Assembly: GCF_036711975.1 (NCBI RefSeq)
Contig: NW_027248941.1
Coordinates: forward strand, 2,232,001-2,296,000
Reading direction: 5' to 3'
Source of the DNA: Onthophagus taurus
Taxonomy: Eukaryota; Arthropoda; Insecta; Coleoptera; Scarabaeidae
DNA: 64,000 nucleotides
Each line of letters opens with the position of its first letter. Within the stretch, counting starts at the first letter, position 1. The notes under the pieces were generated by a model. It did not search any database. It worked only from the letters and a program-made list of their open reading frames with translations, and was not told where the DNA came from. Positions 1-64,000 of the stretch are shown here, in pieces. Position numbers and translations under genes: made by a program.

Positions 1-370
1 ACATTGAAATGATCTTAATAAGAATCAAAAATGCTTTAATTTGATACCAAACAAGATATATTTGGGTTAAAAAATAAAAAAGTTAGGAACTGTCAAATGT
101 CAAAATTAAATATAACGATTTTTTGATAAATATTGAAATGATCTTAATAAGAATCAAAAATGCTTTCATTTAATACCAAACATGATATATTTGTGTTAAA
201 AATTAAAAAAGTTAGGTTGGGAACTGTCAAATGTCAAAATTAAATATAACGATTTTTTGATAAATATTAAAATGATCTTAATCAGGATCAAAAATGCTTT
301 GATTTGATACTAAACATGATATATTTAGGTTAAAAGATAAAAAAAGTTAGGTTAGAAACTGTCAAATAAT
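1..370. repeat. Tandem repeat, about 130 bp x 3
   Basis: Three imperfect copies (starts near 3, 133 and 266), each with the phrase tttgataccaaacatgatat followed by a run containing aactgtcaaatgtcaaaa. The same phrase reappears in arrays at 16.6-19.9 and 21.5-23.7 kb, so this belongs to a window-wide satellite family. Positions 371-680 hold no recognisable exon on either strand; the block would lie in an intron of the Lgr3-like gene. Confidence 0.8.
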
Positions 371-680
371 CGCCATTTTCTTTTTTGTAAAAATTACGAT
401 ATCTCGATAACGGTTAGAGATAAATAAGTCGAGTTTGGGTTCATTTTAAAGCATTTTTAATTTTCTGTTTATTTATGTTAAAAAAGAAACACCTTTATAA
501 CCAAAAATTTTTTTGAAAAACTTAAGTTTAAAAATTCACGCAAAATGTCAATATGATATGCGTTGCTTAGTTACCCGTTAGTTACCCTTAGTTACCACGG
601 CCATTTTGGATTAAAGTGATGTGATTGGCTCATATTATTTTAGCGGGAAATTTGATGAATTCAAATTAATTTTTATTTAC

Positions 681-3600
681 CTCGTCCTCAAAACGGGATT
701 ATGCAACAAATGTTTACTACTCGAGATACCATCATCTTTCGGGTTGCAATCTTTTAATAAAGGAACTGCCTTGCACATTTCAAATCTCCTAAAATATCTT
801 TAAAAAAAATTTTTTAATTAATTTAATTAATTTTATTAATTTATTTTTTTTTATTTACACGTGTTCTAGTTTTTTTAACGGGGCAAATAATTTTTGGTTG
901 AGGTTTTCATAAAAATTTCCCTCCAAATTCCTAAAATCATTAAAAAAAAATTTTCTTTTATTAAAATATTAATTAATAACGTCTTACAATGAAACTAAAG
1001 CTTCGAGGTCTTCGAATACCCCCGATTCGAAGTTTCGCAACGAATTTCCGTTTAAAGTTCTGCAACAACAGAATCGAGTTTTTAGCTCCGAATTCTTATT
1101 CAACACTTTAAGTAACTTACAAAGATGTTAATTTCGAGAGATTCCGAAATGTTCCTTTATATAAATTTTCTAAATTATTCTCACCTAGATCTCTTCATAC
1201 ATAAATAAATAAATAAATTTTTAATTAAATAAATAAAAAAATTTTTTGAAGTTAAACTCAAAGCGATTTTAACCAAACAACCTTGTTATGTTATGGTGGC
1301 TCTTTTACAACTAGTCTCATAAAAGAACTCGTATAATCCCGAATAAAGTATAATCCCGGAAGTTTCCTTCACAATTTCGAAACGAAATGTTTTATTAAAC
1401 CCAAGAGGCACGCGTTTATTCGAACTTTTAGAAAAACTTTATTATATTTTATTTGATTTTTTTTGTTTTCATATAAATTTGAGTACTTTTTTTTATTAAT
1501 TTATTATTTTTGGTTGATTCGCGTCACGCGAGTTATAAAAAAGTTAAATTGTCGTGGTTGAAGTGGTTAAACATTAGATAGCGTGATGGAAGTGCAATAA
1601 AAGCGATACGATTTATGAAATAGGGAACGTGAGAGCTTTTTATGGCTTTTATAATGGGGGAAATGTTTTTTTTTTGATTCATAAAATCACTTTGAGTTAT
1701 TTAACCCTTACAATGTTGTTAATTGAGGTAATTTTGAGAAACTCAATCTCTCAATTGACACGATTTTGTTCCCGATTAAAGATAAAACGCTTAATGGGAG
1801 CTCGGAGAATGTGTTTTTTGCGATTTTAATTATTTTATTTCCTCGAATGTATCTAAAAAATTTTTTTTAAATTTAATTTAATTAAAAAATTGTTTAATAC
1901 TCACAATTCGTTTAAATTTTGTAGATTTATAAACGTTTCTTCTTGGATTATTTCGATTTTATTGAAACTTAAGTCGCTAAAAGGTTGAATAAATAAAGTT
2001 TTTACAGTAAAACTTAGATATAACCTCGATATAACCGTACATCTAAATCCGAATGTTTCTAGTTCTATAGCTAATTGAGATATCGTTTTAGAATTTTATT
2101 TTTAACAACTTTTTTTTTGGTACGTATTAAATGACATAAACCGTACTATTCAGTGGGAAATTAAATTTCAACGATACAAGAAAATTTTATTAAGAAAAAT
2201 TATTGCTGGTTTAATTCTAAACAAATCTTGTTCATAAATTTTTTTGATTTAACCAATAATTAAAAACATAACCTCAAAAAATAATTTTTTTGTATCAAAA
2301 CAGCGACACCTAATTGAGATATCGATTTTTTTCATTAATAAAATCGTTTTAGAATTCAATTTTTAACAACTTTTGTTAAAAAATTTTTTTGATATATATT
2401 AAATGACATAAACCGTACTATTCAGTGGGAAATTAAATTTCAACGATAGAAAAAAATTTTATTAAGAAAAATTATTGCTGATTTAATTCTAAACAAATCT
2501 TGTTCATAAAATTTTTTGATTTAATCAATAATTAAAAATATAACCTCAAAAAATAATTTTTTTGTACCAAAACAGCGACACCTAATTGAGATATCGATTT
2601 TTTTCATTAATAAAATCGTTTTAGAATGCAATTTTTAACAACTTTTGTTAAAAATTTTTTTTGATATGTATTAAATGACATAAACCGTACTATTCAGTGG
2701 GAAATTAAATTTCAACGATAGAAAAAAATTTTATTAAGAAAAATTATTGCTGAGTTATTTTTAAACAAATCTTGTTCATAAATTTTTTTGATTTAACCAA
2801 TAATTAAAAACATAACCTCAAAAAATAACTTTTTTGTATCAAAACAGCGACACCTAATTGAGATATCGATTTTTTTCATTAATAAAATCGTTTTAGAATT
2901 CAATTTTTAACAACTTTTGTTAAAAAATTCTTTTTGTTATGTATTAAATGAGTTAAATGACATAAACCGTACTATTCAGTGGGAAATTAAATTTTAACGA
3001 TAGAAAAAAATTTTATTAAGAAAAATTATTGCTGAGTTATTTTTAAACAAATCTTGTTCATAAATTTTTTTGATTTAACCAATAATTAAAAACATAACCT
3101 CAAAAAATAATTTTTTTATATCAAAACAGCGACATCTATATGAGATATCGATTTTTTTCATTAATAAAATGGTTTTAGAATTCAATTTTTAACAACTTTT
3201 ATTAGAAAATTTTTTTGATAAAAATGATGATTATTGAGATAACCTCAAAAACCTTGATTTTTATACCCGTTTATATCGCCATCTGGTGAAGATGTCGAAA
3301 ATATCTTTTAAAAGATCAATTTTGAATGATATATTAAATAAATATGTAGATATTTTTCGATAAAACCACTACATTATGATATACCTATGTATTGAATGAT
3401 GTATACCGTACTATTCAGTGGGAAATTAAATTTAAACGATCGAAAAAAATTTTATTAAGAAAAGTTATTGCTGATTTGATTCTAAACAAATCTTGTTCAT
3501 AAAATTTTTTGATTTAATCTATAATTAAAAACATAACCTCAAAAATCTTGATTTTTATGACCGTATATGACGCCATCTGGTGGAGATATAGAAAATATGA

Positions 3601-6600
3601 CTTTTTAGTCTACATAAAATGGGCTTCAATTTAACACCTAGCAACCCATGTTTTCAAACAAATTAATATTTCAGAAATGAAAAATGACAGCTGACTTGTT
3701 TTATTTTGAGGTTGAATTGCAATTGTTTCTTAATCTACGTAGAAAGGGCTTTAATTTGATACCTAACAACCCATCTTTTTAAACAAATTTAATTTTAAAA
3801 AATAAAAAATTACATTTGACAGCTGAAGTGGGTGGATTTGAGGTTAAATTGCAATCGTTTCTTAATCTACGTAGAAAGACCTTCAATTTGATACCCAACA
3901 ATCCATGTTTTAAAACAAATTTAATTTTTTAAGAAATGAAAAATGACAGTTGACAGTCTGGTGGTTTATTTTGCGTTTGAATTTCATTTGTTTTTTAATC
4001 TACGTAAAGAGGGCTTCAATTTGACACCCAACAACCTATATTTTGAAAGAAATATAATTTTTAAGAAATGAAAAATGACAGCTGACAGTTGACTGGTTTT
4101 ATTTTGAGGTTGAATTGTAATTGTTTCTTAATATACGTAATGAGGGCTTCAATTTGATACCCAACAACCCATATTTTGAAAGAAATTTAATTTTTAAGAA
4201 ATGAAAAATGACAGCTGACAGTTGACTGGTTTTATTTTGAGGTTGAATTGTAATTGTTTCTTAATATACGTAATGAGGGCTTCAATTTGATACCCAACAA
4301 CCCATATTTTGAAAGAAATTTAATTTTTAAGAAATGAAAAATGACAGCTGACAGTTGACTCGATTTATTTTAAAGTTAAATTGCAATTGTTTCTTAATCT
4401 ACGTTAAAAGAGCTTCAATTTGATACCCCACAACTTATATTTTGAAAGAAATTTAATTTTTAAGAAATGAAAAATGACAGCTGACAGTTGACTCGATTTA
4501 TTTTAAGGTTGAATTGCAATTGTTTCTTAATCTACGTTAAAAGGGCTTCAATTTGATACCCAATAACCCATATTTTGAAAGAAATTTAATTTTTAAGAAA
4601 TGAAAAATGACAACTGACAGTTGACTCGATTTATTTTAAGGTTGAATTGCAATTGTTTCTTAATCTACGTTAAAAGGGCTTCAATTTGATACCCAACAAC
4701 CTATATTTTGAAACAAATTTAATTTTTAAGAAATGAAAAATGACAGTTGACAGTTTGGTTGGTTTATTTTGCGTTTGAATTTCAATTGTTTTTTAATCTA
4801 CGTAAAGAGGGCTTCAATTTGATACCCAACAACCTATATTTTGAAAGAAATATAATTTTTAAGAAATGAAAAATGACAGCTGACAGTTGACTCGATTGAT
4901 TTTAAGGTTGAATTGCCATTGTTTCTTAATCTACGTTAAAAGGGCTTCAATTTGATACCCAATAACCCATAGTTTGAAAGAAATTTAATTTTTAAGAAAT
5001 GAAAAATGACAGCTGACAGTTGACTCTATTTATTTTAAGGTTGAATTGCAATTGTTTCTTAATCTACGTTAAAAGGGCTTCAATTTGATACCCAACAACC
5101 CATATTTTGAAAGAAATTTAATTTTTAAGAAATGAAAAATGACAGTTGACAGTTAGGTTGGTTTGTTTTGCGTTTGAATTTCAATTGTTTTTTAATCTAC
5201 GCAAAAAGAGCTCCAATTTCATATCTAACGTCCCTATTCAACGTTAAGGTACAATTCTGTGACAGGCGACAGACTGCAAACCGCAAACCGCAGGCGACAC
5301 TACTGGTTTCTATGCGGAATTCTATCTATTTTTTGAATCTTTCTACTTTTAGGTCTAATTATTAAGTTATATCGAGGTTTTACCGTATATTATAAGATGA
5401 TTAAGTTTGCTTACAGCTTAAGTAGTCGAGTTAAGTTACAAAAGAAGTCCGCATGGACGTCGGCGATTCTATTGTAGCTTAAAACCCTGTTGAGAAACGG
5501 TTTAAATTAATTAATTAACGTACGTGGCACTTACAGGGTGTTTAAGATGTTGTTTTCGCCGAAACTGCAATCAATCAGGCTTTGTATCCGGTTATTATCT
5601 AGATATCTAGAAACGAAATTTTAGTTTTTGTTCCACAAAATAATCGAAACCTTACATCTCTTTGAGATGGGTTAACCCGAAAAACGCGGAACTTTTAATT
5701 TCGTTGATTTCGCAGTGCTTCATAACCCTAAAAGTTAATAAATTAAAAAAATTAATTAATTTTTTTTTGTTACAATACATTTTTTGAACGTTGTTGGGGA
5801 CCTCATCGAATAATTTTTTGTTTAAAACTTTGAAAGTGTTCCCGGATAAATCCCTGGAAATTAAAAACAAACAATTTTTTTCCCCCCACTCCGCCAAACT
5901 TACAATATATCAATTTCAAAATCTTTTATATCCGGGATTTCGATTAATTCCAAATTTTTGCACAACAAATCGCGATGGCGACACAAACATTTTCCTTCGT
6001 ACTCCAATTTGCACCTCTCATCCAAATCGTCGTTAACCGCTTTGGGGTTTTTGGAAAATATCCGATCCCAAAACGCATCCAAATGGTAATCATCTAAAAT
6101 AATCATTCTAAAATCATTTTTAATTTTCAGTGAATTTCACATAAGATGCAATACACAAAAATATATTTCCATAGAAACCAGGGTTAATTTGTCCCACATA
6201 AAATGCAACATGTCTGAATATTTCTAGTTTTTGAAATAAAATGTCAACCTCAATTTTGACATATTTATAATCTTCATTAAAAATCCTTTAAAATGAGTAC
6301 AAACATGACATATTTATTTTCAATATTAATGAAATTAAGATTAACTTCCGGTTAGAAATGTCAACGTCAATTTTGAGATATTTGTAATCGCCGTGAAAAA
6401 TCCTTTAAAATGAGCCCAAACATGATGCATTTATCTCGAAAAACAAAAAAGTTAGAATGAAAAAACGTTAAATCTGAAGTTGGCAACAATGAAGATAGCA
6501 ATTTAACTTTTAAATATTAATACCAACCTTAATTTTTGATTTTTTTTATTATACTTTTGTTTTTGTGACAAATTTTAAGACATTTTATAAAAATTAAGAA

Positions 6601-9600
6601 TATGTCAAAATTGACGTTGACATTTCTAACCGGAAGTTGACCATAACTTCATTAATATTCGAGATAAATATGTCGTGTTTGTACTCATTTTAAAGGATTT
6701 TTAATGGAGATTATAAATATGTCAAAATTGAGGTTGACATTTTAAGCCTGAAGTTAGATATCATATATAGATAAATAAACAACGTTATGGTGTCCTTTCA
6801 CGATGTATTTTTTATTAATAAATCTTTAAAATCAGTCCCAACATGATACATTTATCTCAAAAAACAACGAAGTTATAATAAAAAATATTAAAGTTGGCAA
6901 CATTGAAATAAATAACATAATTCTTAAATATTAATACCAACCTTAATTTTGATTTTTTTTGATTATATTTTTGTTTTTGTGATAAATTTGAGGACATTTT
7001 ATAAAAATTAAGAATATGTCAAAGTGACATTGACATTTCAAACCGGAAGTTGCTTATATCTCGAGTAATATTGGAATTAAACGTATCATGTTGGGGCTTA
7101 TTTTAAAGGATTTTTAATGAAGATTACAAATATGTCAAAATTGACGTTGACATTTCTAACCGGAAGTTGACCATAACTTCATTAATATTCGAGATAAATA
7201 TGTCGTGTTTGTACTCATTTTAAAGGATTTTTAATGGAGATTATAAATATGTCAAAATTGAGGTTGACATTTTAAGCCTGAAGTTAGATATCATATAATA
7301 GATAAATAGACAACTTCATGGTGTCCTTTCACGATGTATTTTTTATTAAAAAACCTTCAAAATTAGTCCAAACATGCTACATTTATCTCGAAAAACAACA
7401 AAGTTATAATAAAAAATATTAAAGTTGGCAACATTGAAATTACCAACGTAATTCTTAAATATTAATACCAACCTTAATTTTAAATTTTTTGATATTTTTG
7501 TTTTGTGATAAATTTTAAGACATTTTATAAAAATTAAGAATATGTCAAAGTGACATTGACATTTCAAACCGGAAGTTGCTTATATCTCGAGTAATATTGG
7601 AATTAAACGTATCATGTTGGGGCTTATTTTAAAGGATTTTTAATGAAGATTACAAATATGTCAAAATTGACGTTAACATTTCTAACCGGAAGTTGACCAT
7701 AACTTCATTAATATTCAAGATAAATATGTCGTGTTTGTACTCATTTTAAAGGATTTTTAATGAAGATTACAAATATGTCAAAATTGACGATGACATTTCT
7801 AACCGGAAGTTGATCATAAGCTCATTAATATTAAAGATAAATATGTCGTGTTTGTACTCATTTTAAAGGATTTTTAATGAAGATTACAAATATGTCAAAA
7901 GCAAAATTTTTCCTTTGCAAAACTCCCCAATTCCTGTACCATTAAGCTATGTTACATTTTATGTGGTACAGTGCAAGTACATAGTAGTTTTGTAACTATG
8001 GTTACACCATTCATATATTGCGAGTTATATGAAATTGCCAATTAATAAAATATTAAACAAACCGCAATAACTCGGATTTTCATCCGCCCCATACGGACAA
8101 TCGATTAAAACGTTACAAAATTTATGTTGTGGGATACAAATCGTTGAATTCGGACATAAAAGCTCACCAACGGTGCAATTTATCGAACTTTCTGGAAAGA
8201 AACGTAATTAAACTTCCTGAATCGTCGTAATCGATCAAAATTGACCGTTTTGCGTAATTGATGCCTATCTAGAGTTAATTTTCGCTCGTTTAACGACGAT
8301 AAATAAAGGTTTCCCCTTCTTAAACTGTCATTTTAATAAATTAATGGCACATTTTGATTCAAAATGGGCGAAAATGGTGGAGAAAATATAAAGTATTTTG
8401 TAAGTTCTCTTTAATTTTGTTATAAGGCTTCGAACCGTAAAAAAAAATTTAACGGTTTTCACCTGAAAAAACAAAAATCGCACTAACATAAACTTACACA
8501 AATATAAATTGTGTTAAAACTTGAGTTAAATCGCATTTACGTTATTTATTTTAGTTTGAAGTTGAGTTTAGAATCGGGTTTTCTTTGACCGTTTAAGCGG
8601 AAGATTCTTAAACGTTAAATATTTCCCGAAATATAATAAAGTTCTTTGAAAATGTTGTATTAAATTGTGCAATGTTTGATTAGAAAAATTTGCATATGAA
8701 GCCCGTCCTTAATTGGGATCATTCAAAGTTGGCCGAGTCAATTAGTTTATCGATTTTGCGGTTTATTTAGCGTGACGATAGATTCGAACGTTAAATATGA
8801 CGTTGGAAGTTGGAAATCGACATGTCCAAAGTTTCGGACAAGCTTGAACTTGTCGAACATTATTATTAGTAAATTTAAAATGTGACGTTTCGATTTTAAT
8901 CATTTTTAATAATTCAATTTTAAGACTGCTTTAACATTTACACGAAATCAACCCCAACTTCATTCACAAAACACAAATTGGCCATTTTTTGCTATACTAA
9001 TAGTTTTATGCTTAATTTTATTTAAAATGGTGATTTATATAAAAGATGATAGATTCAAAATGCCGAGGTCGCTTGCGACCGAGGCACTGGAGTTGATATG
9101 ATACTGACACAAACTTTGTCAATATTATAATAAGGCGTACTATATGCTAAAAACGCCGAGGTCGCTTGCGGCCGAGGCGCTAGAGTTGATATGATGTCGA
9201 CATAAAGATGACCAGCACTATAATGAAGTATCATATATACTCAAAAAGCCGAGGTCGCTTGCGGCCGAGGCACTGGAGTTGATATGATACTAACACAAAC
9301 TTTGTCAATATTATAATAAGGCGTACTATATGCTAAAAACGCCGAGGTCGCTTGCGGCCGAGGCGCTAGAGTTGATATGATGTCGACATAAAGATGACCA
9401 GCACTATAATGAAGTATCATATATACTCAAAAAGCCGAGGTCGCTTGCGGCCGAGGCACTGGAGTTGATATGATACTAACACAAATTTTGTCAATATTAT
9501 AATAAGGCGTACTATATGCTAAAAACGCCGAGGTCGCTTGCGGCCGAGGCGCTAGAGTTGATATGATGTCGACATAAAGACGACCAGCACTATAATGAAG

Positions 9601-12600
9601 TATCATATATACTCATAAAGCCGAGGTCGCTTGCGGCCGAGGCACTGGAGTTGATATGATACTAACACAAATTTTGTCAATATTATAATAAGGCGTACTA
9701 TATGCTAAAAACGCCGAGGTCGCTTGCGGCCGAGGCGCTAGAGTTGATATGATATCGACATAAAGATGACCAGCACTATAATGAAGTATCATATACAGGT
9801 GTTTCGGTGACTCGGGGAACAAATTTAACCATATATACTAGAGTGAAAATGATGACGATTCATGTAAAAAAAATTAGTAAACGTCTTCAAATTTCAAAGA
9901 TACAGGCCATAAAAGTTAGGAAATTTTAACACATTTTTCCAAACATCTTAAACACTATTTACAGTAAAGCGTTGAAATTTTGTACAGGGTGTCCCAATTT
10001 CGATGTCCGCATAGGCTATCTCCGAAACTAAAAGAGATAGAAAAAAAGTAGCTTACATGTCATGATCTCGTTTTTCGAGAAAATGCTAATGCCGAAAACT
10101 CCGAACAGCTATCGTCTTTTGTTTTCGCCCTATCGGCAAAAACTGAAAATTTTGCAAAAACGACAATCGCGAATATCTCACTTATTATCAAAGATGGAGA
10201 ATTATAAATACAACATTATATGGGCAATTTTTTACGAAGAATTCAGTGGCGTAGGTAGAATTTTTTTCCCATCTTTTATTTTCGAGATTTTAGACGTAAC
10301 TTTATTTTTTTAAATGGAAACCATAGTTGGCTATGACTTAAAATAATTTGTTATTTTCTTCTGATAACAAATATATATAGTTTGTGGGGTATATTTCTTA
10401 TAGTTATTGAATAATTAACAAAAATTCATTTTGTTCCGTCTAAATCTAATGTATGTATTTAAAAGTTATTGTTGCTATGGTGATAACTAAGGCACGGAAC
10501 TTTTGTAACAAAAGAATACGATTTCCCCCCTCCACTTGTTCTCAGTGGCTTCCTAGAAAACTAGCCAATGAGAACAAGTGGAGGGGGGAAATCGTATCGT
10601 TTTGTTACAAAAGTTTCGTGCCTTAGTGATAACCATACATACTATGATGGAATATAATGTATCAATTTTTTTTGTTCTTTTTAAAACTATTGTATGTATT
10701 TAAAACTTAATTTTGTTATGGTGATAACCATACCATGAGGGAAAGCATTGTTTCCAATTATTGTCAAAGTTTGTAGCAAGGAGTTTGTAGTAGTATTTAA
10801 AAATTCACTAACAACTCTGGCATTATGTGCTGGTGCTCCGTCATATTGAAAATATATCATTTGAGACATATTTAGTTCCAAATTGTCGACCAAAGGCTGC
10901 CTTAATATATTGAGGTATTTCTCTGAGTTTAAGGTTTTATGGTAGATACTATATGGCAAAATTCTATTATCTAAAAGGGCACACCATACATTGAACCCCA
11001 AGCTTCTTTGAACACTCAGAGACTTCTTCGGTCCAGATAACAGTTTGAACAAACAGCAGACTATTTAATTTTTCTAAATATCATCTACAAAATTCTAATC
11101 TTCGATTGACATCTCCGGCACGTAAATAAGGAGTTAGCCCCGCTTTGTATGGTTTATACTTATTTTTCTTTCATATTCGGGAGCAACGGCTTTTGGGTCA
11201 GACGTCTTGTTGCAATTTCTCTTGCAGGTCATTTTGGTATGTTTTTGTATGTGGTTTGGGGAAGGACCAAATATCTATTAAATTTTCTGCTAACCGGCTG
11301 AAGGTTCTTACGTGCGGTTGTCTTCTTTCTGGATATCTTGTGAAATAAAATTCCGCGGCTAACGTCGCATTCTTATCTGATAACATATAGCATTCCATCA
11401 TGTTACATTTTTCATAATTTTCGAAATTCATTGTAAAGTTTTATTCAGTTTTGTTATATTTTGACACTTAACATGCTGGTGCATCGTACCAGCACATAAT
11501 GCCAGAGTTGTTATCGAATTTTTAAATACAAACTTTGGCAATTATTTGATACATTATGTTGCATCATAGTATGTATGGTTATCACCATAGCAACATTAAC
11601 TTTTAAATACATACATTAGTTTTAGATAGAACAAAATGAATTTTTGTTAATTATTCAATAACTATAAGAAATATACCCCACAAACTATATATATTTGTTA
11701 TCAGAAGAAAATAACAAATTATTTTAAGCCATAGCCAACTATGATTTCCATTTAAAAAAATAAAGTTACGTCTAAAATCTCGAAAATAAAAGATGGGAAA
11801 AAAATTCTACCTACGCCACTGAATTCTTCGTAAAAAGTTGCCCATATAATGTTTTATTTATAATACTCCATCTTTGATAATAAGTGAGATATTCGCGAAT
11901 GTCGTTTTCGCAAAATTTTCAGTTTTTGCCGATAAGGCGAAAACAAAAGACGATAGCTGTTCGGAGTTTTCGGTATTAGCATTTTCTCGAAAAACGAGAT
12001 CATGACATGTAAGCTACTTTTTTTCTATCTCTTTTAGTTTCGGAGATAGCCTATGCGGACATCGAAATTGGGACACCCTGTACAGTGTAAATCAATGTCA
12101 TGTAAAATCGTTAGGCAATTTATGAATTGGATCGGTCATCGGGATCAATGCTATACAGGATGTTCCTAAAGTTTGTTTGTTCAGAACTTTGTTATTCTAT
12201 CATAACCGTACATTTATGTTTGCAGTTTCTAATAGCAAATTTAATTTAGAAACTTTTATTAGATTTTATTTATTTTTATTTCTCAAAAACTATAAATGCT
12301 AGAAAAATGAAATTTGGGGAATATGTTTAATTCATAATAGGGCACGTTTTGACCCTATTTGTACTTTCATCCTACCCTTCTAAACTACTACATTTTGGGT
12401 ATACAGTGTGTCCCCGGATAGGTGAAACGACTCTTATAAAAGGTAAATTTTTTTCGATATTAATTCTTATTTTTTGAGGTTTAGCCCTGCTTGATTAAAG
12501 CCTAATTTTAAACATATTTTCAATTTTTAAAAAACAAGTGAGCCTTGACAGTGAAAGAAAAACTCTTTTTGTGGCAGGTAAAGTATCTTTTCTGTTTACA

Positions 12601-13994
12601 GTACGTGAAAGTGTTACTAAGAAGTTTTGTTCAGAATGAAAAACTATGGCCATATGCAAATTTTCGGATTGATCGGCCTACTTTGAAAATATCCATATCA
12701 AACAATTTTATTTCTAACAAAGACTGCCATGGATAAAACAAAATTGCTTTCCTGTCACTAGTAATCTGTCAAACTGTAATTTAGTAAATTTAAAGTGATT
12801 TTTTAATAGAATGTTAACATTAGAGGAAAAAGTTTACGTGATTCAGTGTTATGGAATCGGGGAAAAACCGATAAATGTGGCAACTTGTTGGCGTTTAATC
12901 AAAAGTTTACTATTTTTTTGTTTTACTATTGACGAAAATAACCAAAAATGGGTTTTATCAAAGTAGGCCGATGATTCCGAAAATTTGCATATGGCCCTAA
13001 CTTTTCATTCTGAATAAAATTTCTTAGTAATATTTTACCATACTGTAAAGAGAAAAGGCACTTTACCTAATGCACAAGAAGTTTTCGCTTCAGTGTCAAC
13101 AAACATTTGTCTTTTAAAATTTGAAAATATGTTCAAAATTAGTCTTTAACCAAGCAGGGATGAACCCCAAAAGATGACAATTAATATCGAAAAAAATTTA
13201 CATTTTATAAGAGTCGTTTCACCTATCCGGGGACACACTGTATATGATGCTTTATTACAGTATTGACCATCTTTATATCGACAATGTATCAACTCTAGCG
13301 CTTCGGCCGCAAGCGACCTCGGCTTTTTTTAATTATAGGACGCTTTATTCTAGTATTGACAAAGTTTGTGATAATATCATATCAACTCCAGTGCCTCGGC
13401 CGCAAGCGACCTCGGCGTTTTGGGTATATATGATGCTTTATTACAGTACTGACCATTTTTATGTCGACAACATATCAACTCTAGCGCCTCGGCCGCAAGC
13501 GACCTCGGCGTTTTCAATATATGTAATGTTTTTTTTATAGTGTTAATCACGTTTGTGTCATTGTCATATCAACTTCCAGCGCCTCGGCGTTTTGCATATA
13601 TATGATACTTTATTATAGTCTTGACCATATTTCTGTCGATATTATCACATTTCTAAAAGATTCTTAAGATAAGTTGAGGACTCAACAACTTTTAATACAG
13701 AGTTTGATTTTTAATATTTTAGAAAAATTAATTTTTATTTGTTTTAGTACATTTGTTTGTTCGATATTATTAAATGGTCTTAATTAACTGCGTTCTTCCT
13801 CCAAGTAAATCCTCCTTAGGGAATACTAATCAAAGGACGTTGTCCTTTTTTCATCCAATTATTTCGGAATTAAGTTTGCAAATAACAAATATTACAAACA
13901 ACTTACCATCTCCCACAACGAAATTTTCTTTACAAATTAAAAACCCACACAAAATTAATTTTACAAGAAAGTTATTAACCATGTTTTTTGTCAT
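681..13994 (-). CDS. Lgr3: Relaxin-family / Lgr3-like receptor, ectodomain part (3' end outside window)
   Basis: Leucine-rich-repeat GPCR of the type C LGR (RXFP/Lgr3) group, a plasma-membrane receptor for relaxin-like peptides. In Drosophila, Lgr3 is the Dilp8 receptor. Exons in order: 13907-13994 (start Met, hydrophobic signal peptide with VKLILCGFLIC), 8063-8191 (one LDLa module, CNVLIDCPYGADE), 5904-6093 (linker and Cys-rich LRR cap, KCLCRHRDLLC), 5779-5853, 5656-5727, 5535-5606, 5415-5486, 1905-1976, 1712-1852, 1121-1192, 988-1059 (about nine LRRs such as DLSFNKIEII and TLNGNSLRNF), and 681-788 (hinge, DCNPKDDGISS). All junctions are GT-AG and keep the frame, and the LRR introns all fall in phase 2 at repeat boundaries, as is usual for LGR genes. 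About 388 codons are seen. The 7TM exons are absent and must lie left of position 1. Introns hold satellites and transposons. The signal-peptide exon, 5.7 kb upstream, is the least certain. Domain order separates this from type A/B LGRs, which lack LDLa. Confidence 0.85.
2040..3560. repeat. Tandem repeat, about 272 bp x 5, in Lgr3-like intron
   Basis: The phrase ccgtactattcagtgggaaa recurs at about 2141, 2413, 2685, 2967 and 3406. The first intervals are both 272 bp; the later ones are 282 and 439 bp, so the right end has diverged or carries insertions. There are no open frames. It lies between the LRR exons at 1905-1976 and 5415-5486. Confidence 0.85.
3600..5260. repeat. Tandem repeat, about 132 bp x 13, in Lgr3-like intron
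   Basis: Thirteen successive copies of a unit carrying gggcttcaatttgataccca, then aaatgacagctgacagttga, then gcaattgtttcttaatctac. Spacing is 127-136 bp. Copies 5-8 are the most alike, suggesting recent local expansion there. No coding potential. Confidence 0.88.
6200..7910. repeat. Compound direct and inverted repeats, unit about 120 bp, higher-order about 540 bp
   Basis: Copies of catttctaaccggaagttga and gtactcattttaaaggattt recur in tandem at about 120 bp spacing. A longer block (matching near 7007 and 7544) repeats at about 540 bp. The left edge (6240-6470) carries the same words in reverse complement, so the block has an inverted organisation. It fills the intron between the LDLa exon (8063-8191) and the LRR cap exon (5904-6093). 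Confidence 0.75.
8192..9054. other. Unique-looking intron sequence
   Basis: Part of the first large intron of the Lgr3-like gene. No repeat unit, no open frame of note, and no exon with splice signals was found on either strand. Confidence 0.5.
9055..9795 (+). repeat. Dimeric satellite with GC-rich core, about 93 bp monomer
   Basis: Eight monomers, each opening with the GC-rich core gccgaggtcgcttgcggccg in otherwise AT-rich DNA. Two monomer types alternate: one continues with actggagttgatatgatact, the other with gctagagttgatatgatgtc. The effective period is therefore about 186 bp, with four dimers. The array breaks off at a transposon edge near 9795 and resumes in reverse orientation at 13241. 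Confidence 0.9.
10488..10625. mobile_element. 138-bp foldback MITE with 8-bp target duplication
   Basis: Nearly the whole 138 bp is one imperfect palindrome: ends taaggcacggaacttttgta and its complement, arms of about 65 bp, and a short central loop. It is bounded by the direct repeat gtgataac (10480-10487 and 10626-10633). The undisturbed right arm of the host mariner element has this octamer once, which defines the empty site. An 8-bp duplication fits hAT- or P-like superfamilies; no transposase is present. Confidence 0.88.
10687..11431 (-). pseudogene. Degenerate mariner-like transposase
   Basis: Two open pieces on one strand are separated by a disrupted stretch. The N-terminal piece (11198-11431) begins MNFENYEKCNMMECYMLSDK and resembles the helix-turn-helix (DUF4817-like) head of insect mariner-type transposases. 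The second piece (10687-11052) carries the catalytic-core signature QYDGAPAHNARVV. The region expected to hold the first catalytic Asp, and everything after the DGAPAH segment, are missing or out of frame. The element cannot encode a full transposase (about 340 residues in the family). Confidence 0.75.
12167..12403. mobile_element. Possible fragment of another mariner-type element
   Basis: Starts with tatacaggatgttcctaaag, which resembles the TA-acagg-tg ends of the neighbouring elements, but no matching right end was found before the next element. A similar orphan end, tatacaggtgtttcggtgac, begins at about 9793. Both may be remnants of older insertions broken by later ones. Confidence 0.35.
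12404..13240. mobile_element. Non-autonomous mariner-type element, about 280-bp TIRs
   Basis: Ends cagtgtgtccccggataggt and its reverse complement, flanked by TA on both sides (12402-12403 and 13241-13242). The arms pair for about 280 bp with scattered differences. At 12811-12905 (+) a short frame reads MLTLEEKVYVIQCYGIGEK, like the head of an insect mariner-type transposase, and then decays. This suggests an internal-deletion derivative of an autonomous copy. Confidence 0.82.
13241..13600 (-). repeat. GC-core satellite, inverted relative to 9055-9795
   Basis: Three to four monomers of the same satellite as at 9055-9795, now reading cggccgcaagcgacctcggc on the plus strand, meaning reverse orientation. 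Left and right arrays therefore face each other across the transposon nest. Confidence 0.88.
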
Positions 13995-14511
13995 TTTACA
14001 AACTCATTTTAATACGATAACGATTTAATTTAATAGTAATTATTAATAATTAAAATTTACTTTGAAGCGAAGTTCATTAACGGCTCCTATTTAGTTTAGC
14101 TTCGCGAAGAAGTGGTTCCACGAAACACGTTCGAACTTGACTGGCGGCGTTTATAAACCACGCACGAAAACAACCAAAACGATTTTCGTTTTCAATAAAA
14201 AGTAGGGCTAAGAAATTTACCGAAAATATTAACATTAGGATTATAGATTATTACTCAAGGTTGATGTTTATTTAAAATCTCGTTTAATAATCGCGATTGT
14301 TTAACTATTTAATTTAACTATTATTATTACGACGCAACTAAAAGACGATTTTAAAACTTTTTCGAATTTAATTTCGATTTCGATTGGGTAATAAAATCGA
14401 TTTTAAAAGTTTGTGTAAATATTTAGATGAAACTTTTTTTTAATGAGGATTTTAATAGATTTTTTTATCATTTTTAGAGTTGATTGCTTACTAAAAGCAT
14501 GCTAAAAGCAG
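13995..14511. promoter_or_regulatory. 5' flank of the Lgr3-like gene
   Basis: Lies immediately upstream (minus strand) of the proposed Lgr3-like start and upstream of the plus-strand exon at 14512. It is AT-rich with short GC-richer patches near 14080-14180. No TATA box or other site is clear enough to call. Positions 13601-13906 are likewise featureless intron. Confidence 0.3.
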
Positions 14512-14754
14512 ACTGGGGAGAAGCGAAAAGTTCTTGTTGATGCTGATCAAAATGCGCATGATCTAAGTTTCAAGATGATGCGGAGAAGATTAGATTTATT
14601 AAAGGTAAGATTTTTTAAGTTTATTTTAATTAAATTAAAAAAATTTTAATTATTTAAAAAAATTAATTAAAATTAAAAAAATTAGGGCGACATCTATGAT
14701 TTAATAGACTTATTTTTAGCCGAGTTTCAAACCAAAATTAAAGGGTACAAATAA
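14512..14754 (+). CDS. Last two exons of an unrecognised gene (partial)
   Basis: Exon 14512-14604 follows an acceptor gcag with a good branch-point word (tactaaaa) about 20 nt upstream and ends in AAG|gtaaga. It encodes TGEKRKVLVDADQNAHDLSF and continues KMMRRRLDLLK. Exon 14686-14754 follows attag and encodes GDIYDLIDLFLAEFQTKIK, then GYK and a TAA stop. Both junctions are phase 0, the codons make a charged amphipathic helix-like C-terminus, and the stop lies 36 bp from the stop of the convergent CRAL-TRIO gene. Upstream exons were not found; they may be beyond the Lgr3-like gene or unrecognised. I do not recognise the family. Confidence 0.45.
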
Positions 14755-14790
14755 AAATCGTTTTAAGTCAAAATTTTTAATGAATTAATT

Positions 14791-15872
14791 TTAAAAAACA
14801 TCCAATTTCTTGAAGCTTCCGGCCATTTCGGGTTCTTCATCTAAATATTTAGCTTTCCCCCCGACGCGTTTAGTTTCATCTGCGATTTCTTTCTCATCTT
14901 CGCGCAAAAATTGTTGGTTATCCACCAAGGATTTGTTCACCTCTTTTTGCATCGCCACCAAAGATTCATTTTGTCCCGAATACTCGCTTGGTAAAGCATC
15001 TTTAGGGATGAACTCGAATAATCCATCAACCGAAGTGTGGAGGTGAAGCTAAATAAATTTTTTAATTAAATATTTTATTAATTTGAAATAATTTTAACTT
15101 ACCGCGTCTAAAATGTCTTTGTTGATGAAAGATTTCACTAAATTTAGAAGTTTTTGGGCCAAAGCGCTTACATTGACGATGTGGATCTCTTTGGTCCTGA
15201 TTGGGAGGGCTTCCTGTTGATTGAGTTGCGTTATATAATGAGTTAACACTTTTGTGTCTTATCTTAAGATTAAAATCGGAAAGATTATCTCACCTGAAGG
15301 AAATACATGTATTTTCTGGTCACGTTGATGTTAACTTTAGCGATATGGCTCAAACTGAGCCCTTCCATATCGATGACCAAAACGTGCCCCTCGCAAGTTC
15401 CTAATTGGGCCAAAAGCACGCTTAGGACCATATCGAAGTATTTAATAACCTCCAAGTTGCTGAAGTTATCGCTGTTTTTGTCCATCAATTTGCAGAATAA
15501 AACGGTGTACCCATTTTTGCTCTTTTTAGGCAATAACGTGGCAGTTACGATGCTCATGATGTCTTTAACCGAATCAACGGTTCTGTTTGCAAAAATATCG
15601 GGGCATTGGGCTTTAATCGTGTAATATTTATCGATGCAAGTCTTGGTTGCCTCCAAGCGATAATAATTACTTTGCAAAAATTGGATCAATTTTACCTCTA
15701 AAATTATTTTAAATAACTTTATTTTATTTTAAATTAAAATAAATCTTTTCTTACCGGAAATTTTGGGTAAATGAGGTTGTTTTTTAGCCCACTCCTCCAA
15801 AGCCTCGACATCTTCCTTACGGATCTTTTTGTCTTTATTATATTCGCTTTCGGCGGTTGCGAATTGTGTCAT
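14791..15872 (-). CDS. CRAL-TRIO domain protein 1 (alpha-tocopherol transfer protein-like)
   Basis: Cytosolic lipid-transfer protein of the CRAL-TRIO (Sec14-like) superfamily, which binds a small hydrophobic ligand in an alpha/beta pocket; the ligand here is unknown. Exons 15755-15872, 15294-15697, 15103-15213 and 14791-15048 join in frame to 296 residues, the usual size for insect members. The N-terminal helical CRAL-TRIO-N part includes [12 protein letters not shown]. The core has VLVIDMEGLSLSHIAKV and KEIHIVNVSALAQKLL. The tail ends GSFKKLDVF. The start Met is the first codon of exon 1 and aligns with those of the three paralogues. Introns: after PKI (phase 1), after YFLQ (phase 0), after ILDA (phase 0). 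First of four clustered paralogues and tail-to-tail with the unknown plus-strand gene. Confidence 0.9.
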
Positions 15873-16306
15873 TTTGAGAAGTCGTCGAACTCGAATCGAA
15901 TCGATTTGAACAATGATCGATATTCGAAGCTTGAGTCGAGGTATTATCCACTTTTTCGGCTTTTAAATTTTAATATAAAGATAAGATACACAATACAGTA
16001 GAAAAACGAATATAATACGCGATTGTTTAAAGAGAGGGGTCCAACGTTCAAAAATTCTCTCGATATTTTTTCGCCCCCACCCAACAAACAATCTTTAAAG
16101 TTTAAGTAATCGAAATTTATTGTTTCTTTCTTTTTTTTTAAGCGAGATTAAATTGCATTGATATTTCTTGCACGTTCACTTTGAAACGGGTTACAATTCG
16201 GTGATAATTTTGTATTAATAGAGTGAGTAAAGGTGGAAAGGGAATAAATTTGCATTAATAAGTCTCATTAATTGTTTATTGCGACATTATTTGAAAGGAA
16301 GGTATT
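15873..16306. other. Spacer between CRAL-TRIO 1 and 2
   Basis: Contains the upstream region of paralogue 1 and the downstream region of paralogue 2 (both minus). AT-rich, without repeats or open frames that persist. Confidence 0.5.
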
Positions 16307-19300
16307 TTAATCGATGTTTAATTTTTTGAATGATCCCTCAACACCGAAAATATCTCCAGCGTTTTTTGGCTTCCCCGGGCGCTTTGATTCATCGGTTATT
16401 AATTTTTCTTCTTCGATAAAGTAATCTGCATTCTCTAAAAGCAGCTCTCTTTGTTTTTCTGCAAAAAAATTCGAAATAAACGTCAAAAATTATTTTATTT
16501 TTAATCAATTTACTTGCTAATTCTTGAAAACTCTCGGCATTTCCACCATAATCTTTCGGTAAACACGATTGAGGGACGTATTTGTATAAAGTTTCCAAAT
16601 CGGAGTGAAGTTGTAGCTAAAATTAATTGTTTTTTAGTGTATTAACGTCAATTTTGACATTGACAGATGTCACATCCGCCATTTTGACTCTATTAGATTA
16701 AGCGTCAAAAATGCTTTAATTTGATACCCAACAACCCATATTTACGAACAAAGATATATATAAATCCGCCATTTTGATTTTTAAATTATTTTTTTTAACT
16801 GTAAAACGTCAAAATCGTAAAAAATCCTTTAATTTGATACCCAACATCCCATATTTACGGAAAAAAATACATAAAAATCCGCCATTTTGTTTTTCTAATT
16901 ATTTTTTTTATTTTAAAAACGTCAAAATCGTAATAAGCACAAAAAATCCTTTAATTTGATACCCAACATGACTAGGTTATTTCTTATTAATAAAGCTAAA
17001 ATTTTGACAAATAACATTGACAGATGTCATGTACGCCATTTTGATTTTGTGGTTAATCGATTAAGCGCAAAAAATCTTTTAATTTGATACCCAACATGAC
17101 TAGGTTACTATTTATTAATAAATGTTGAAATTTTGACACATGACATTGACAGATGTCACCTTCACCTTTTTTATATTGATAATTTTTAACCAATTATGCA
17201 TAAAAAATCGTTTTATTTTAATATCAACCCTAATTGGGTTACTTTTTATTTGATTCAAATTAATTTCGACATTGACAGATGTCATACCTGCCATTTTGAT
17301 TTTGTGATTTTATTCGATTAAGCATAAAAAATGCTATAATTTGATACCAAACATGACTAGATTATTTCTTATTAAAAAAGTTTAAATTTTGACATACGAC
17401 ATTGACAGATGTCACTTTAACCATTTTATTTATATTGATACATTTTAATCAATTATGTATAAAAAATAATTTAATTTGGTACCAAACTCAACCTAATCGA
17501 GTTTCTTATTAATAAAAGTTTAAATTTTGACATATGACATTGACAGATGTTACTTGAATGATCAGATGACATTTTAAAACCATTAAATTTTCAAAATCGT
17601 AATAAGCATAAATAATCCTTTAATTTGATACCCAACATGACTAGGTTATTTCTTATTAATAAAGCTAAAATTTTGACAAATAACATTGACAGATGTCATG
17701 TACGCCATTTTGATTTTGTGGTTAATCGATTAAGCGCAAAAAATCTTTTAATTTGATACCCAACATGACTAGGTTATTAATAAAAGTTTAAATTTTGACA
17801 TATGACATTGACAGATGTCACCTTGACAATTTTTATATTGATAAATTTTAATCAATTATGCATAAAGAATCCTTTTATTTTAATATCAACCCTAATTGGG
17901 TTACTTTTTATTTGATTCAAATTAATTTTGACATTGACAGATGTCATACCGGCCATTTTGATTCTGTGATTTTTTTTGATTAAGCATAAAAAATCCTATA
18001 ATTTGATACCAAACATGACTAGATTATTTCTTATTAAAAAAGTTTAAATTTTGACATATGACATTGACAGATGTCACTTTAACCATTTTATTTATATTGA
18101 TACATTTTAATCAATTATGTATAAAAAATAATTTAATTTGGTACCAAACTCAACCTAATCGAGTTTCTTATTAATAAAAGTTTAAATTTTGACATATGAC
18201 ATTGACAGATGTTACTTGAATGATCAGATGACATTTTAAAATCATTAAATTGTCAAAATCATAATAAGTATAAAAAATCCTTTAATTTGATGCCTTTTTG
18301 TATTAAATAACATAACCTTAAAAATGACATTGACAGCCGCCATCTTTAATTTTATTTTTTTGGGTAACTTAACGAATATTTAAGATAAAGTGGCCGTGTT
18401 TGGACTTAAATAACTCGATTTTTAATTTTAAATCGATTGAAAACAATTTTAAAAATTATACTATATTTTATTTCAAATATCATAACCTAAAAAAATGACA
18501 TTCACATCCGCCATCTTTTTTTTTTTCTAATTTTTTGCGTATCTTTGTCAATTCGTAATTGGGTTATGATCGGTTACTTTTTATTTGATTAAAATTAATT
18601 TTGACATTGAGAGATGTCATATCCGCCATTTTGATTTTTTAATTCTCTTAAATTGAGCGTAAAAAATCATTTAATTTGATACCCAACATGATTAGGTTAT
18701 TTCTTATCAATAAAAATAAAAATTTTGACATTTGACATTGACAGCTGTCACGCCATTTTGATATTGAAAAATTTTAATAAAAAACTTTCATTTTGATACC
18801 AAACGTGATCAGAGCATATTTAAAATTATTAATCTCGGATAAAAATTAACTTTGACATTTCAAAATAGTATGTTGTAATTTTGACATCTGTCAATTAAAA
18901 AAAAAATTAAATTTATTCAATTGTTCCTTAATTATCCTAATTGGTGTAAAATTAAATAATTTTTAAATTTAACCGAGTAGAATATGTCATTTTCAAGATG
19001 GCGTAAGTGACATCTGTCAATCTTAAATGTCAAATTTTATTTTTCACTAAGCATTTTATTTCTATGTAATACTTAGTTGAAGTTAAACGATTTTTTATAA
19101 TAAATTGTGCTCTTATTCAATATGGCGCTTGTCAAATTAACAACTGTCAATGTCAAATGTCACATAAAATCTTTCATGAAATAAGAGAGAACTAAGCTGC
19201 TTCTCTTTGGCATTCAATTACAGTTTTTTTATGAATAATAATAACAAATTTGTCAAAATCAAAATGGCGTCTGTCAATGTCAAATGTCAAATTTGAACTT

Positions 19301-20595
19301 TTATCAAATATTACAATATATAATCGTGTTTGATATCAAATTAAAGGATTTTTTAATCACAATTAAATAGGAGTCTTAAAATTAAAAATGGCGTATTTGA
19401 CATCTGTCAATGTCAAATGTCACTTTTATATAATAAGAGATAACCTAGTCGTGTTTGGTATCAAATTAAATGATTTTTCAAGACGAACTAAATCGAATTT
19501 GAACAATTTAAGATGGCGTATTTGACATATGTCAATGTCAGATGTAACTTTTATATAATAAGAGATAACCTAGTCGTGTTTGGTATCAAATTAAATGATT
19601 TTTCAAGCCGAACTAAATCGAATTCGTAAAATTTAAGATGGCGTATTTGACATATGTCAATGTCAAATGTAACTTTTATATAATAAGAGATAACCTAGTC
19701 GTGTTTGGTATCAAATTAAATGATTTTTCAAGCCGAACTAAATCGAATTTGTAAAATTTAAGATGGCGTATTTGACATATGTCAATGTCAAATGTAACTT
19801 TTATATAATAAGAGATAACCTAGTCGTGTTTGGTATCAAATTAAAGGATTTTTTACGCTTTATCGAATGGAATCAAAATTTAAATACTTTATTTAATTTT
19901 TTTTTTAAACTTACCACTTCTAATAACTCTTTTTTCATAAACGGTTTAATAAGGGCCATTAATTTATCAATCCACGATGGAATATTAATAAAATGCAACC
20001 CTTTCATCCTCACAGGCATGCAATCTTGTAAATAAAAAAAGAATTTTTTTAAGTGAAGCGGATTCAACTTGGTTAAATGGGCGAAAGTCGCCCCTTGCAT
20101 ATCGGTGACGATAATTAACCCTTTATGGGTTCCCTCCAGGTGTAACATTAACATCGAGGCCATATCGAAAGCTTTGACTTGGGTCGGAAAAGAGTATTTA
20201 TCCACGTCGGTGTTTATAAGTCGGGCGTAAATCACTTTGTAGCCCTCGTTGGGTGTTAAAAGTTCCAAAGGGCGGTAAAGTACCAAATCGATTACTTCTT
20301 TATGATTTTCTTTTGGGTTGCGTTTCGAAAAAAATTCTGGGCAATGGCCTCGAACGGTGTAAAAGTTTTCGATGCATGTTTTTGTTGGTTCTAATTTGTA
20401 ATAACAGCTGTGGAGGAATAAAATTAATTGGAGCTCTAAAATAAAAAATTAAATTAAATTAATTAATTAAATTAATTAAGAATTACCGTTAATTTTGGGT
20501 AAATGCGGTTGCTTATTAATCCACTCCGTTAAATATTTAACATCATCCTTATTTAGTTCTTTATTTTTTTCGTATTCATTTAAAGTTGAAGCCAT
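16307..20595 (-). CDS. CRAL-TRIO domain protein 2 (alpha-tocopherol transfer protein-like)
   Basis: Second paralogue, 294 residues. Exons 20487-20595, 19915-20435, 16514-16616 and 16307-16458 are all in frame with GT-AG borders. The N-terminus has [12 protein letters not shown]; the core has [19 protein letters not shown] and [16 protein letters not shown]; the C-terminus is [11 protein letters not shown]. Exon 2 is fused across two intron positions kept in paralogues 3 and 4 (before the LVLYRP segment and after FYLQ), while an extra phase-1 intron follows QELA. The 3.3-kb third intron is filled by the satellite family at 16640-19850. Likely a soluble lipid carrier, ligand unknown. It is head-to-head with paralogue 3 across about 595 bp. 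Confidence 0.9.
16640..18870 (+). repeat. Satellite family A, plus-oriented arm
   Basis: Units of about 115-130 bp containing tttaatttgatacccaacat, gccattttgat and gacattgacagatgtcat. A larger block repeats within it: about 16940-17570 matches 17600-18230. The word tgacattgacagatgtca has self-complementary ends. It fills most of intron 3 of CRAL-TRIO 2. Confidence 0.88.
18880..19850 (-). repeat. Satellite family A, minus-oriented arm
   Basis: Copies of the same family in reverse complement: gtgtttggtatcaaattaaa, agatggcgtatttgacatat and tgtcaatgtcaaatgt. There are four near-identical 120-bp copies from about 19370 to 19850. With 16640-18870 it forms a large inverted arrangement whose axis is near 18.87 kb. 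Confidence 0.85.
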
Positions 20596-21190
20596 ACTTG
20601 AAAATTATTTTCCGTTGAAATAAAATTCTTTTGTGATAAAGTTGTTTGTTCGCTACTATTTTACCTCTCTCGAATCGGAACACAATGCATATATAATTTT
20701 AGTTACGACCTGTTCAATTCAATGTCAGGAATTTAACTCTTTTCAATCACGCTATTCTCTATTTCGTGCTGTTTACGACTTTTTTTTTTATTTAATTTCT
20801 TTATTTTAAGCCAAATTAAATTTTCTAAGTCTTCTTTTCAACGAAGCTAATCCGGTTAGATTCGCTTTACAAATGGCTTATTCCTTCGGTGACAATGCGA
20901 TTTTTATTGTTAGTCAATTTAGAAGTTAAAAATGCTCAATTTAAGCCTTAATTAGAATTTAATTTGGGATGATTAAGTGAACGCGAATTGAATTAATTAT
21001 TATTTTTCTATTTTTTGATTTAATTTCTTAAATTAAATAATTTTTTTGTTTTAAATAGCAGATAATGAAATTATTTTTGTTATTTATTGTTTACTTTATA
21101 TCTAATCTTAAAAGCACTCAAAAAAATTATCGATTACGTATTGCATGAATGCATCAGATTTCGAGTTAAATTTTTTCTAAAACTTGCGTG
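20596..21190. promoter_or_regulatory. Head-to-head spacer between CRAL-TRIO 2 and 3
   Basis: The two start codons face away from each other across about 595 bp, so both promoters must lie here unless 5' UTR introns exist. A TATA-like atatataatt occurs near 20690 in the direction of neither gene in particular. No other motif can be supported by eye. Confidence 0.4.
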
Positions 21191-24100
21191 ATGGGTTTCA
21201 AATTCGCTGTCGTCGATAACGAGTACAAAAAATTAGATTTATTAAAAAAGGAAGATGTTAATCGGCTAGAACAATGGTATAATAAGCAACAACACTTACC
21301 AAAAATAAACGGCAAGTATAATAAATTCGCACTTATAACAAATTACTTAACAGATTCCTATTTTTAGAACTAAAATTAATCTTTTTTTTGCAAAGTTGCG
21401 ATTATAATTTGGAACAAACTAAAGTATGCATCGAAAATTATTACCAAATACGGGCAAAGTGCCCGGAAATTTTCGCTAATCGAAGTTACGATGCGATTAA
21501 ACATTGCTTAGACCACGTGTAAGTCTTTAAATGAGTTTAAAATCAAAAAGATAACTTAAAATGCTTTAATTTGATACCCAACATCCCATATTTACGGAAA
21601 AAAATACATAAAAATCCGCCATTTTGTTTTTTTGATTATTTTAAAAATTGTAAAAACATCAAAATCGTAATAAACACAAAAAATCCTTTAATTTGATACC
21701 CAACAACACATATTTACGGAAAAAAATTACATAAAAATCCGCCATTTTGATTTTTTAATTTTTTTTTAACTGTAAAACGTCAAAATCGTAAAAAATCCTT
21801 TAATTTGATACCCAACATCCCATATTTACGGAAAAAAATACATAAAAATCCGCCATTTTGTTTTTCTAATTATTTCTTTTTATTTTAAAAATGTCAAAAT
21901 CGTAATAAACACAAAGAATCCTTTAATTTGATACCCAACAACCCATATTTACGAACAAAGATATATATAAATCCGCCATTTTGATTTTTAAATTATTTTT
22001 TTTAACTGTAAAACGTCAAAATCGTAAAAAATCCTTTAATTTGATACCCAACATCCCATATTTACGGAAAAAAATACATAAAAATCCGCCATTTTGTTTT
22101 TCTAATTATTTTTTTTATTTTAAAAACGTCAAAATCATAATAAGCACAAAAAATCCTTTAATTTGATACCTAACAACCCATATTTACGGAAAAAAAAACA
22201 TAAAAATCCGCCATTTTAATTTTTTAATTATTTTTTTTAATTGTAAAAAACGCCAAAGTCGTAATAAATACAAAAAATCCTTTAATTTGACATCCAACAT
22301 CCCATATTTACGGAAAAAAATACATAAAAATCCGCCATTTTGTTTTTCTAATTATTTTTTTTATTTTAAAAACGTCAAAATCATAATAAGCACAAAAAAT
22401 CCTTTAATTTGATACCCAACAACCCATATTTACGGAAAAAAAACATAAAAATCCGCCATTTTGATTTTTTAATTATTTTTTTTAACTGTAAAAAACGCCA
22501 AAGTCGTAATAAACACAAAAAATCCTTTAATTTGACACCCAACATCCCATATTTACGGAAAAAAATACATAAAAATCCGCCATTTTGTTTTTCGAATTAT
22601 TTCTTTTTATTTTAAAAATGTCAAAATCGTAATAAACACAAAGAATCCTTTAATTTGATACCCAACAACCCATATTTACGAACAAAGATATATATAAATC
22701 CGCCATTTTGATTTTTAAATTATTTTGTTTTAACTGTAAAACGTCAAAATCGTAAAAAATCCTTTAATTTGATACCCAACATCCCATATTTACGAAAAAA
22801 AATACATAAAAATCCGCCATTTTGTTTTTCTAATTATTTTTTTTATTTTAAAAACGTCAAAATCGTATTAAGCACAAAAAATCCTTTAATTTGATACCCA
22901 ACATGACTAGGTTACTTCTTGTTAATAAAAGTTAATATTTTGACATATGACATTGACAGATGTTATGTACGCCATTTTGATTTTGCGGTTACTCGATTAA
23001 GCGCAAAAAATCTTTTAATTTAATACCCAACATGACTAGGTTACTATTTATTAATAAAAGTTAAATTTTGACATTGACAGATGTCATATCCGCCCTTTTG
23101 ATTTTACGATTCTGTTTGAAACGTAAAGAATTCTTTAATACTTATATTAAGTTTCTTGAAATTTTGACATATGACATTGACAGATGTCATTTGAATCATC
23201 AGATGACATTTTAAATCATTAATTTGTCGAAATCGTGATAAGCATACAAAATCCTTTAATTTGATACCCCACAATCTACATTTTGTATTAAATAACATAA
23301 CCTTAAAAATGACATTGACAGCCGCCATCTTTAATTTTATTTTTTTGCGTAACTTAACGAATATTTAAGATAAAGTGGTCGTGTTTGGACTCAAATAACT
23401 CAATTTTTAATTTTAAATCGATTGAAAACAATTTTAAATCATTATTTTGAGAATTAAAAAATTAAATTTGAAACAAAATCATGGAAATTTATTGAAAATC
23501 AAAAAGATAATTAAAAATCCTTTAATTTGATACGTAACAACCTATATTTTATTTTAAATAACATAACCTAAAAAAATGACATTGACATCCGCCATCTTTA
23601 ATTTATTTTTTTTTATTTTTTTCGTATCATTGTCAATTTTTAAGATAAACTCATCGTGTTTGGACTCAAATAACTCGATTTTTAATTTTAAATCGATCTA
23701 AAATAATTTTAAATCATTATTTATAACAAATTTTTTTTTATTTAAAGTTTAATAGCTATGTTACCAAAACGGACCCCAGACGATTGCACCGTTTCGTTAT
23801 TTAAGCTATTAGATACAAATTTGGAAGTGTTTCAATTCGCAAATTGGGTTAAAATGGGCGATATGATACTTACATTAAATTTGATGCTAAACGGAACTCA
23901 AAACGATCAAATATTAATTTTGGACATGGAAGGAACGCATTTAGGGCACTTATTAAGATTGAATTTAATGGTCGTGCAAAAATACGGCGCTTATCTCCAA
24001 GTAATTTTTAATTAATTCGATTAACTAATTATTTATTTACTTAAATAAATGTTTAAGGAAGGTGTTCGTGCGAAAATAAGAGCGATTCATATCATAAATA

Positions 24101-24464
24101 CCTCGTCTTTAACCGAAAAATTAATCACAATCATTAAACCATTAATTACAGCGGGGTTATTGGAGGTTGTAAGTTTAAAGTATTTAAAAAAAATTTGTTG
24201 TAACGATTTTTTGAGGTCCAAGTTCATCCCAAAGTCGATTCTTTATATGATTACGTCCCAAAAGATATCTTGCCGAAAGAATACGGGGGAAATGATGTTT
24301 CAATAAAAGAATTAAAGGAGGGTGTGGAGAAAACTTTGCGAGAAAACGCCGATTATTTCAAATTGGAAGCTAAAGAAATCGTGGATGAATCAAAAAGGAT
24401 TTCATTAACCGAAAATGCTTTATTTGGTTTTGATGGGTCATTCAAACAATTAAACATTGATTAA
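21191..24464 (+). CDS. CRAL-TRIO domain protein 3 (alpha-tocopherol transfer protein-like)
   Basis: Third paralogue, 294 residues. Exons 21191-21311, 21368-21518, 23748-24000, 24058-24168 and 24216-24464. The N-terminus has WYNKQQHLPKIN; exon 2 has LEQTKVCIENYYQIRAKCPE; the core has ILILDMEGTHLGHLLRLN and RAIHIINTSSLTEKL; the tail is FDGSFKQLNID. Intron 1 must begin with GC (G|gcaagtat), because the phase-1 junction after PKIN is shared by all four paralogues and no GT fits. This is a rare but accepted GC-AG intron. The 2.2-kb second intron is packed with satellite A. The last exon reads directly through a position that is split in paralogues 2 and 4. Confidence 0.9.
21540..23740 (+). repeat. 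Satellite family A in intron 2 of CRAL-TRIO 3
   Basis: About 18 units of 115-125 bp with aatcctttaatttgataccc, catatttacggaaaaaaata and aatccgccattttg. Two unit types (ending tttttctaattatttt or tttaactgtaaaacg) alternate. A stretch near 21930-22170 is almost identical to 16720-16960 in the intron of paralogue 2. Confidence 0.9.
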
Positions 24465-24876
24465 AATGTTTTATTTTGTGTAATAAATTAATGATTATCT
24501 CATTTTATTGACAACACCTCATTTATCTTTGTATGATAATCAACAATAATCAGATTAGTTATTAAAATCTCATAACAAAGTATTCTTGACCTTGAGTAAA
24601 ACTTTTATATTTGTTTAAGCAGTTCTCTACGTGGTATTTTAGGGGACTTTTTTGATTGATATCGTGTTTGACACCATTTGATACATCTCATTTATAGTGA
24701 CCCAACTAAAAAACAACGACCTCGATTCGTTTTATCTAATCAAAAATCGATCCTCAAGAAATTAATTTTAAATAAAAATCTCAATGAATAGCAATAAAAG
24801 TGGACGTTTATTGCAAAGTCATCACACTTTTCGTTGTTGGGTCCTAAAATTATAACATTTTGAATTTATTATCAAA
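24465..24876. other. Spacer between CRAL-TRIO 3 and 4
   Basis: Begins with an AATAAA-type word (about 24481) that could serve as the poly(A) signal of paralogue 3, then unique AT-rich sequence that must hold the promoter of paralogue 4. Nothing else seen. Confidence 0.45.
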
Positions 24877-25998
24877 ATGCCTGCAAATTTACCCGATGTT
24901 GAGGAACAATTTAAGAGGGATCCTGAATTAAAAAAGGACGATTTAAGGATTTTGAAGGAATGGCTTCAAAAACAAGCGCATTTACCCAAAATTCACGGTA
25001 TTAATTAATTAACGAATTAATTTTTGGATTAATTTTGATTTGTTTCAGATTTAAAACTCATCATTTTTTTGCACTGCGCTTACAACAACATCGAAAAGGC
25101 GAAGGTATTGATCGAAAACTTTTACACTGCAAGAACTCACGCCCCAGAATTATTCCTTAACAGGAATTTAAATGATAAAGCGCTTGATAAACAAGCAGAT
25201 TCATTGTAAGTTATTAAATTAAATATCCTTTTAAACATAAATTAATTAATTTATTGATTTAGATGTATGGCGATTCTCCCAACAAAAACTTACGGGGACA
25301 CTCATCTTTTCTTCAGATTCGCAGACCCAAACCCCGATTTATTCAACTACAACATAGCCATAAAAGGCTTTGACATGGCAATTAATCTATTTCAACTCCA
25401 AGAAGGAGTTGTCCCCAATCAAGTTTTAATCCTCGACTCAGAAGGGTTAAATTTATCGCATGTTATGAAAGTTAGTTTAACATCAACGAAAAAATTGGCT
25501 TATTATTTGCAGGTTATTATTTTTGACGTTTAAATCAGCGCCATCTCTTAACCATTTTCCCAATTTTTTTTTTTTAATTTTAGGATTGTTTTCCTCATCG
25601 CGTTAAAGGAATTCATATAATAAACGTTTCGGCGGTTACCGAAAAGTTATTTATGTTCGTTAAGCCGTTTATTAAAAAGGAATACGTCGATTTGATCCAT
25701 TTCCACCCAAAAATCGAGACTTTGTATAATCACATCGATAAGGATTTGATGCCGAGCGAATATGGGGGCAAAAATCCATCGTGGAAAGAATTACAAGGTA
25801 ATTTTAATTAATTAAGTTAATAATTTGTGCTAATTTCGGCTTTTAGTTACATTTAAAAAGCGAATGTTTGAATGCCAAGAGTTTTTCGATCAAGAAAATA
25901 CCGAGTTTACCGATGAGACGAAACGAGTTGGTAAGCCGAAAACGATGGCTGATATTTACGGGGTTGAAGGAACGTTTAAAAAGTTAGATATTGATTAA
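24877..25998 (+). CDS. CRAL-TRIO domain protein 4 (alpha-tocopherol transfer protein-like)
   Basis: Fourth paralogue, 297 residues and the most compact. Exons 24877-24997, 25049-25205, 25263-25512, 25584-25797 and 25847-25998, all introns under 75 bp. The N-terminus has WLQKQAHLPKIH; the core has VLILDSEGLNLSHVMKVSL, with Asp-Ser-Glu where the others have Asp-Met-Glu or Asp-Met-Gln; then KGIHIINVSAVTEKL; the tail is VEGTFKKLDID. The phase-0 intron found after the LLEV-type segment in paralogues 1-3 is absent (YVDLIHFHPKIETL is uninterrupted). Clustered AATAAA words follow the stop at about 26007. Inferred role: intracellular transport of a hydrophobic ligand. Confidence 0.9.
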
Positions 25999-26029
25999 AA
26001 TATTAAAAATAAATAAATAAATTAAATTA

Positions 26030-27060
26030 CTAAAAAGGAGCCAACTTCATGTTGGTTAATTGACACCTTAAAACAATAATTAAATTATAAATTAATCAAT
26101 TTAAATAAATTTGCCGGGGATTAATTTAAACCATTTTTTTAATTAAACCTAAATCATAATTAAAATGAAATCCATTAATTGTTAAAAAATAATAAATAAA
26201 TTAAAAATTAATTTTTTTGAGGTTGGTATTAAATCAACCACAACAAACTAAAATGACATATCTTAATTTATGGCTTAAAATTAAAGTTTTTAACGATTAT
26301 TTAGTTTATAAAGAGGTTTTAGACTCAAAAATGGTGAGTTTTTATCATTAACTTCCTTATTATAATTAAAATCATCTTTATTATTAAATTTAATAAGTTT
26401 TTTAAAAAATGTTATTAAATTAATTTTTTTGAGGTTGGTGTTAAAGTCAATCGCAACAAACAAAAGTGACGCGTCTTAATTTTTCGCTTAAAATTAATCT
26501 TTTTAACGATTATTTAAGTTTTATAAATATTCTAAAAGATATTTACTTAAAAAAAAGGTGAGTTTTTATTATTAAATTCCTTATTATTGTTAAACTCAAC
26601 TCTATTATTAAATTGTACATAACCTCAAAAAATTTTTATTAAATTAATTTTTTTGAGGTTGGTGTTAAAGTCAAATCACAACAAACTAAGGCTCAAAAAA
26701 GGTGAGATTTTATCATTAACTTCCTTATTATTATTATTAAACTCGTCGTTATTATTAAATTTAATAATTTTGTTTTTGAAAAGAACCTCAAAATAATTGT
26801 AGTAAATTAATTTTTTTGAGGTTGGCATTGGTTGGCATTAAAGTCGATCACAACAAACAAAAATGACGTTTCGTAATTTATCGCTTAAAATTAATGTTTT
26901 TAGCGATTATTTAAGTTATAAAAATGTTTTAGACTCAAAAAAAGTGAGTTTTAATCATTAAAATCCTTTTTATAATAAAATCCCCCTTGATTATTAAATT
27001 TAATAATTTTTTTTTTAACATAACCTCAAAAAACTTTAATTTTCTTAAATAATTCCAGAT
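26030..27060. repeat. Tandem repeat, irregular, about 160-230 bp x 4-5
   Basis: Copies carry ttttttgaggttggtgttaa, a run ending ttcgcttaaaattaat, then aaaaaggtgagtttttat and cattaacttcc. Only the first copy (from about 26252) has a short open frame ending at a donor-like gtgagt; the others are broken, so this is not an exon cluster. It lies between CRAL-TRIO 4 and the 3' end of the reductase. Confidence 0.7.
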
Positions 27061-27157
27061 TCTTATAATCCAACTTTAAAAATGAGCTCAAGAACAACGA
27101 GAATTTCAGGTAAATACAACAAAATTTATTTAAAAACTTTTAGGTTACAAAAATAAC

Positions 27158-30100
27158 TTAATAAAACCAAAAAATTATCCTTACAATAATCAATAAAGCT
27201 ACGATTTTCATGAATTGATGGCACCAATACAACCTAAAACAAATTAATTAAAACAGAATTAACCTCACTTAACCGTTAAATTTACCGTTTCCATTTTTTT
27301 AAGGCTTGTGGTAAAGTGTTCAAAGAATCCTTTAATAAATAAACTCGAATCCCTGGGATTAAACTTTTTAGGTACTCCTCAATATCTAATTTTTTTAAGT
27401 CACAAAAAAACAGAGTCCGATCTTCAACAGACATCCTCTCAATCATCTCTCGTACTTTATAAGATTTAAATTGGAAATGGATGATACAAAAATGAATGAG
27501 TACGCTTGAAAATGTTTGGACTTTTTTGTAAAATTTAACAAGGCGGGGTTTTTTCATGGTGATCATTAAAAATAAATCACCAAAGATTGCCGGTAAATAA
27601 TGCAAGAAGAAGAATGATACCAAATAAATTAATTTGTTGGTGGTTAAAAAGAACGAATAATACCACATTGCATGAATTGTTGGGTAATTAAGCCCATATT
27701 TCTCTGTGTCGGTCATAAATCTGTTCCAAGTTAATGGTTGTTGCGATGTTAAATCAAAATTATAAATCGGAATGTTAGAATTAGAGTCATTTTTTACGTT
27801 TTGAATGTCCCAAGCAATTGAGATCATTGCGTTTACGGTCATATCTGCTGGGACTATATTTGCGAAATTATCTCCATTGCATTGCAAAACCCTTAAAACT
27901 CCAGTATAAGCTCCAGCAATAACCCCTGTTGCGCCATATAAATTATTTATCCACGCTTTTATTGGTTCTTTATACGTCGAGGTAACTAAAATAATTAAAT
28001 TATAATTTTTTGAGTTAAAATATAAATTAATTTACCAATCGCTGGGCGAAAAATCGCAATTGGAAGCCCAGAACTTTCTTCTAAAACAACATTTTCAGCA
28101 ATTGCTTTGGTGTAGGCATAAGTATTTGGAAAATCTTTTAAAATACTAAAAAAAATTTATTATAATTAATACAAATTATGTTGATTTAATCAAACCCTTT
28201 AGTAATTTTTTCTTGCAACTCATCCGGTAACACCTCAACCAACTCGATTAGCTTAGTTGGAGGGATTGGAGTTGGATAAAATTTTTCCTCCGTAACGTTT
28301 TGGTTGCAATTGCTGTAAGCTGTTGAGACGTGAATCACTGCTTTTAAATTGGACATTTCATGGCATAATTTTAAGACGTCTCGGGTGCCACAAACGTTTA
28401 TGGGGACGGCGATTTTTAATTTTTCGTTGAAATTTACGGTTGCTGCTGCATGAAAAACAATCGAAACCTAAAATTATAAGTTAATTACTTTTTATGTTGG
28501 ATAATTCTGATAACCAAGGACAAATTTAGGACATTTTGTATTATTTTAGACCATAAAACTAATTCTATCTCGGAGTAGACTGTATTTTGCCAGACATAAA
28601 ACCAAGTATCTAGATTACAACCTCATATTAAATCTGACGGATTTTTGACTTTTAAGAACGTGGGAATTGACATGAAATCTTTGGATTTGAGAATAAGAGA
28701 TATTTCAGGGCGGCCGACGTCTTCGAAGTCGGCCGAGGTTGTATTTTGCCAAGAAGATCAGAAATCTTTGCGCTAGATGATCTGCCATTTAATTTTCATT
28801 GAGGTTGGTACGTTCTAGAATGCAGATTATATACAAAATTAACCAGAAGATTTTGGCCGTCAAAAAACCGAGTTTATCCGGATTGCAACTGATGTAGAAA
28901 GCAACCTCGGCCGTCTTCGAAGACGACGGCCGCCCCAATTAAAAGAAACACCAACCTCAGATGAAATCTGCTGGATTTTTGACCCTCAAGAACTTGGGAA
29001 TTGACATGACATCTCTGGATTTAAGAATAAGAGATATTTCAGGGCGGCCGACGTCTTCGAAGTCGGCCGAGGTTGTATTTTGCCAAGAAAATCAGAAATG
29101 TTTATGCTAGATGATCTGCTGTTTAATTTTCATTGAGGTTGGTACGTTTTAAAATGCAGATTATGTACAAAATTAACCAGAAGATTTTGGCCGTCAAAAA
29201 ACCGAGTTTATCCGGATTGCAACTTTTGGAGAAAGCAACCTCGGCCGTCTTCGAAGACGACGGCCGCTCCAATTAATACAAACACCAACATCATATAAAA
29301 TCTGCTGGATTTTAGACTATCAAGAACTTGAGAATTGACATGAATCCTCTGGATTTGAGAATAAGATATGTTTCAGGGCGGCCGACGTCTTCGAAGTCGG
29401 CCGAGGTTGTATTTTGCCAAGAAAATCAGTAATGTTTGTGCTAGATGATCTGCCATTTCATTTTCATTGAGGTTGGTACGTTTTAGAAAGCAGATTATGT
29501 AGAAAATTGATCAAAAGACGTCGGCCGACAAAAAAACCGAGATTATCTGGATTGCAATTGATGGAGGAAGCAACCTCGGCCGTCTTCGAAGACGAAGGCC
29601 GCCCCAATTAATACAAACACCAACCTCATATGAAATCTGCTAGATTTTTGACTCTCAAGAACTTGAGAATTGACATGAAATCTCTGGATTTGAGAATAAG
29701 ATATGTTTCAGGGCGGCCGACGTCTTCGAAGTCGGCCGAGGTTGTATTTTGCCAAGAAAATCAGAAATGTTTGTGCTAAATGATCTGCCATTTAACTTTC
29801 ATTGAGGTTGGTACGTTTTAGAATGCAGATTATGTAGAAAATTAACCAGAAGATGTTGGCCGTCAAAAAACCGAGTTTATCCGGATTGCAACTGATGGAG
29901 AAAGCAATCTCGGCCGTCTTCGAAGACGACGGCCGCCCCAATTAATACAAACATCAACATCATATGAAATCTGATGGATTTTTGACTCTCAAGAATTTGG
30001 GAATTGACATGAAATCTCTGGATTTAAGAATAAGAGATATTTCAGGGCGGCCGACGTCTTCGAAGTCGGCCGAGGTTGTATTTTGCCAAGAAAATCAGAA

Positions 30101-33100
30101 ATGTTTGTGCTAAATGATCTGCCATTTCATTTTCATTGAGGTTGGTACGTTTTAGAAAGCAGATTATGTAGAAAATTGACCAAAAGACGTTGGCCGACAA
30201 AAAACCGAGTTTATCTGGATGGAGAAAGCAACCTCGGCCGTCGTCTTCGAAGACGACGGCCGCCCCAATTAATACAAACACCAACATCATATGAAATCTG
30301 CTGGATTTTTGACTCTTAAGAACTTGGGAATTGACATGAAATCTCTGGATTTAAGAATAAGAGATATTTCAGGGCGGCCGACGTCTTCAAAGTCGGCCGA
30401 GGTTGTATTTTGCCAAGAAAATCAGAAATGTTTGTGCTAGATGATCTGCTGTTTAATTTTCATTGAGGTTGGTACGTTTTAGAAAGCAGATTATATACAA
30501 AATTAACCAGAAGATGTTGGCCGTCAAAAAACCGAGTTTATCTGGATTGCAACTGATTGAGAAAGGAACCTCGGCCGTCTTCGAAGACGACGGCCGCCCC
30601 AATTAAAAGAAACACCAACCTCAGATGAAATCTGCAGGATTTTTGACTCTCAAGAACTTGGGAATTGACATAAAATCTCTGGATTTGAGAATAAGAGATA
30701 TTTCTGGGCGGCCGACGTCTTCGAAGTCGGCCGAGGTTGTATTTTGCCAAGAAAATCAGAAATGTTTGTGCTAAATGATCTGCCATTTAACTTTCATTGA
30801 GGTTGGTACGTTTTAGAAAGCAGATTATATACAAAATTAACCAGAAGATATTGGCCGTCAAAAAACCGAGTTTATCCGGATTGCATCTGATTGAGAAAGC
30901 AACCTCGGCCGTCTTCGAAGACGACGGCCGCCCCTATTAATACAAACACCAACCTCAGATGAAATCTGCAGGATTTTTGACTCTTAAGAACTTGGGAATT
31001 GACATGAAATCTCTGGATTTAAGAATAAGAGATATTTCAGGGCGGCCGACGTCTTCGAAGTCGGCCGAGGTTATATTTTTGCCAAGAAATGAAGTCTTCA
31101 CCACTTCTCCTCAGCACATCTCAACATGATGATGGGGGGAAATTAATTAAGTTAATATCTTAACACAGCATGTGCTAGCCCATCCGCCATTTAATTTTCC
31201 TTGAGGTTGATACGTTTTAGAAAGCAGATTACGTACAAAATTAACCAGAAGATGTTGGCCGTCAAAAAACCGAGTTTATACGGATTGCAACTGATGGAGA
31301 AAGCAACCCCAATTAATACAAACAACAACCTCATATGAAATCTGCTGGATTTTTAACTCTCAAGAACTTGGGAATTGACATAAAATCTCTGGATTTAAGA
31401 ATAAGAGATATTTCAGGGCGGCCGACGTCTTCGAAGTCGGCCGAGGTTGTATTTTGTCAAAAAAATCAGAAATGTTTGTGCTAGATGATCTGCCATTTAA
31501 TTAATTTTCATTTAGGTTGGAACGGTTTAGAATGCAGATTATGTACAAAATTAACCAGAAGAAGATTACAACTGATGGAGAAAGCAACCACAATTAATAC
31601 AAACACCAACATCATATAAAATCTGATGGATTTGAAGTGACCACGAAGACATTGGACGACTTTTTCGACTCTCAACAAGTTTGGGATTGACAAAAATCCT
31701 CCGGACGCTTATTTTTTATTTCTTGATGCGCATAATCCTTGAATTGGGGATTCCCCGGGGCGGCCGACGTCTTCGAAGACGGCCGTGATTCATAATTGAA
31801 ATAAAAATTCAATAATGAAAGAAATACACTTGGTGATGTACAGGGTGTCCCAAATTCGTTGTACGCATAGGCTATCTCCGAAACTAAAAGAGATAGAAAC
31901 AAACCCCTGATAGCGTCCTATGAAGCGCCGTATTGAAAGACAGCAACAGTTATATGTCATTTTTATATTGTATCATTGTTAAATCATCTGTCATTATTAA
32001 GTTATTTGTCATTTTCATATTCTGTCATTATTAAGTCACTTGTAGGCAGTTGATAAGTAATGACCCAGCCTCAGAATAACTCTTATTCTATGGACTTAGC
32101 ATGGTACAAGTAATGCATGATCTGAATGAACTGTATCTTCAAAGAGTCCGTGAATAGAGACTATATTCATAAGAAAGACAAGATTGCAGAGATAAAAAGC
32201 AGACTGGTAGCTAAAGGAAAAAAATGTACGGCGACTAACACAAGAAGAGGAGATTGGATATAGAAGAGAAAAACTGGAAAGTGAACACTAACACTGTGTG
32301 ATTTAAACACCCAAAGTCTTTCTTCGTCCTGGTATTCGAGATAGTTAGTAGTCCTAGTTAATAGCTGTAAGAAAATCTTCATTCTGCATGATTTGGATCT
32401 CTATAGTGTGAAATTCTGGGCGGCCGACGTCTTCGAAGTCGGCCGAGTTGGCTTTTGTGCTCATTTTTAATGTGGAAACTATAAAAGCCGAAAGATTAGA
32501 ACAGATTAGGTCACTGCTGATAATCCAAGTATTCCCGCAATTTGAAACCTTCCAACATTTGATAGTTAATCCAATAGTTCCAGAAACCTGACAAAGATAT
32601 TTACAAAATTGCTCTCGAAGTGGTGGCAAAACTGATATTCTAGGATCTCTATCTTTAATCAATGTTGCCATAAAATACCAGTATTTCGATATTGAGGTTC
32701 CAAGTTATTTTGGTATTAAAGTTTGGTTTTTAACGACCCCTAATAGATAGCAAATCAAGTAAGAGACCTGACAAAGATACTTAGAGACTCACGACAACCT
32801 CAGTAGTACCAACCTCAATTGGATAAAGACCGCAAGCTTTAATTTCCAAGAGTACATATTGATTTTCAAAAACATCTAACAGATACTGAGATCCAATGAC
32901 TCCAATGATCATAACACAAGCTTGAAGAATAACTTGAAGGAGTGATAGTTATTCGACTTTTGACGATATTAATAAGCGAGTGTTGTGGAAGTTTTGAATG
33001 TTTCTTTATTAGGTTATTATTATCTCTATTATTTGGTAAAAAAGGTAATAATTGATTAAACATTTTGTAATTTAACAATAATGAACAAGTTAAAAGTGCT

Positions 33101-33632
33101 AAGGGGTATTAAATTTAAATATAGTTCTATTTTAAACCAATAGATGGCGGTAGTTTATGAATCAATTTTAACTTCATCTATTAAATAATAGATGGCGTTC
33201 GTTGAATATCAATTTAATTAATATTAATCAAGTAAAAATGCTTGATTAAGCACAAAAATAATAAATTCAGCAAAAACATAACCAATTAATTTATTTTTTT
33301 TTAATAATTACCTCAGTAGTTAAAAGTTTTCTATCTTGCTCATTAATTCCTAAATCTTTTAGCGCAACATCACCCTCAATCGGGGTTATTTTATGCCTAA
33401 ATTTAGGATCGTTCTCTTTTAACCCATCAAAAATCACATCTTCCAACAGATTCTCGACGCGTTCGTGCAGATTCTTTCCTTTTTTCGTCCTCACCAACAA
33501 ATAAATATTCCCAACATCCGGGCATGATCTCAACAGTTTTTCGACGAGAACTCGCCCCAAAAAACCCGTAGCCCCCGTTATAAAAACGTTAGCGCCGGAA
33601 TAAAAATTTTGAATTTCCGATTTTGATTCCAT
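27158..33632 (-). CDS. Fatty acyl-CoA reductase
   Basis: Reduces fatty acyl-CoA to fatty alcohol using NADPH; in insects these enzymes feed wax, hydrocarbon and pheromone pathways, usually at the ER or peroxisome. Exons 33312-33632, 28196-28467, 28036-28145, 27286-27985 and 27158-27233 join in frame to 492 residues, typical for the family. The Rossmann part has the nucleotide loop TGATGFLG (residues 19-26) and the catalytic YxxxK in NTYAYTKAIAE (Tyr207, Lys211). The male-sterility C-terminal domain fills exon 4. A plain open frame would stop just after LKKWK at 27282, but the codon is cut by a donor (AAACG|gtaaat). The last exon adds LYWCHQFMKIVALLIIVRII and FWFY, a hydrophobic tail usual for the family. 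The 4.8-kb first intron carries the palindromic GC-core satellite. Confidence 0.92.
28690..32440. repeat. Satellite with paired GC-rich palindromes, period about 334 bp
   Basis: About eight units, each with two GC-rich cores in AT-rich surroundings: cggccgacgtcttcgaagtc with its completing ggccg, and about 200 bp on, ctcggccgtcttcgaagacg. Both are near-perfect palindromes centred on ttcgaa. First-core positions are about 28711, 29045, 29379, 29715, 30048, 30375, 30709 and 31041, with decayed copies near 31418, 31762 and 32420. It occupies the first intron of the reductase. Arginine-rich open frames here are read through the cores and are not genes. Confidence 0.92.
31838..31905 (+). mobile_element. 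Solo terminal repeat of the 9985-12080 mariner-type element
   Basis: tacagggtgtcccaaattcg followed by gcataggctatctccgaaac matches the first 65 or so bases of the element at 9985, with a few differences. No partner end lies nearby, so this is a truncated or solo end inside the reductase intron. Flanking 31906-33311 holds no further recognised feature apart from palindrome copies. Confidence 0.8.
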
Positions 33633-34770
33633 TTCTAAAAATAATTAAGATAATTATTAAAGAAGTGAAAGTTTGTTGTCAAAATTGAAATCGATTTTAG
33701 TTCAAATAGAGATTTGAAAAAAAGAAAAAGTTAAAAGGAAGCGTTTTGAATTGCGCAATCTAATTTGTATTCGAAAATCGAATCTTAAATGAGTTACATA
33801 AAGTTTTCTATTTGTTTCTACACCTTAAAAAAAGATTCGCGAAAACTACGTGATTTGAATGTTAATTTAATCGATTAAAATTAATTCTTTTTTGGCAGTT
33901 TTTATTCGTTTTATCTTGAAGGGGGTAAAAAATCCTTTAAAACGAGCCCAAACACCCTTAAGTTATCTCAAATAATAACCGAGATATCTCACTTCCGGTT
34001 TAAAACATAACCTAAAAATTAGATTTTTAGGATTTTTGATTCTCTTTAAGATAAAAACAATAAATTTAAAAAAAACTTACCTATTTAAATAAATTTTATT
34101 CTTTTCAAAGTATTTTGCGGGTATAAACATAAAATGAGTCGATTAAGTTTCAAATTTCTTGCTCGAATGAAAACTAATGATAAAGGAATAGTGTTAGCGT
34201 GTTCTCGACGTGAAAGTTATAAACAAATATAACAATGGAAGTGAAAGAGCGCGATTTAAAATTGAAAAGAGGCTCTCCCCCTTCTTAAACGAATTATTTC
34301 TTTTATTATTTTTAAAACACTTAAAATTATTTTATGTACACTTAAATCGATTGAAAATACTTGTAAATGGCTAATTTGTTTATGGCGTACGCCGTTTTAT
34401 ACTGATTATTTTACATTTTGCATAAATAAATCGCTAATTTTGATACATAATTGAAATCACGTAGATTTTCTGTTTTGTGCATGAACACGTGGGGAAAAAC
34501 CTATATTTATGGACATGTTAGGTTTTACCATGGATAAAAGATTTTTTAAATAATTAATATGTATTAATAACAATATATATATATTAATTTATAAAGTGAC
34601 AGATGTCAAATTTTTTGACACATAACCCCAAAACAAAACATTTTTTTGGTTATAAACTGTTTGACGCCGAATTATGTTGCTAACTTGGTTGTTGCCAACT
34701 TAATATTTTTTATTCCAATTTTTTTAAGGATTAATTTATTTTAATTTTTTTATTGAAATAAAACTAGAAC
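33633..34770. other. 5' flank of the reductase and unique spacer
   Basis: Must contain the reductase promoter and any 5' UTR exon. At 34590-34645 the phrase agtgacagatgtcaaatttt begins a block repeated at 38805-38860 on the far side of the large array. Words of the satellite at 52.7-55.7 kb (atgttgctaactt, ttgttgccaactt) occur at about 34675-34730. Confidence 0.45.
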
Positions 34771-34774
34771 CAAC

Positions 34775-37700
34775 ACTAGACCTAGAAAGTATCCTGCATT
34801 TTCTGCACGTGGTCCATCCAGTTCTCTTTATATTCTTTGATTTTATCGTTAACTGCGAAAATTTCCAATTCCTCTCTTATATCTTCCTTTCTGATATGAT
34901 CCAATCATTCTCACAATCATCTCTTTTTAGTTTTTTCCAAGCAGGCCATAACCTTTTTAAGCAGTATCTAGCATTCTGAAAGCAAATAGGTAACTTTTGG
35001 AAACCGTATCTAATCTTTCCAAGCAGTTATTAGTTTTTTCGCAGCAGTATCTAATCTTCAGAATGCAGTAGGTAGTCTTCGAAGCTTTTCGAACGCTTTT
35101 CCAAGTAGATAGTAGTATTTTCCTGCAATATCTAGCATTCTGGAAGCAATAGTTAATCTTTTGGAAACAGTATCTCCTCTTTTCAAGCAGTTATTAGTCT
35201 TTTGCCAGCAGTATCTTGTCACTTGACATCAGTAAGTAGTCTTTTAGAGGCAGTATATCGTCTTTCCAAGTAGATAGTAAAATAGGTAACTTTTGGAAAC
35301 AGTATATCCTCTTTTCAGGATATTAGTAGTCTTCTTCCTGCAGTATTTAGTCTTCTGAAAGCGGTAAATAGTCTTTGAGAAGCATTATCTCGCCTTTCCA
35401 AGTAGATAGTAGTGTGTTCCAGTAATATGCAGCATTCTGCAAGCAGTAGCTATTCATTTGAATACAATATCTTCTCTTTTTAAGCAGTTATTAGTCTATT
35501 ACCAGCAGTATCTAGTCTTCCCCAAGCAGCCCGTAGTCTTTTTAAGCAGTATCTAGCATTTTGGAAGCAGTAGATACCTTTTGGAAATAGTATCTACTCT
35601 ATTCAAGCAGTTATTAGTCTTTTGCCAACAATATATTGTCTGTTGAAAGCAGTAAGTGGTCTTTTAGAGGCAGTATATCGCCTTTCCAAGTCGATAGTAG
35701 TCTTTTCTAGCAGCATTTAGCGTTCTGGAAACAGTAGATAATTTTTTAGAATCTATCTCCTCTTTCCAAGCAATTGTTAGTCTTTTCTCAACAGTATCTA
35801 GCTATTGGAAGATATTTCTGAATTTCAAGAACTTTGTGGCTATCTTTTAGTAATCTCGTCCGACTTCGAAGACGTCGGCCGCTCTTTTTTAAACCTTTAA
35901 GGACTCTGTTAGTAATCTCGGTCGACTTCGAAGACGTCGGCCGCCTTTTTTTTAACCTTCAAAGACTTTGTGGCTATTTTTTAATAATCTCGGCCGACTT
36001 CGAAGACGTTGACCGCCCTTTTTTAACCTTTAAGGACTCTATTAGAAATCTTGGCCGATAAGTAGTCTTTGGGAAGCATTATCTCGCCTTTCCAAGTAGA
36101 TAGTAGTATTTTCCTGCAGTATCTAGCAGTCTGACGACAAATAGGTAACTTTTGGAAACAGTATATCCTCTTTTCAGGCTATTAGTAGTCTTCTTCCAGC
36201 AGTATTTAGTCTTTTGAAAGCAGTAAGTAGTCTTTGAGAAGCATTATCTCGCCTTTCCAAGTAGATAGTAGTGTTTTCCAGTAATATGCAGCATTCTGCA
36301 AGCAGTAGCTATTCATTTGAATACAATATCTTCTCTTTTTAAGCAGTTATTAGTCTATTACCAGCAGTATCTAGTCTTCCCCAAGCAGCCCGTAGTCTTT
36401 TTAAGCAGTATCTAGCATTTTGGAAGCAGTAGATACCTTTTGGAAATAGTATCTACTCTATTCAAGCAGTTATTAGTCTTTTGCCAACAATATATTGTCT
36501 GTTGAAAGCAGTAAGTGGTCTTTTAGAGGCAGTATATCGCCTTTCCAAGTCGATAGTAGTCTTTTCTAGCAGCATTTAGCGTTCTGGAAGCAGTAGATAA
36601 TTTTTTAGAATCTATCTCCTCTTTCCAAGCAATTGTTAGTCTTTTACCAACAGTATCTAGCTATTGGAAGATATTTCTGAATTTCAAGAACTTTGTGGCT
36701 ATCTTTTAGTAATCTCGGCCGACTTCGAAGACGTCGGCCGCTCTTTTTTAAACCTTTAAGGACTCTGTTAGTAATCTCGGTCGACTTCGAAGACGTCGGC
36801 CGCCTTTTTTTTTAACCTTTAAGGACTTTGTGGCTATTTTTTAATAATCTCGGCCGACTTCGAAGACGAGTAGAGATAAGTAGTTTTTGGGAAGCATTAT
36901 CTCGCCTTTCCAAGTAGATAGTAGTATTTTCCTGCAGTATCTAGCAGTCTGACGACAAATAGGTAACTTTTGGAAACAGTATATCCTCTTTTCAGGCTAT
37001 TAGTAGTCTTCTTCCAGCAGTATTTAGTCTTCTGAAAGCAGTAAGTAGTCTTTGAGAAGCATTATCTTGCCTTTCCAAGTAGATAGTAGTGTTTTCCAGT
37101 AGTATGTAGCATTCTGCAAGCAGTACCTATTCATTTAAATACAATATCTTCTCTTTTTAAGCAGTTATTAGTCTATTACCAGCAGTATCTAGTCTTCCCC
37201 AAGCAGTTCATGGTCTTTTTAAGCAGTATCTAGCATTTTAGAAGCAGTAGATACCTTTTAGAAATAGTATCTACTCTATTCAAGCAGTTATTAGTCTTTT
37301 GCCAACAATATATTGTCTTTTGAAAGCAGTAAGTAGTCTTTTCGAGGCAGTATATCGCCTTTTCAAGTAGATAGTATCTTTTGCCAGCAGTATCTAGCTA
37401 TTGCAAGATATTTCTGAATCTCAAGAACTTGTGGCTATCTTTTAGTAATCTCGGCCGACTTCGAAGACGTTGGCCGTCCCTTTTTTAAGTCTTTGGCAAG
37501 CATTATCTCTCCTTTGCAAGTAGATAGTAGTGTTTTACAGCAGTATATACCGTTCTGGAAGCAGTAGATAATTTTTTAGAATCTATCTCCTCTTTCCAAG
37601 CAATTGTTAGTCTTTTGCCAGCAGTATGTAGTCTTTTTCAAGCAGTCTATAGTCTTATTAACCAATATCTAGCATTTTGGAAGCAAGAGGTAACTTTTGA

Positions 37701-38460
37701 ATACAGTGTTCCTCTTTTCAAGCAGTTATTAGTGTCTTGTCAGCAATATCTTGTCTTCTGAAAATAGTAAGTAGTATTTTAGAGGCAGCAAATAGTATTT
37801 CCTAGTAGATAGCAGTCTTTTCCAGCAGTATCTAGTATTCTGCAAGCAGTAGGCATTCATTTGGCTACAATATCTCCTCTTTCAAAGCAGTTATTAATCT
37901 TGTACCAGCAGTATTTAGTCTTCTTCAAGCAGCTCATAGTCTATTTAACCAGTATCTATCATTCTGGATGCAATAGATAACTTTTGGAAACAGTATCTTC
38001 TCTTTTCAAGCAGTTATTAGTCTTTTGGCAGCAGTATCTTGTCATTTGACATCAGTAAGTAGTCTTTTAGAGGCAGTATATTGCCTTTCCAAGTAGATAG
38101 TAGTCTTTTCCAACAGTATCTAGCGTTCAGAAAGTAGTAGATAATTTTTGGAATCAGTGTTTTCAGTTTTTCCAGTAATATCTAGTCTTGTCCAAGCAAC
38201 CTATAGCCTTTTTAAGCAGTTTCTAGCTTTCTGGAAGCATTAAGCAACTTTTGGAAACAGTATTTCTTCATTTCAAGCAGTTATCAGTCTTTTGGCAGCA
38301 GTATGTTGTCACTTAAAAGCAGTAAATAGTCTTTTAGAGGTAACATATCGCCTTTTCAAGTAGATAGTAGTCTTTTCCAACAGTATCTTAGTTTTTTCCA
38401 GTAGTATCTGGTCTTCTCCAAGCAGCCCATAGTATTTTTAAGAAGTTTCTAGCATTCTAG
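34775..38460. repeat. Degenerate short-unit array with 820-850 bp higher-order repeat
   Basis: Built from degenerate units of about 28-32 bp such as agcagttattagtcttttgc, cagcagtatctagcattctg and gaagcagtaggtaacttttg. Longer blocks repeat: ttagtagtcttcttcc recurs near 35326, 36178 and 36998. Two to three GC palindromes (ctcggccgacttcgaagacg) sit in each of the blocks at about 35860-36030 and 36712-36870, with another at 37448. The same array family resumes at 41160-43270 and 55730-56220. Confidence 0.88.
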
Positions 38461-38710
38461 AAGCAATAGGTGTTATTACTTGTGATGTCCATTTTTTGGA
38501 CAATTTTGGGCAATTTTTAGTGCTTCCACAACGTATATTTGATTCGCCATTAACTTTATGTCCAAGGACCTCAATCGCAGATTTAATATCGTTAATGTCA
38601 AAGGAAGGGCGAATATTACGAATTTCTACCCGAAAACTTCGATTTTGTTTGGGTTGGTACGCCTGACATTTGGTTCCTTTTTTTAATTTACTGCTTTTAT
38701 GGTAACACAA
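38438..38710 (-). pseudogene. Retrotransposon gag-like fragment (PRE_C2HC-type)
   Basis: A 90-codon frame contains FRVEIRNIRPSFDINDIKSA followed by IEVLGHKVNGESNIR. This pattern (VxIRNxxxxxxxxDIKxxxxxxGHxV) is that of the domain preceding zinc knuckles in ORF1/gag proteins of insect non-LTR retrotransposons. After about 60 residues it runs into array sequence, so it is a broken remnant at the right edge of the 34.8-38.5 kb array. Confidence 0.55.
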
Positions 38711-38997
38711 TAATCATCTTAGTTATTTATTTACACTTTAACCTTCTCTTTGCCTAAATTCTTCAAATCTTAAATATTAATTAAAATAAATTATATTAAT
38801 TTACAAAGTGACAGATGTCAAATTTTTTGACACATAACCTCAAAAAAAAAATTTTTTTTGTTAGAATTTTTTAAAACTCATTTTAGAGCAAATAAACTAT
38901 TACAAAAGCTTAACGGATAGCAAATTAAGGTCAAAACGTCTTTCTTTGTGCATCTCATCCGTTATGTTGCGCTCAACTCGAATTTGCATCGTACAAA

Positions 38998-39081
38998 ATG
39001 CAAAAACTCATTTTATTCATTTTAATGTGTTTTAAGCGATTAAACGGTTATTTATTGTTCCCCGAGGGAACGTTTCTCCAG
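38998..39081 (+). CDS. Possible alternative or orphan first exon, DM4/DM12 type
   Basis: Reads MQKLILFILMCFKRLNGYLL then FPEGTFLQ, a signal peptide followed by the LLFPxGTxLQ opening of DM4/DM12 proteins, and stops at CAG|gtgaga in phase 0. The exon at 39168-39281 has the same design and phase. Either the gene has two alternative first exons, or this is what is left of a tandem duplicate. Confidence 0.5.
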
Positions 39082-39167
39082 GTGAGACTATTTTTAATCT
39101 ATATAACCATTAAAGTCAATAAAAAAACCGTTAGGTTTGTTTCTCCAAAAAAAATTTAGTTACCAAA

Positions 39168-41112
39168 ATGAACCCGTTACATCAACTCCTTTTATTAACA
39201 ATAATTCAAAGCATTTCGTGCGATTACAATTTAGGATTCGATAAATTTTTGCTATTATTTCCCAGATACACCGTGTTACAGGTAAAAAAAACCAAATTTT
39301 TATTTTCCAAATCTTTATTTATTTACATTTCCTTTTGGGGTTTTTCGGGTTAAAAAAAATCGTTCTCGTCTTTAACGTGGACCACTTAAACTTCAAAATA
39401 TAATAAAAAGAGGCGATTAGCACCCCAAAAATCGCAACGGTTCGTATCAACATCCTTTTACGATCATCGTGTTCGGGTTCCGAGGTCCATTTTAAAAAGG
39501 TAACAACATCCTTAGCGACTTGACTGGCAGTGGCTGGGGTGCCATCTTCGTAATCAACGACTTCGTCGAAAATCGTTTGTGCCATCGATAAAGCTCCCCC
39601 GGTGAAATAAGGGTTATAATTTTGGCCCTCTCGTAAAACAATTCCAGCTGGGGGATCCATGTATCCCAAAAGTAACGAAAACACGTAATTCTCCCCGTTG
39701 TGTCTTCCGGGGATTATGTAACTTAAATCGGGGGGGAACGCTCCGTTATTTGCAAATCTAGCTTCTTCTTCGTTTCTGTATGGGCCGGGGATGTAATCGG
39801 AGAGCTTTCCGGGGCGCTCGAACATCTCCCCGGTTTCATCGGGGCCATCTTTAATCGTAACAGCTTCCGCTTCTTCTTTCGCTTCGTGCTCCGTGTGCGA
39901 TACGTTAATTAAATCGCGATAAGCGACGTGTTTTAACGAATGACAAGAAGCACATACTTGTTTGTACACTTGGTAACCTCTTCGTATGCTCGCGTGGTCT
40001 AAGGATCGTAATAATCCGTTGTGGTACCAGGGGTAATGAGCCGGGTGGAGTTCTAAATCGGCAGCTTTCACCGATTTATCTAAAATGTATATTGCGGTCC
40101 CTAATACTCCTGAGATTGCTCCGATTGTTGTTAACCATCGTTTTCGAGATGAATTTTTTAACAGCTTTTGTAGCGTTTGTGACATTTTTTAATCTGCCAA
40201 TTAATTAATGTCAAAGGATTTTGTTTAAACTTACCGATTTTGACATTTTTTTTTGAGGTTATGTTTTTTATTGTCAATAATCATTTAATTTTCTTCTTAA
40301 TCTTCCAATATTAAACTTAATTCATCTTTTATTAATAATTAATTAATTAATTTACATTAAATTCCAAAAATTAATTTTATTTTTTGAGGTTAAGTAACTT
40401 CTCAATTTTTTTTTTTGAGGTTGTATAACATGTCAATTTTTTTTTGAGGTTAAGTAAACCTGTCAATTTTATTTTTTGACGCGAACTAAACTTATTTTTA
40501 TTAATAAATTTAATTTTTCTTTCTAGTTAACAATCGGAATGTCCGTTCCTGTTATTTTACCAAACAGAACGATCGTAATCAGCCCCGGAATCCAAAACAA
40601 CTTCGATTTGCCTTATAATTTAACCAATTTTCAAGTGGTAACTTACGCAAGATCGAACCAAGGCTTCGATATATCTCGAGATACAATGTATGGATACATC
40701 ATAGGGATACTTGAAAAGTAATTAATTTTTTATCAAATAATTATCGTAATAATTCATTAAATCGTTTTAGTGTTGGATTAAACGGAGAAGAATGTTTGTT
40801 AAGATCAATTTGTGAGGTATCTCGGACCCCGTTTCATATCGAAGATCAAGAAAGTGTTTTAGAACGGATTGCGCATCATATTTTGACGTAAGTTTTCTTC
40901 AAATTAAGGTATTTATTAAAGATTTTTTCTTTAATAGACCGTCGATCGAGTACAAAAACGTTTCTGTGTTAAATGAATTCGATCCAACTTTAAATTTCCA
41001 AGATAAGCTTTTATTAGCAGAGGAAATTGGAAGGATGGGGAAAAAGTGTGCGAGTGTTTACACTGGATGTTTACTTTCAATAGTTGATTTGTTTTCGTCG
41101 CTATTTTTATAA
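39168..41112 (+). CDS. DM4/DM12 family secreted protein
   Basis: Insect-specific family of about 200-residue secreted proteins of unknown function. Exons 39168-39281, 40527-40717, 40771-40887 and 40938-41112 give 198 residues. Exon 1 encodes a signal peptide (LLLLTIIQSISC) and FLLLFPRYTVLQ. Exon 2 has LTIGMSVPVILP and NFDLPYNLTNFQ. Exon 3 has the family core GEECLLRSICEVSRTPFH. Exon 4 has GKKCASVYTGCLLSIVDLF, with the two conserved late cysteines. Junction phases (0, 2, 2) agree. Intron 1 (39282-40526) contains the whole cytochrome c1 gene on the other strand. Biochemical role unknown. Confidence 0.85.
39319..40185 (-). CDS. Cyt-c1: Cytochrome c1, complex III (intronless, nested)
   Basis: Haem-bearing subunit of the mitochondrial cytochrome bc1 complex, passing electrons from the Rieske protein to cytochrome c on the intermembrane-space side. 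The 288-residue frame is complete. It has a basic N-terminus and a hydrophobic bipartite presequence (residues 1-42), mature start ADLELHPAHYPW, haem-attachment CASCH (Cys78, Cys81, His82), RHNGENYVFSLLLGY, the methionine axial-ligand segment GGALSMAQ (Met201), and a C-terminal membrane anchor at about 247-264. There is no intron, whereas nearly every other gene here is split; it lies in intron 1 of the opposite-strand DM4/DM12 gene. Frame integrity and the conserved haem ligands argue for a working gene. Retroposition is possible but unproven. Confidence 0.96.
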   Translation of the reverse strand: MSQTLQKLLKNSSRKRWLTTIGAISGVLGTAIYILDKSVKAADLELHPAHYPWYHNGLLRSLDHASIRRGYQVYKQVCASCHSLKHVAYRDLINVSHTEHEAKEEAEAVTIKDGPDETGEMFERPGKLSDYIPGPYRNEEEARFANNGAFPPDLSYIIPGRHNGENYVFSLLLGYMDPPAGIVLREGQNYNPYFTGGALSMAQTIFDEVVDYEDGTPATASQVAKDVVTFLKWTSEPEHDDRKRMLIRTVAIFGVLIASFYYILKFKWSTLKTRTIFFNPKNPKRKCK

Positions 41113-41159
41113 TTATAACATAACCTCAAAAAAAAAATTTAAGGATTTAATTATAAAAA

Positions 41160-43270
41160 AAATATTCCTCTTCCAAAATCATTCCTTCAAGGACTTTGTG
41201 GCTATTTTTTAACCTTTGGGCGACTTCAAAACAATTAAAAACAAGCAATAAGTAGTCTATTAGCAATAATATATAGTCTTGTGCAAGTAATAACTCGTTT
41301 TTAACAGCAATATCTACTTTTCCATTAGTAATTAGGCTTCTTTAAGGAGTTAGCAGTCTTGCCAACTGTATATAAACACTTGGAAGCAGATTTTCGAATA
41401 TACGTTTTATCCAGTTATACTTAACACAGTGCCTTAATGGGGAATCTTTAACGAGGTTGCTGACCATACAAGGAATACAATAAAATAAATATCAATACAA
41501 CGCGTATTTTGCTTATTAATAAAGCCATTAAGCCAAAAATGAGGTTCATCGCCGACGATGTATTTTTAATAAAATTTAGAATTTTCTTCAAACTTTAGTA
41601 GAACCCCATCTGGGAAGTTGTAGTGTAATGTTCTGCAACCAATAAGTAATTTTTTAAATGCAATATCAAGCCTTGTGCATACAGTAAGTATCCTTCAAGT
41701 ACTTAGTAGTTGTTTAGTACCAATGTGGAATCTTCTCCAAACATTTAATAGTCTTTTAGCAGCAGCATATAGCATTTTGGAAGCAGTAGGTAACGTTTAG
41801 AAATAGTATATTCTCTTGTTAAAGAGTTATTAGTCTTTTTCCAATAGTATGTAGCGTTCTAGAAGTAATAAGTACTCTTTTGGAAGCATTATTTTGATTT
41901 TGCAAGTAAGCAGTAGTTTTTTCCAACGGTATCTAGCATTTTGGAAGCAGTAAATACCTTTGGGAAACAGTATATCCTCTTTCTAAGCGATTAGTAGTGC
42001 TCTGCCAGCAGTATATATCTTCTGAAAGCAGTAAGTAGTCTGTGGGAAGCATTATCTCGCCTTTCCAAGTAGATAGTAATGTTTTCTAGTAGCATCTAGT
42101 ATTCTGCAAGCAGTAGGATACAATATCTCTTCTTTACAAGCAGTTATTGGTCTTTTATCAGCAATATCTAGTCTCCACCTAACAGCCCATAGTCTTTTTA
42201 AGCAGTATCTAGCATTTTGGAAGTAGTATCTACTTTATTCAAGCAGTTATTAGTCTTTTGCTAGCAATATATTGCCTTCTGAAAGCAGTAAGTAGTCTAT
42301 TCCAGCAGTATTTAGCCTTCTGGAAGCAGTAGGTAATTTTTTAGAATCAGTATCTCCTCTTTCCCAGCAATTGTTAGTCTTTTGTCAGCAGTATCTAACT
42401 ATTGGAAGGTATTTCTGTATTTCAAAAACTTTGTGGCTATCTTTTAGTAATCTCGGCCGACTTCGAAGACGTCGGTCGCCATTTTTTGTAACCTCCAAGG
42501 ACTTTGTGGGTATTTTTTAGTAATCTCAGCCAGTAAGTAGACTTTGGGAAGCATTATCCCGCGTCTCCAAGCAGGTAGTAGTGTTTTCTAGTAGTTTCTA
42601 GCATTCTGCAAGCAGTAGGTATTCATTTGGATTCAATATCTCCTCTTTTCAAGCAGTTATTAGTCTTTTGCCAGCACTATTTTGCCTTCTGAAAGCAGTA
42701 AGTAGTCTTTTAGAGGCAGCATATCGCATTTCCTAGTAGATATTAGGCTTTTCCAGCAGTATCTAGCATTCTGCAAGCTGTAGATAATTATTTCGATACA
42801 ATATCTCCTCTTTCCAGTCTTCTGCAAGCAGCCTATAGTCTTTTTAAGCAGTATCTTGCATTCTGGAAGCAATAGGTAACTTTTGGAAACAGTATTTCCT
42901 CTTTCCAAACAGTTATTAGTTTTTTCTAGTAGCATTTAGCCTTGTCCAAGCAGCCCATAGTCTCTGCAAGCAGTTTCTAGCATTCTGGAAGCATTAAGCA
43001 ACTTTTGGAAACAGTATCTAGTCTTCTGAATGCAGTAAGTAGTCCTGGAAGGAGTATCTCTTCTTTTTAAGCAGTTATTAGTCTTTTGCCAGCAATATCT
43101 TGTTTTCTAAAAGCAGTAAGTAATCTTTTAGAGGCAGTATATCGCGTTTCCAAGTAGATAGTAGTCTTTTCCTGCAGTATCTAGTATTCTGGAAGCAATT
43201 AGTAATCTTTTAGCACCAGTTTCTAACCTTTCCAAACTTTTAGTACAACTTTTCACGCTCTCCAAGAAAC
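41160..43270. repeat. Degenerate short-unit array, second block
   Basis: Same family as 34775-38460 (agcagttattagtcttttgc, gaagcagtaagtagtctttt, cagtatctagcattctg), with one GC palindrome (ctcggccgacttcgaagacg) near 42455. It is more decayed at its left end (41160-41700). It separates the DM4/DM12 gene from the 3' end of SAM50. Confidence 0.85.
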
Positions 43271-43442
43271 TGGTTCACTTCCAAGAGTTCACATTCATTA
43301 CAAATTAATTTAAAAATCTAAATAAATGTGGGATTTACAATTAGTTAATAAATTTAAACTCCAGCTTATTTTTATTTTAATTTATTGGTTTATATTATTT
43401 AAAACAAGTTTCTAACTACATAACAGCACTTATTTTTTCATT

Positions 43443-46400
43443 TTAAGAAAATTGCAATCCGATACCGAATTGTACCCCCGGTTGGGTTTGGTCCCCATCG
43501 CTAAACTTAATTGGAAAACAATAGTTGATTTCAACTCGGGCCATCTGCCCCAAGCGGACCGCGATTCCCAATCCAGTCGATAATCGGACGTTTTTGCTCA
43601 TTTGATCGACATATTTCTCCTCGGATTTCTCAGTCGCCACATTTCCCGCATTCACGAAGAAATGCGTGCGGAAAATGTCTCCAAATCCACCTTTACCCGG
43701 CCGGAAAGGTAATGGAGTGAACAAATGCAACCCGGCGGACCAATACATCTCGGCTCCTAAAGCATCCCCATCAGCTCTCGGACCAATTCCTCTCATTTGA
43801 AATCCTCGCAAATCCAAAGGTCCCCCCAAAAAGAACATATCGCTCATTCCTATTTGCATATCATTACCAATTCCTTTTAAAAATCCACCACCAAGAGTTC
43901 CTAAAATTAAATAATTAATAATAGTATATTATTATTTAAAATAAAGTCTATATACATTCCAGAAAATGATAATATCTCAGCTCCTGAAATGTGATTTAAT
44001 GAATTTTTTAAACGAGTGTTAGTGCATAACTAGAACTAACACTAGATCTAGAATTAGAAACATTCGGATTTAGCCGCACCTCTCTCAAGACTGCTAAACC
44101 TGAATTATTCTAGTTCTAGGTCTTGTGTTAGTTCTAGTGACAGTGCAAAAATAGAACTAACACTAGATCTAGAACTAGAAACATTCGGATTTAGCCGCAA
44201 GTCTCTCAAGACGGCTAAACCCGAATGATTCTAGTTCTAGGTCTTGTGTTAGTTCTAGTTTTAGTGCAATACAAATATACAACATAGTGATATTTTATGC
44301 TAACTAGCGTTACTTACAACTTATTTCTAATCATTTTGAACAATTTTGCTACCTTATAAACCAATTTTGGACAATGTTGGTGCAATTTTCAGTCATTCTG
44401 AGCAACCTGGACTTGCTATAAACTAGTCCTTATACATTTAGACAAGTTTTTAATGACTATCAACTAATTTTCAGTCATTTTGAGCAACATAGATTGTTTA
44501 AAAACTAGTTGTTAATCATTTAGACAAGTATAAAATTATGCTCAGCCATTTTTCAATGATTTTGAATAACATGAGATGGCTATCAACATATTTCCAATCA
44601 TTTTGAACAATTTTGCTACCTTATAAACCAATTTTAGACAATGTTGGTGCAGTTTTCAATCGTTCTGAGCAACCCAGATTTGCTATAAACTAGTCCTTAT
44701 ACATTTAGACAAGTTTTTAATGACTATCAAGTAGTTTTCAATCATTTTGAGCAACATGGATTGTCTAAAAACTAGTTGTTAATCATTTAGAAAAGTATAA
44801 AATTATGCTCAATCAATTTTCAATGATTTTAAATAACATGAGATAGCTATAAATTTATTTTTAAACATTTTGCTACCTTATAAAGCAATTTTGGACAATG
44901 TTGGTGCAATTTTCAGTCATTCTGAGCAACCTGGACTTGCTATAAACTAGTCCCTATACATTTAGACAAGTTTTTAATGACTATTAACTAGTTTTTAATC
45001 ATTTTGAGCAACACTGATTGTGTAAAAATTAGTTGTTAATGATTTAGACAAGTATAAAATTATGCTCAGCCACTTTTCAATGATTTTGAATAACATGAGA
45101 TGGCTATCAACATATTTCCAATCATTTTGAACAATTTTGCTACCTTATAAACCAATTTTAGACAATGTTGATGCAGTTTTCAATCATTCTGAGCAACCTG
45201 GACTTGCTATAAACTAGTCCTTATACATTTAGACAAGTTTTTAATGACTATCAACTAATTTTCAGTCATTTTGAGCAACATAGATTGTTTAAAAACTAGT
45301 TGTTAATCATTTAGACAAGTATAAAATTATGCTCAATCAATTTTCAATGATTTTAAATAACATGAGATAGCTATAAACCTATTTTTAAACATTTTGCTAC
45401 CTTATAAAGCAATTTTGGACAATGTTGGTGCAATTTTCAGTCATTCTGAGCAACCTGGACTTGCTATAAACTAGTCCTTATACATTTAGACAAGTTTTTA
45501 ATGACTATTAACTGGTTTTTAATCATTTTGAGCAACACTGATTGTGTAAAAACTAGTTGTTAATGATTTAGACAAGTATAAAATTATGCTCAGCCACTTT
45601 TCAATGATTTTGAATAACATGAGATAGCTATCAACATATTTCCAATCATTTTGAACAATTTTGCTACCTTATAAACCAATTTTAGACAATGTTGGTGCAG
45701 TTTTCAATCGTTCTGAGCAACCCAGATTTGCTATAAACTAGTCCTTATACATTTAGACAAGTTTTTAATGACTATCAAGTAGTTTTCAATCATTTTGAGC
45801 AACATGGATTGTCTAAAAACTAGTTGTTAATCATTTAGACAAGTATAAAATTATGCTCAATCAATTTTCAATGATTTTAAATAACATGAGATAGCTATAA
45901 ACCTATTTTTAAACATTTTGCTACCTTATAAAGCAATTTTGGACAATGTTGGTGCAATTTTCAGTCATTCTGAGCAACCTGGACTTGCTATAAACTAGTC
46001 CTTATACATTTAGACAAGTTTTTAATGACTATTAACTGGTTTTTAATCATTTTGAGCAACACTGATTGTGTAAAAACTAGTTGTTAATGATTTAGACAAG
46101 TATAAAATTATGCTCAACCAGTTTTCAATGATTTTGAATAACATGAGATGGCTATGAAGTTATTTCCAATCATTTTGAACAATTTTGCTACCTTATAAAC
46201 CAATTTTAGACAATGTTGGTGCAGTTTTCAATCGTTCTGAGCAACCCAGATTTGCTATAAACTAGTCCTTATACATTTAGACAAGTTTTTAATGACTATC
46301 AAGTAGTTTTCAATCATTTTGAGCAACATGGATTGTCTAAAAACTAGTTGTTAATCATTTAGAAAAGTATAAAATTATGCTCAATCAATTTTCAATGATT

Positions 46401-49400
46401 TTAAATAACATGAGATAGCTATAAATTTATTTTTAAACATTTTGCTACCTTATAAAGCAATTTTGGACAATGTTGGTGCAATTTTCAGTCATTCTGAGCA
46501 ACCTGGACTTGCTATAAACTAGTCCTTATACATTTAGACAAGTTTTTAATGACTATCAACTAATTTTCAGTCATTTTGAGCAACATAGATTGTTTAAAAA
46601 CTAGTTGTTAATCATTTAGACAAGTATAAAATTATGCTCAGCCATTTTTCAATGATTTTGAATAACATGAGATGGCTATCAACATATTTCCAATCATTTT
46701 GAACAATTTTGCTACCTTATAAACCAATTTTAGACAATGTTGATGCAGTTTTCAATCATTCTGAGCAACCTGGACTTGCTATAAACTAGTCCTTATACAT
46801 TTAGACAAGTTTTTAATGACTATTAACTAGTTTTTAATCATTTTGAGCAACACTGATTGTGTAAAAACTAGTTGTTAATGATTTAGACAAGTATAAAATT
46901 ATGCTCAGCCACTTTTCAATGATTGTGAATAACATGAGATGGCTATGAAGTTATTTCCAATCATTTTGAACAATTTTGCTACCTTATAAACCAATTTTAG
47001 ACAATGTTGGTGCAGTTTTCAATCATTCTGAGCAACCTGGACTTGCTATAAACTAGTCCTTATACATTTAGATAAGTTTTTAATGACTATCAACTAATTT
47101 TCAGTCATTTTGGGCAACATGGATTGTTTAAAAACTAGTTGTTAATCATTTAGACAAGTATAAAATTATGCTCAATCAATTTTCAATGATTTTAAATAAC
47201 ATGAGATAGCTATAAACCTATTTTTAAACATTTTGCTACCTTATAAAGCAATTTTGGACAATGTTGGTGCAATTTTCAGTCATTCTGAGCAACCTGGACT
47301 TACTATAAACTAGTCCTTATACATTTAGACAAGTTTTTAATGACTATTAACTAGTTTTTAGTCATTTTGAGCAACACTGATTGTCTAAAAACTAGTTGTT
47401 AATGATTTAGACAAGTATAAAATTATGCTCAGCCACTTTTCAATGATTTTGAATAACATAAGATGGCTATGAAGTTATTTCCAATCATTTTGAACAATTT
47501 TGCTACCTTATAAACCAATTTTAGACAATGTTGGTGCAGTTTTCAATCGTTCTGAGCAACCCAGATTTACTATAAACTAGTCCTTATACATTTAGACAAG
47601 TTTTTAATGACTATCAAGTAGTTTTCAATCATTTTGAGCAACATGGATTGTCTAAAAACTAGTTGTTAATCATTTAGACAATTATAAAATTATGCTCAAC
47701 CAGTTTTTAATGATTTGGAATAACATGAGATGGCTGTCAACTTATTTCCAATCATTTTGAACAATTTTGCTACCTTACAAACCAATTTTAGACAATGTTG
47801 ATGCAATTTTCAGTCATTCTGAGCAACCTGGACTTGCTATAAATTAGTCCTTATACATTTAGACAAGTTTTTAATGACTATTAACTAGTTTTTAGTCATT
47901 TTGAGCAACACTGATTGTCTAAAAACTAGTTGTTAATGATTTAGACAAATATAAAATTATGCTCAGCCACTTTTCAATGATTTTGAATAACATAAGATGG
48001 CTATGAAGTTATTTCCAATCATTTTGAACAATTTTGCTACCTTATAAACCAATTTTAGACAATGTTGGTGCAGTTTTCAATCGTTCTGAGCAACCCAGAT
48101 TTGCTATAAACTAGTCCTTATACATTTAGACAACTTTTTCATGATTATTAACTAGTTTTCAGTCATTTTGAGCAACATGGATTGTTTAAAAACTAGTTGT
48201 TAATCATTTAGACAAGTATAAAATTATGCTCAACCAATTTTCAATGATTTTGAATAACATGAGATGGCTATGAACCTATTTCGAAACATTTTGAAAAATG
48301 TTGCTACCTTATAAAGCAATTTTGCACAATGTTGGTGCAGTTTTCAAACGTTCTGAGCAACCTGGACTTGCTATAAATTAGTCCTTATACATTTAGACAA
48401 CTTTTTCATGATTATTAACTAGTTTTCAGTCATTTTGAGCAACATGGATTGTTTAAAAACTAATTGTTAATGATTTAGACAAGTATAAAATTATGCTCAG
48501 CCAGTTTTCAATGATTTTGAATAACATGAGATGGCTATGAACCTATTTCGAAACATTTTGAAAAATTTTGCTACCTTATAAAGCAATTTTGCACAGTATT
48601 GGTGCAGTTTTCAATCGTTCTGAGCAACCTACAACTTAGATACTTTCTAGTTCTAGGTCTAGAGTTAGTTCTAGTTTTACATTTGCACTGTCACTAGACC
48701 TAGAAACATTTGGGTTTAGCCACCAGTCTCTAAAGACGGCTAAAATTTATATAGTTTTTATGTAAAATATGGAAATAATATGGACTTCTTACATGTTTTG
48801 TTAAAAAATTTCATTGCATTACATTTTGGGAGCTGACATATTATCATTTTCCGGGCTGTATGTAGACTTTATTGTATCACTGTAGGAGCATACAGTGTGT
48901 TAATTAATTATCGTACCCGACGTCATCATTACAAGTATGCAACCAACATCACAGTACTAGTATTGCAATACGTAAATTGCGTATTATAAAACAAATAGTG
49001 TGATATTGGTTGCATAGTTACAACGACGAGATATGAGTATAATGAGGGCTGAATGAATAATAGTCCATTATATGTGAGTACTTTGTCCATGACTAGTATT
49101 AAAATTGATTCAATAAATTTATTTTTTTAAATCAATTTTTGAATAAAATTTAAACGTCAAAGTGACACAAATTCATTGTTACCAACTGTAGCCAACTTCA
49201 CATCAATATGTCAAAATTAAATGTCAATTTTATGAAACGTCATATTTTTTTTGAAATTAATTTTAAACAAACTAAAAAAAAAATATTACCTTGAATTACA
49301 ACATCCTTCAAAACACTGATATTCGATTGAACGTAAAGATCGTTTTTTAAAAACCCAATATTTCCCCCAATCCCAGCGAATTCCGTATTTAACTGAAACA

Positions 49401-50463
49401 GAGTTCCACAAGCTGGGAAAATTAAATCATCCCTCAAATCCACCGTAAGAATATGCGCGAGGGCCGATTTTAAAGTTGGACCAGAATTCTCTCGAACTTC
49501 AAACGACGAAGATTTCGACAAAACCCCCAATTCCCTCGTCGAACCCTTATATTGAAAGTTATGACGAACATTAGCAAACGATAAGAGCCCAAAATCAACT
49601 GCAAATCCTCGTTCAAGCTCTTTATAACCCGAAGCGGCGACCTCCGCGACGTTTTGAAAAACACTCGCTGAAATTTTCGGCTCGTATTTCCCCATTAACG
49701 GTTTTACAGCCCCCACACTAAAATTATTTGATTTCCGGGAACCATAACTGTACTCAACGAAGACTCTTTCCCCGCGTCCAAACGCGTTCGGGACGCGTAA
49801 TCCAACAACTACGGATCCTTCGTTGTTACCCACTTCGGTGTTAACACCCCCAACGACTCGTTTTAATTCTTTTACTTGAAACGTAACCTAAAAAATTTTT
49901 TTTTTAAATAATTAAGAATTAATTTTTGATTTATTTACATCTAATCCTTCTGGTGTTGCTTTGGGACCTCGACTAACATCAATATGTACCGCGATGTTGC
50001 GAAAACAACTTAAAGTTTCCAATTTAAGCCTCGCCTAAAAAATAAATTTGAAACATAACCTCACTTAATTTTATTTTTAAATTATTACTTTATGCGCATT
50101 ATAAAGAACCTCCCGGAAATTTTTTGATTTAAATATATCTTTCGTTGCGTCCTCTACAATATCATCTTTAGTTCTACTTAATCCATTAATACTTATTGTG
50201 TCCACACGGACCTAAAAGTGAGGTTAGAATCAATTTTTTTTTTTAAATTTATGGTTATAATAAAAAATATCTTACAGGTACATCTAATGGTATAGATCGC
50301 GACTCTTCGATTTCATCGTAATTAATTTCGGCTTTTGGAATGCCGAATTGGGGCATTTTAAGGTCCGAGTTATCCTAAAAAGTGAGGTTATGTCATAAAC
50401 CGGGTGGAGACTTTAATGGAATTTTTGAAGTTGGGGGCTTACCTTGGCGTGAACGATACCCAT
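43443..50463 (-). CDS. Sam50: SAM50 / sorting and assembly machinery component 50
   Basis: Omp85-family channel of the mitochondrial outer membrane that folds and inserts beta-barrel proteins. Exons 50443-50463 (MGIVHAK), 50276-50374, 50089-50211, 49939-50034, 49290-49887 and 43443-43900 give 464 residues, close to the animal norm. A single POTRA domain spans exons 2-4 (VRVDTISINGLSRTKDDI, HIDVSRGPKATPEGLDV). The 16-strand barrel fills exons 5-6, including the conserved loop motif LRGF in GGPLDLRGFQMRGIGPR and the closing strand GVQFGIGLQFS. All junctions are in phase. The first coding exon has only 21 bases. The last intron (43901-49289) is expanded to 5.4 kb by an inverted-repeat-bounded satellite. 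Head-to-head with the RBM26/27 gene about 620 bp away. Confidence 0.95.
43930..48880. mobile_element. Inverted-repeat-bounded satellite block in the last SAM50 intron
   Basis: Outer ends pair as inverted repeats for about 70 bp: aataaagtctatatacattc with gaaaatgataatatctcagc at 43939-43990, and their complement at about 48795-48875. Just inside lie palindromic segments (aactagaactaacactagat, cattcggatttagccgc, cggctaaa) at 44020-44270 and again, inverted, at 48640-48745. The interior is about 16 monomers of roughly 262 bp (tgagcaacctggacttgcta, gacaagtataaaattatgct), with two alternating subtypes. No transposase frame exists. It could be a foldback-type element carrying a satellite. Confidence 0.75.
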
Positions 50464-51082
50464 TTTATTGATACAGACAAATTACACACATATACAACAA
50501 ATTTGAGCTAATTTTTCATGGCTAAAATGTGATTTTCGCGTGACAGTGATGTACACATATATATTTTTTTAATGTTGTGATGTGATGCCTCCTCGATTAT
50601 CGCGATTTCACCAACTTTATTTACAAACATTCAAGGTTTTTATATCCGTAATGATTAATGAGGGATTTTTTAATGAATAATTAATAGAAATTAATTCGAT
50701 TTTGCAATTACATAATTATCATTTAATTTTTTTCTATGTTGGTAACGTGACAGTTTTAAATTAATTTATTTTTTTAATGTCAATTTTTATTAAAAAATAA
50801 TTGTTTTAATCGATTTGATTTATTAATAATGGTAAAATCGTTTTTAATTAATTAATTTATTTATTTTATTTATTTATAAATAGACATCTTCACGTTGGTT
50901 CTTTCTATTTTTAGTGGGTTAACTCCCGCGATGTTGGTACCGCTGCCATTACCATATCCAGTAAATGCGTGATCAATTGCGTATTTTCCGCGTTATTTTG
51001 AGTGGATTTTCTTCTAATTTCCCGTGGAAATCGCTCGAAACTCCTTCACAAGGCGATTAAGAACCGAAACGAACAAGAAAAT
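50464..51082. promoter_or_regulatory. Head-to-head spacer between SAM50 and RBM26/27
   Basis: Start codons diverge across about 620 bp, an arrangement that often has a shared promoter in compact insect loci. The right part (50910-51080) is less AT-rich than the rest and probably holds the RBM26 5' UTR. No discrete element can be named. Confidence 0.4.
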
Positions 51083-54000
51083 ATGTTTATACAGGACCCG
51101 GACGCTTTCAAAACATGGTTAACCGCTGTCCTGAAGCCAATGTAAGCCATCTCCATATTTTAGCATTATTTTCTTAAAATTTCGGATTTAAACCCAAATT
51201 TTTATCAAAAATCATTTAAATCGGCAATAATCACTTTATTTATTATAATCATTAATTAACCACATTTTTTGTTTAAATCATTTTTCGTTTTTAATTGAGG
51301 TCATCAAACATAACCTCACTAATTTTTAAAAATCATTTTTTTGATCAAATTTTTGATTTATAAGGTGCGAGGCGGATCCGAGTGCATTGGCAAATTACGT
51401 AATCGCCTTAGTGAAGAAAGATAAAAGCTTAGAAGCCCTCCGAGACAGTATGATATCTCAATTAGAAGTGTTTCTTCAAGGTGAGACGATAAATTTCGTA
51501 AATCTCCTATTTAAAACGCTCGATAATCGCGAATACATGGAGTCGGTGATTCCGAACGCGAACCCCCCCAATCCAAACATAATCGCGGCGAAACCCGAGT
51601 CGGGAAATTCCCCCCTAAAGATCCAGCCGATTAAAGAAATCAAGCCGATCATCCCAGTGAGTGAGCTCCCGAATTTAAACGAAACGATAAACGGATCGAC
51701 GACGAATATAATTGAGAAACCCCCCGCGAGACCTTCCGATTTAAAAAGAAAAAGCGAATCGGAGAAAGAAGAGAAGCCGAGGCGGCGTTCGAGGCATCGG
51801 AGTTTATCGAGGAACCGCTCGAGATCGCGATCTTGGGATAGAGTGCGTCGATCTCGTTCTAGGGATAAATCCCGCGATAGAGACCGAGAAAAACGCGACA
51901 GAGCGCGTCCATGGAGGAATAAATCGCCTCCAAGACGCTACGATAGGCGAAGATCTCGCTCTATGTCTTTAGGGGGGCGAATTCGCTCGCGATCGAGGAG
52001 CCCTCGTCATAATTATCGAGGTCGATATCGAAATCGATCACCCCCCAGATCAAACAGTCGCAGCAGATCGAGATCGAAAGATCGCAAAGAGACCGTTTTA
52101 AATCTAAAAGATTCGCATTCAGGGGCGGGGACCCCGACTCAAGATTCGAATCATGGCGATATGGATTTGCGATTAAATAGCACCACGCAAAGTATTCAAT
52201 CGGTGGTGGTGCAACAAGGCGGGGTTGAGCGAAAAAGACGATGTAGGGATTATGATGAGAAAGGGTATTGTATGCGGGGGGAAATGTGCCCCTTTGATCA
52301 CGGGGTTGACCCCGTAGTGCTCGAGGATAGCACCTTATCTTCAGTTTTAACAACTTACGCCCCTAATGGGGCTCCTGTACCTGTCGATGTCGCCCCGGGG
52401 GGGTTATTACCCCCGGTTATGCCACCTTCGCATCCTATGATGCATGGAATGCCGCCAAGAGGGGGGCATTTACCCTCGGAATATAATCCACAAGCCCCAC
52501 AAATTTTTCATCGTGGATTTCGAGGACCTCGCCCCATGTTAGGACCAAGAGTACGTAATTTAATCAATTTATTATGTTTATTACCCCCAAAATCCAAATT
52601 CCTTTTTACCTACAACTTATTAATTATTACTTACAACACATTGAGGGTATTTAGGTTTACTTAATAGCAATTTTAGCAACACCAAAAAGTAACTAAAACG
52701 CGTTGTGGAACCCAAAAAGTGTAGTAGTAGTGTTTTTAAGCATGAAAGAACACCATGAAGTTCTTTATTATATGGTAACTAACTTCAGGTTTAAAATGTC
52801 AACCTCAATTTTGACATATTTGTAATCTACATTAAAAATGCTTTAAAATGAGTACAAACACGACATATTTATCTTTAATATTAATGAAGTTAACTTCCGG
52901 TTTGAAATGTCAATGTCATTTTGACATATTGTTAATATTTATAAAATGTTTTAAAATTTATCACATAAATGAAAATATAAGAAAAAATGTCAAAAATTAA
53001 GGTTGGTATTAATATTTAAAAATTATGTTGCTAACTTCATTGTTGCCAACTTCTGGTTTAATACTTTTTATTCCAACTGATTTGAATGGTTATTTAACAA
53101 GGATTACGAGTACATATATATCAAAATTAAAGTTGAAATTATCACCATGAAGTTTTCAACCTTAGATTTGAAATGTCAACCCCAATTTTGACGTATATGT
53201 CATCATCATTAAGAAATGTCAACGTCAATTTAGATATATTCGTAATTTTAACAAAATGTCTTTTAAAATAAATATAATTATTCATAAAAACCGAAAATAT
53301 AAGAAAAAATGTCAAAAATTAAGGTTGGTATTAATATTTAAAAATTATGTTGCTAACTTCATTGTTGCCAACTTCTGGTTTAATACTTTTTATTCCAACT
53401 GATTTGAATGGTTATTTAACAAGGATTACGAGTACATATATATCAAAATTAAAGTTGAAATTATCACCATGAAGTTTTCAACCTTAGATTTGAAATGTCA
53501 ACCCCAATTTTGACGAATATGTCATCATCATTAAGAAATGTCAACGTCAATTTAGATATATTCGTAATTTTAACAAAATGTCTTTTAAAATAAATATTAT
53601 TCATAAAAACCGAAAATATAAGAAAAAATGTCAAAAATTAAGGTTGGTAATTAATATTTAAAAATTATGTTGCTAACTTCATTGTTGCCAACTTCTGGTT
53701 TAATACTTTTTATTCCAACTGATTTGAATGGTTATTTAACAAGGATTACGAGTACATATATATCAAAATTAAAGTTGAAATTATCACCATGAAGTTTTCA
53801 ACCTTAGATTTGAAATGTCAACCCCAATTTTGACGTATATGTCATCATCATTAAGAAATGTCAACGTCAATTTAGATATATTCGTAATTTTAACAAAATG
53901 TCTTTTAAAATAAATATTATTCATAAAAACCGAAAATATAAGAAAAAATGTCAAAAATTAAGGTTGGTAATTAATATTTAAAAATTATGTTGCTAACTTC

Positions 54001-57000
54001 ATTGTTGCCAACTTCTGGTTTAATACTTTTTATTCCAACTGATTTGAATGGTTATTTAACAAGGATTACGAGTACATATATATCAAAATTAAAGTTGAAA
54101 TTATCACCATGAAGTTTTCAACCTTAGATTTGAAATGTCAACCCCAATTTTGACGTATATGTCATCATCATTAAGAAATGTCAACGTCAATTTAGATATA
54201 TTCGTAATTTTAACAAAATGTCTTTTAAAATAAATATTATTCATAAAAACCGAAAATATAAGAAAAAATGTCAATAATTAAGGTTGGTATTAATATTTAA
54301 AAATTATGTTGCTAACTTCATTGTTACCAACTTCTGGTTTAATACTTTTTATTCCAACTGATTTGAATGGTTATTTAACAAGGATTACGAGTACATATAT
54401 ATCAAAATTAAAGTTGAAATTATCATCATGAAGTTTTCAACCTTAGATTTGAAATGTCAACCCCAATTTTGACGTATATGTCATCATCATTAAGAAATGT
54501 CAACGTCAATTTAGATATATTCGTAATTTTAACAAAATGTCTTTTAAAATAAATATTATTCATAAAAACCGAAAATATAAGAAAAAATGTCAAAAATTAA
54601 GGTTGGTATTAATATTTAAAAATTATGTTGCTAACTTCATTGTTACCAACTTCTGGTTTAATACTTTTTATTCCAACTGATTTGAATGGTTATTTAACAA
54701 GGATTACGAGTACATATATATCAAAATTAAAGTTGAAATTATCACCATGAAGTTTTCAACCTTAGATTTGAAGTGTCAACCCCAATTTTGACGTATATGT
54801 CATCATCATTAAGAAATGTCAACGTCAATTTAGATATATTCGTAATTTTAACAAAATGTCTTTTAAAATAAATATTATTCATAAAAACCGAAAATATAAG
54901 AAAAAATGTCAAAAATTAAGGTTGGTATTAATATTTAAAAATTATGTTGCTAACTTCATTGTTACCAACTTCTGGTTTAATACTTTTTATTCCAACTGAT
55001 TTGAATGGTTATTTAACAAGGATTACGAGTACATATATATCAAAATTAAAGTTGAAATTATCACCATGAAGTTTTCAACCTTAGATTTGAAATGTCAACC
55101 CCAATTTTGACGAATATGTCATCATCATTAAGAAATGTCAACGTCAATTTAGATATATTCGTAATTTTAACAAAATGTCTTTTAAAATAAATATTATTCA
55201 TAAAAACCGAAAGTATAAGAAAAAATGTCAAAAATTAAGGTTGGTATTAATATTTAAAAATTATGTTCTAGCTTCATTGTTGCCAACATCGTGTTTAATA
55301 TTTTTTATTCTAATTTTTTTGTTTTTTGAGGTTAAAATTACAAATATAATAATAAAATCGTAATCTTTATAAAATAACCTTTAAAATGAGTCCAAACACT
55401 TATCTGAAAAAACAAAAAAGTTAGAATAAAAAAACATTAAACCCGAAGTTAGCAACAATGAAGATAGCAGTTTAAGTTTTAAATATTAATACCAACCTTA
55501 ATTTTAGATTTTATTTTATTATATTTTTGTTTTTGACAAATTTTAAGACATTTTATAAAAATTAAGAATATGTCAAAATTGACGTTGACATTTCTAACCG
55601 GAAGTTGACCATAACTTCATTAACATTGAAGATAAATGTGTCGTGTTTGTACTCATTTTAAAGGATTTTTAATGAAGATTACAAATGTGTTAAAATTGAC
55701 GTTGACATTTTAAACCTGAAAGAGTTATAACGCTGCTAGATTTCTGAAAATAGTGGTTATTCTCTTTCAAGTATAGTTTGATTATTTACAACAATGCCTA
55801 TTTTTCTGTAGCAGTATTGAACCTGAAGACATAATCAGTTTTTAGTCCATTTGAAGCAATATCTATTCTTCTATAAGCAGTATCTGTCTTCTGCAATTAA
55901 TTTTTACTCTTCTAAAAATACTGTTTAGTTATCCATATGTGGTATCTGTCTTCTGCCAACAATATTTAAACTTCTGCAAGAAATTTTGAGACTATTTCAA
56001 GCAGCACATAGCTTTCTATGGGCAGTGCGTATCTTCTGCCAACAATATTTAATCTTTTGCAAGCAGTTTCTATACTATCTCAAGCAATAATTAGGCTTCT
56101 TTAGGCAGTATCTATCTTCTGTAATCAGTTTTTAGTCTTTTACAAACAGTATTTAGCCTTCTACAAGCAGTTTTTAGACTATATGAAGCAGTATATAGGC
56201 AGACTATAGGAACTACAGACTCCTCTTCCGGTTTCACAGTTTTAATTGATTCATATTTGATTAATGCTTCTCTTCCTATTAGGTTTTTTAATATCGCCAC
56301 CAAATTTTCATTTGTGTTTTCGTTTTCTACATTCTATGTTTGAAAGCAATCGATTGTGGGCAATCATTAAATATCCACATCGCGTTGTGGATACTTTTTG
56401 GTGTCAAAATTGCTTAATTTTAGCTACTAACTTTAACGCGTTGTAATTAAATCGGGTAAAACATATCCAATCTAAATAAAATTAATTTTTTAGATACCAA
56501 TGAACCCTTTTCCGCCTCAACCCAACATGCAGCGCGAATTAATCCCCGTTCCGGTCCTCGATAACCAACAAAACGATCATCACCAATTCCAAGGGAATTT
56601 CCCCGGGCGCCAACAACCCGGTTTTATGGGAGGCGGAAACGTTGGAATTCCCCCGGAACACGATCAAGATGGCATGTTTAAAAAGAGGGGGTTCGATTTC
56701 AACCGTTTAGGACCACGGCAAAAAAACCCGGCGAATTGCTCGTTGGAATTAAAAAAAGTCCCTCCTGGTCTAAACAACATTACTCACCTCAACAATCATT
56801 TTTCCAAGTTTGGGAAAATTCTCAATATTCAAGTTGGGTACGAAAACGATCCCGAAGCTGCAATTGTGACGTTTTCAAGTCATGCAGAAGCCAACGCCGC
56901 CTATCGGAGCACCGAAGCGGTTTTAAATAACCGCTTTATTAAAGTATTTTGGCATTCGGCCAATAACGAAGGTACGTTTATTTATTTATTAATTAAATTA

Positions 57001-60000
57001 AGTACATTGAACAATTATCAAAAACAAATTTAAGCGATCTCGTTAAATACGGTTTTAATTCGATCAAAATTTTATTTAAATCGTTTAAAATTTCTTTTGG
57101 AATTTTTTTGTTGTTTCCATTGGGGGTGAACCAATTTTTTTCGAGCACCTCCCGCAAGATGTTCGCGTAATGCATAAAACACTCAATTTCGATCCCACTT
57201 AATACATCGCTGATGTTAAAATTCGTTAAAATTTGGGTGTTTTTGATGGTTTCGAAACGATTTTTAATTTCAATTAGGATGAATAAGCGCGATTCGTGGC
57301 GGTTTGTAAACTCCAAAATCAACTCTTCACATAAAATTAACAAATTAAACTAAAACAAATTAATTAGATTAAGTTATTACGAAATTATTTTTGTTACCTT
57401 ATTTATTTCGTCGAAATTGAAAAAGAATCTGAACAAAAACACTAAAAATTTTTCGATTTCTTTTTGAATGTCTTTGGTTTTAAAATTGGAGATTTCCATG
57501 ATTAAGGTGAGGTTTGCGATGGTTCCTACAACCTCGATAATTTCGTTTTGGCTCAAATCCTTTTTTCCCAACTCGTTTTTGGTATGCTCGAAGAGTTTTG
57601 TAACGCATTTTGTGACTATCGGAAATAAATCGTTCATTTCTAACACGCCTTTTAGGTCCATCCTATTAATTTCAATGTCTGTTGTTAGGAAATATCTCAA
57701 ATCAGCCTCGATTAAGTCGTTAAATAATTGTTTTGGGTCTGTGTAATTCTTTTCGATCATCTCCGTGGTTTTCTTTAAAATTTTTAGGGCTGTTTTCACG
57801 ATTTTGTCTTCTTCAGTTGATTCTTCCATATTTAACGTCGACATTTCTTTTAGTATTTCATCCATTCTTTTAATAATTCTATTTTAAATTTGAATATATT
57901 TATTAAATTAATATTTTGAGGTTATCTGTCAAATGAGACATTTATTTTTTTTGGGGGAAAAAGGATAGGAAACCCAACAAAACAAAAAATTACTCAAAAT
58001 TTTTAAACTAACTTCAAAATTGATGCTGTTTTTTCTTATTATAATAATCGATTTGTTATAAATAAATCGAACGCGTGTAGTTCTTTTATTATTTGATCCA
58101 TTCTTTTAATAATTTTTTTTATTAAATTAACATTTTGAGGTTATATGTCAAATTTTGCCATTTATTTTTTGGGGGAAAAAAGGATAGGAAACCCAACAAA
58201 ACAAGAAATCACTCAAAATTCTTAAACTAACCTCAAAATTTGTTTTATTCTTTTTTATTAACCGAATTGTTATAAATAAATCGAACGCGTGCATTATTTC
58301 ATCCATTTTAATAATTTTTTTTATTAAATTAATATTTTGAGGTTATGTGTCAAATGAGACATTTATTTTTGAGGGAAAAAGGGATAGAAAATTCTTCAAA
58401 TAAGAAAAATCACTAAAAATTCGTAAACTAACCTCAAAATGTTTGTTGTTCTTTTTTATTAATCGAATTGTTATAAATAAATCGAACGCGTGCGTTTCTT
58501 TTATTATTTCATCCATTCTTTTAATAATTTTTTTATTAAATTAATATTTTCAGGTTACGTGTCAAATGAGACATTTATTTTTTGGGGGAAAAAAGGGTAG
58601 GAAACCCACCAAAACAAAAAATCACTCAAAATTCTTAAACTAACCTCAAAATTTTTGTTGCTATTTTTTATTAATGAAATTGTTATAAATAAATCGAACG
58701 CGTGCATTATTTCATCCATTTTAATAATTCTTTTTATTAAATTCATATTTTGAGGTTATGTGTCAAATGAGACATTTATTTTTGAGGGAAAAATGATAGG
58801 AAATTCTTCAAATAAGAAAAATCACTAAAAATTCGTAAACTAACCTCAAAATGTGTGTTGTTCTTTTTTATTAATTGATTTGTTATAAATAAATCGAACG
58901 CGTGCATTTCTTTTATTATTTCATCCATTCTTTTAATAATTTTTTTATTAAATTAATGTTTTGAGGTTACTTGTCAAATGAGACATTTATTTTTTGGGGG
59001 AAAAAAGGATAGGAAACCCAACAAAACAAAAAATCACTCAAAATTTTTAAACTATCCTTAAAATTTTTAGTTCTTTTTTATTAATCGAATTGTTATAAAT
59101 AAATCGAACACGTGCATTATTTCATCCATTTTAATAATTTTTTTTGTTAAATTAATATTTTGAGGTTATATGTCAAATGAGACATTTATTTTTGGGGGAA
59201 AAAAGGATAGGAAACCCACCAAAACAAAAAATCACTCAAAAATCTTAAACTAACCTCAAAACTTGTATTGTTCTTTTTTATTAATCGAATTGTTATAAAT
59301 AAATCGAACGCGGGTACATTTCTTTTATTATGTCATCCATTCTTTTAATAATTCTATTCTAAATTTAAATTTTTTTATTAAATTCATATTTTGAGGTTAT
59401 GTGTCAAATGAGACATTTATTTTTGAGGGAAAAAGGATAGAAAATTCTTCAAATAAGAAAAATCACTAAAAATTCGTAAACTAACCTCAAAATGTTTGTT
59501 GTTCTTTTTTATTAATCGAATTATTATAAATAAATCTAACTCGTGCGTTTCTTTTATTATTTCATCCATTCTTTTAATAATTTTTTTATTAAATTAATAT
59601 TTTGAGGTTACGTGTCAAATGAGACATTTATTTTTTGGGGGAAAAAGGATAGGAAACCCACCAAAACAAAAAATCACTCAAAATTCTTAAACTAACCTCT
59701 AAATTTTTGTTGCTAATTTTTATTAATGAAATTGTTATAAATAAATCGAACGCGTGCATTATTTCATCCATTTTAATAATTTTTTTTATTAAATTACTAT
59801 TTTGAGGTTATGTGTCAAATGAGACATTTATTTTTGAGGGAAAAAAAGGATAGAAAATTCTTCAAATAAGAAAAATCACTAAAAATGTATAAACTAACCT
59901 CAAAATGTTTGTTGTTCTTTTTTATTAATCGAATTGTTATAAATAAATCGAACGCGTGCGTTTCTTTAATTATTTCATTCATTCTTTTAATAATTTTTTT

Positions 60001-61328
60001 ATCAAATTAATGTTTTGAGGTTACGTGTCAAATGAGACATTTATTTTTTGGGGGAAAAAAGGATAGGAAACCCACCAAAACAAAAAATCACTCAAAAATT
60101 CGTAAACTAATCTCAAAATGTTTGTTCTTTTTTATTAATCTAATTGTTATAAATAAATTTAACGCGTACGTTTCTTTATTATTTCATCCATTCTATTATT
60201 AATTATAAATAAATTAATATTTTGAGGTTATGCGTCAAAAAAGTCACTAAAAATTCGTAAACTAACCTCAAAATTTTTGTTGTTACCTTTTTTATTAATC
60301 TAATTGTTATAAATAAACGTAGGTAAACAAGAAAATGTGCCTCCGAGATCCTCGATAAAAGACCGTTTAGGAATCCCACAAATTGTAGCGCCAAATTCGA
60401 ATAAAGTCTTAAATTTGGTTCAACCGAAAGCGGAAGTGAAGGATGATCATCAAATTGAGGATCAATCTCCGAAGAAACCGGTTGATTCCGCAGCGTTGGT
60501 TGCAGCTAAAGAAGAAAGGAAAGCTTTGGTAACGGGGGCGATTAAAAAGAATCAAGAACTTTTAGCGACCAAAGAGAAGTTAAAAAAGAATCAAGAAGAG
60601 AAACGTAAAGAGGCGATGAAATTTTCTCAAGATCTCCGAAAACGCCAACAAGAATTATTAAAAAAACAACTGGAACAACAAAAATTGTTGATAAGTAAGT
60701 TAGAAAAGACCCCGGCGGGGCCGCATCGCGAACAATTAATGGAAACGATTAAAAAATCGCAAGAAGCCATCGAGGAGATACGAAAAGCGATTTTAGCGAT
60801 ATCAAATTCATCGACAACCGGGGGCTCACACAAATCACCGGCTCCGATTAAAAAGAGTAAAGAGGAGGCGCAAAAAGAAATGTTGGACGCTGAGTTAGAT
60901 TTGATAACGAAGCAACAAGAAGGGGCTGATACGTCGGAGTTGCAAAAGCGGATTCAAGAGTTAAAGGCGAAAACTCAATTGATGAGGGGGCCTGGAGGTG
61001 TTCGTGGGAGGAGATTCGCAGCTCCGATTGTGAGTCGACATTTATTATCGAAGAATAATTTGGTCGATCAGCAAAGTGTTACGAAAAAAGTGAATCGATT
61101 TAAAAATATGTCGGTGGATCATCGGCCCACGAAGATTTTGGTGTCTCGGTTTGAAAGTGATGAGCAAAAAAATGTTTTATCACATTTTTCGGTGAGTTTG
61201 AATTGTGTTTGAGTAATTTTTATTGATTGCTTTGATTTTAGCTCGCTCAAGAAATGTCGGAGGAAGCTCTTCTTCAAGATGATGAAGATGAGGATGACGA
61301 AAATGAGGATCGACCGTGGAAACGATAG
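51083..61328 (+). CDS. swm: RBM26/RBM27-type RNA-binding protein (swm orthologue)
   Basis: Nuclear RNA-binding protein; the RBM26/27 family works with the PAXT/exosome machinery, and Drosophila swm (second mitotic wave missing) is the fly member. Exons 51083-51141, 51365-52550, 56494-56971, 60323-61191 and 61242-61328 join in frame to 892 residues. Domains: N-terminal PWI-like helical domain (FKTWLTAVLKPMCEADPSAL), RS-rich tract (about residues 158-260), CCCH zinc finger C-x8-C-x5-C-x3-H (Cys313, Cys322, Cys328, His332), RRM in exon 3 (about 497-569), a long Lys/Glu/Gln coiled coil in exon 4, and an acidic tail ending EDRPWKR. The second RRM expected after VDHRPTKILVSRFESDEQ appears cut short. 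The two big introns hold satellites, and the second hosts an antisense gene. Confidence 0.93.
52740..55720. repeat. Tandem repeat, 320 bp x about 7, in RBM26 intron 2
   Basis: Unit with ggattacgagtacatatata, gaaatgtcaaccccaatttt, aaattatgttgctaacttca and ttgccaacttctggttt. The marker recurs at 53101, 53423, 53743, 54063 and onward every 320 bp. Copies are almost identical, indicating recent amplification. The edges (52780-52960 and 55370-55720) carry relatives of the 6.2-7.9 kb repeats (accggaagttga, actcattttaaaggattttt). Confidence 0.92.
55730..56220. repeat. Degenerate short-unit array, third block
   Basis: About 15 loose copies of units like agcagtatctgtcttctgca, the most diverged block of the family at 34.8-38.5 and 41.2-43.3 kb. 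It ends about 270 bp before RBM26 exon 3. Positions 56221-56493 contain nothing further. Confidence 0.7.
56993..57865 (-). CDS. Unrecognised two-exon gene nested in RBM26 intron 3
   Basis: Exon 1 (57398-57865) begins MDEILKEMSTLNMEESTEED and ends AAG|gtaaca. Exon 2 (56993-57349) follows gttttag and starts FNLLILCEELILEFTNR, ending DNCSMYLI. Both are phase 0 and together encode 274 residues. The protein is nearly all helical, acidic and Leu/Ile/Lys-rich, with no signal peptide or membrane segment. The pattern suggests a HEAT/ARM-like or MIF4G-like solenoid, but no family signature is certain. Two long in-frame exons with proper splice sites argue it is real. The last codon lies 21 bp from the end of RBM26 exon 3. 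Its 5' end is the source or a member of the downstream tandem array. Confidence 0.7.
57848..60310. repeat. Tandem repeat, about 208 bp x 11-12, derived from a gene 5' end
   Basis: Units contain atttcatccattcttttaat, ttttgaggttatgtgtcaaa, gagacatttattttt, aactaacctcaaaa and aataaatcgaacgcgtgc. The last marker recurs near 58068, 58285, 58489, 58697, 58909, 59108, 59310, 59539, 59750, 59950 and 60160. The first unit overlaps the start codon of the nested gene; later units keep ATGGATGAAAT and a few further codons on the minus strand. It fills the rest of RBM26 intron 3. Confidence 0.9.
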
Positions 61329-62176
61329 TTTTTTCTTTTTTTATTACACTTAAGGGTATCGTTTAACGATAAGATTCGATAAACTTGATAAAAAAGAGTT
61401 AAGGTGTGTTAATGATTTAAAAAAATAACTATAATTATATAAAATAAAATAAAATATAGAGTAAAAGTTGTATAAAAAAAGATCGAGGAAGCAAATATTT
61501 CTAGTTTTGGTGTTATAGTTAAATGTTTTTGTTAATTGTAAACCAAAAACTCACTTAATTCTTATTCATGAAAGTTACGATTAATTTTTAAAAGTCTTTT
61601 TGATGTGATTTTTTGGGAATTTATTAGCGATTAATGTAATTATAATTGAATTATGTTTCCGATTGATTTTTTCCTTTTTTATAATTGTAACGATGAGTTG
61701 AAATGACATAAAAAAAATAATGCCCCGCAAATAATAGAATTAAAAAAAAAGAGGAAAAGAATTTTGCAAAAGTTAAAACAAAAAATTTTTCAAAAAAAAG
61801 CGATTTGCAAAAATTACAAAAATAGAAGTAGTGATAAATCGAATGATATGAAAGAAAAGATAAGTTAAAAAAAATAATGAGGCAAAATTGAATGGAAATA
61901 GTATATTTTACTATGTTGATATAACAAAAAAGGGGCAACAAAAATAAAAGAAACGTTAAGAGAGAGAACTTACGCATAATTACAAGCCAAAAAAAGAATA
62001 ATTGTTCTTTTAAGAACATTTATCCAAATTTATTTATTTAAAAAATTAATTTTTTTAGGTTATAATATAGCGCCATCTACCCCATCAATTTATAACCAAC
62101 TCAAATTTGAGGTTTTTTTCAATTTGAGGAGTTTTTCTCCAACATTTTAGGGGTTTCAATAACAGAAGACGGAAAA
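61329..62176. other. RBM26 3' UTR region and spacer
   Basis: Several overlapping AATAAA words (ataaaataaaataaaat, about 61440-61456) follow the RBM26 stop and are the likely poly(A) signals. The rest is AT-rich. A 122-codon Phe/Leu-rich minus-strand frame here is low-complexity and is not called. Confidence 0.5.
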
Positions 62177-62380
62177 ATGGATGTGGGTGAGTCAAACACA
62201 ACTTAATTAATTCATTTTTATATCTAATTTTACTCCAATTACGTTTTATTTACACAAAAGAAAACATAACCTCAAAAGATTCTTCGAAAGAAATTGGAAG
62301 ACGTTTTTGGATAATATGTCTTTATTACGACCAAGGCAGGAGAAATTGCAATTTTGAAGATAACGGGAAATTGTTGCAAA
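62177..62380 (+). CDS. First exons of an unknown small-protein gene (partial)
   Basis: Exon 62177-62186 reads ATGGATGTGG|gtgagt. A second exon, starting at 62261 (better pyrimidine tract) or 62279, runs to 62380 and ends CAAA|gtgagt. Joined in frame it gives MDV, then ENITSKDSSKEIGRRFW, IICLYYDQGRRNC and NFEDNGKLLQ. The short phase-1 first exon and a clean second exon suggest a real gene, but no family is recognised. A candidate third exon (gtttag|ggtttgtgatg, 62671 on) would add RFVMNPLVCC and soon stop; it lies inside the tandem repeat that follows. Confidence 0.4.
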
Positions 62381-62429
62381 GTGAGTTATTTTTTAATACT
62401 GACTTAATTTTACAAATTAAATTTTATGT

Positions 62430-64000
62430 TGGCATAATTAAGCGATTTTCGTTTGTTATTTTGTCGCCATTTGCAGTTTTAAGTTGTTGCTATGCACAAA
62501 GTGTTTTAAACAATGATTTTTAAACAATTAAATGATTAATTCATTTAGGATTTTATGGTAAGAAAGTCGCAAAAATAATAACTTTATTGATAAAAGATAA
62601 AATTGTGATTGTAGCACTAACAATTTTTATGTTAACCTCACTTAATAGTTATGGTTTTTTGTTGTGTTTAGGGTTTGTGATGAATCCTCTGGTGTGCTGC
62701 TTCATTTCGGACTCATCTCGATTAAATCAACAATATTAATTATAATATTAGAAAGTTAGAGGTTCTCCATAAAAAGGTGAATCGGAAACAAATCGGCTCA
62801 TTTTTAGTGTGGATCCCAATCAAGGTTAGTGTTATTTTTTTTTGCATTAAATCATTAAAAATGATCAATTTGAAACATTTTGGTTTATAATTTTACAACA
62901 AATTAATAAATAAATAATTTTTTGTGGTAATTTATTTCATAAAAACAACACAAAATTTTTTATAGGTTATGTTATTTTTTTCGACCAATCGTATTGCTTC
63001 ATTTCATTTTAAATTTTTCTGTTGGCATAATTAAGCGATTTTCATTTGTTTTTTTGTCGCCATTTGTACTTTTAAGTTGTTGCTATGCACAAAGTGTTTT
63101 AAACAATGATTTTTAAACAATTAAATGATTAATTAATTTGCGATTTAATGGTAAGAAAGTCGCAAAATAATAACTTTATTGATAAAAGATAAAATTGTAA
63201 TTGTAGTACTAAAAATGTTGGTCTTAACCTCACTTAATAGTTACTGTTTGTTGTTGTGTTTAAGGTTTGTACTGAACCCTCTCGTGTGCTGCTTTATGTT
63301 GGACTCATCTCAATGAAATCAACAATATTAATCATAATATTAGAAAGTAAGAGGTTATCTCCGGTAAAAAGATGAATCGGAAACAAGTCAACTCATTTTT
63401 CGTGTGGATCCCGATCAAGGTTAGTGTTATTTTTTTTGCATTAAATCATTAAAAATGATCAATTTAAAACATTTTGCTTTATAATTTTCCAAAAAATAAT
63501 TAATAATTTATTATAAAAGTGATACCAACTTAAATAATTTTATAGGTTATGTTATTTTTTTAAATTTTAAAGTTGGTGTCATTAGCGATTTTCATTTGTT
63601 ATTTTGCCGCCATTTGCACTTTTAAGTTGTTGCTATGCACAAAGTGTTTTAAACAATGATTTTTAAACAATTAAATGATTAATTAATTTGCGATTTAATG
63701 GTAAGAAAGTCGCAAAATAATAACTTTATTGATAAAAGATAAAATTGTAATTGTAGTACTAAAAATGTTGGTCTTAACCTCACTTAATAGTTACTGTTTG
63801 TTGTTGTGTTTAAGGTTTGTACTGAACCCTCTCGTGTGCTGCTTTATGTTGGACTCATCTCAATGAAATCAACAATATTAATCATAATATTAGAAAGTAA
63901 GAGGTTATCTCCGGTAAAAAGATGAATCGGAAACAAATCAACTCATTTTTCGTGTGGATCCCGATCAAGGTTAGTGTTATTTTTTTTGTATTAAATCATT
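62430..64000. repeat. Tandem repeat, 550-590 bp x 3 (runs off window)
   Basis: Marker tatgcacaaagtgttttaaa at 62491, 63084 and 63634. Each unit has gtcgccatttg, gattttatggtaagaaagtc or its variants, ctcacttaatagttactgtt, and gtgtggatcccgatcaaggt followed by tagtgtt. Copies 2 and 3 are nearly identical; copy 1 is more diverged, so the expansion proceeded rightward and continues past the window end. Confidence 0.88.

What the first reader, a model, noticed from the sequence alone, without database searches (positions are those of the whole stretch)
28690..42500. GC-rich palindromic module shared by unrelated AT-rich satellites
A palindrome of about 25 bp centred on ttcgaa (cggccgacgtcttcgaagtc plus ggccg, or its ctcggccgtcttcgaagacg form) occurs at least 18 times in the 334-bp satellite of the reductase intron. 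It also occurs as ctcggccgacttcgaagacg inside the wholly different short-unit arrays at 35.9, 36.7, 37.4 and 42.45 kb. Surrounding sequence does not match, so the module has either moved on its own or been kept by selection. Each core has several CpGs in otherwise CpG-poor DNA. A protein-binding site, cruciform, or tiny mobile hairpin are all possible.
Basis: partly seen in the sequence, partly recalled or inferred. Interest (0 to 1): 0.8.

Follow-up and report, generated by a model that had tools for sequence, protein, structure and literature searches.

The report
X-chromosome-restricted palindromic satellite module
A short DNA palindrome found in unrelated repeat arrays turns out to be almost confined to one half of one chromosome, probably the X of a dung beetle, which makes it a candidate tag by which a beetle cell could recognise its X.

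Summary
Twenty-six modules (up to 4 substitutions) lie in the window, in the 334-bp satellite of a fatty acyl-CoA reductase intron and in unrelated arrays at 35.9-42.5 kb. The conserved unit is an oriented 28-mer, GCGGCCGACGTCTTCGAAGTCGGCCGAG, within about 45 bp that taper into unrelated flanks.

The main result is distribution. The exact 28-mer occurs 1190 times in the 290.8-Mb genome, 39 of them on contigs C1-C7, which are 68% of the DNA. In three fully listed variant searches 151 of 155 sites lie on contig C8, between 0.99 and 9.51 of its 21 Mb.

C8 is probably the X: the genome looks like Onthophagus taurus (290 Mb, TTGGG telomeres), whose X is "Scaffold 8". Muller-F genes support this weakly: 3 of 9 on C8, one on the window's contig.

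I favour an X-recognition site embedded in satellites (0.38); a neutral, hairpin-driven X satellite is nearly as likely (0.37). No target-site duplication at the one filled/empty comparison. The CpG-poor claim fails.

The parts
28618..31089 (+). 334-bp satellite array (Tandem Repeats Finder, 7.4 copies, 91% match) that carries two modules in opposite orientation per unit
28710..28737 (+). first exact 28-mer GCGGCCGACGTCTTCGAAGTCGGCCGAG of the window
28906..28934 (-). second module of the 334-bp unit, opposite orientation; this is the piece missing from the 304-306-bp C1 units
31760..31787 (+). module variant beyond the 334-bp array, in a different flank
32420..32447 (+). module in a third flank type
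35843..36058 (-). 62-bp-unit array with three modules
36702..36876 (-). 62-bp-unit array with three modules; contains the only C16 site (C16:2268708-2268741)
37450..37477 (-). single module in a short-unit (21/41-bp) array
42452..42479 (-). single module in a short-unit array
27282..33644 (-). fatty acyl-CoA reductase gene (partial, three reading frames shown); its intron between 28467 and 33291 holds the 334-bp array

Best explanation
The palindrome is the conserved core (28 bp, about 45 bp with graded flanks) of a repeat system that is almost confined to one end-half of one chromosome, most likely the X of a dung beetle (Onthophagus taurus or a close relative). I think the core is most likely a chromosome-recognition site: a sequence-specific DNA-binding protein reads it, and clusters of it mark the X for dosage compensation, sex-chromosome chromatin or meiotic pairing. 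Copy number was raised by local tandem duplication, and the GC-rich inverted arms made the arrays prone to gain, loss and inversion. SHOWN: the module, its conserved extent, its mostly unrelated flanks, its concentration on C8:0.15-9.5 Mb, its presence in gene-rich DNA of the window, both orientations of the spacer between inverted copies. INFERRED: that C8 is the X; that a protein binds; that binding marks the X.
For: 1190 exact 28-mers, 0 matches to the reversed pattern, 39 of 1190 on C1-C7 = 67.7% of the genome. In three completely listed, non-overlapping variant searches 151 of 155 sites are on C8 (7.2% of the genome), in 45 clusters more than 5 kb apart, so it is not one array. The core is retained in 40 and 45+32+9 non-redundant flank contexts. 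109 of 138 record pairs that share a module-covering match share 60 bp or less. Within the window array module 1 diverges by 0.9% and module 2 by 2.9%, the rest by 9.4%. The arrays lie among genes. C8 as X: TTGGG telomeres, 290-Mb size and X = Scaffold 8 in O. taurus, and 3 of 9 Muller-F genes on C8 (p 0.023), 4 of 9 on C8+C16 (p 0.004).
Against: No binding, chromatin, expression or sex-coverage data were available. The module is absent from 9.5-21 Mb of C8 in the 155 listed sites, so it is not chromosome-wide. Between C16 and C1 units the module (7.6% divergent) is not exceptional: 22% of 28-column windows are as low. In the 35.9-42.5 kb copies the module varies at least as much as the word before it (by eye). 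On C8 the flank words recur too. unc-13, CaMKII and all 14 Pax-domain matches are off C8 and C16. C1-C7 still hold 86 16-mers in 42 clusters.
Confidence: 0.38

Rival explanations
1. Neutral or selfish X satellite. The module is a hairpin-forming satellite piece without host function. It accumulates in part of the X and is copied by unequal exchange and by replication template switching at hairpins, which also carries short stretches around it into new flanks.
For: Arrays of many different unit lengths; neighbours inverted in 94 of 122 pairs on the sampled C8 stretches, 53 bp the commonest distance. A 30-bp spacer in both orientations, 5 and 7 of 12, in one array. Near-precise absence of the module in some units and a GCTCC remnant in another. 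Density gradient along C8, 31 of 45 clusters at 1-4 Mb. Mixed evidence for constraint.
Against: Plain satellite turnover does not by itself put one 45-bp core, with its three extra bases on one side, into dozens of unrelated flanks.
Confidence: 0.37
2. Foldback or miniature inverted-repeat transposon. The [module]-30 bp-[inverted module] unit with AATAATCTC...GAGATTATT outside it is, or was, a non-autonomous mobile element that prefers or survives on the X.
For: 27 inverted pairs with a 25-34-bp spacer in the fetched loci; interspersed single copies on C1-C7; a C3 subfamily with longer shared flanks (L024, L026-L028).
Against: The flanks taper without a sharp end. No target-site duplication at the one filled/empty comparison. 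All 27 inverted pairs of that spacing came from C8 loci, none from the 20 C1-C3 regions or the window. No coding partner was sought.
Confidence: 0.15
3. Recognition site of a site-specific recombinase: inverted 8-bp arms (CGGCCGAC/GTCGGCCG) around an asymmetric 9-bp spacer, through which the 30-bp segment between inverted copies is flipped.
For: Spacer in both orientations with constant outer flanks in L063; arm-spacer-arm layout of the core (sequence).
Against: No recombinase gene was found or sought. The second spacer never flips (11 of 11). Hairpin-based template switching explains the flips without a dedicated enzyme.
Confidence: 0.03

Closest known systems
Drosophila 1.688-X satellite
   Same: X-linked repeats in short arrays near genes; there they enhance dosage compensation of nearby genes (PMC6063223, outline and abstract only).
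   Different: Single repeat family of about 359 bp in the fly (recalled) against one 45-bp core re-used in many unit lengths here; no dosage or small-RNA data here.
MSL recognition element in Drosophila high-affinity sites
   Same: Short oriented motif in clusters on the X.
   Different: The fly motif is a 21-bp GA-rich sequence recognised by CLAMP/MSL (PMC11856597, passages); this one is a GC-rich palindrome with unknown binder.
C. elegans HIM-8/ZIM meiotic pairing-centre motifs (recalled; only a search listing seen)
   Same: Chromosome-specific short motif clustered towards one end of the chromosome.
   Different: The worm motif is about 12 bp and not palindromic (recalled); no meiotic data here.
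Foldback / miniature inverted-repeat elements
   Same: Short, non-coding, inverted-repeat units in many contexts.
   Different: No sharp ends and no target-site duplication at the one comparison made.

Membership tests
X-linked dosage-compensation satellite (1.688-X type) | Strong enrichment on the X | tested here: inconclusive
   Enriched on C8 (151 of 155 sites); that C8 is the X rests on species inference and a weak gene test.
X-linked dosage-compensation satellite (1.688-X type) | Tandem arrays in or near genes | tested here: met
   Array in a reductase intron, next to cytochrome c1 and an Omp85-domain gene; tested for the window only.
X-linked dosage-compensation satellite (1.688-X type) | One repeat-unit family | tested here: not met
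   Different unit lengths and flanks.
X-linked dosage-compensation satellite (1.688-X type) | Effect on expression of neighbouring X genes | not testable with these tools
   No expression data at hand.
MSL recognition element | GA-rich 21-bp motif | tested here: not met
   Consensus is a GC-rich palindrome.
MSL recognition element | Bound by CLAMP/MSL | not testable with these tools
   No binding data.
Pairing-centre motif (HIM-8/ZIM type) | Confined to one region of one chromosome | tested here: met
   151 of 155 sites at C8:0.99-9.51 Mb of 21.07 Mb.
Pairing-centre motif (HIM-8/ZIM type) | Required for pairing in meiosis | not testable with these tools
   No cytology.
Foldback / miniature inverted-repeat transposon | Defined ends | tested here: not met
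   Information content tapers over about 30 bp on either side.
Foldback / miniature inverted-repeat transposon | Target-site duplication | tested here: inconclusive
   None at the single filled/empty comparison of 334-bp and 304-306-bp units; direction of change unknown.

The most novel reading that the evidence does not exclude
The 45-bp palindromic module is the cis-acting X-identity mark of a beetle lineage: a dedicated DNA-binding protein reads it in satellite clusters on the ancestral insect X and seeds dosage compensation or sex-chromosome pairing from there. As far as my searches go it would be the first such element known in beetles, and one built as a palindrome that keeps being re-packaged into new satellites.
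Probability: 0.25. Interest if true: 0.92.

Novelty: new variant of a known kind. Interest (0 to 1): 0.74.

Why it matters
Beetles compensate X dosage, but how they recognise the X is not stated in what I saw: the passages call the Tribolium results controversial and name no recognition element (PMC11753715, Results parts 1-2 of 3; PMC11856597, passages). A motif almost confined to the putative X, short enough to use as a probe and exactly conserved over a thousand times, gives a direct way to fish for a binding protein. In O. taurus, ATAC-seq found that 52.3% of the 151 regions more open in minor than in major males are on the X (PMC10942260, passages), so existing data could test it at once. 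If it has no function it is still a clean case of one short core re-used by many unrelated satellites on one chromosome half.

Tried and rejected
CpG island or methylation target: dropped as an argument, since the window is not CpG-depleted (o/e 1.20).

One ancient satellite with shared flanks: rejected for the two window arrays and for most compared C1-C3/window records: of 138 record pairs with a module-covering match, 109 share 60 bp or less, 15 share 61-100 bp, 14 share more. Only partly rejected for C8, where flank words recur.

Strand polarity along C8: the C8 rows are all '+', but one search lists '-' sites that one search should have shown (for example C8:855963), so this is an artefact of the truncated listing.

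Strong purifying selection: tested by unit alignment, mixed outcome (8 window units against 2 C1 units of L010; L011 dropped out because its units did not match the anchor). Anchoring on a flank word instead of the module gave 48 anchors, 35 of them with a module 8-11 bp upstream; I make no rate claim from it.

Chromosome-wide X mark: not supported, 0 of 155 listed sites at C8:9.51-21.07 Mb.

Other species: TTGGG telomeres also occur in a lacewing, a leaf-rolling weevil, a damselfly and a bee (PMC12564400, passages), so the species is an inference. Tribolium (considered because of T. confusum's size and GC) is unlikely because the ends here carry TTGGG while TCAGG is reported for Tenebrionoidea and Cleroidea.

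Literature: three pieces of the module of 13, 13 and 16 bases are in no paper of the library. Searches on beetle X satellites and dung beetles listed no paper whose title or abstract start describes this; I did not read them all. Of eight papers fetched I saw: PMC11753715 outline and Results parts 1-2 of 3; PMC10942260 passages and one section; PMC10715201, PMC8233369, PMC12564400, PMC12902608 and PMC11856597 passages; PMC6063223 outline. All others are search listings.
Full report
WHAT IS THERE. In the 64-kb window the pattern TCGGCCGNNTTCGAA (one mismatch allowed) occurs 25 times, against a mean of 0.01 in shuffles; with up to 4 substitutions in the 23-bp core there are 26 modules. They lie in a 334-bp satellite (28618-31089) and one unit beyond it, at 31772 and 32432, and in different short-unit arrays at 35.86-36.00, 36.72-36.86, 37.46 and 42.46 kb. 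The 334-bp array sits in an intron of a fatty acyl-CoA reductase gene; cytochrome c1 (39319-40188) and an Omp85-domain gene (43443-43928 and 49240-49887) are neighbours, so this is gene-rich DNA. The window is 30.6% G+C with CpG observed/expected 1.20.

ANATOMY. Oriented the same way, the copies share GCGGCCGACGTCTTCGAAGTCGGCCGAG. It is a palindrome with three extra bases on one side, so it has a direction. As single-stranded DNA it is predicted to fold into a hairpin with an 8-bp outer stem (-11.3 kcal/mol for a 34-base piece). In 40 non-redundant contexts (of 66 modules) from the window and 20 fetched regions of C1-C3, information content falls to near background outside about -8 to +33. With more loci there are 45 non-redundant contexts on C8 (of 137 modules), 32 on C1-C3 (of 40) and 9 in the window (of 26); the C8 consensus is ATACTTGGGGC-core-AGATTATTTCTT with a gradual taper. 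Among the 20 C1-C3/window records that hold a module, 138 of 190 pairs share a module-covering BLAST match; its length is at most 60 bp in 109, 61-100 bp in 15 and longer in 14. The longest are the relatives of the 334-bp satellite on C1 (L010, L011) and a C3 subfamily (L024, L026-L028).

GENOME DISTRIBUTION. The window is G000:C16:2232001-2296000 in a 290.8-Mb, 33-contig genome. The 16-mer TCGGCCGNCNTCGAAG occurs 1719 times and the 28-mer 1190 times, with no match to the reversed patterns. Listings stop at 100 places, so I used rarer extensions. The 41-mer (61 sites), the 31-mer (5 sites) and the 34-mer (89 sites) are completely listed and share no site. Together 151 of 155 sites are on C8, 2 on C10 (within 1 kb of each other), 1 on C7 and 1 on C16 (in this window). 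C8 is 21.07 Mb, 7.2% of the genome. The 151 lie between 0.99 and 9.51 Mb, in 45 clusters more than 5 kb apart, 31 of them at 1-4 Mb; none of the 155 lies in the remaining 11.5 Mb of C8. Single 16-mers reach down to 0.15 Mb. Two truncated lists agree: 39-mer, 94 of the first 100 of 259 on C8; 34-mer ending GAGGTT, 96 of the first 100 of 105 on C8. C1-C7, 67.7% of the genome, hold 86 of 1719 16-mers, in 42 clusters, and 39 of 1190 28-mers. How the full 28-mer set is split among C8-C33, and how many copies C16 has outside the window, was not determined.

WHICH CHROMOSOME. C1 and C8 begin with (CCCAA)n and C11 has it within its first 300 bases, a TTGGG telomere; C16 ends in degenerate TTGGG-like DNA. 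TTGGG telomeres are reported for scarabs including O. taurus (PMC8233369, passages), but also for other insects (PMC12564400, passages). The O. taurus assembly is 290.0 Mb and its X is called Scaffold 8 (PMC10942260, passages); the O. binodis paper says the onthophagine X is largely syntenic with the Tribolium X (PMC12902608, passages). Contig lengths here are unsorted, as I recall of the scaffolding pipeline named in that paper, so C8 may well be Scaffold 8; I could not prove it.

As an independent check I looked for genes that lie on Drosophila Muller element F (gene assignments recalled), which PMC10715201 (passages) equates with the ancestral insect X. Two Plexin genes are on C8 (1.01 and 4.19 Mb), a Caps-like gene is on C8 (2.82 Mb; named by eye from its translation), and RpS3A is on C16 at 2.416 Mb, about 120 kb from the window. 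Against: an unc-13-like gene is on C10, a multi-exon CaMKII match on C1 with a second, uninterrupted match on C7, and none of 14 Pax-domain matches is on C8 or C16, three fly Pax genes being on F (recalled). Taking those three as misses: 3 of 9 on C8 (p 0.023), 4 of 9 on C8+C16 (p 0.004). All three C8 genes fall inside the motif domain.

HOW THE ARRAYS ARE BUILT. Twenty 2-kb stretches of C8, chosen because they hold a module, contain 148 modules with up to 5 substitutions. Neighbouring modules under 400 bp apart are inverted in 94 of 122 pairs, and a centre-to-centre distance of 53 bp is the commonest. In locus L063 the 30-bp spacer between such inverted copies is in one orientation in 5 and the other in 7 of 12 pairs, while the other spacer is in one orientation in all 11; over all sampled C8 loci the 30-bp spacer is 12 to 14. 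So short inversions with ends in or next to the modules are likely. The window's 334-bp unit and its C1 relative of 304-306 bp differ by the second module: GCAACCTC-[28 bp]-AATTAATAC against GCAACCTC-AATTAATAC, without a target-site duplication. Two window units lack that module and one C1 unit keeps GCTCC, which looks like a remnant. At least some of these look like losses, as expected of a hairpin-forming stretch; the direction of the rest is unknown.

SELECTION OR DESCENT. Within the window array module 1 diverges by 0.9% and module 2 by 2.9%, against 9.4% elsewhere; 2.4% and 9.5% of 28-column windows are as low. Between 8 window units and 2 C1 units the module (7.6%) is less divergent than the rest (12.2%), but 22% of windows are as low. 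In the 35.9-42.5 kb copies the module carries at least as many changes as the neighbouring word TGTGGCTATCTTTTAGTAATCTC (by eye). The evidence for constraint is therefore suggestive only.

READING. A 45-bp core in dozens of unrelated flanks needs either movement or repeated retention, and its concentration in one half of one chromosome needs a chromosome-specific cause. A recognition site for an X-reading protein accounts for retention, direction and confinement; hairpin-driven satellite turnover accounts for the arrays, inversions, losses and gradient. Both may be true. I put 0.38 on recognition, 0.37 on neutral turnover alone, 0.15 on a foldback transposon and 0.03 on a recombinase site. The regional confinement fits a pairing-centre-like role at least as well as chromosome-wide dosage compensation.

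Noticed in passing
window 9055-9795 and 13241-13522: A second GC-rich near-palindrome, GCCGAGGTCGCTTGCGGCCGAGGC, sits once per 93-bp unit of another AT-rich array.
   Followed up: no
window 44015-44269: A 121-bp repeat with an inverted-repeat-like centre (TTTAGCCGCA...GACGGCTAAA); similar words lie beside the C1 copies of the 334-bp satellite.
   Followed up: no
L063 (G000:C8:3951000-3953000): The 30-bp spacer between inverted modules is found in both orientations (5 and 7 of 12) while the outer spacer keeps one orientation (11 of 11).
   Followed up: partly
L024, L026-L028 (C3:6.4 and 24.7-25.7 Mb): An autosomal-contig subfamily GGCCGATGTCTTCGAAAACGGCCGTGTT with its own longer shared flanks.
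   Followed up: partly
G000:C7:37140209-37140583: An uninterrupted CaMKII association-domain match apart from the multi-exon match on C1; perhaps a retrocopy.
   Followed up: no
C1, C8 and C11 starts; C16 end: (TTGGG)n telomere repeats; degenerate TTGGG-like DNA at the end of the window's contig.
   Followed up: partly
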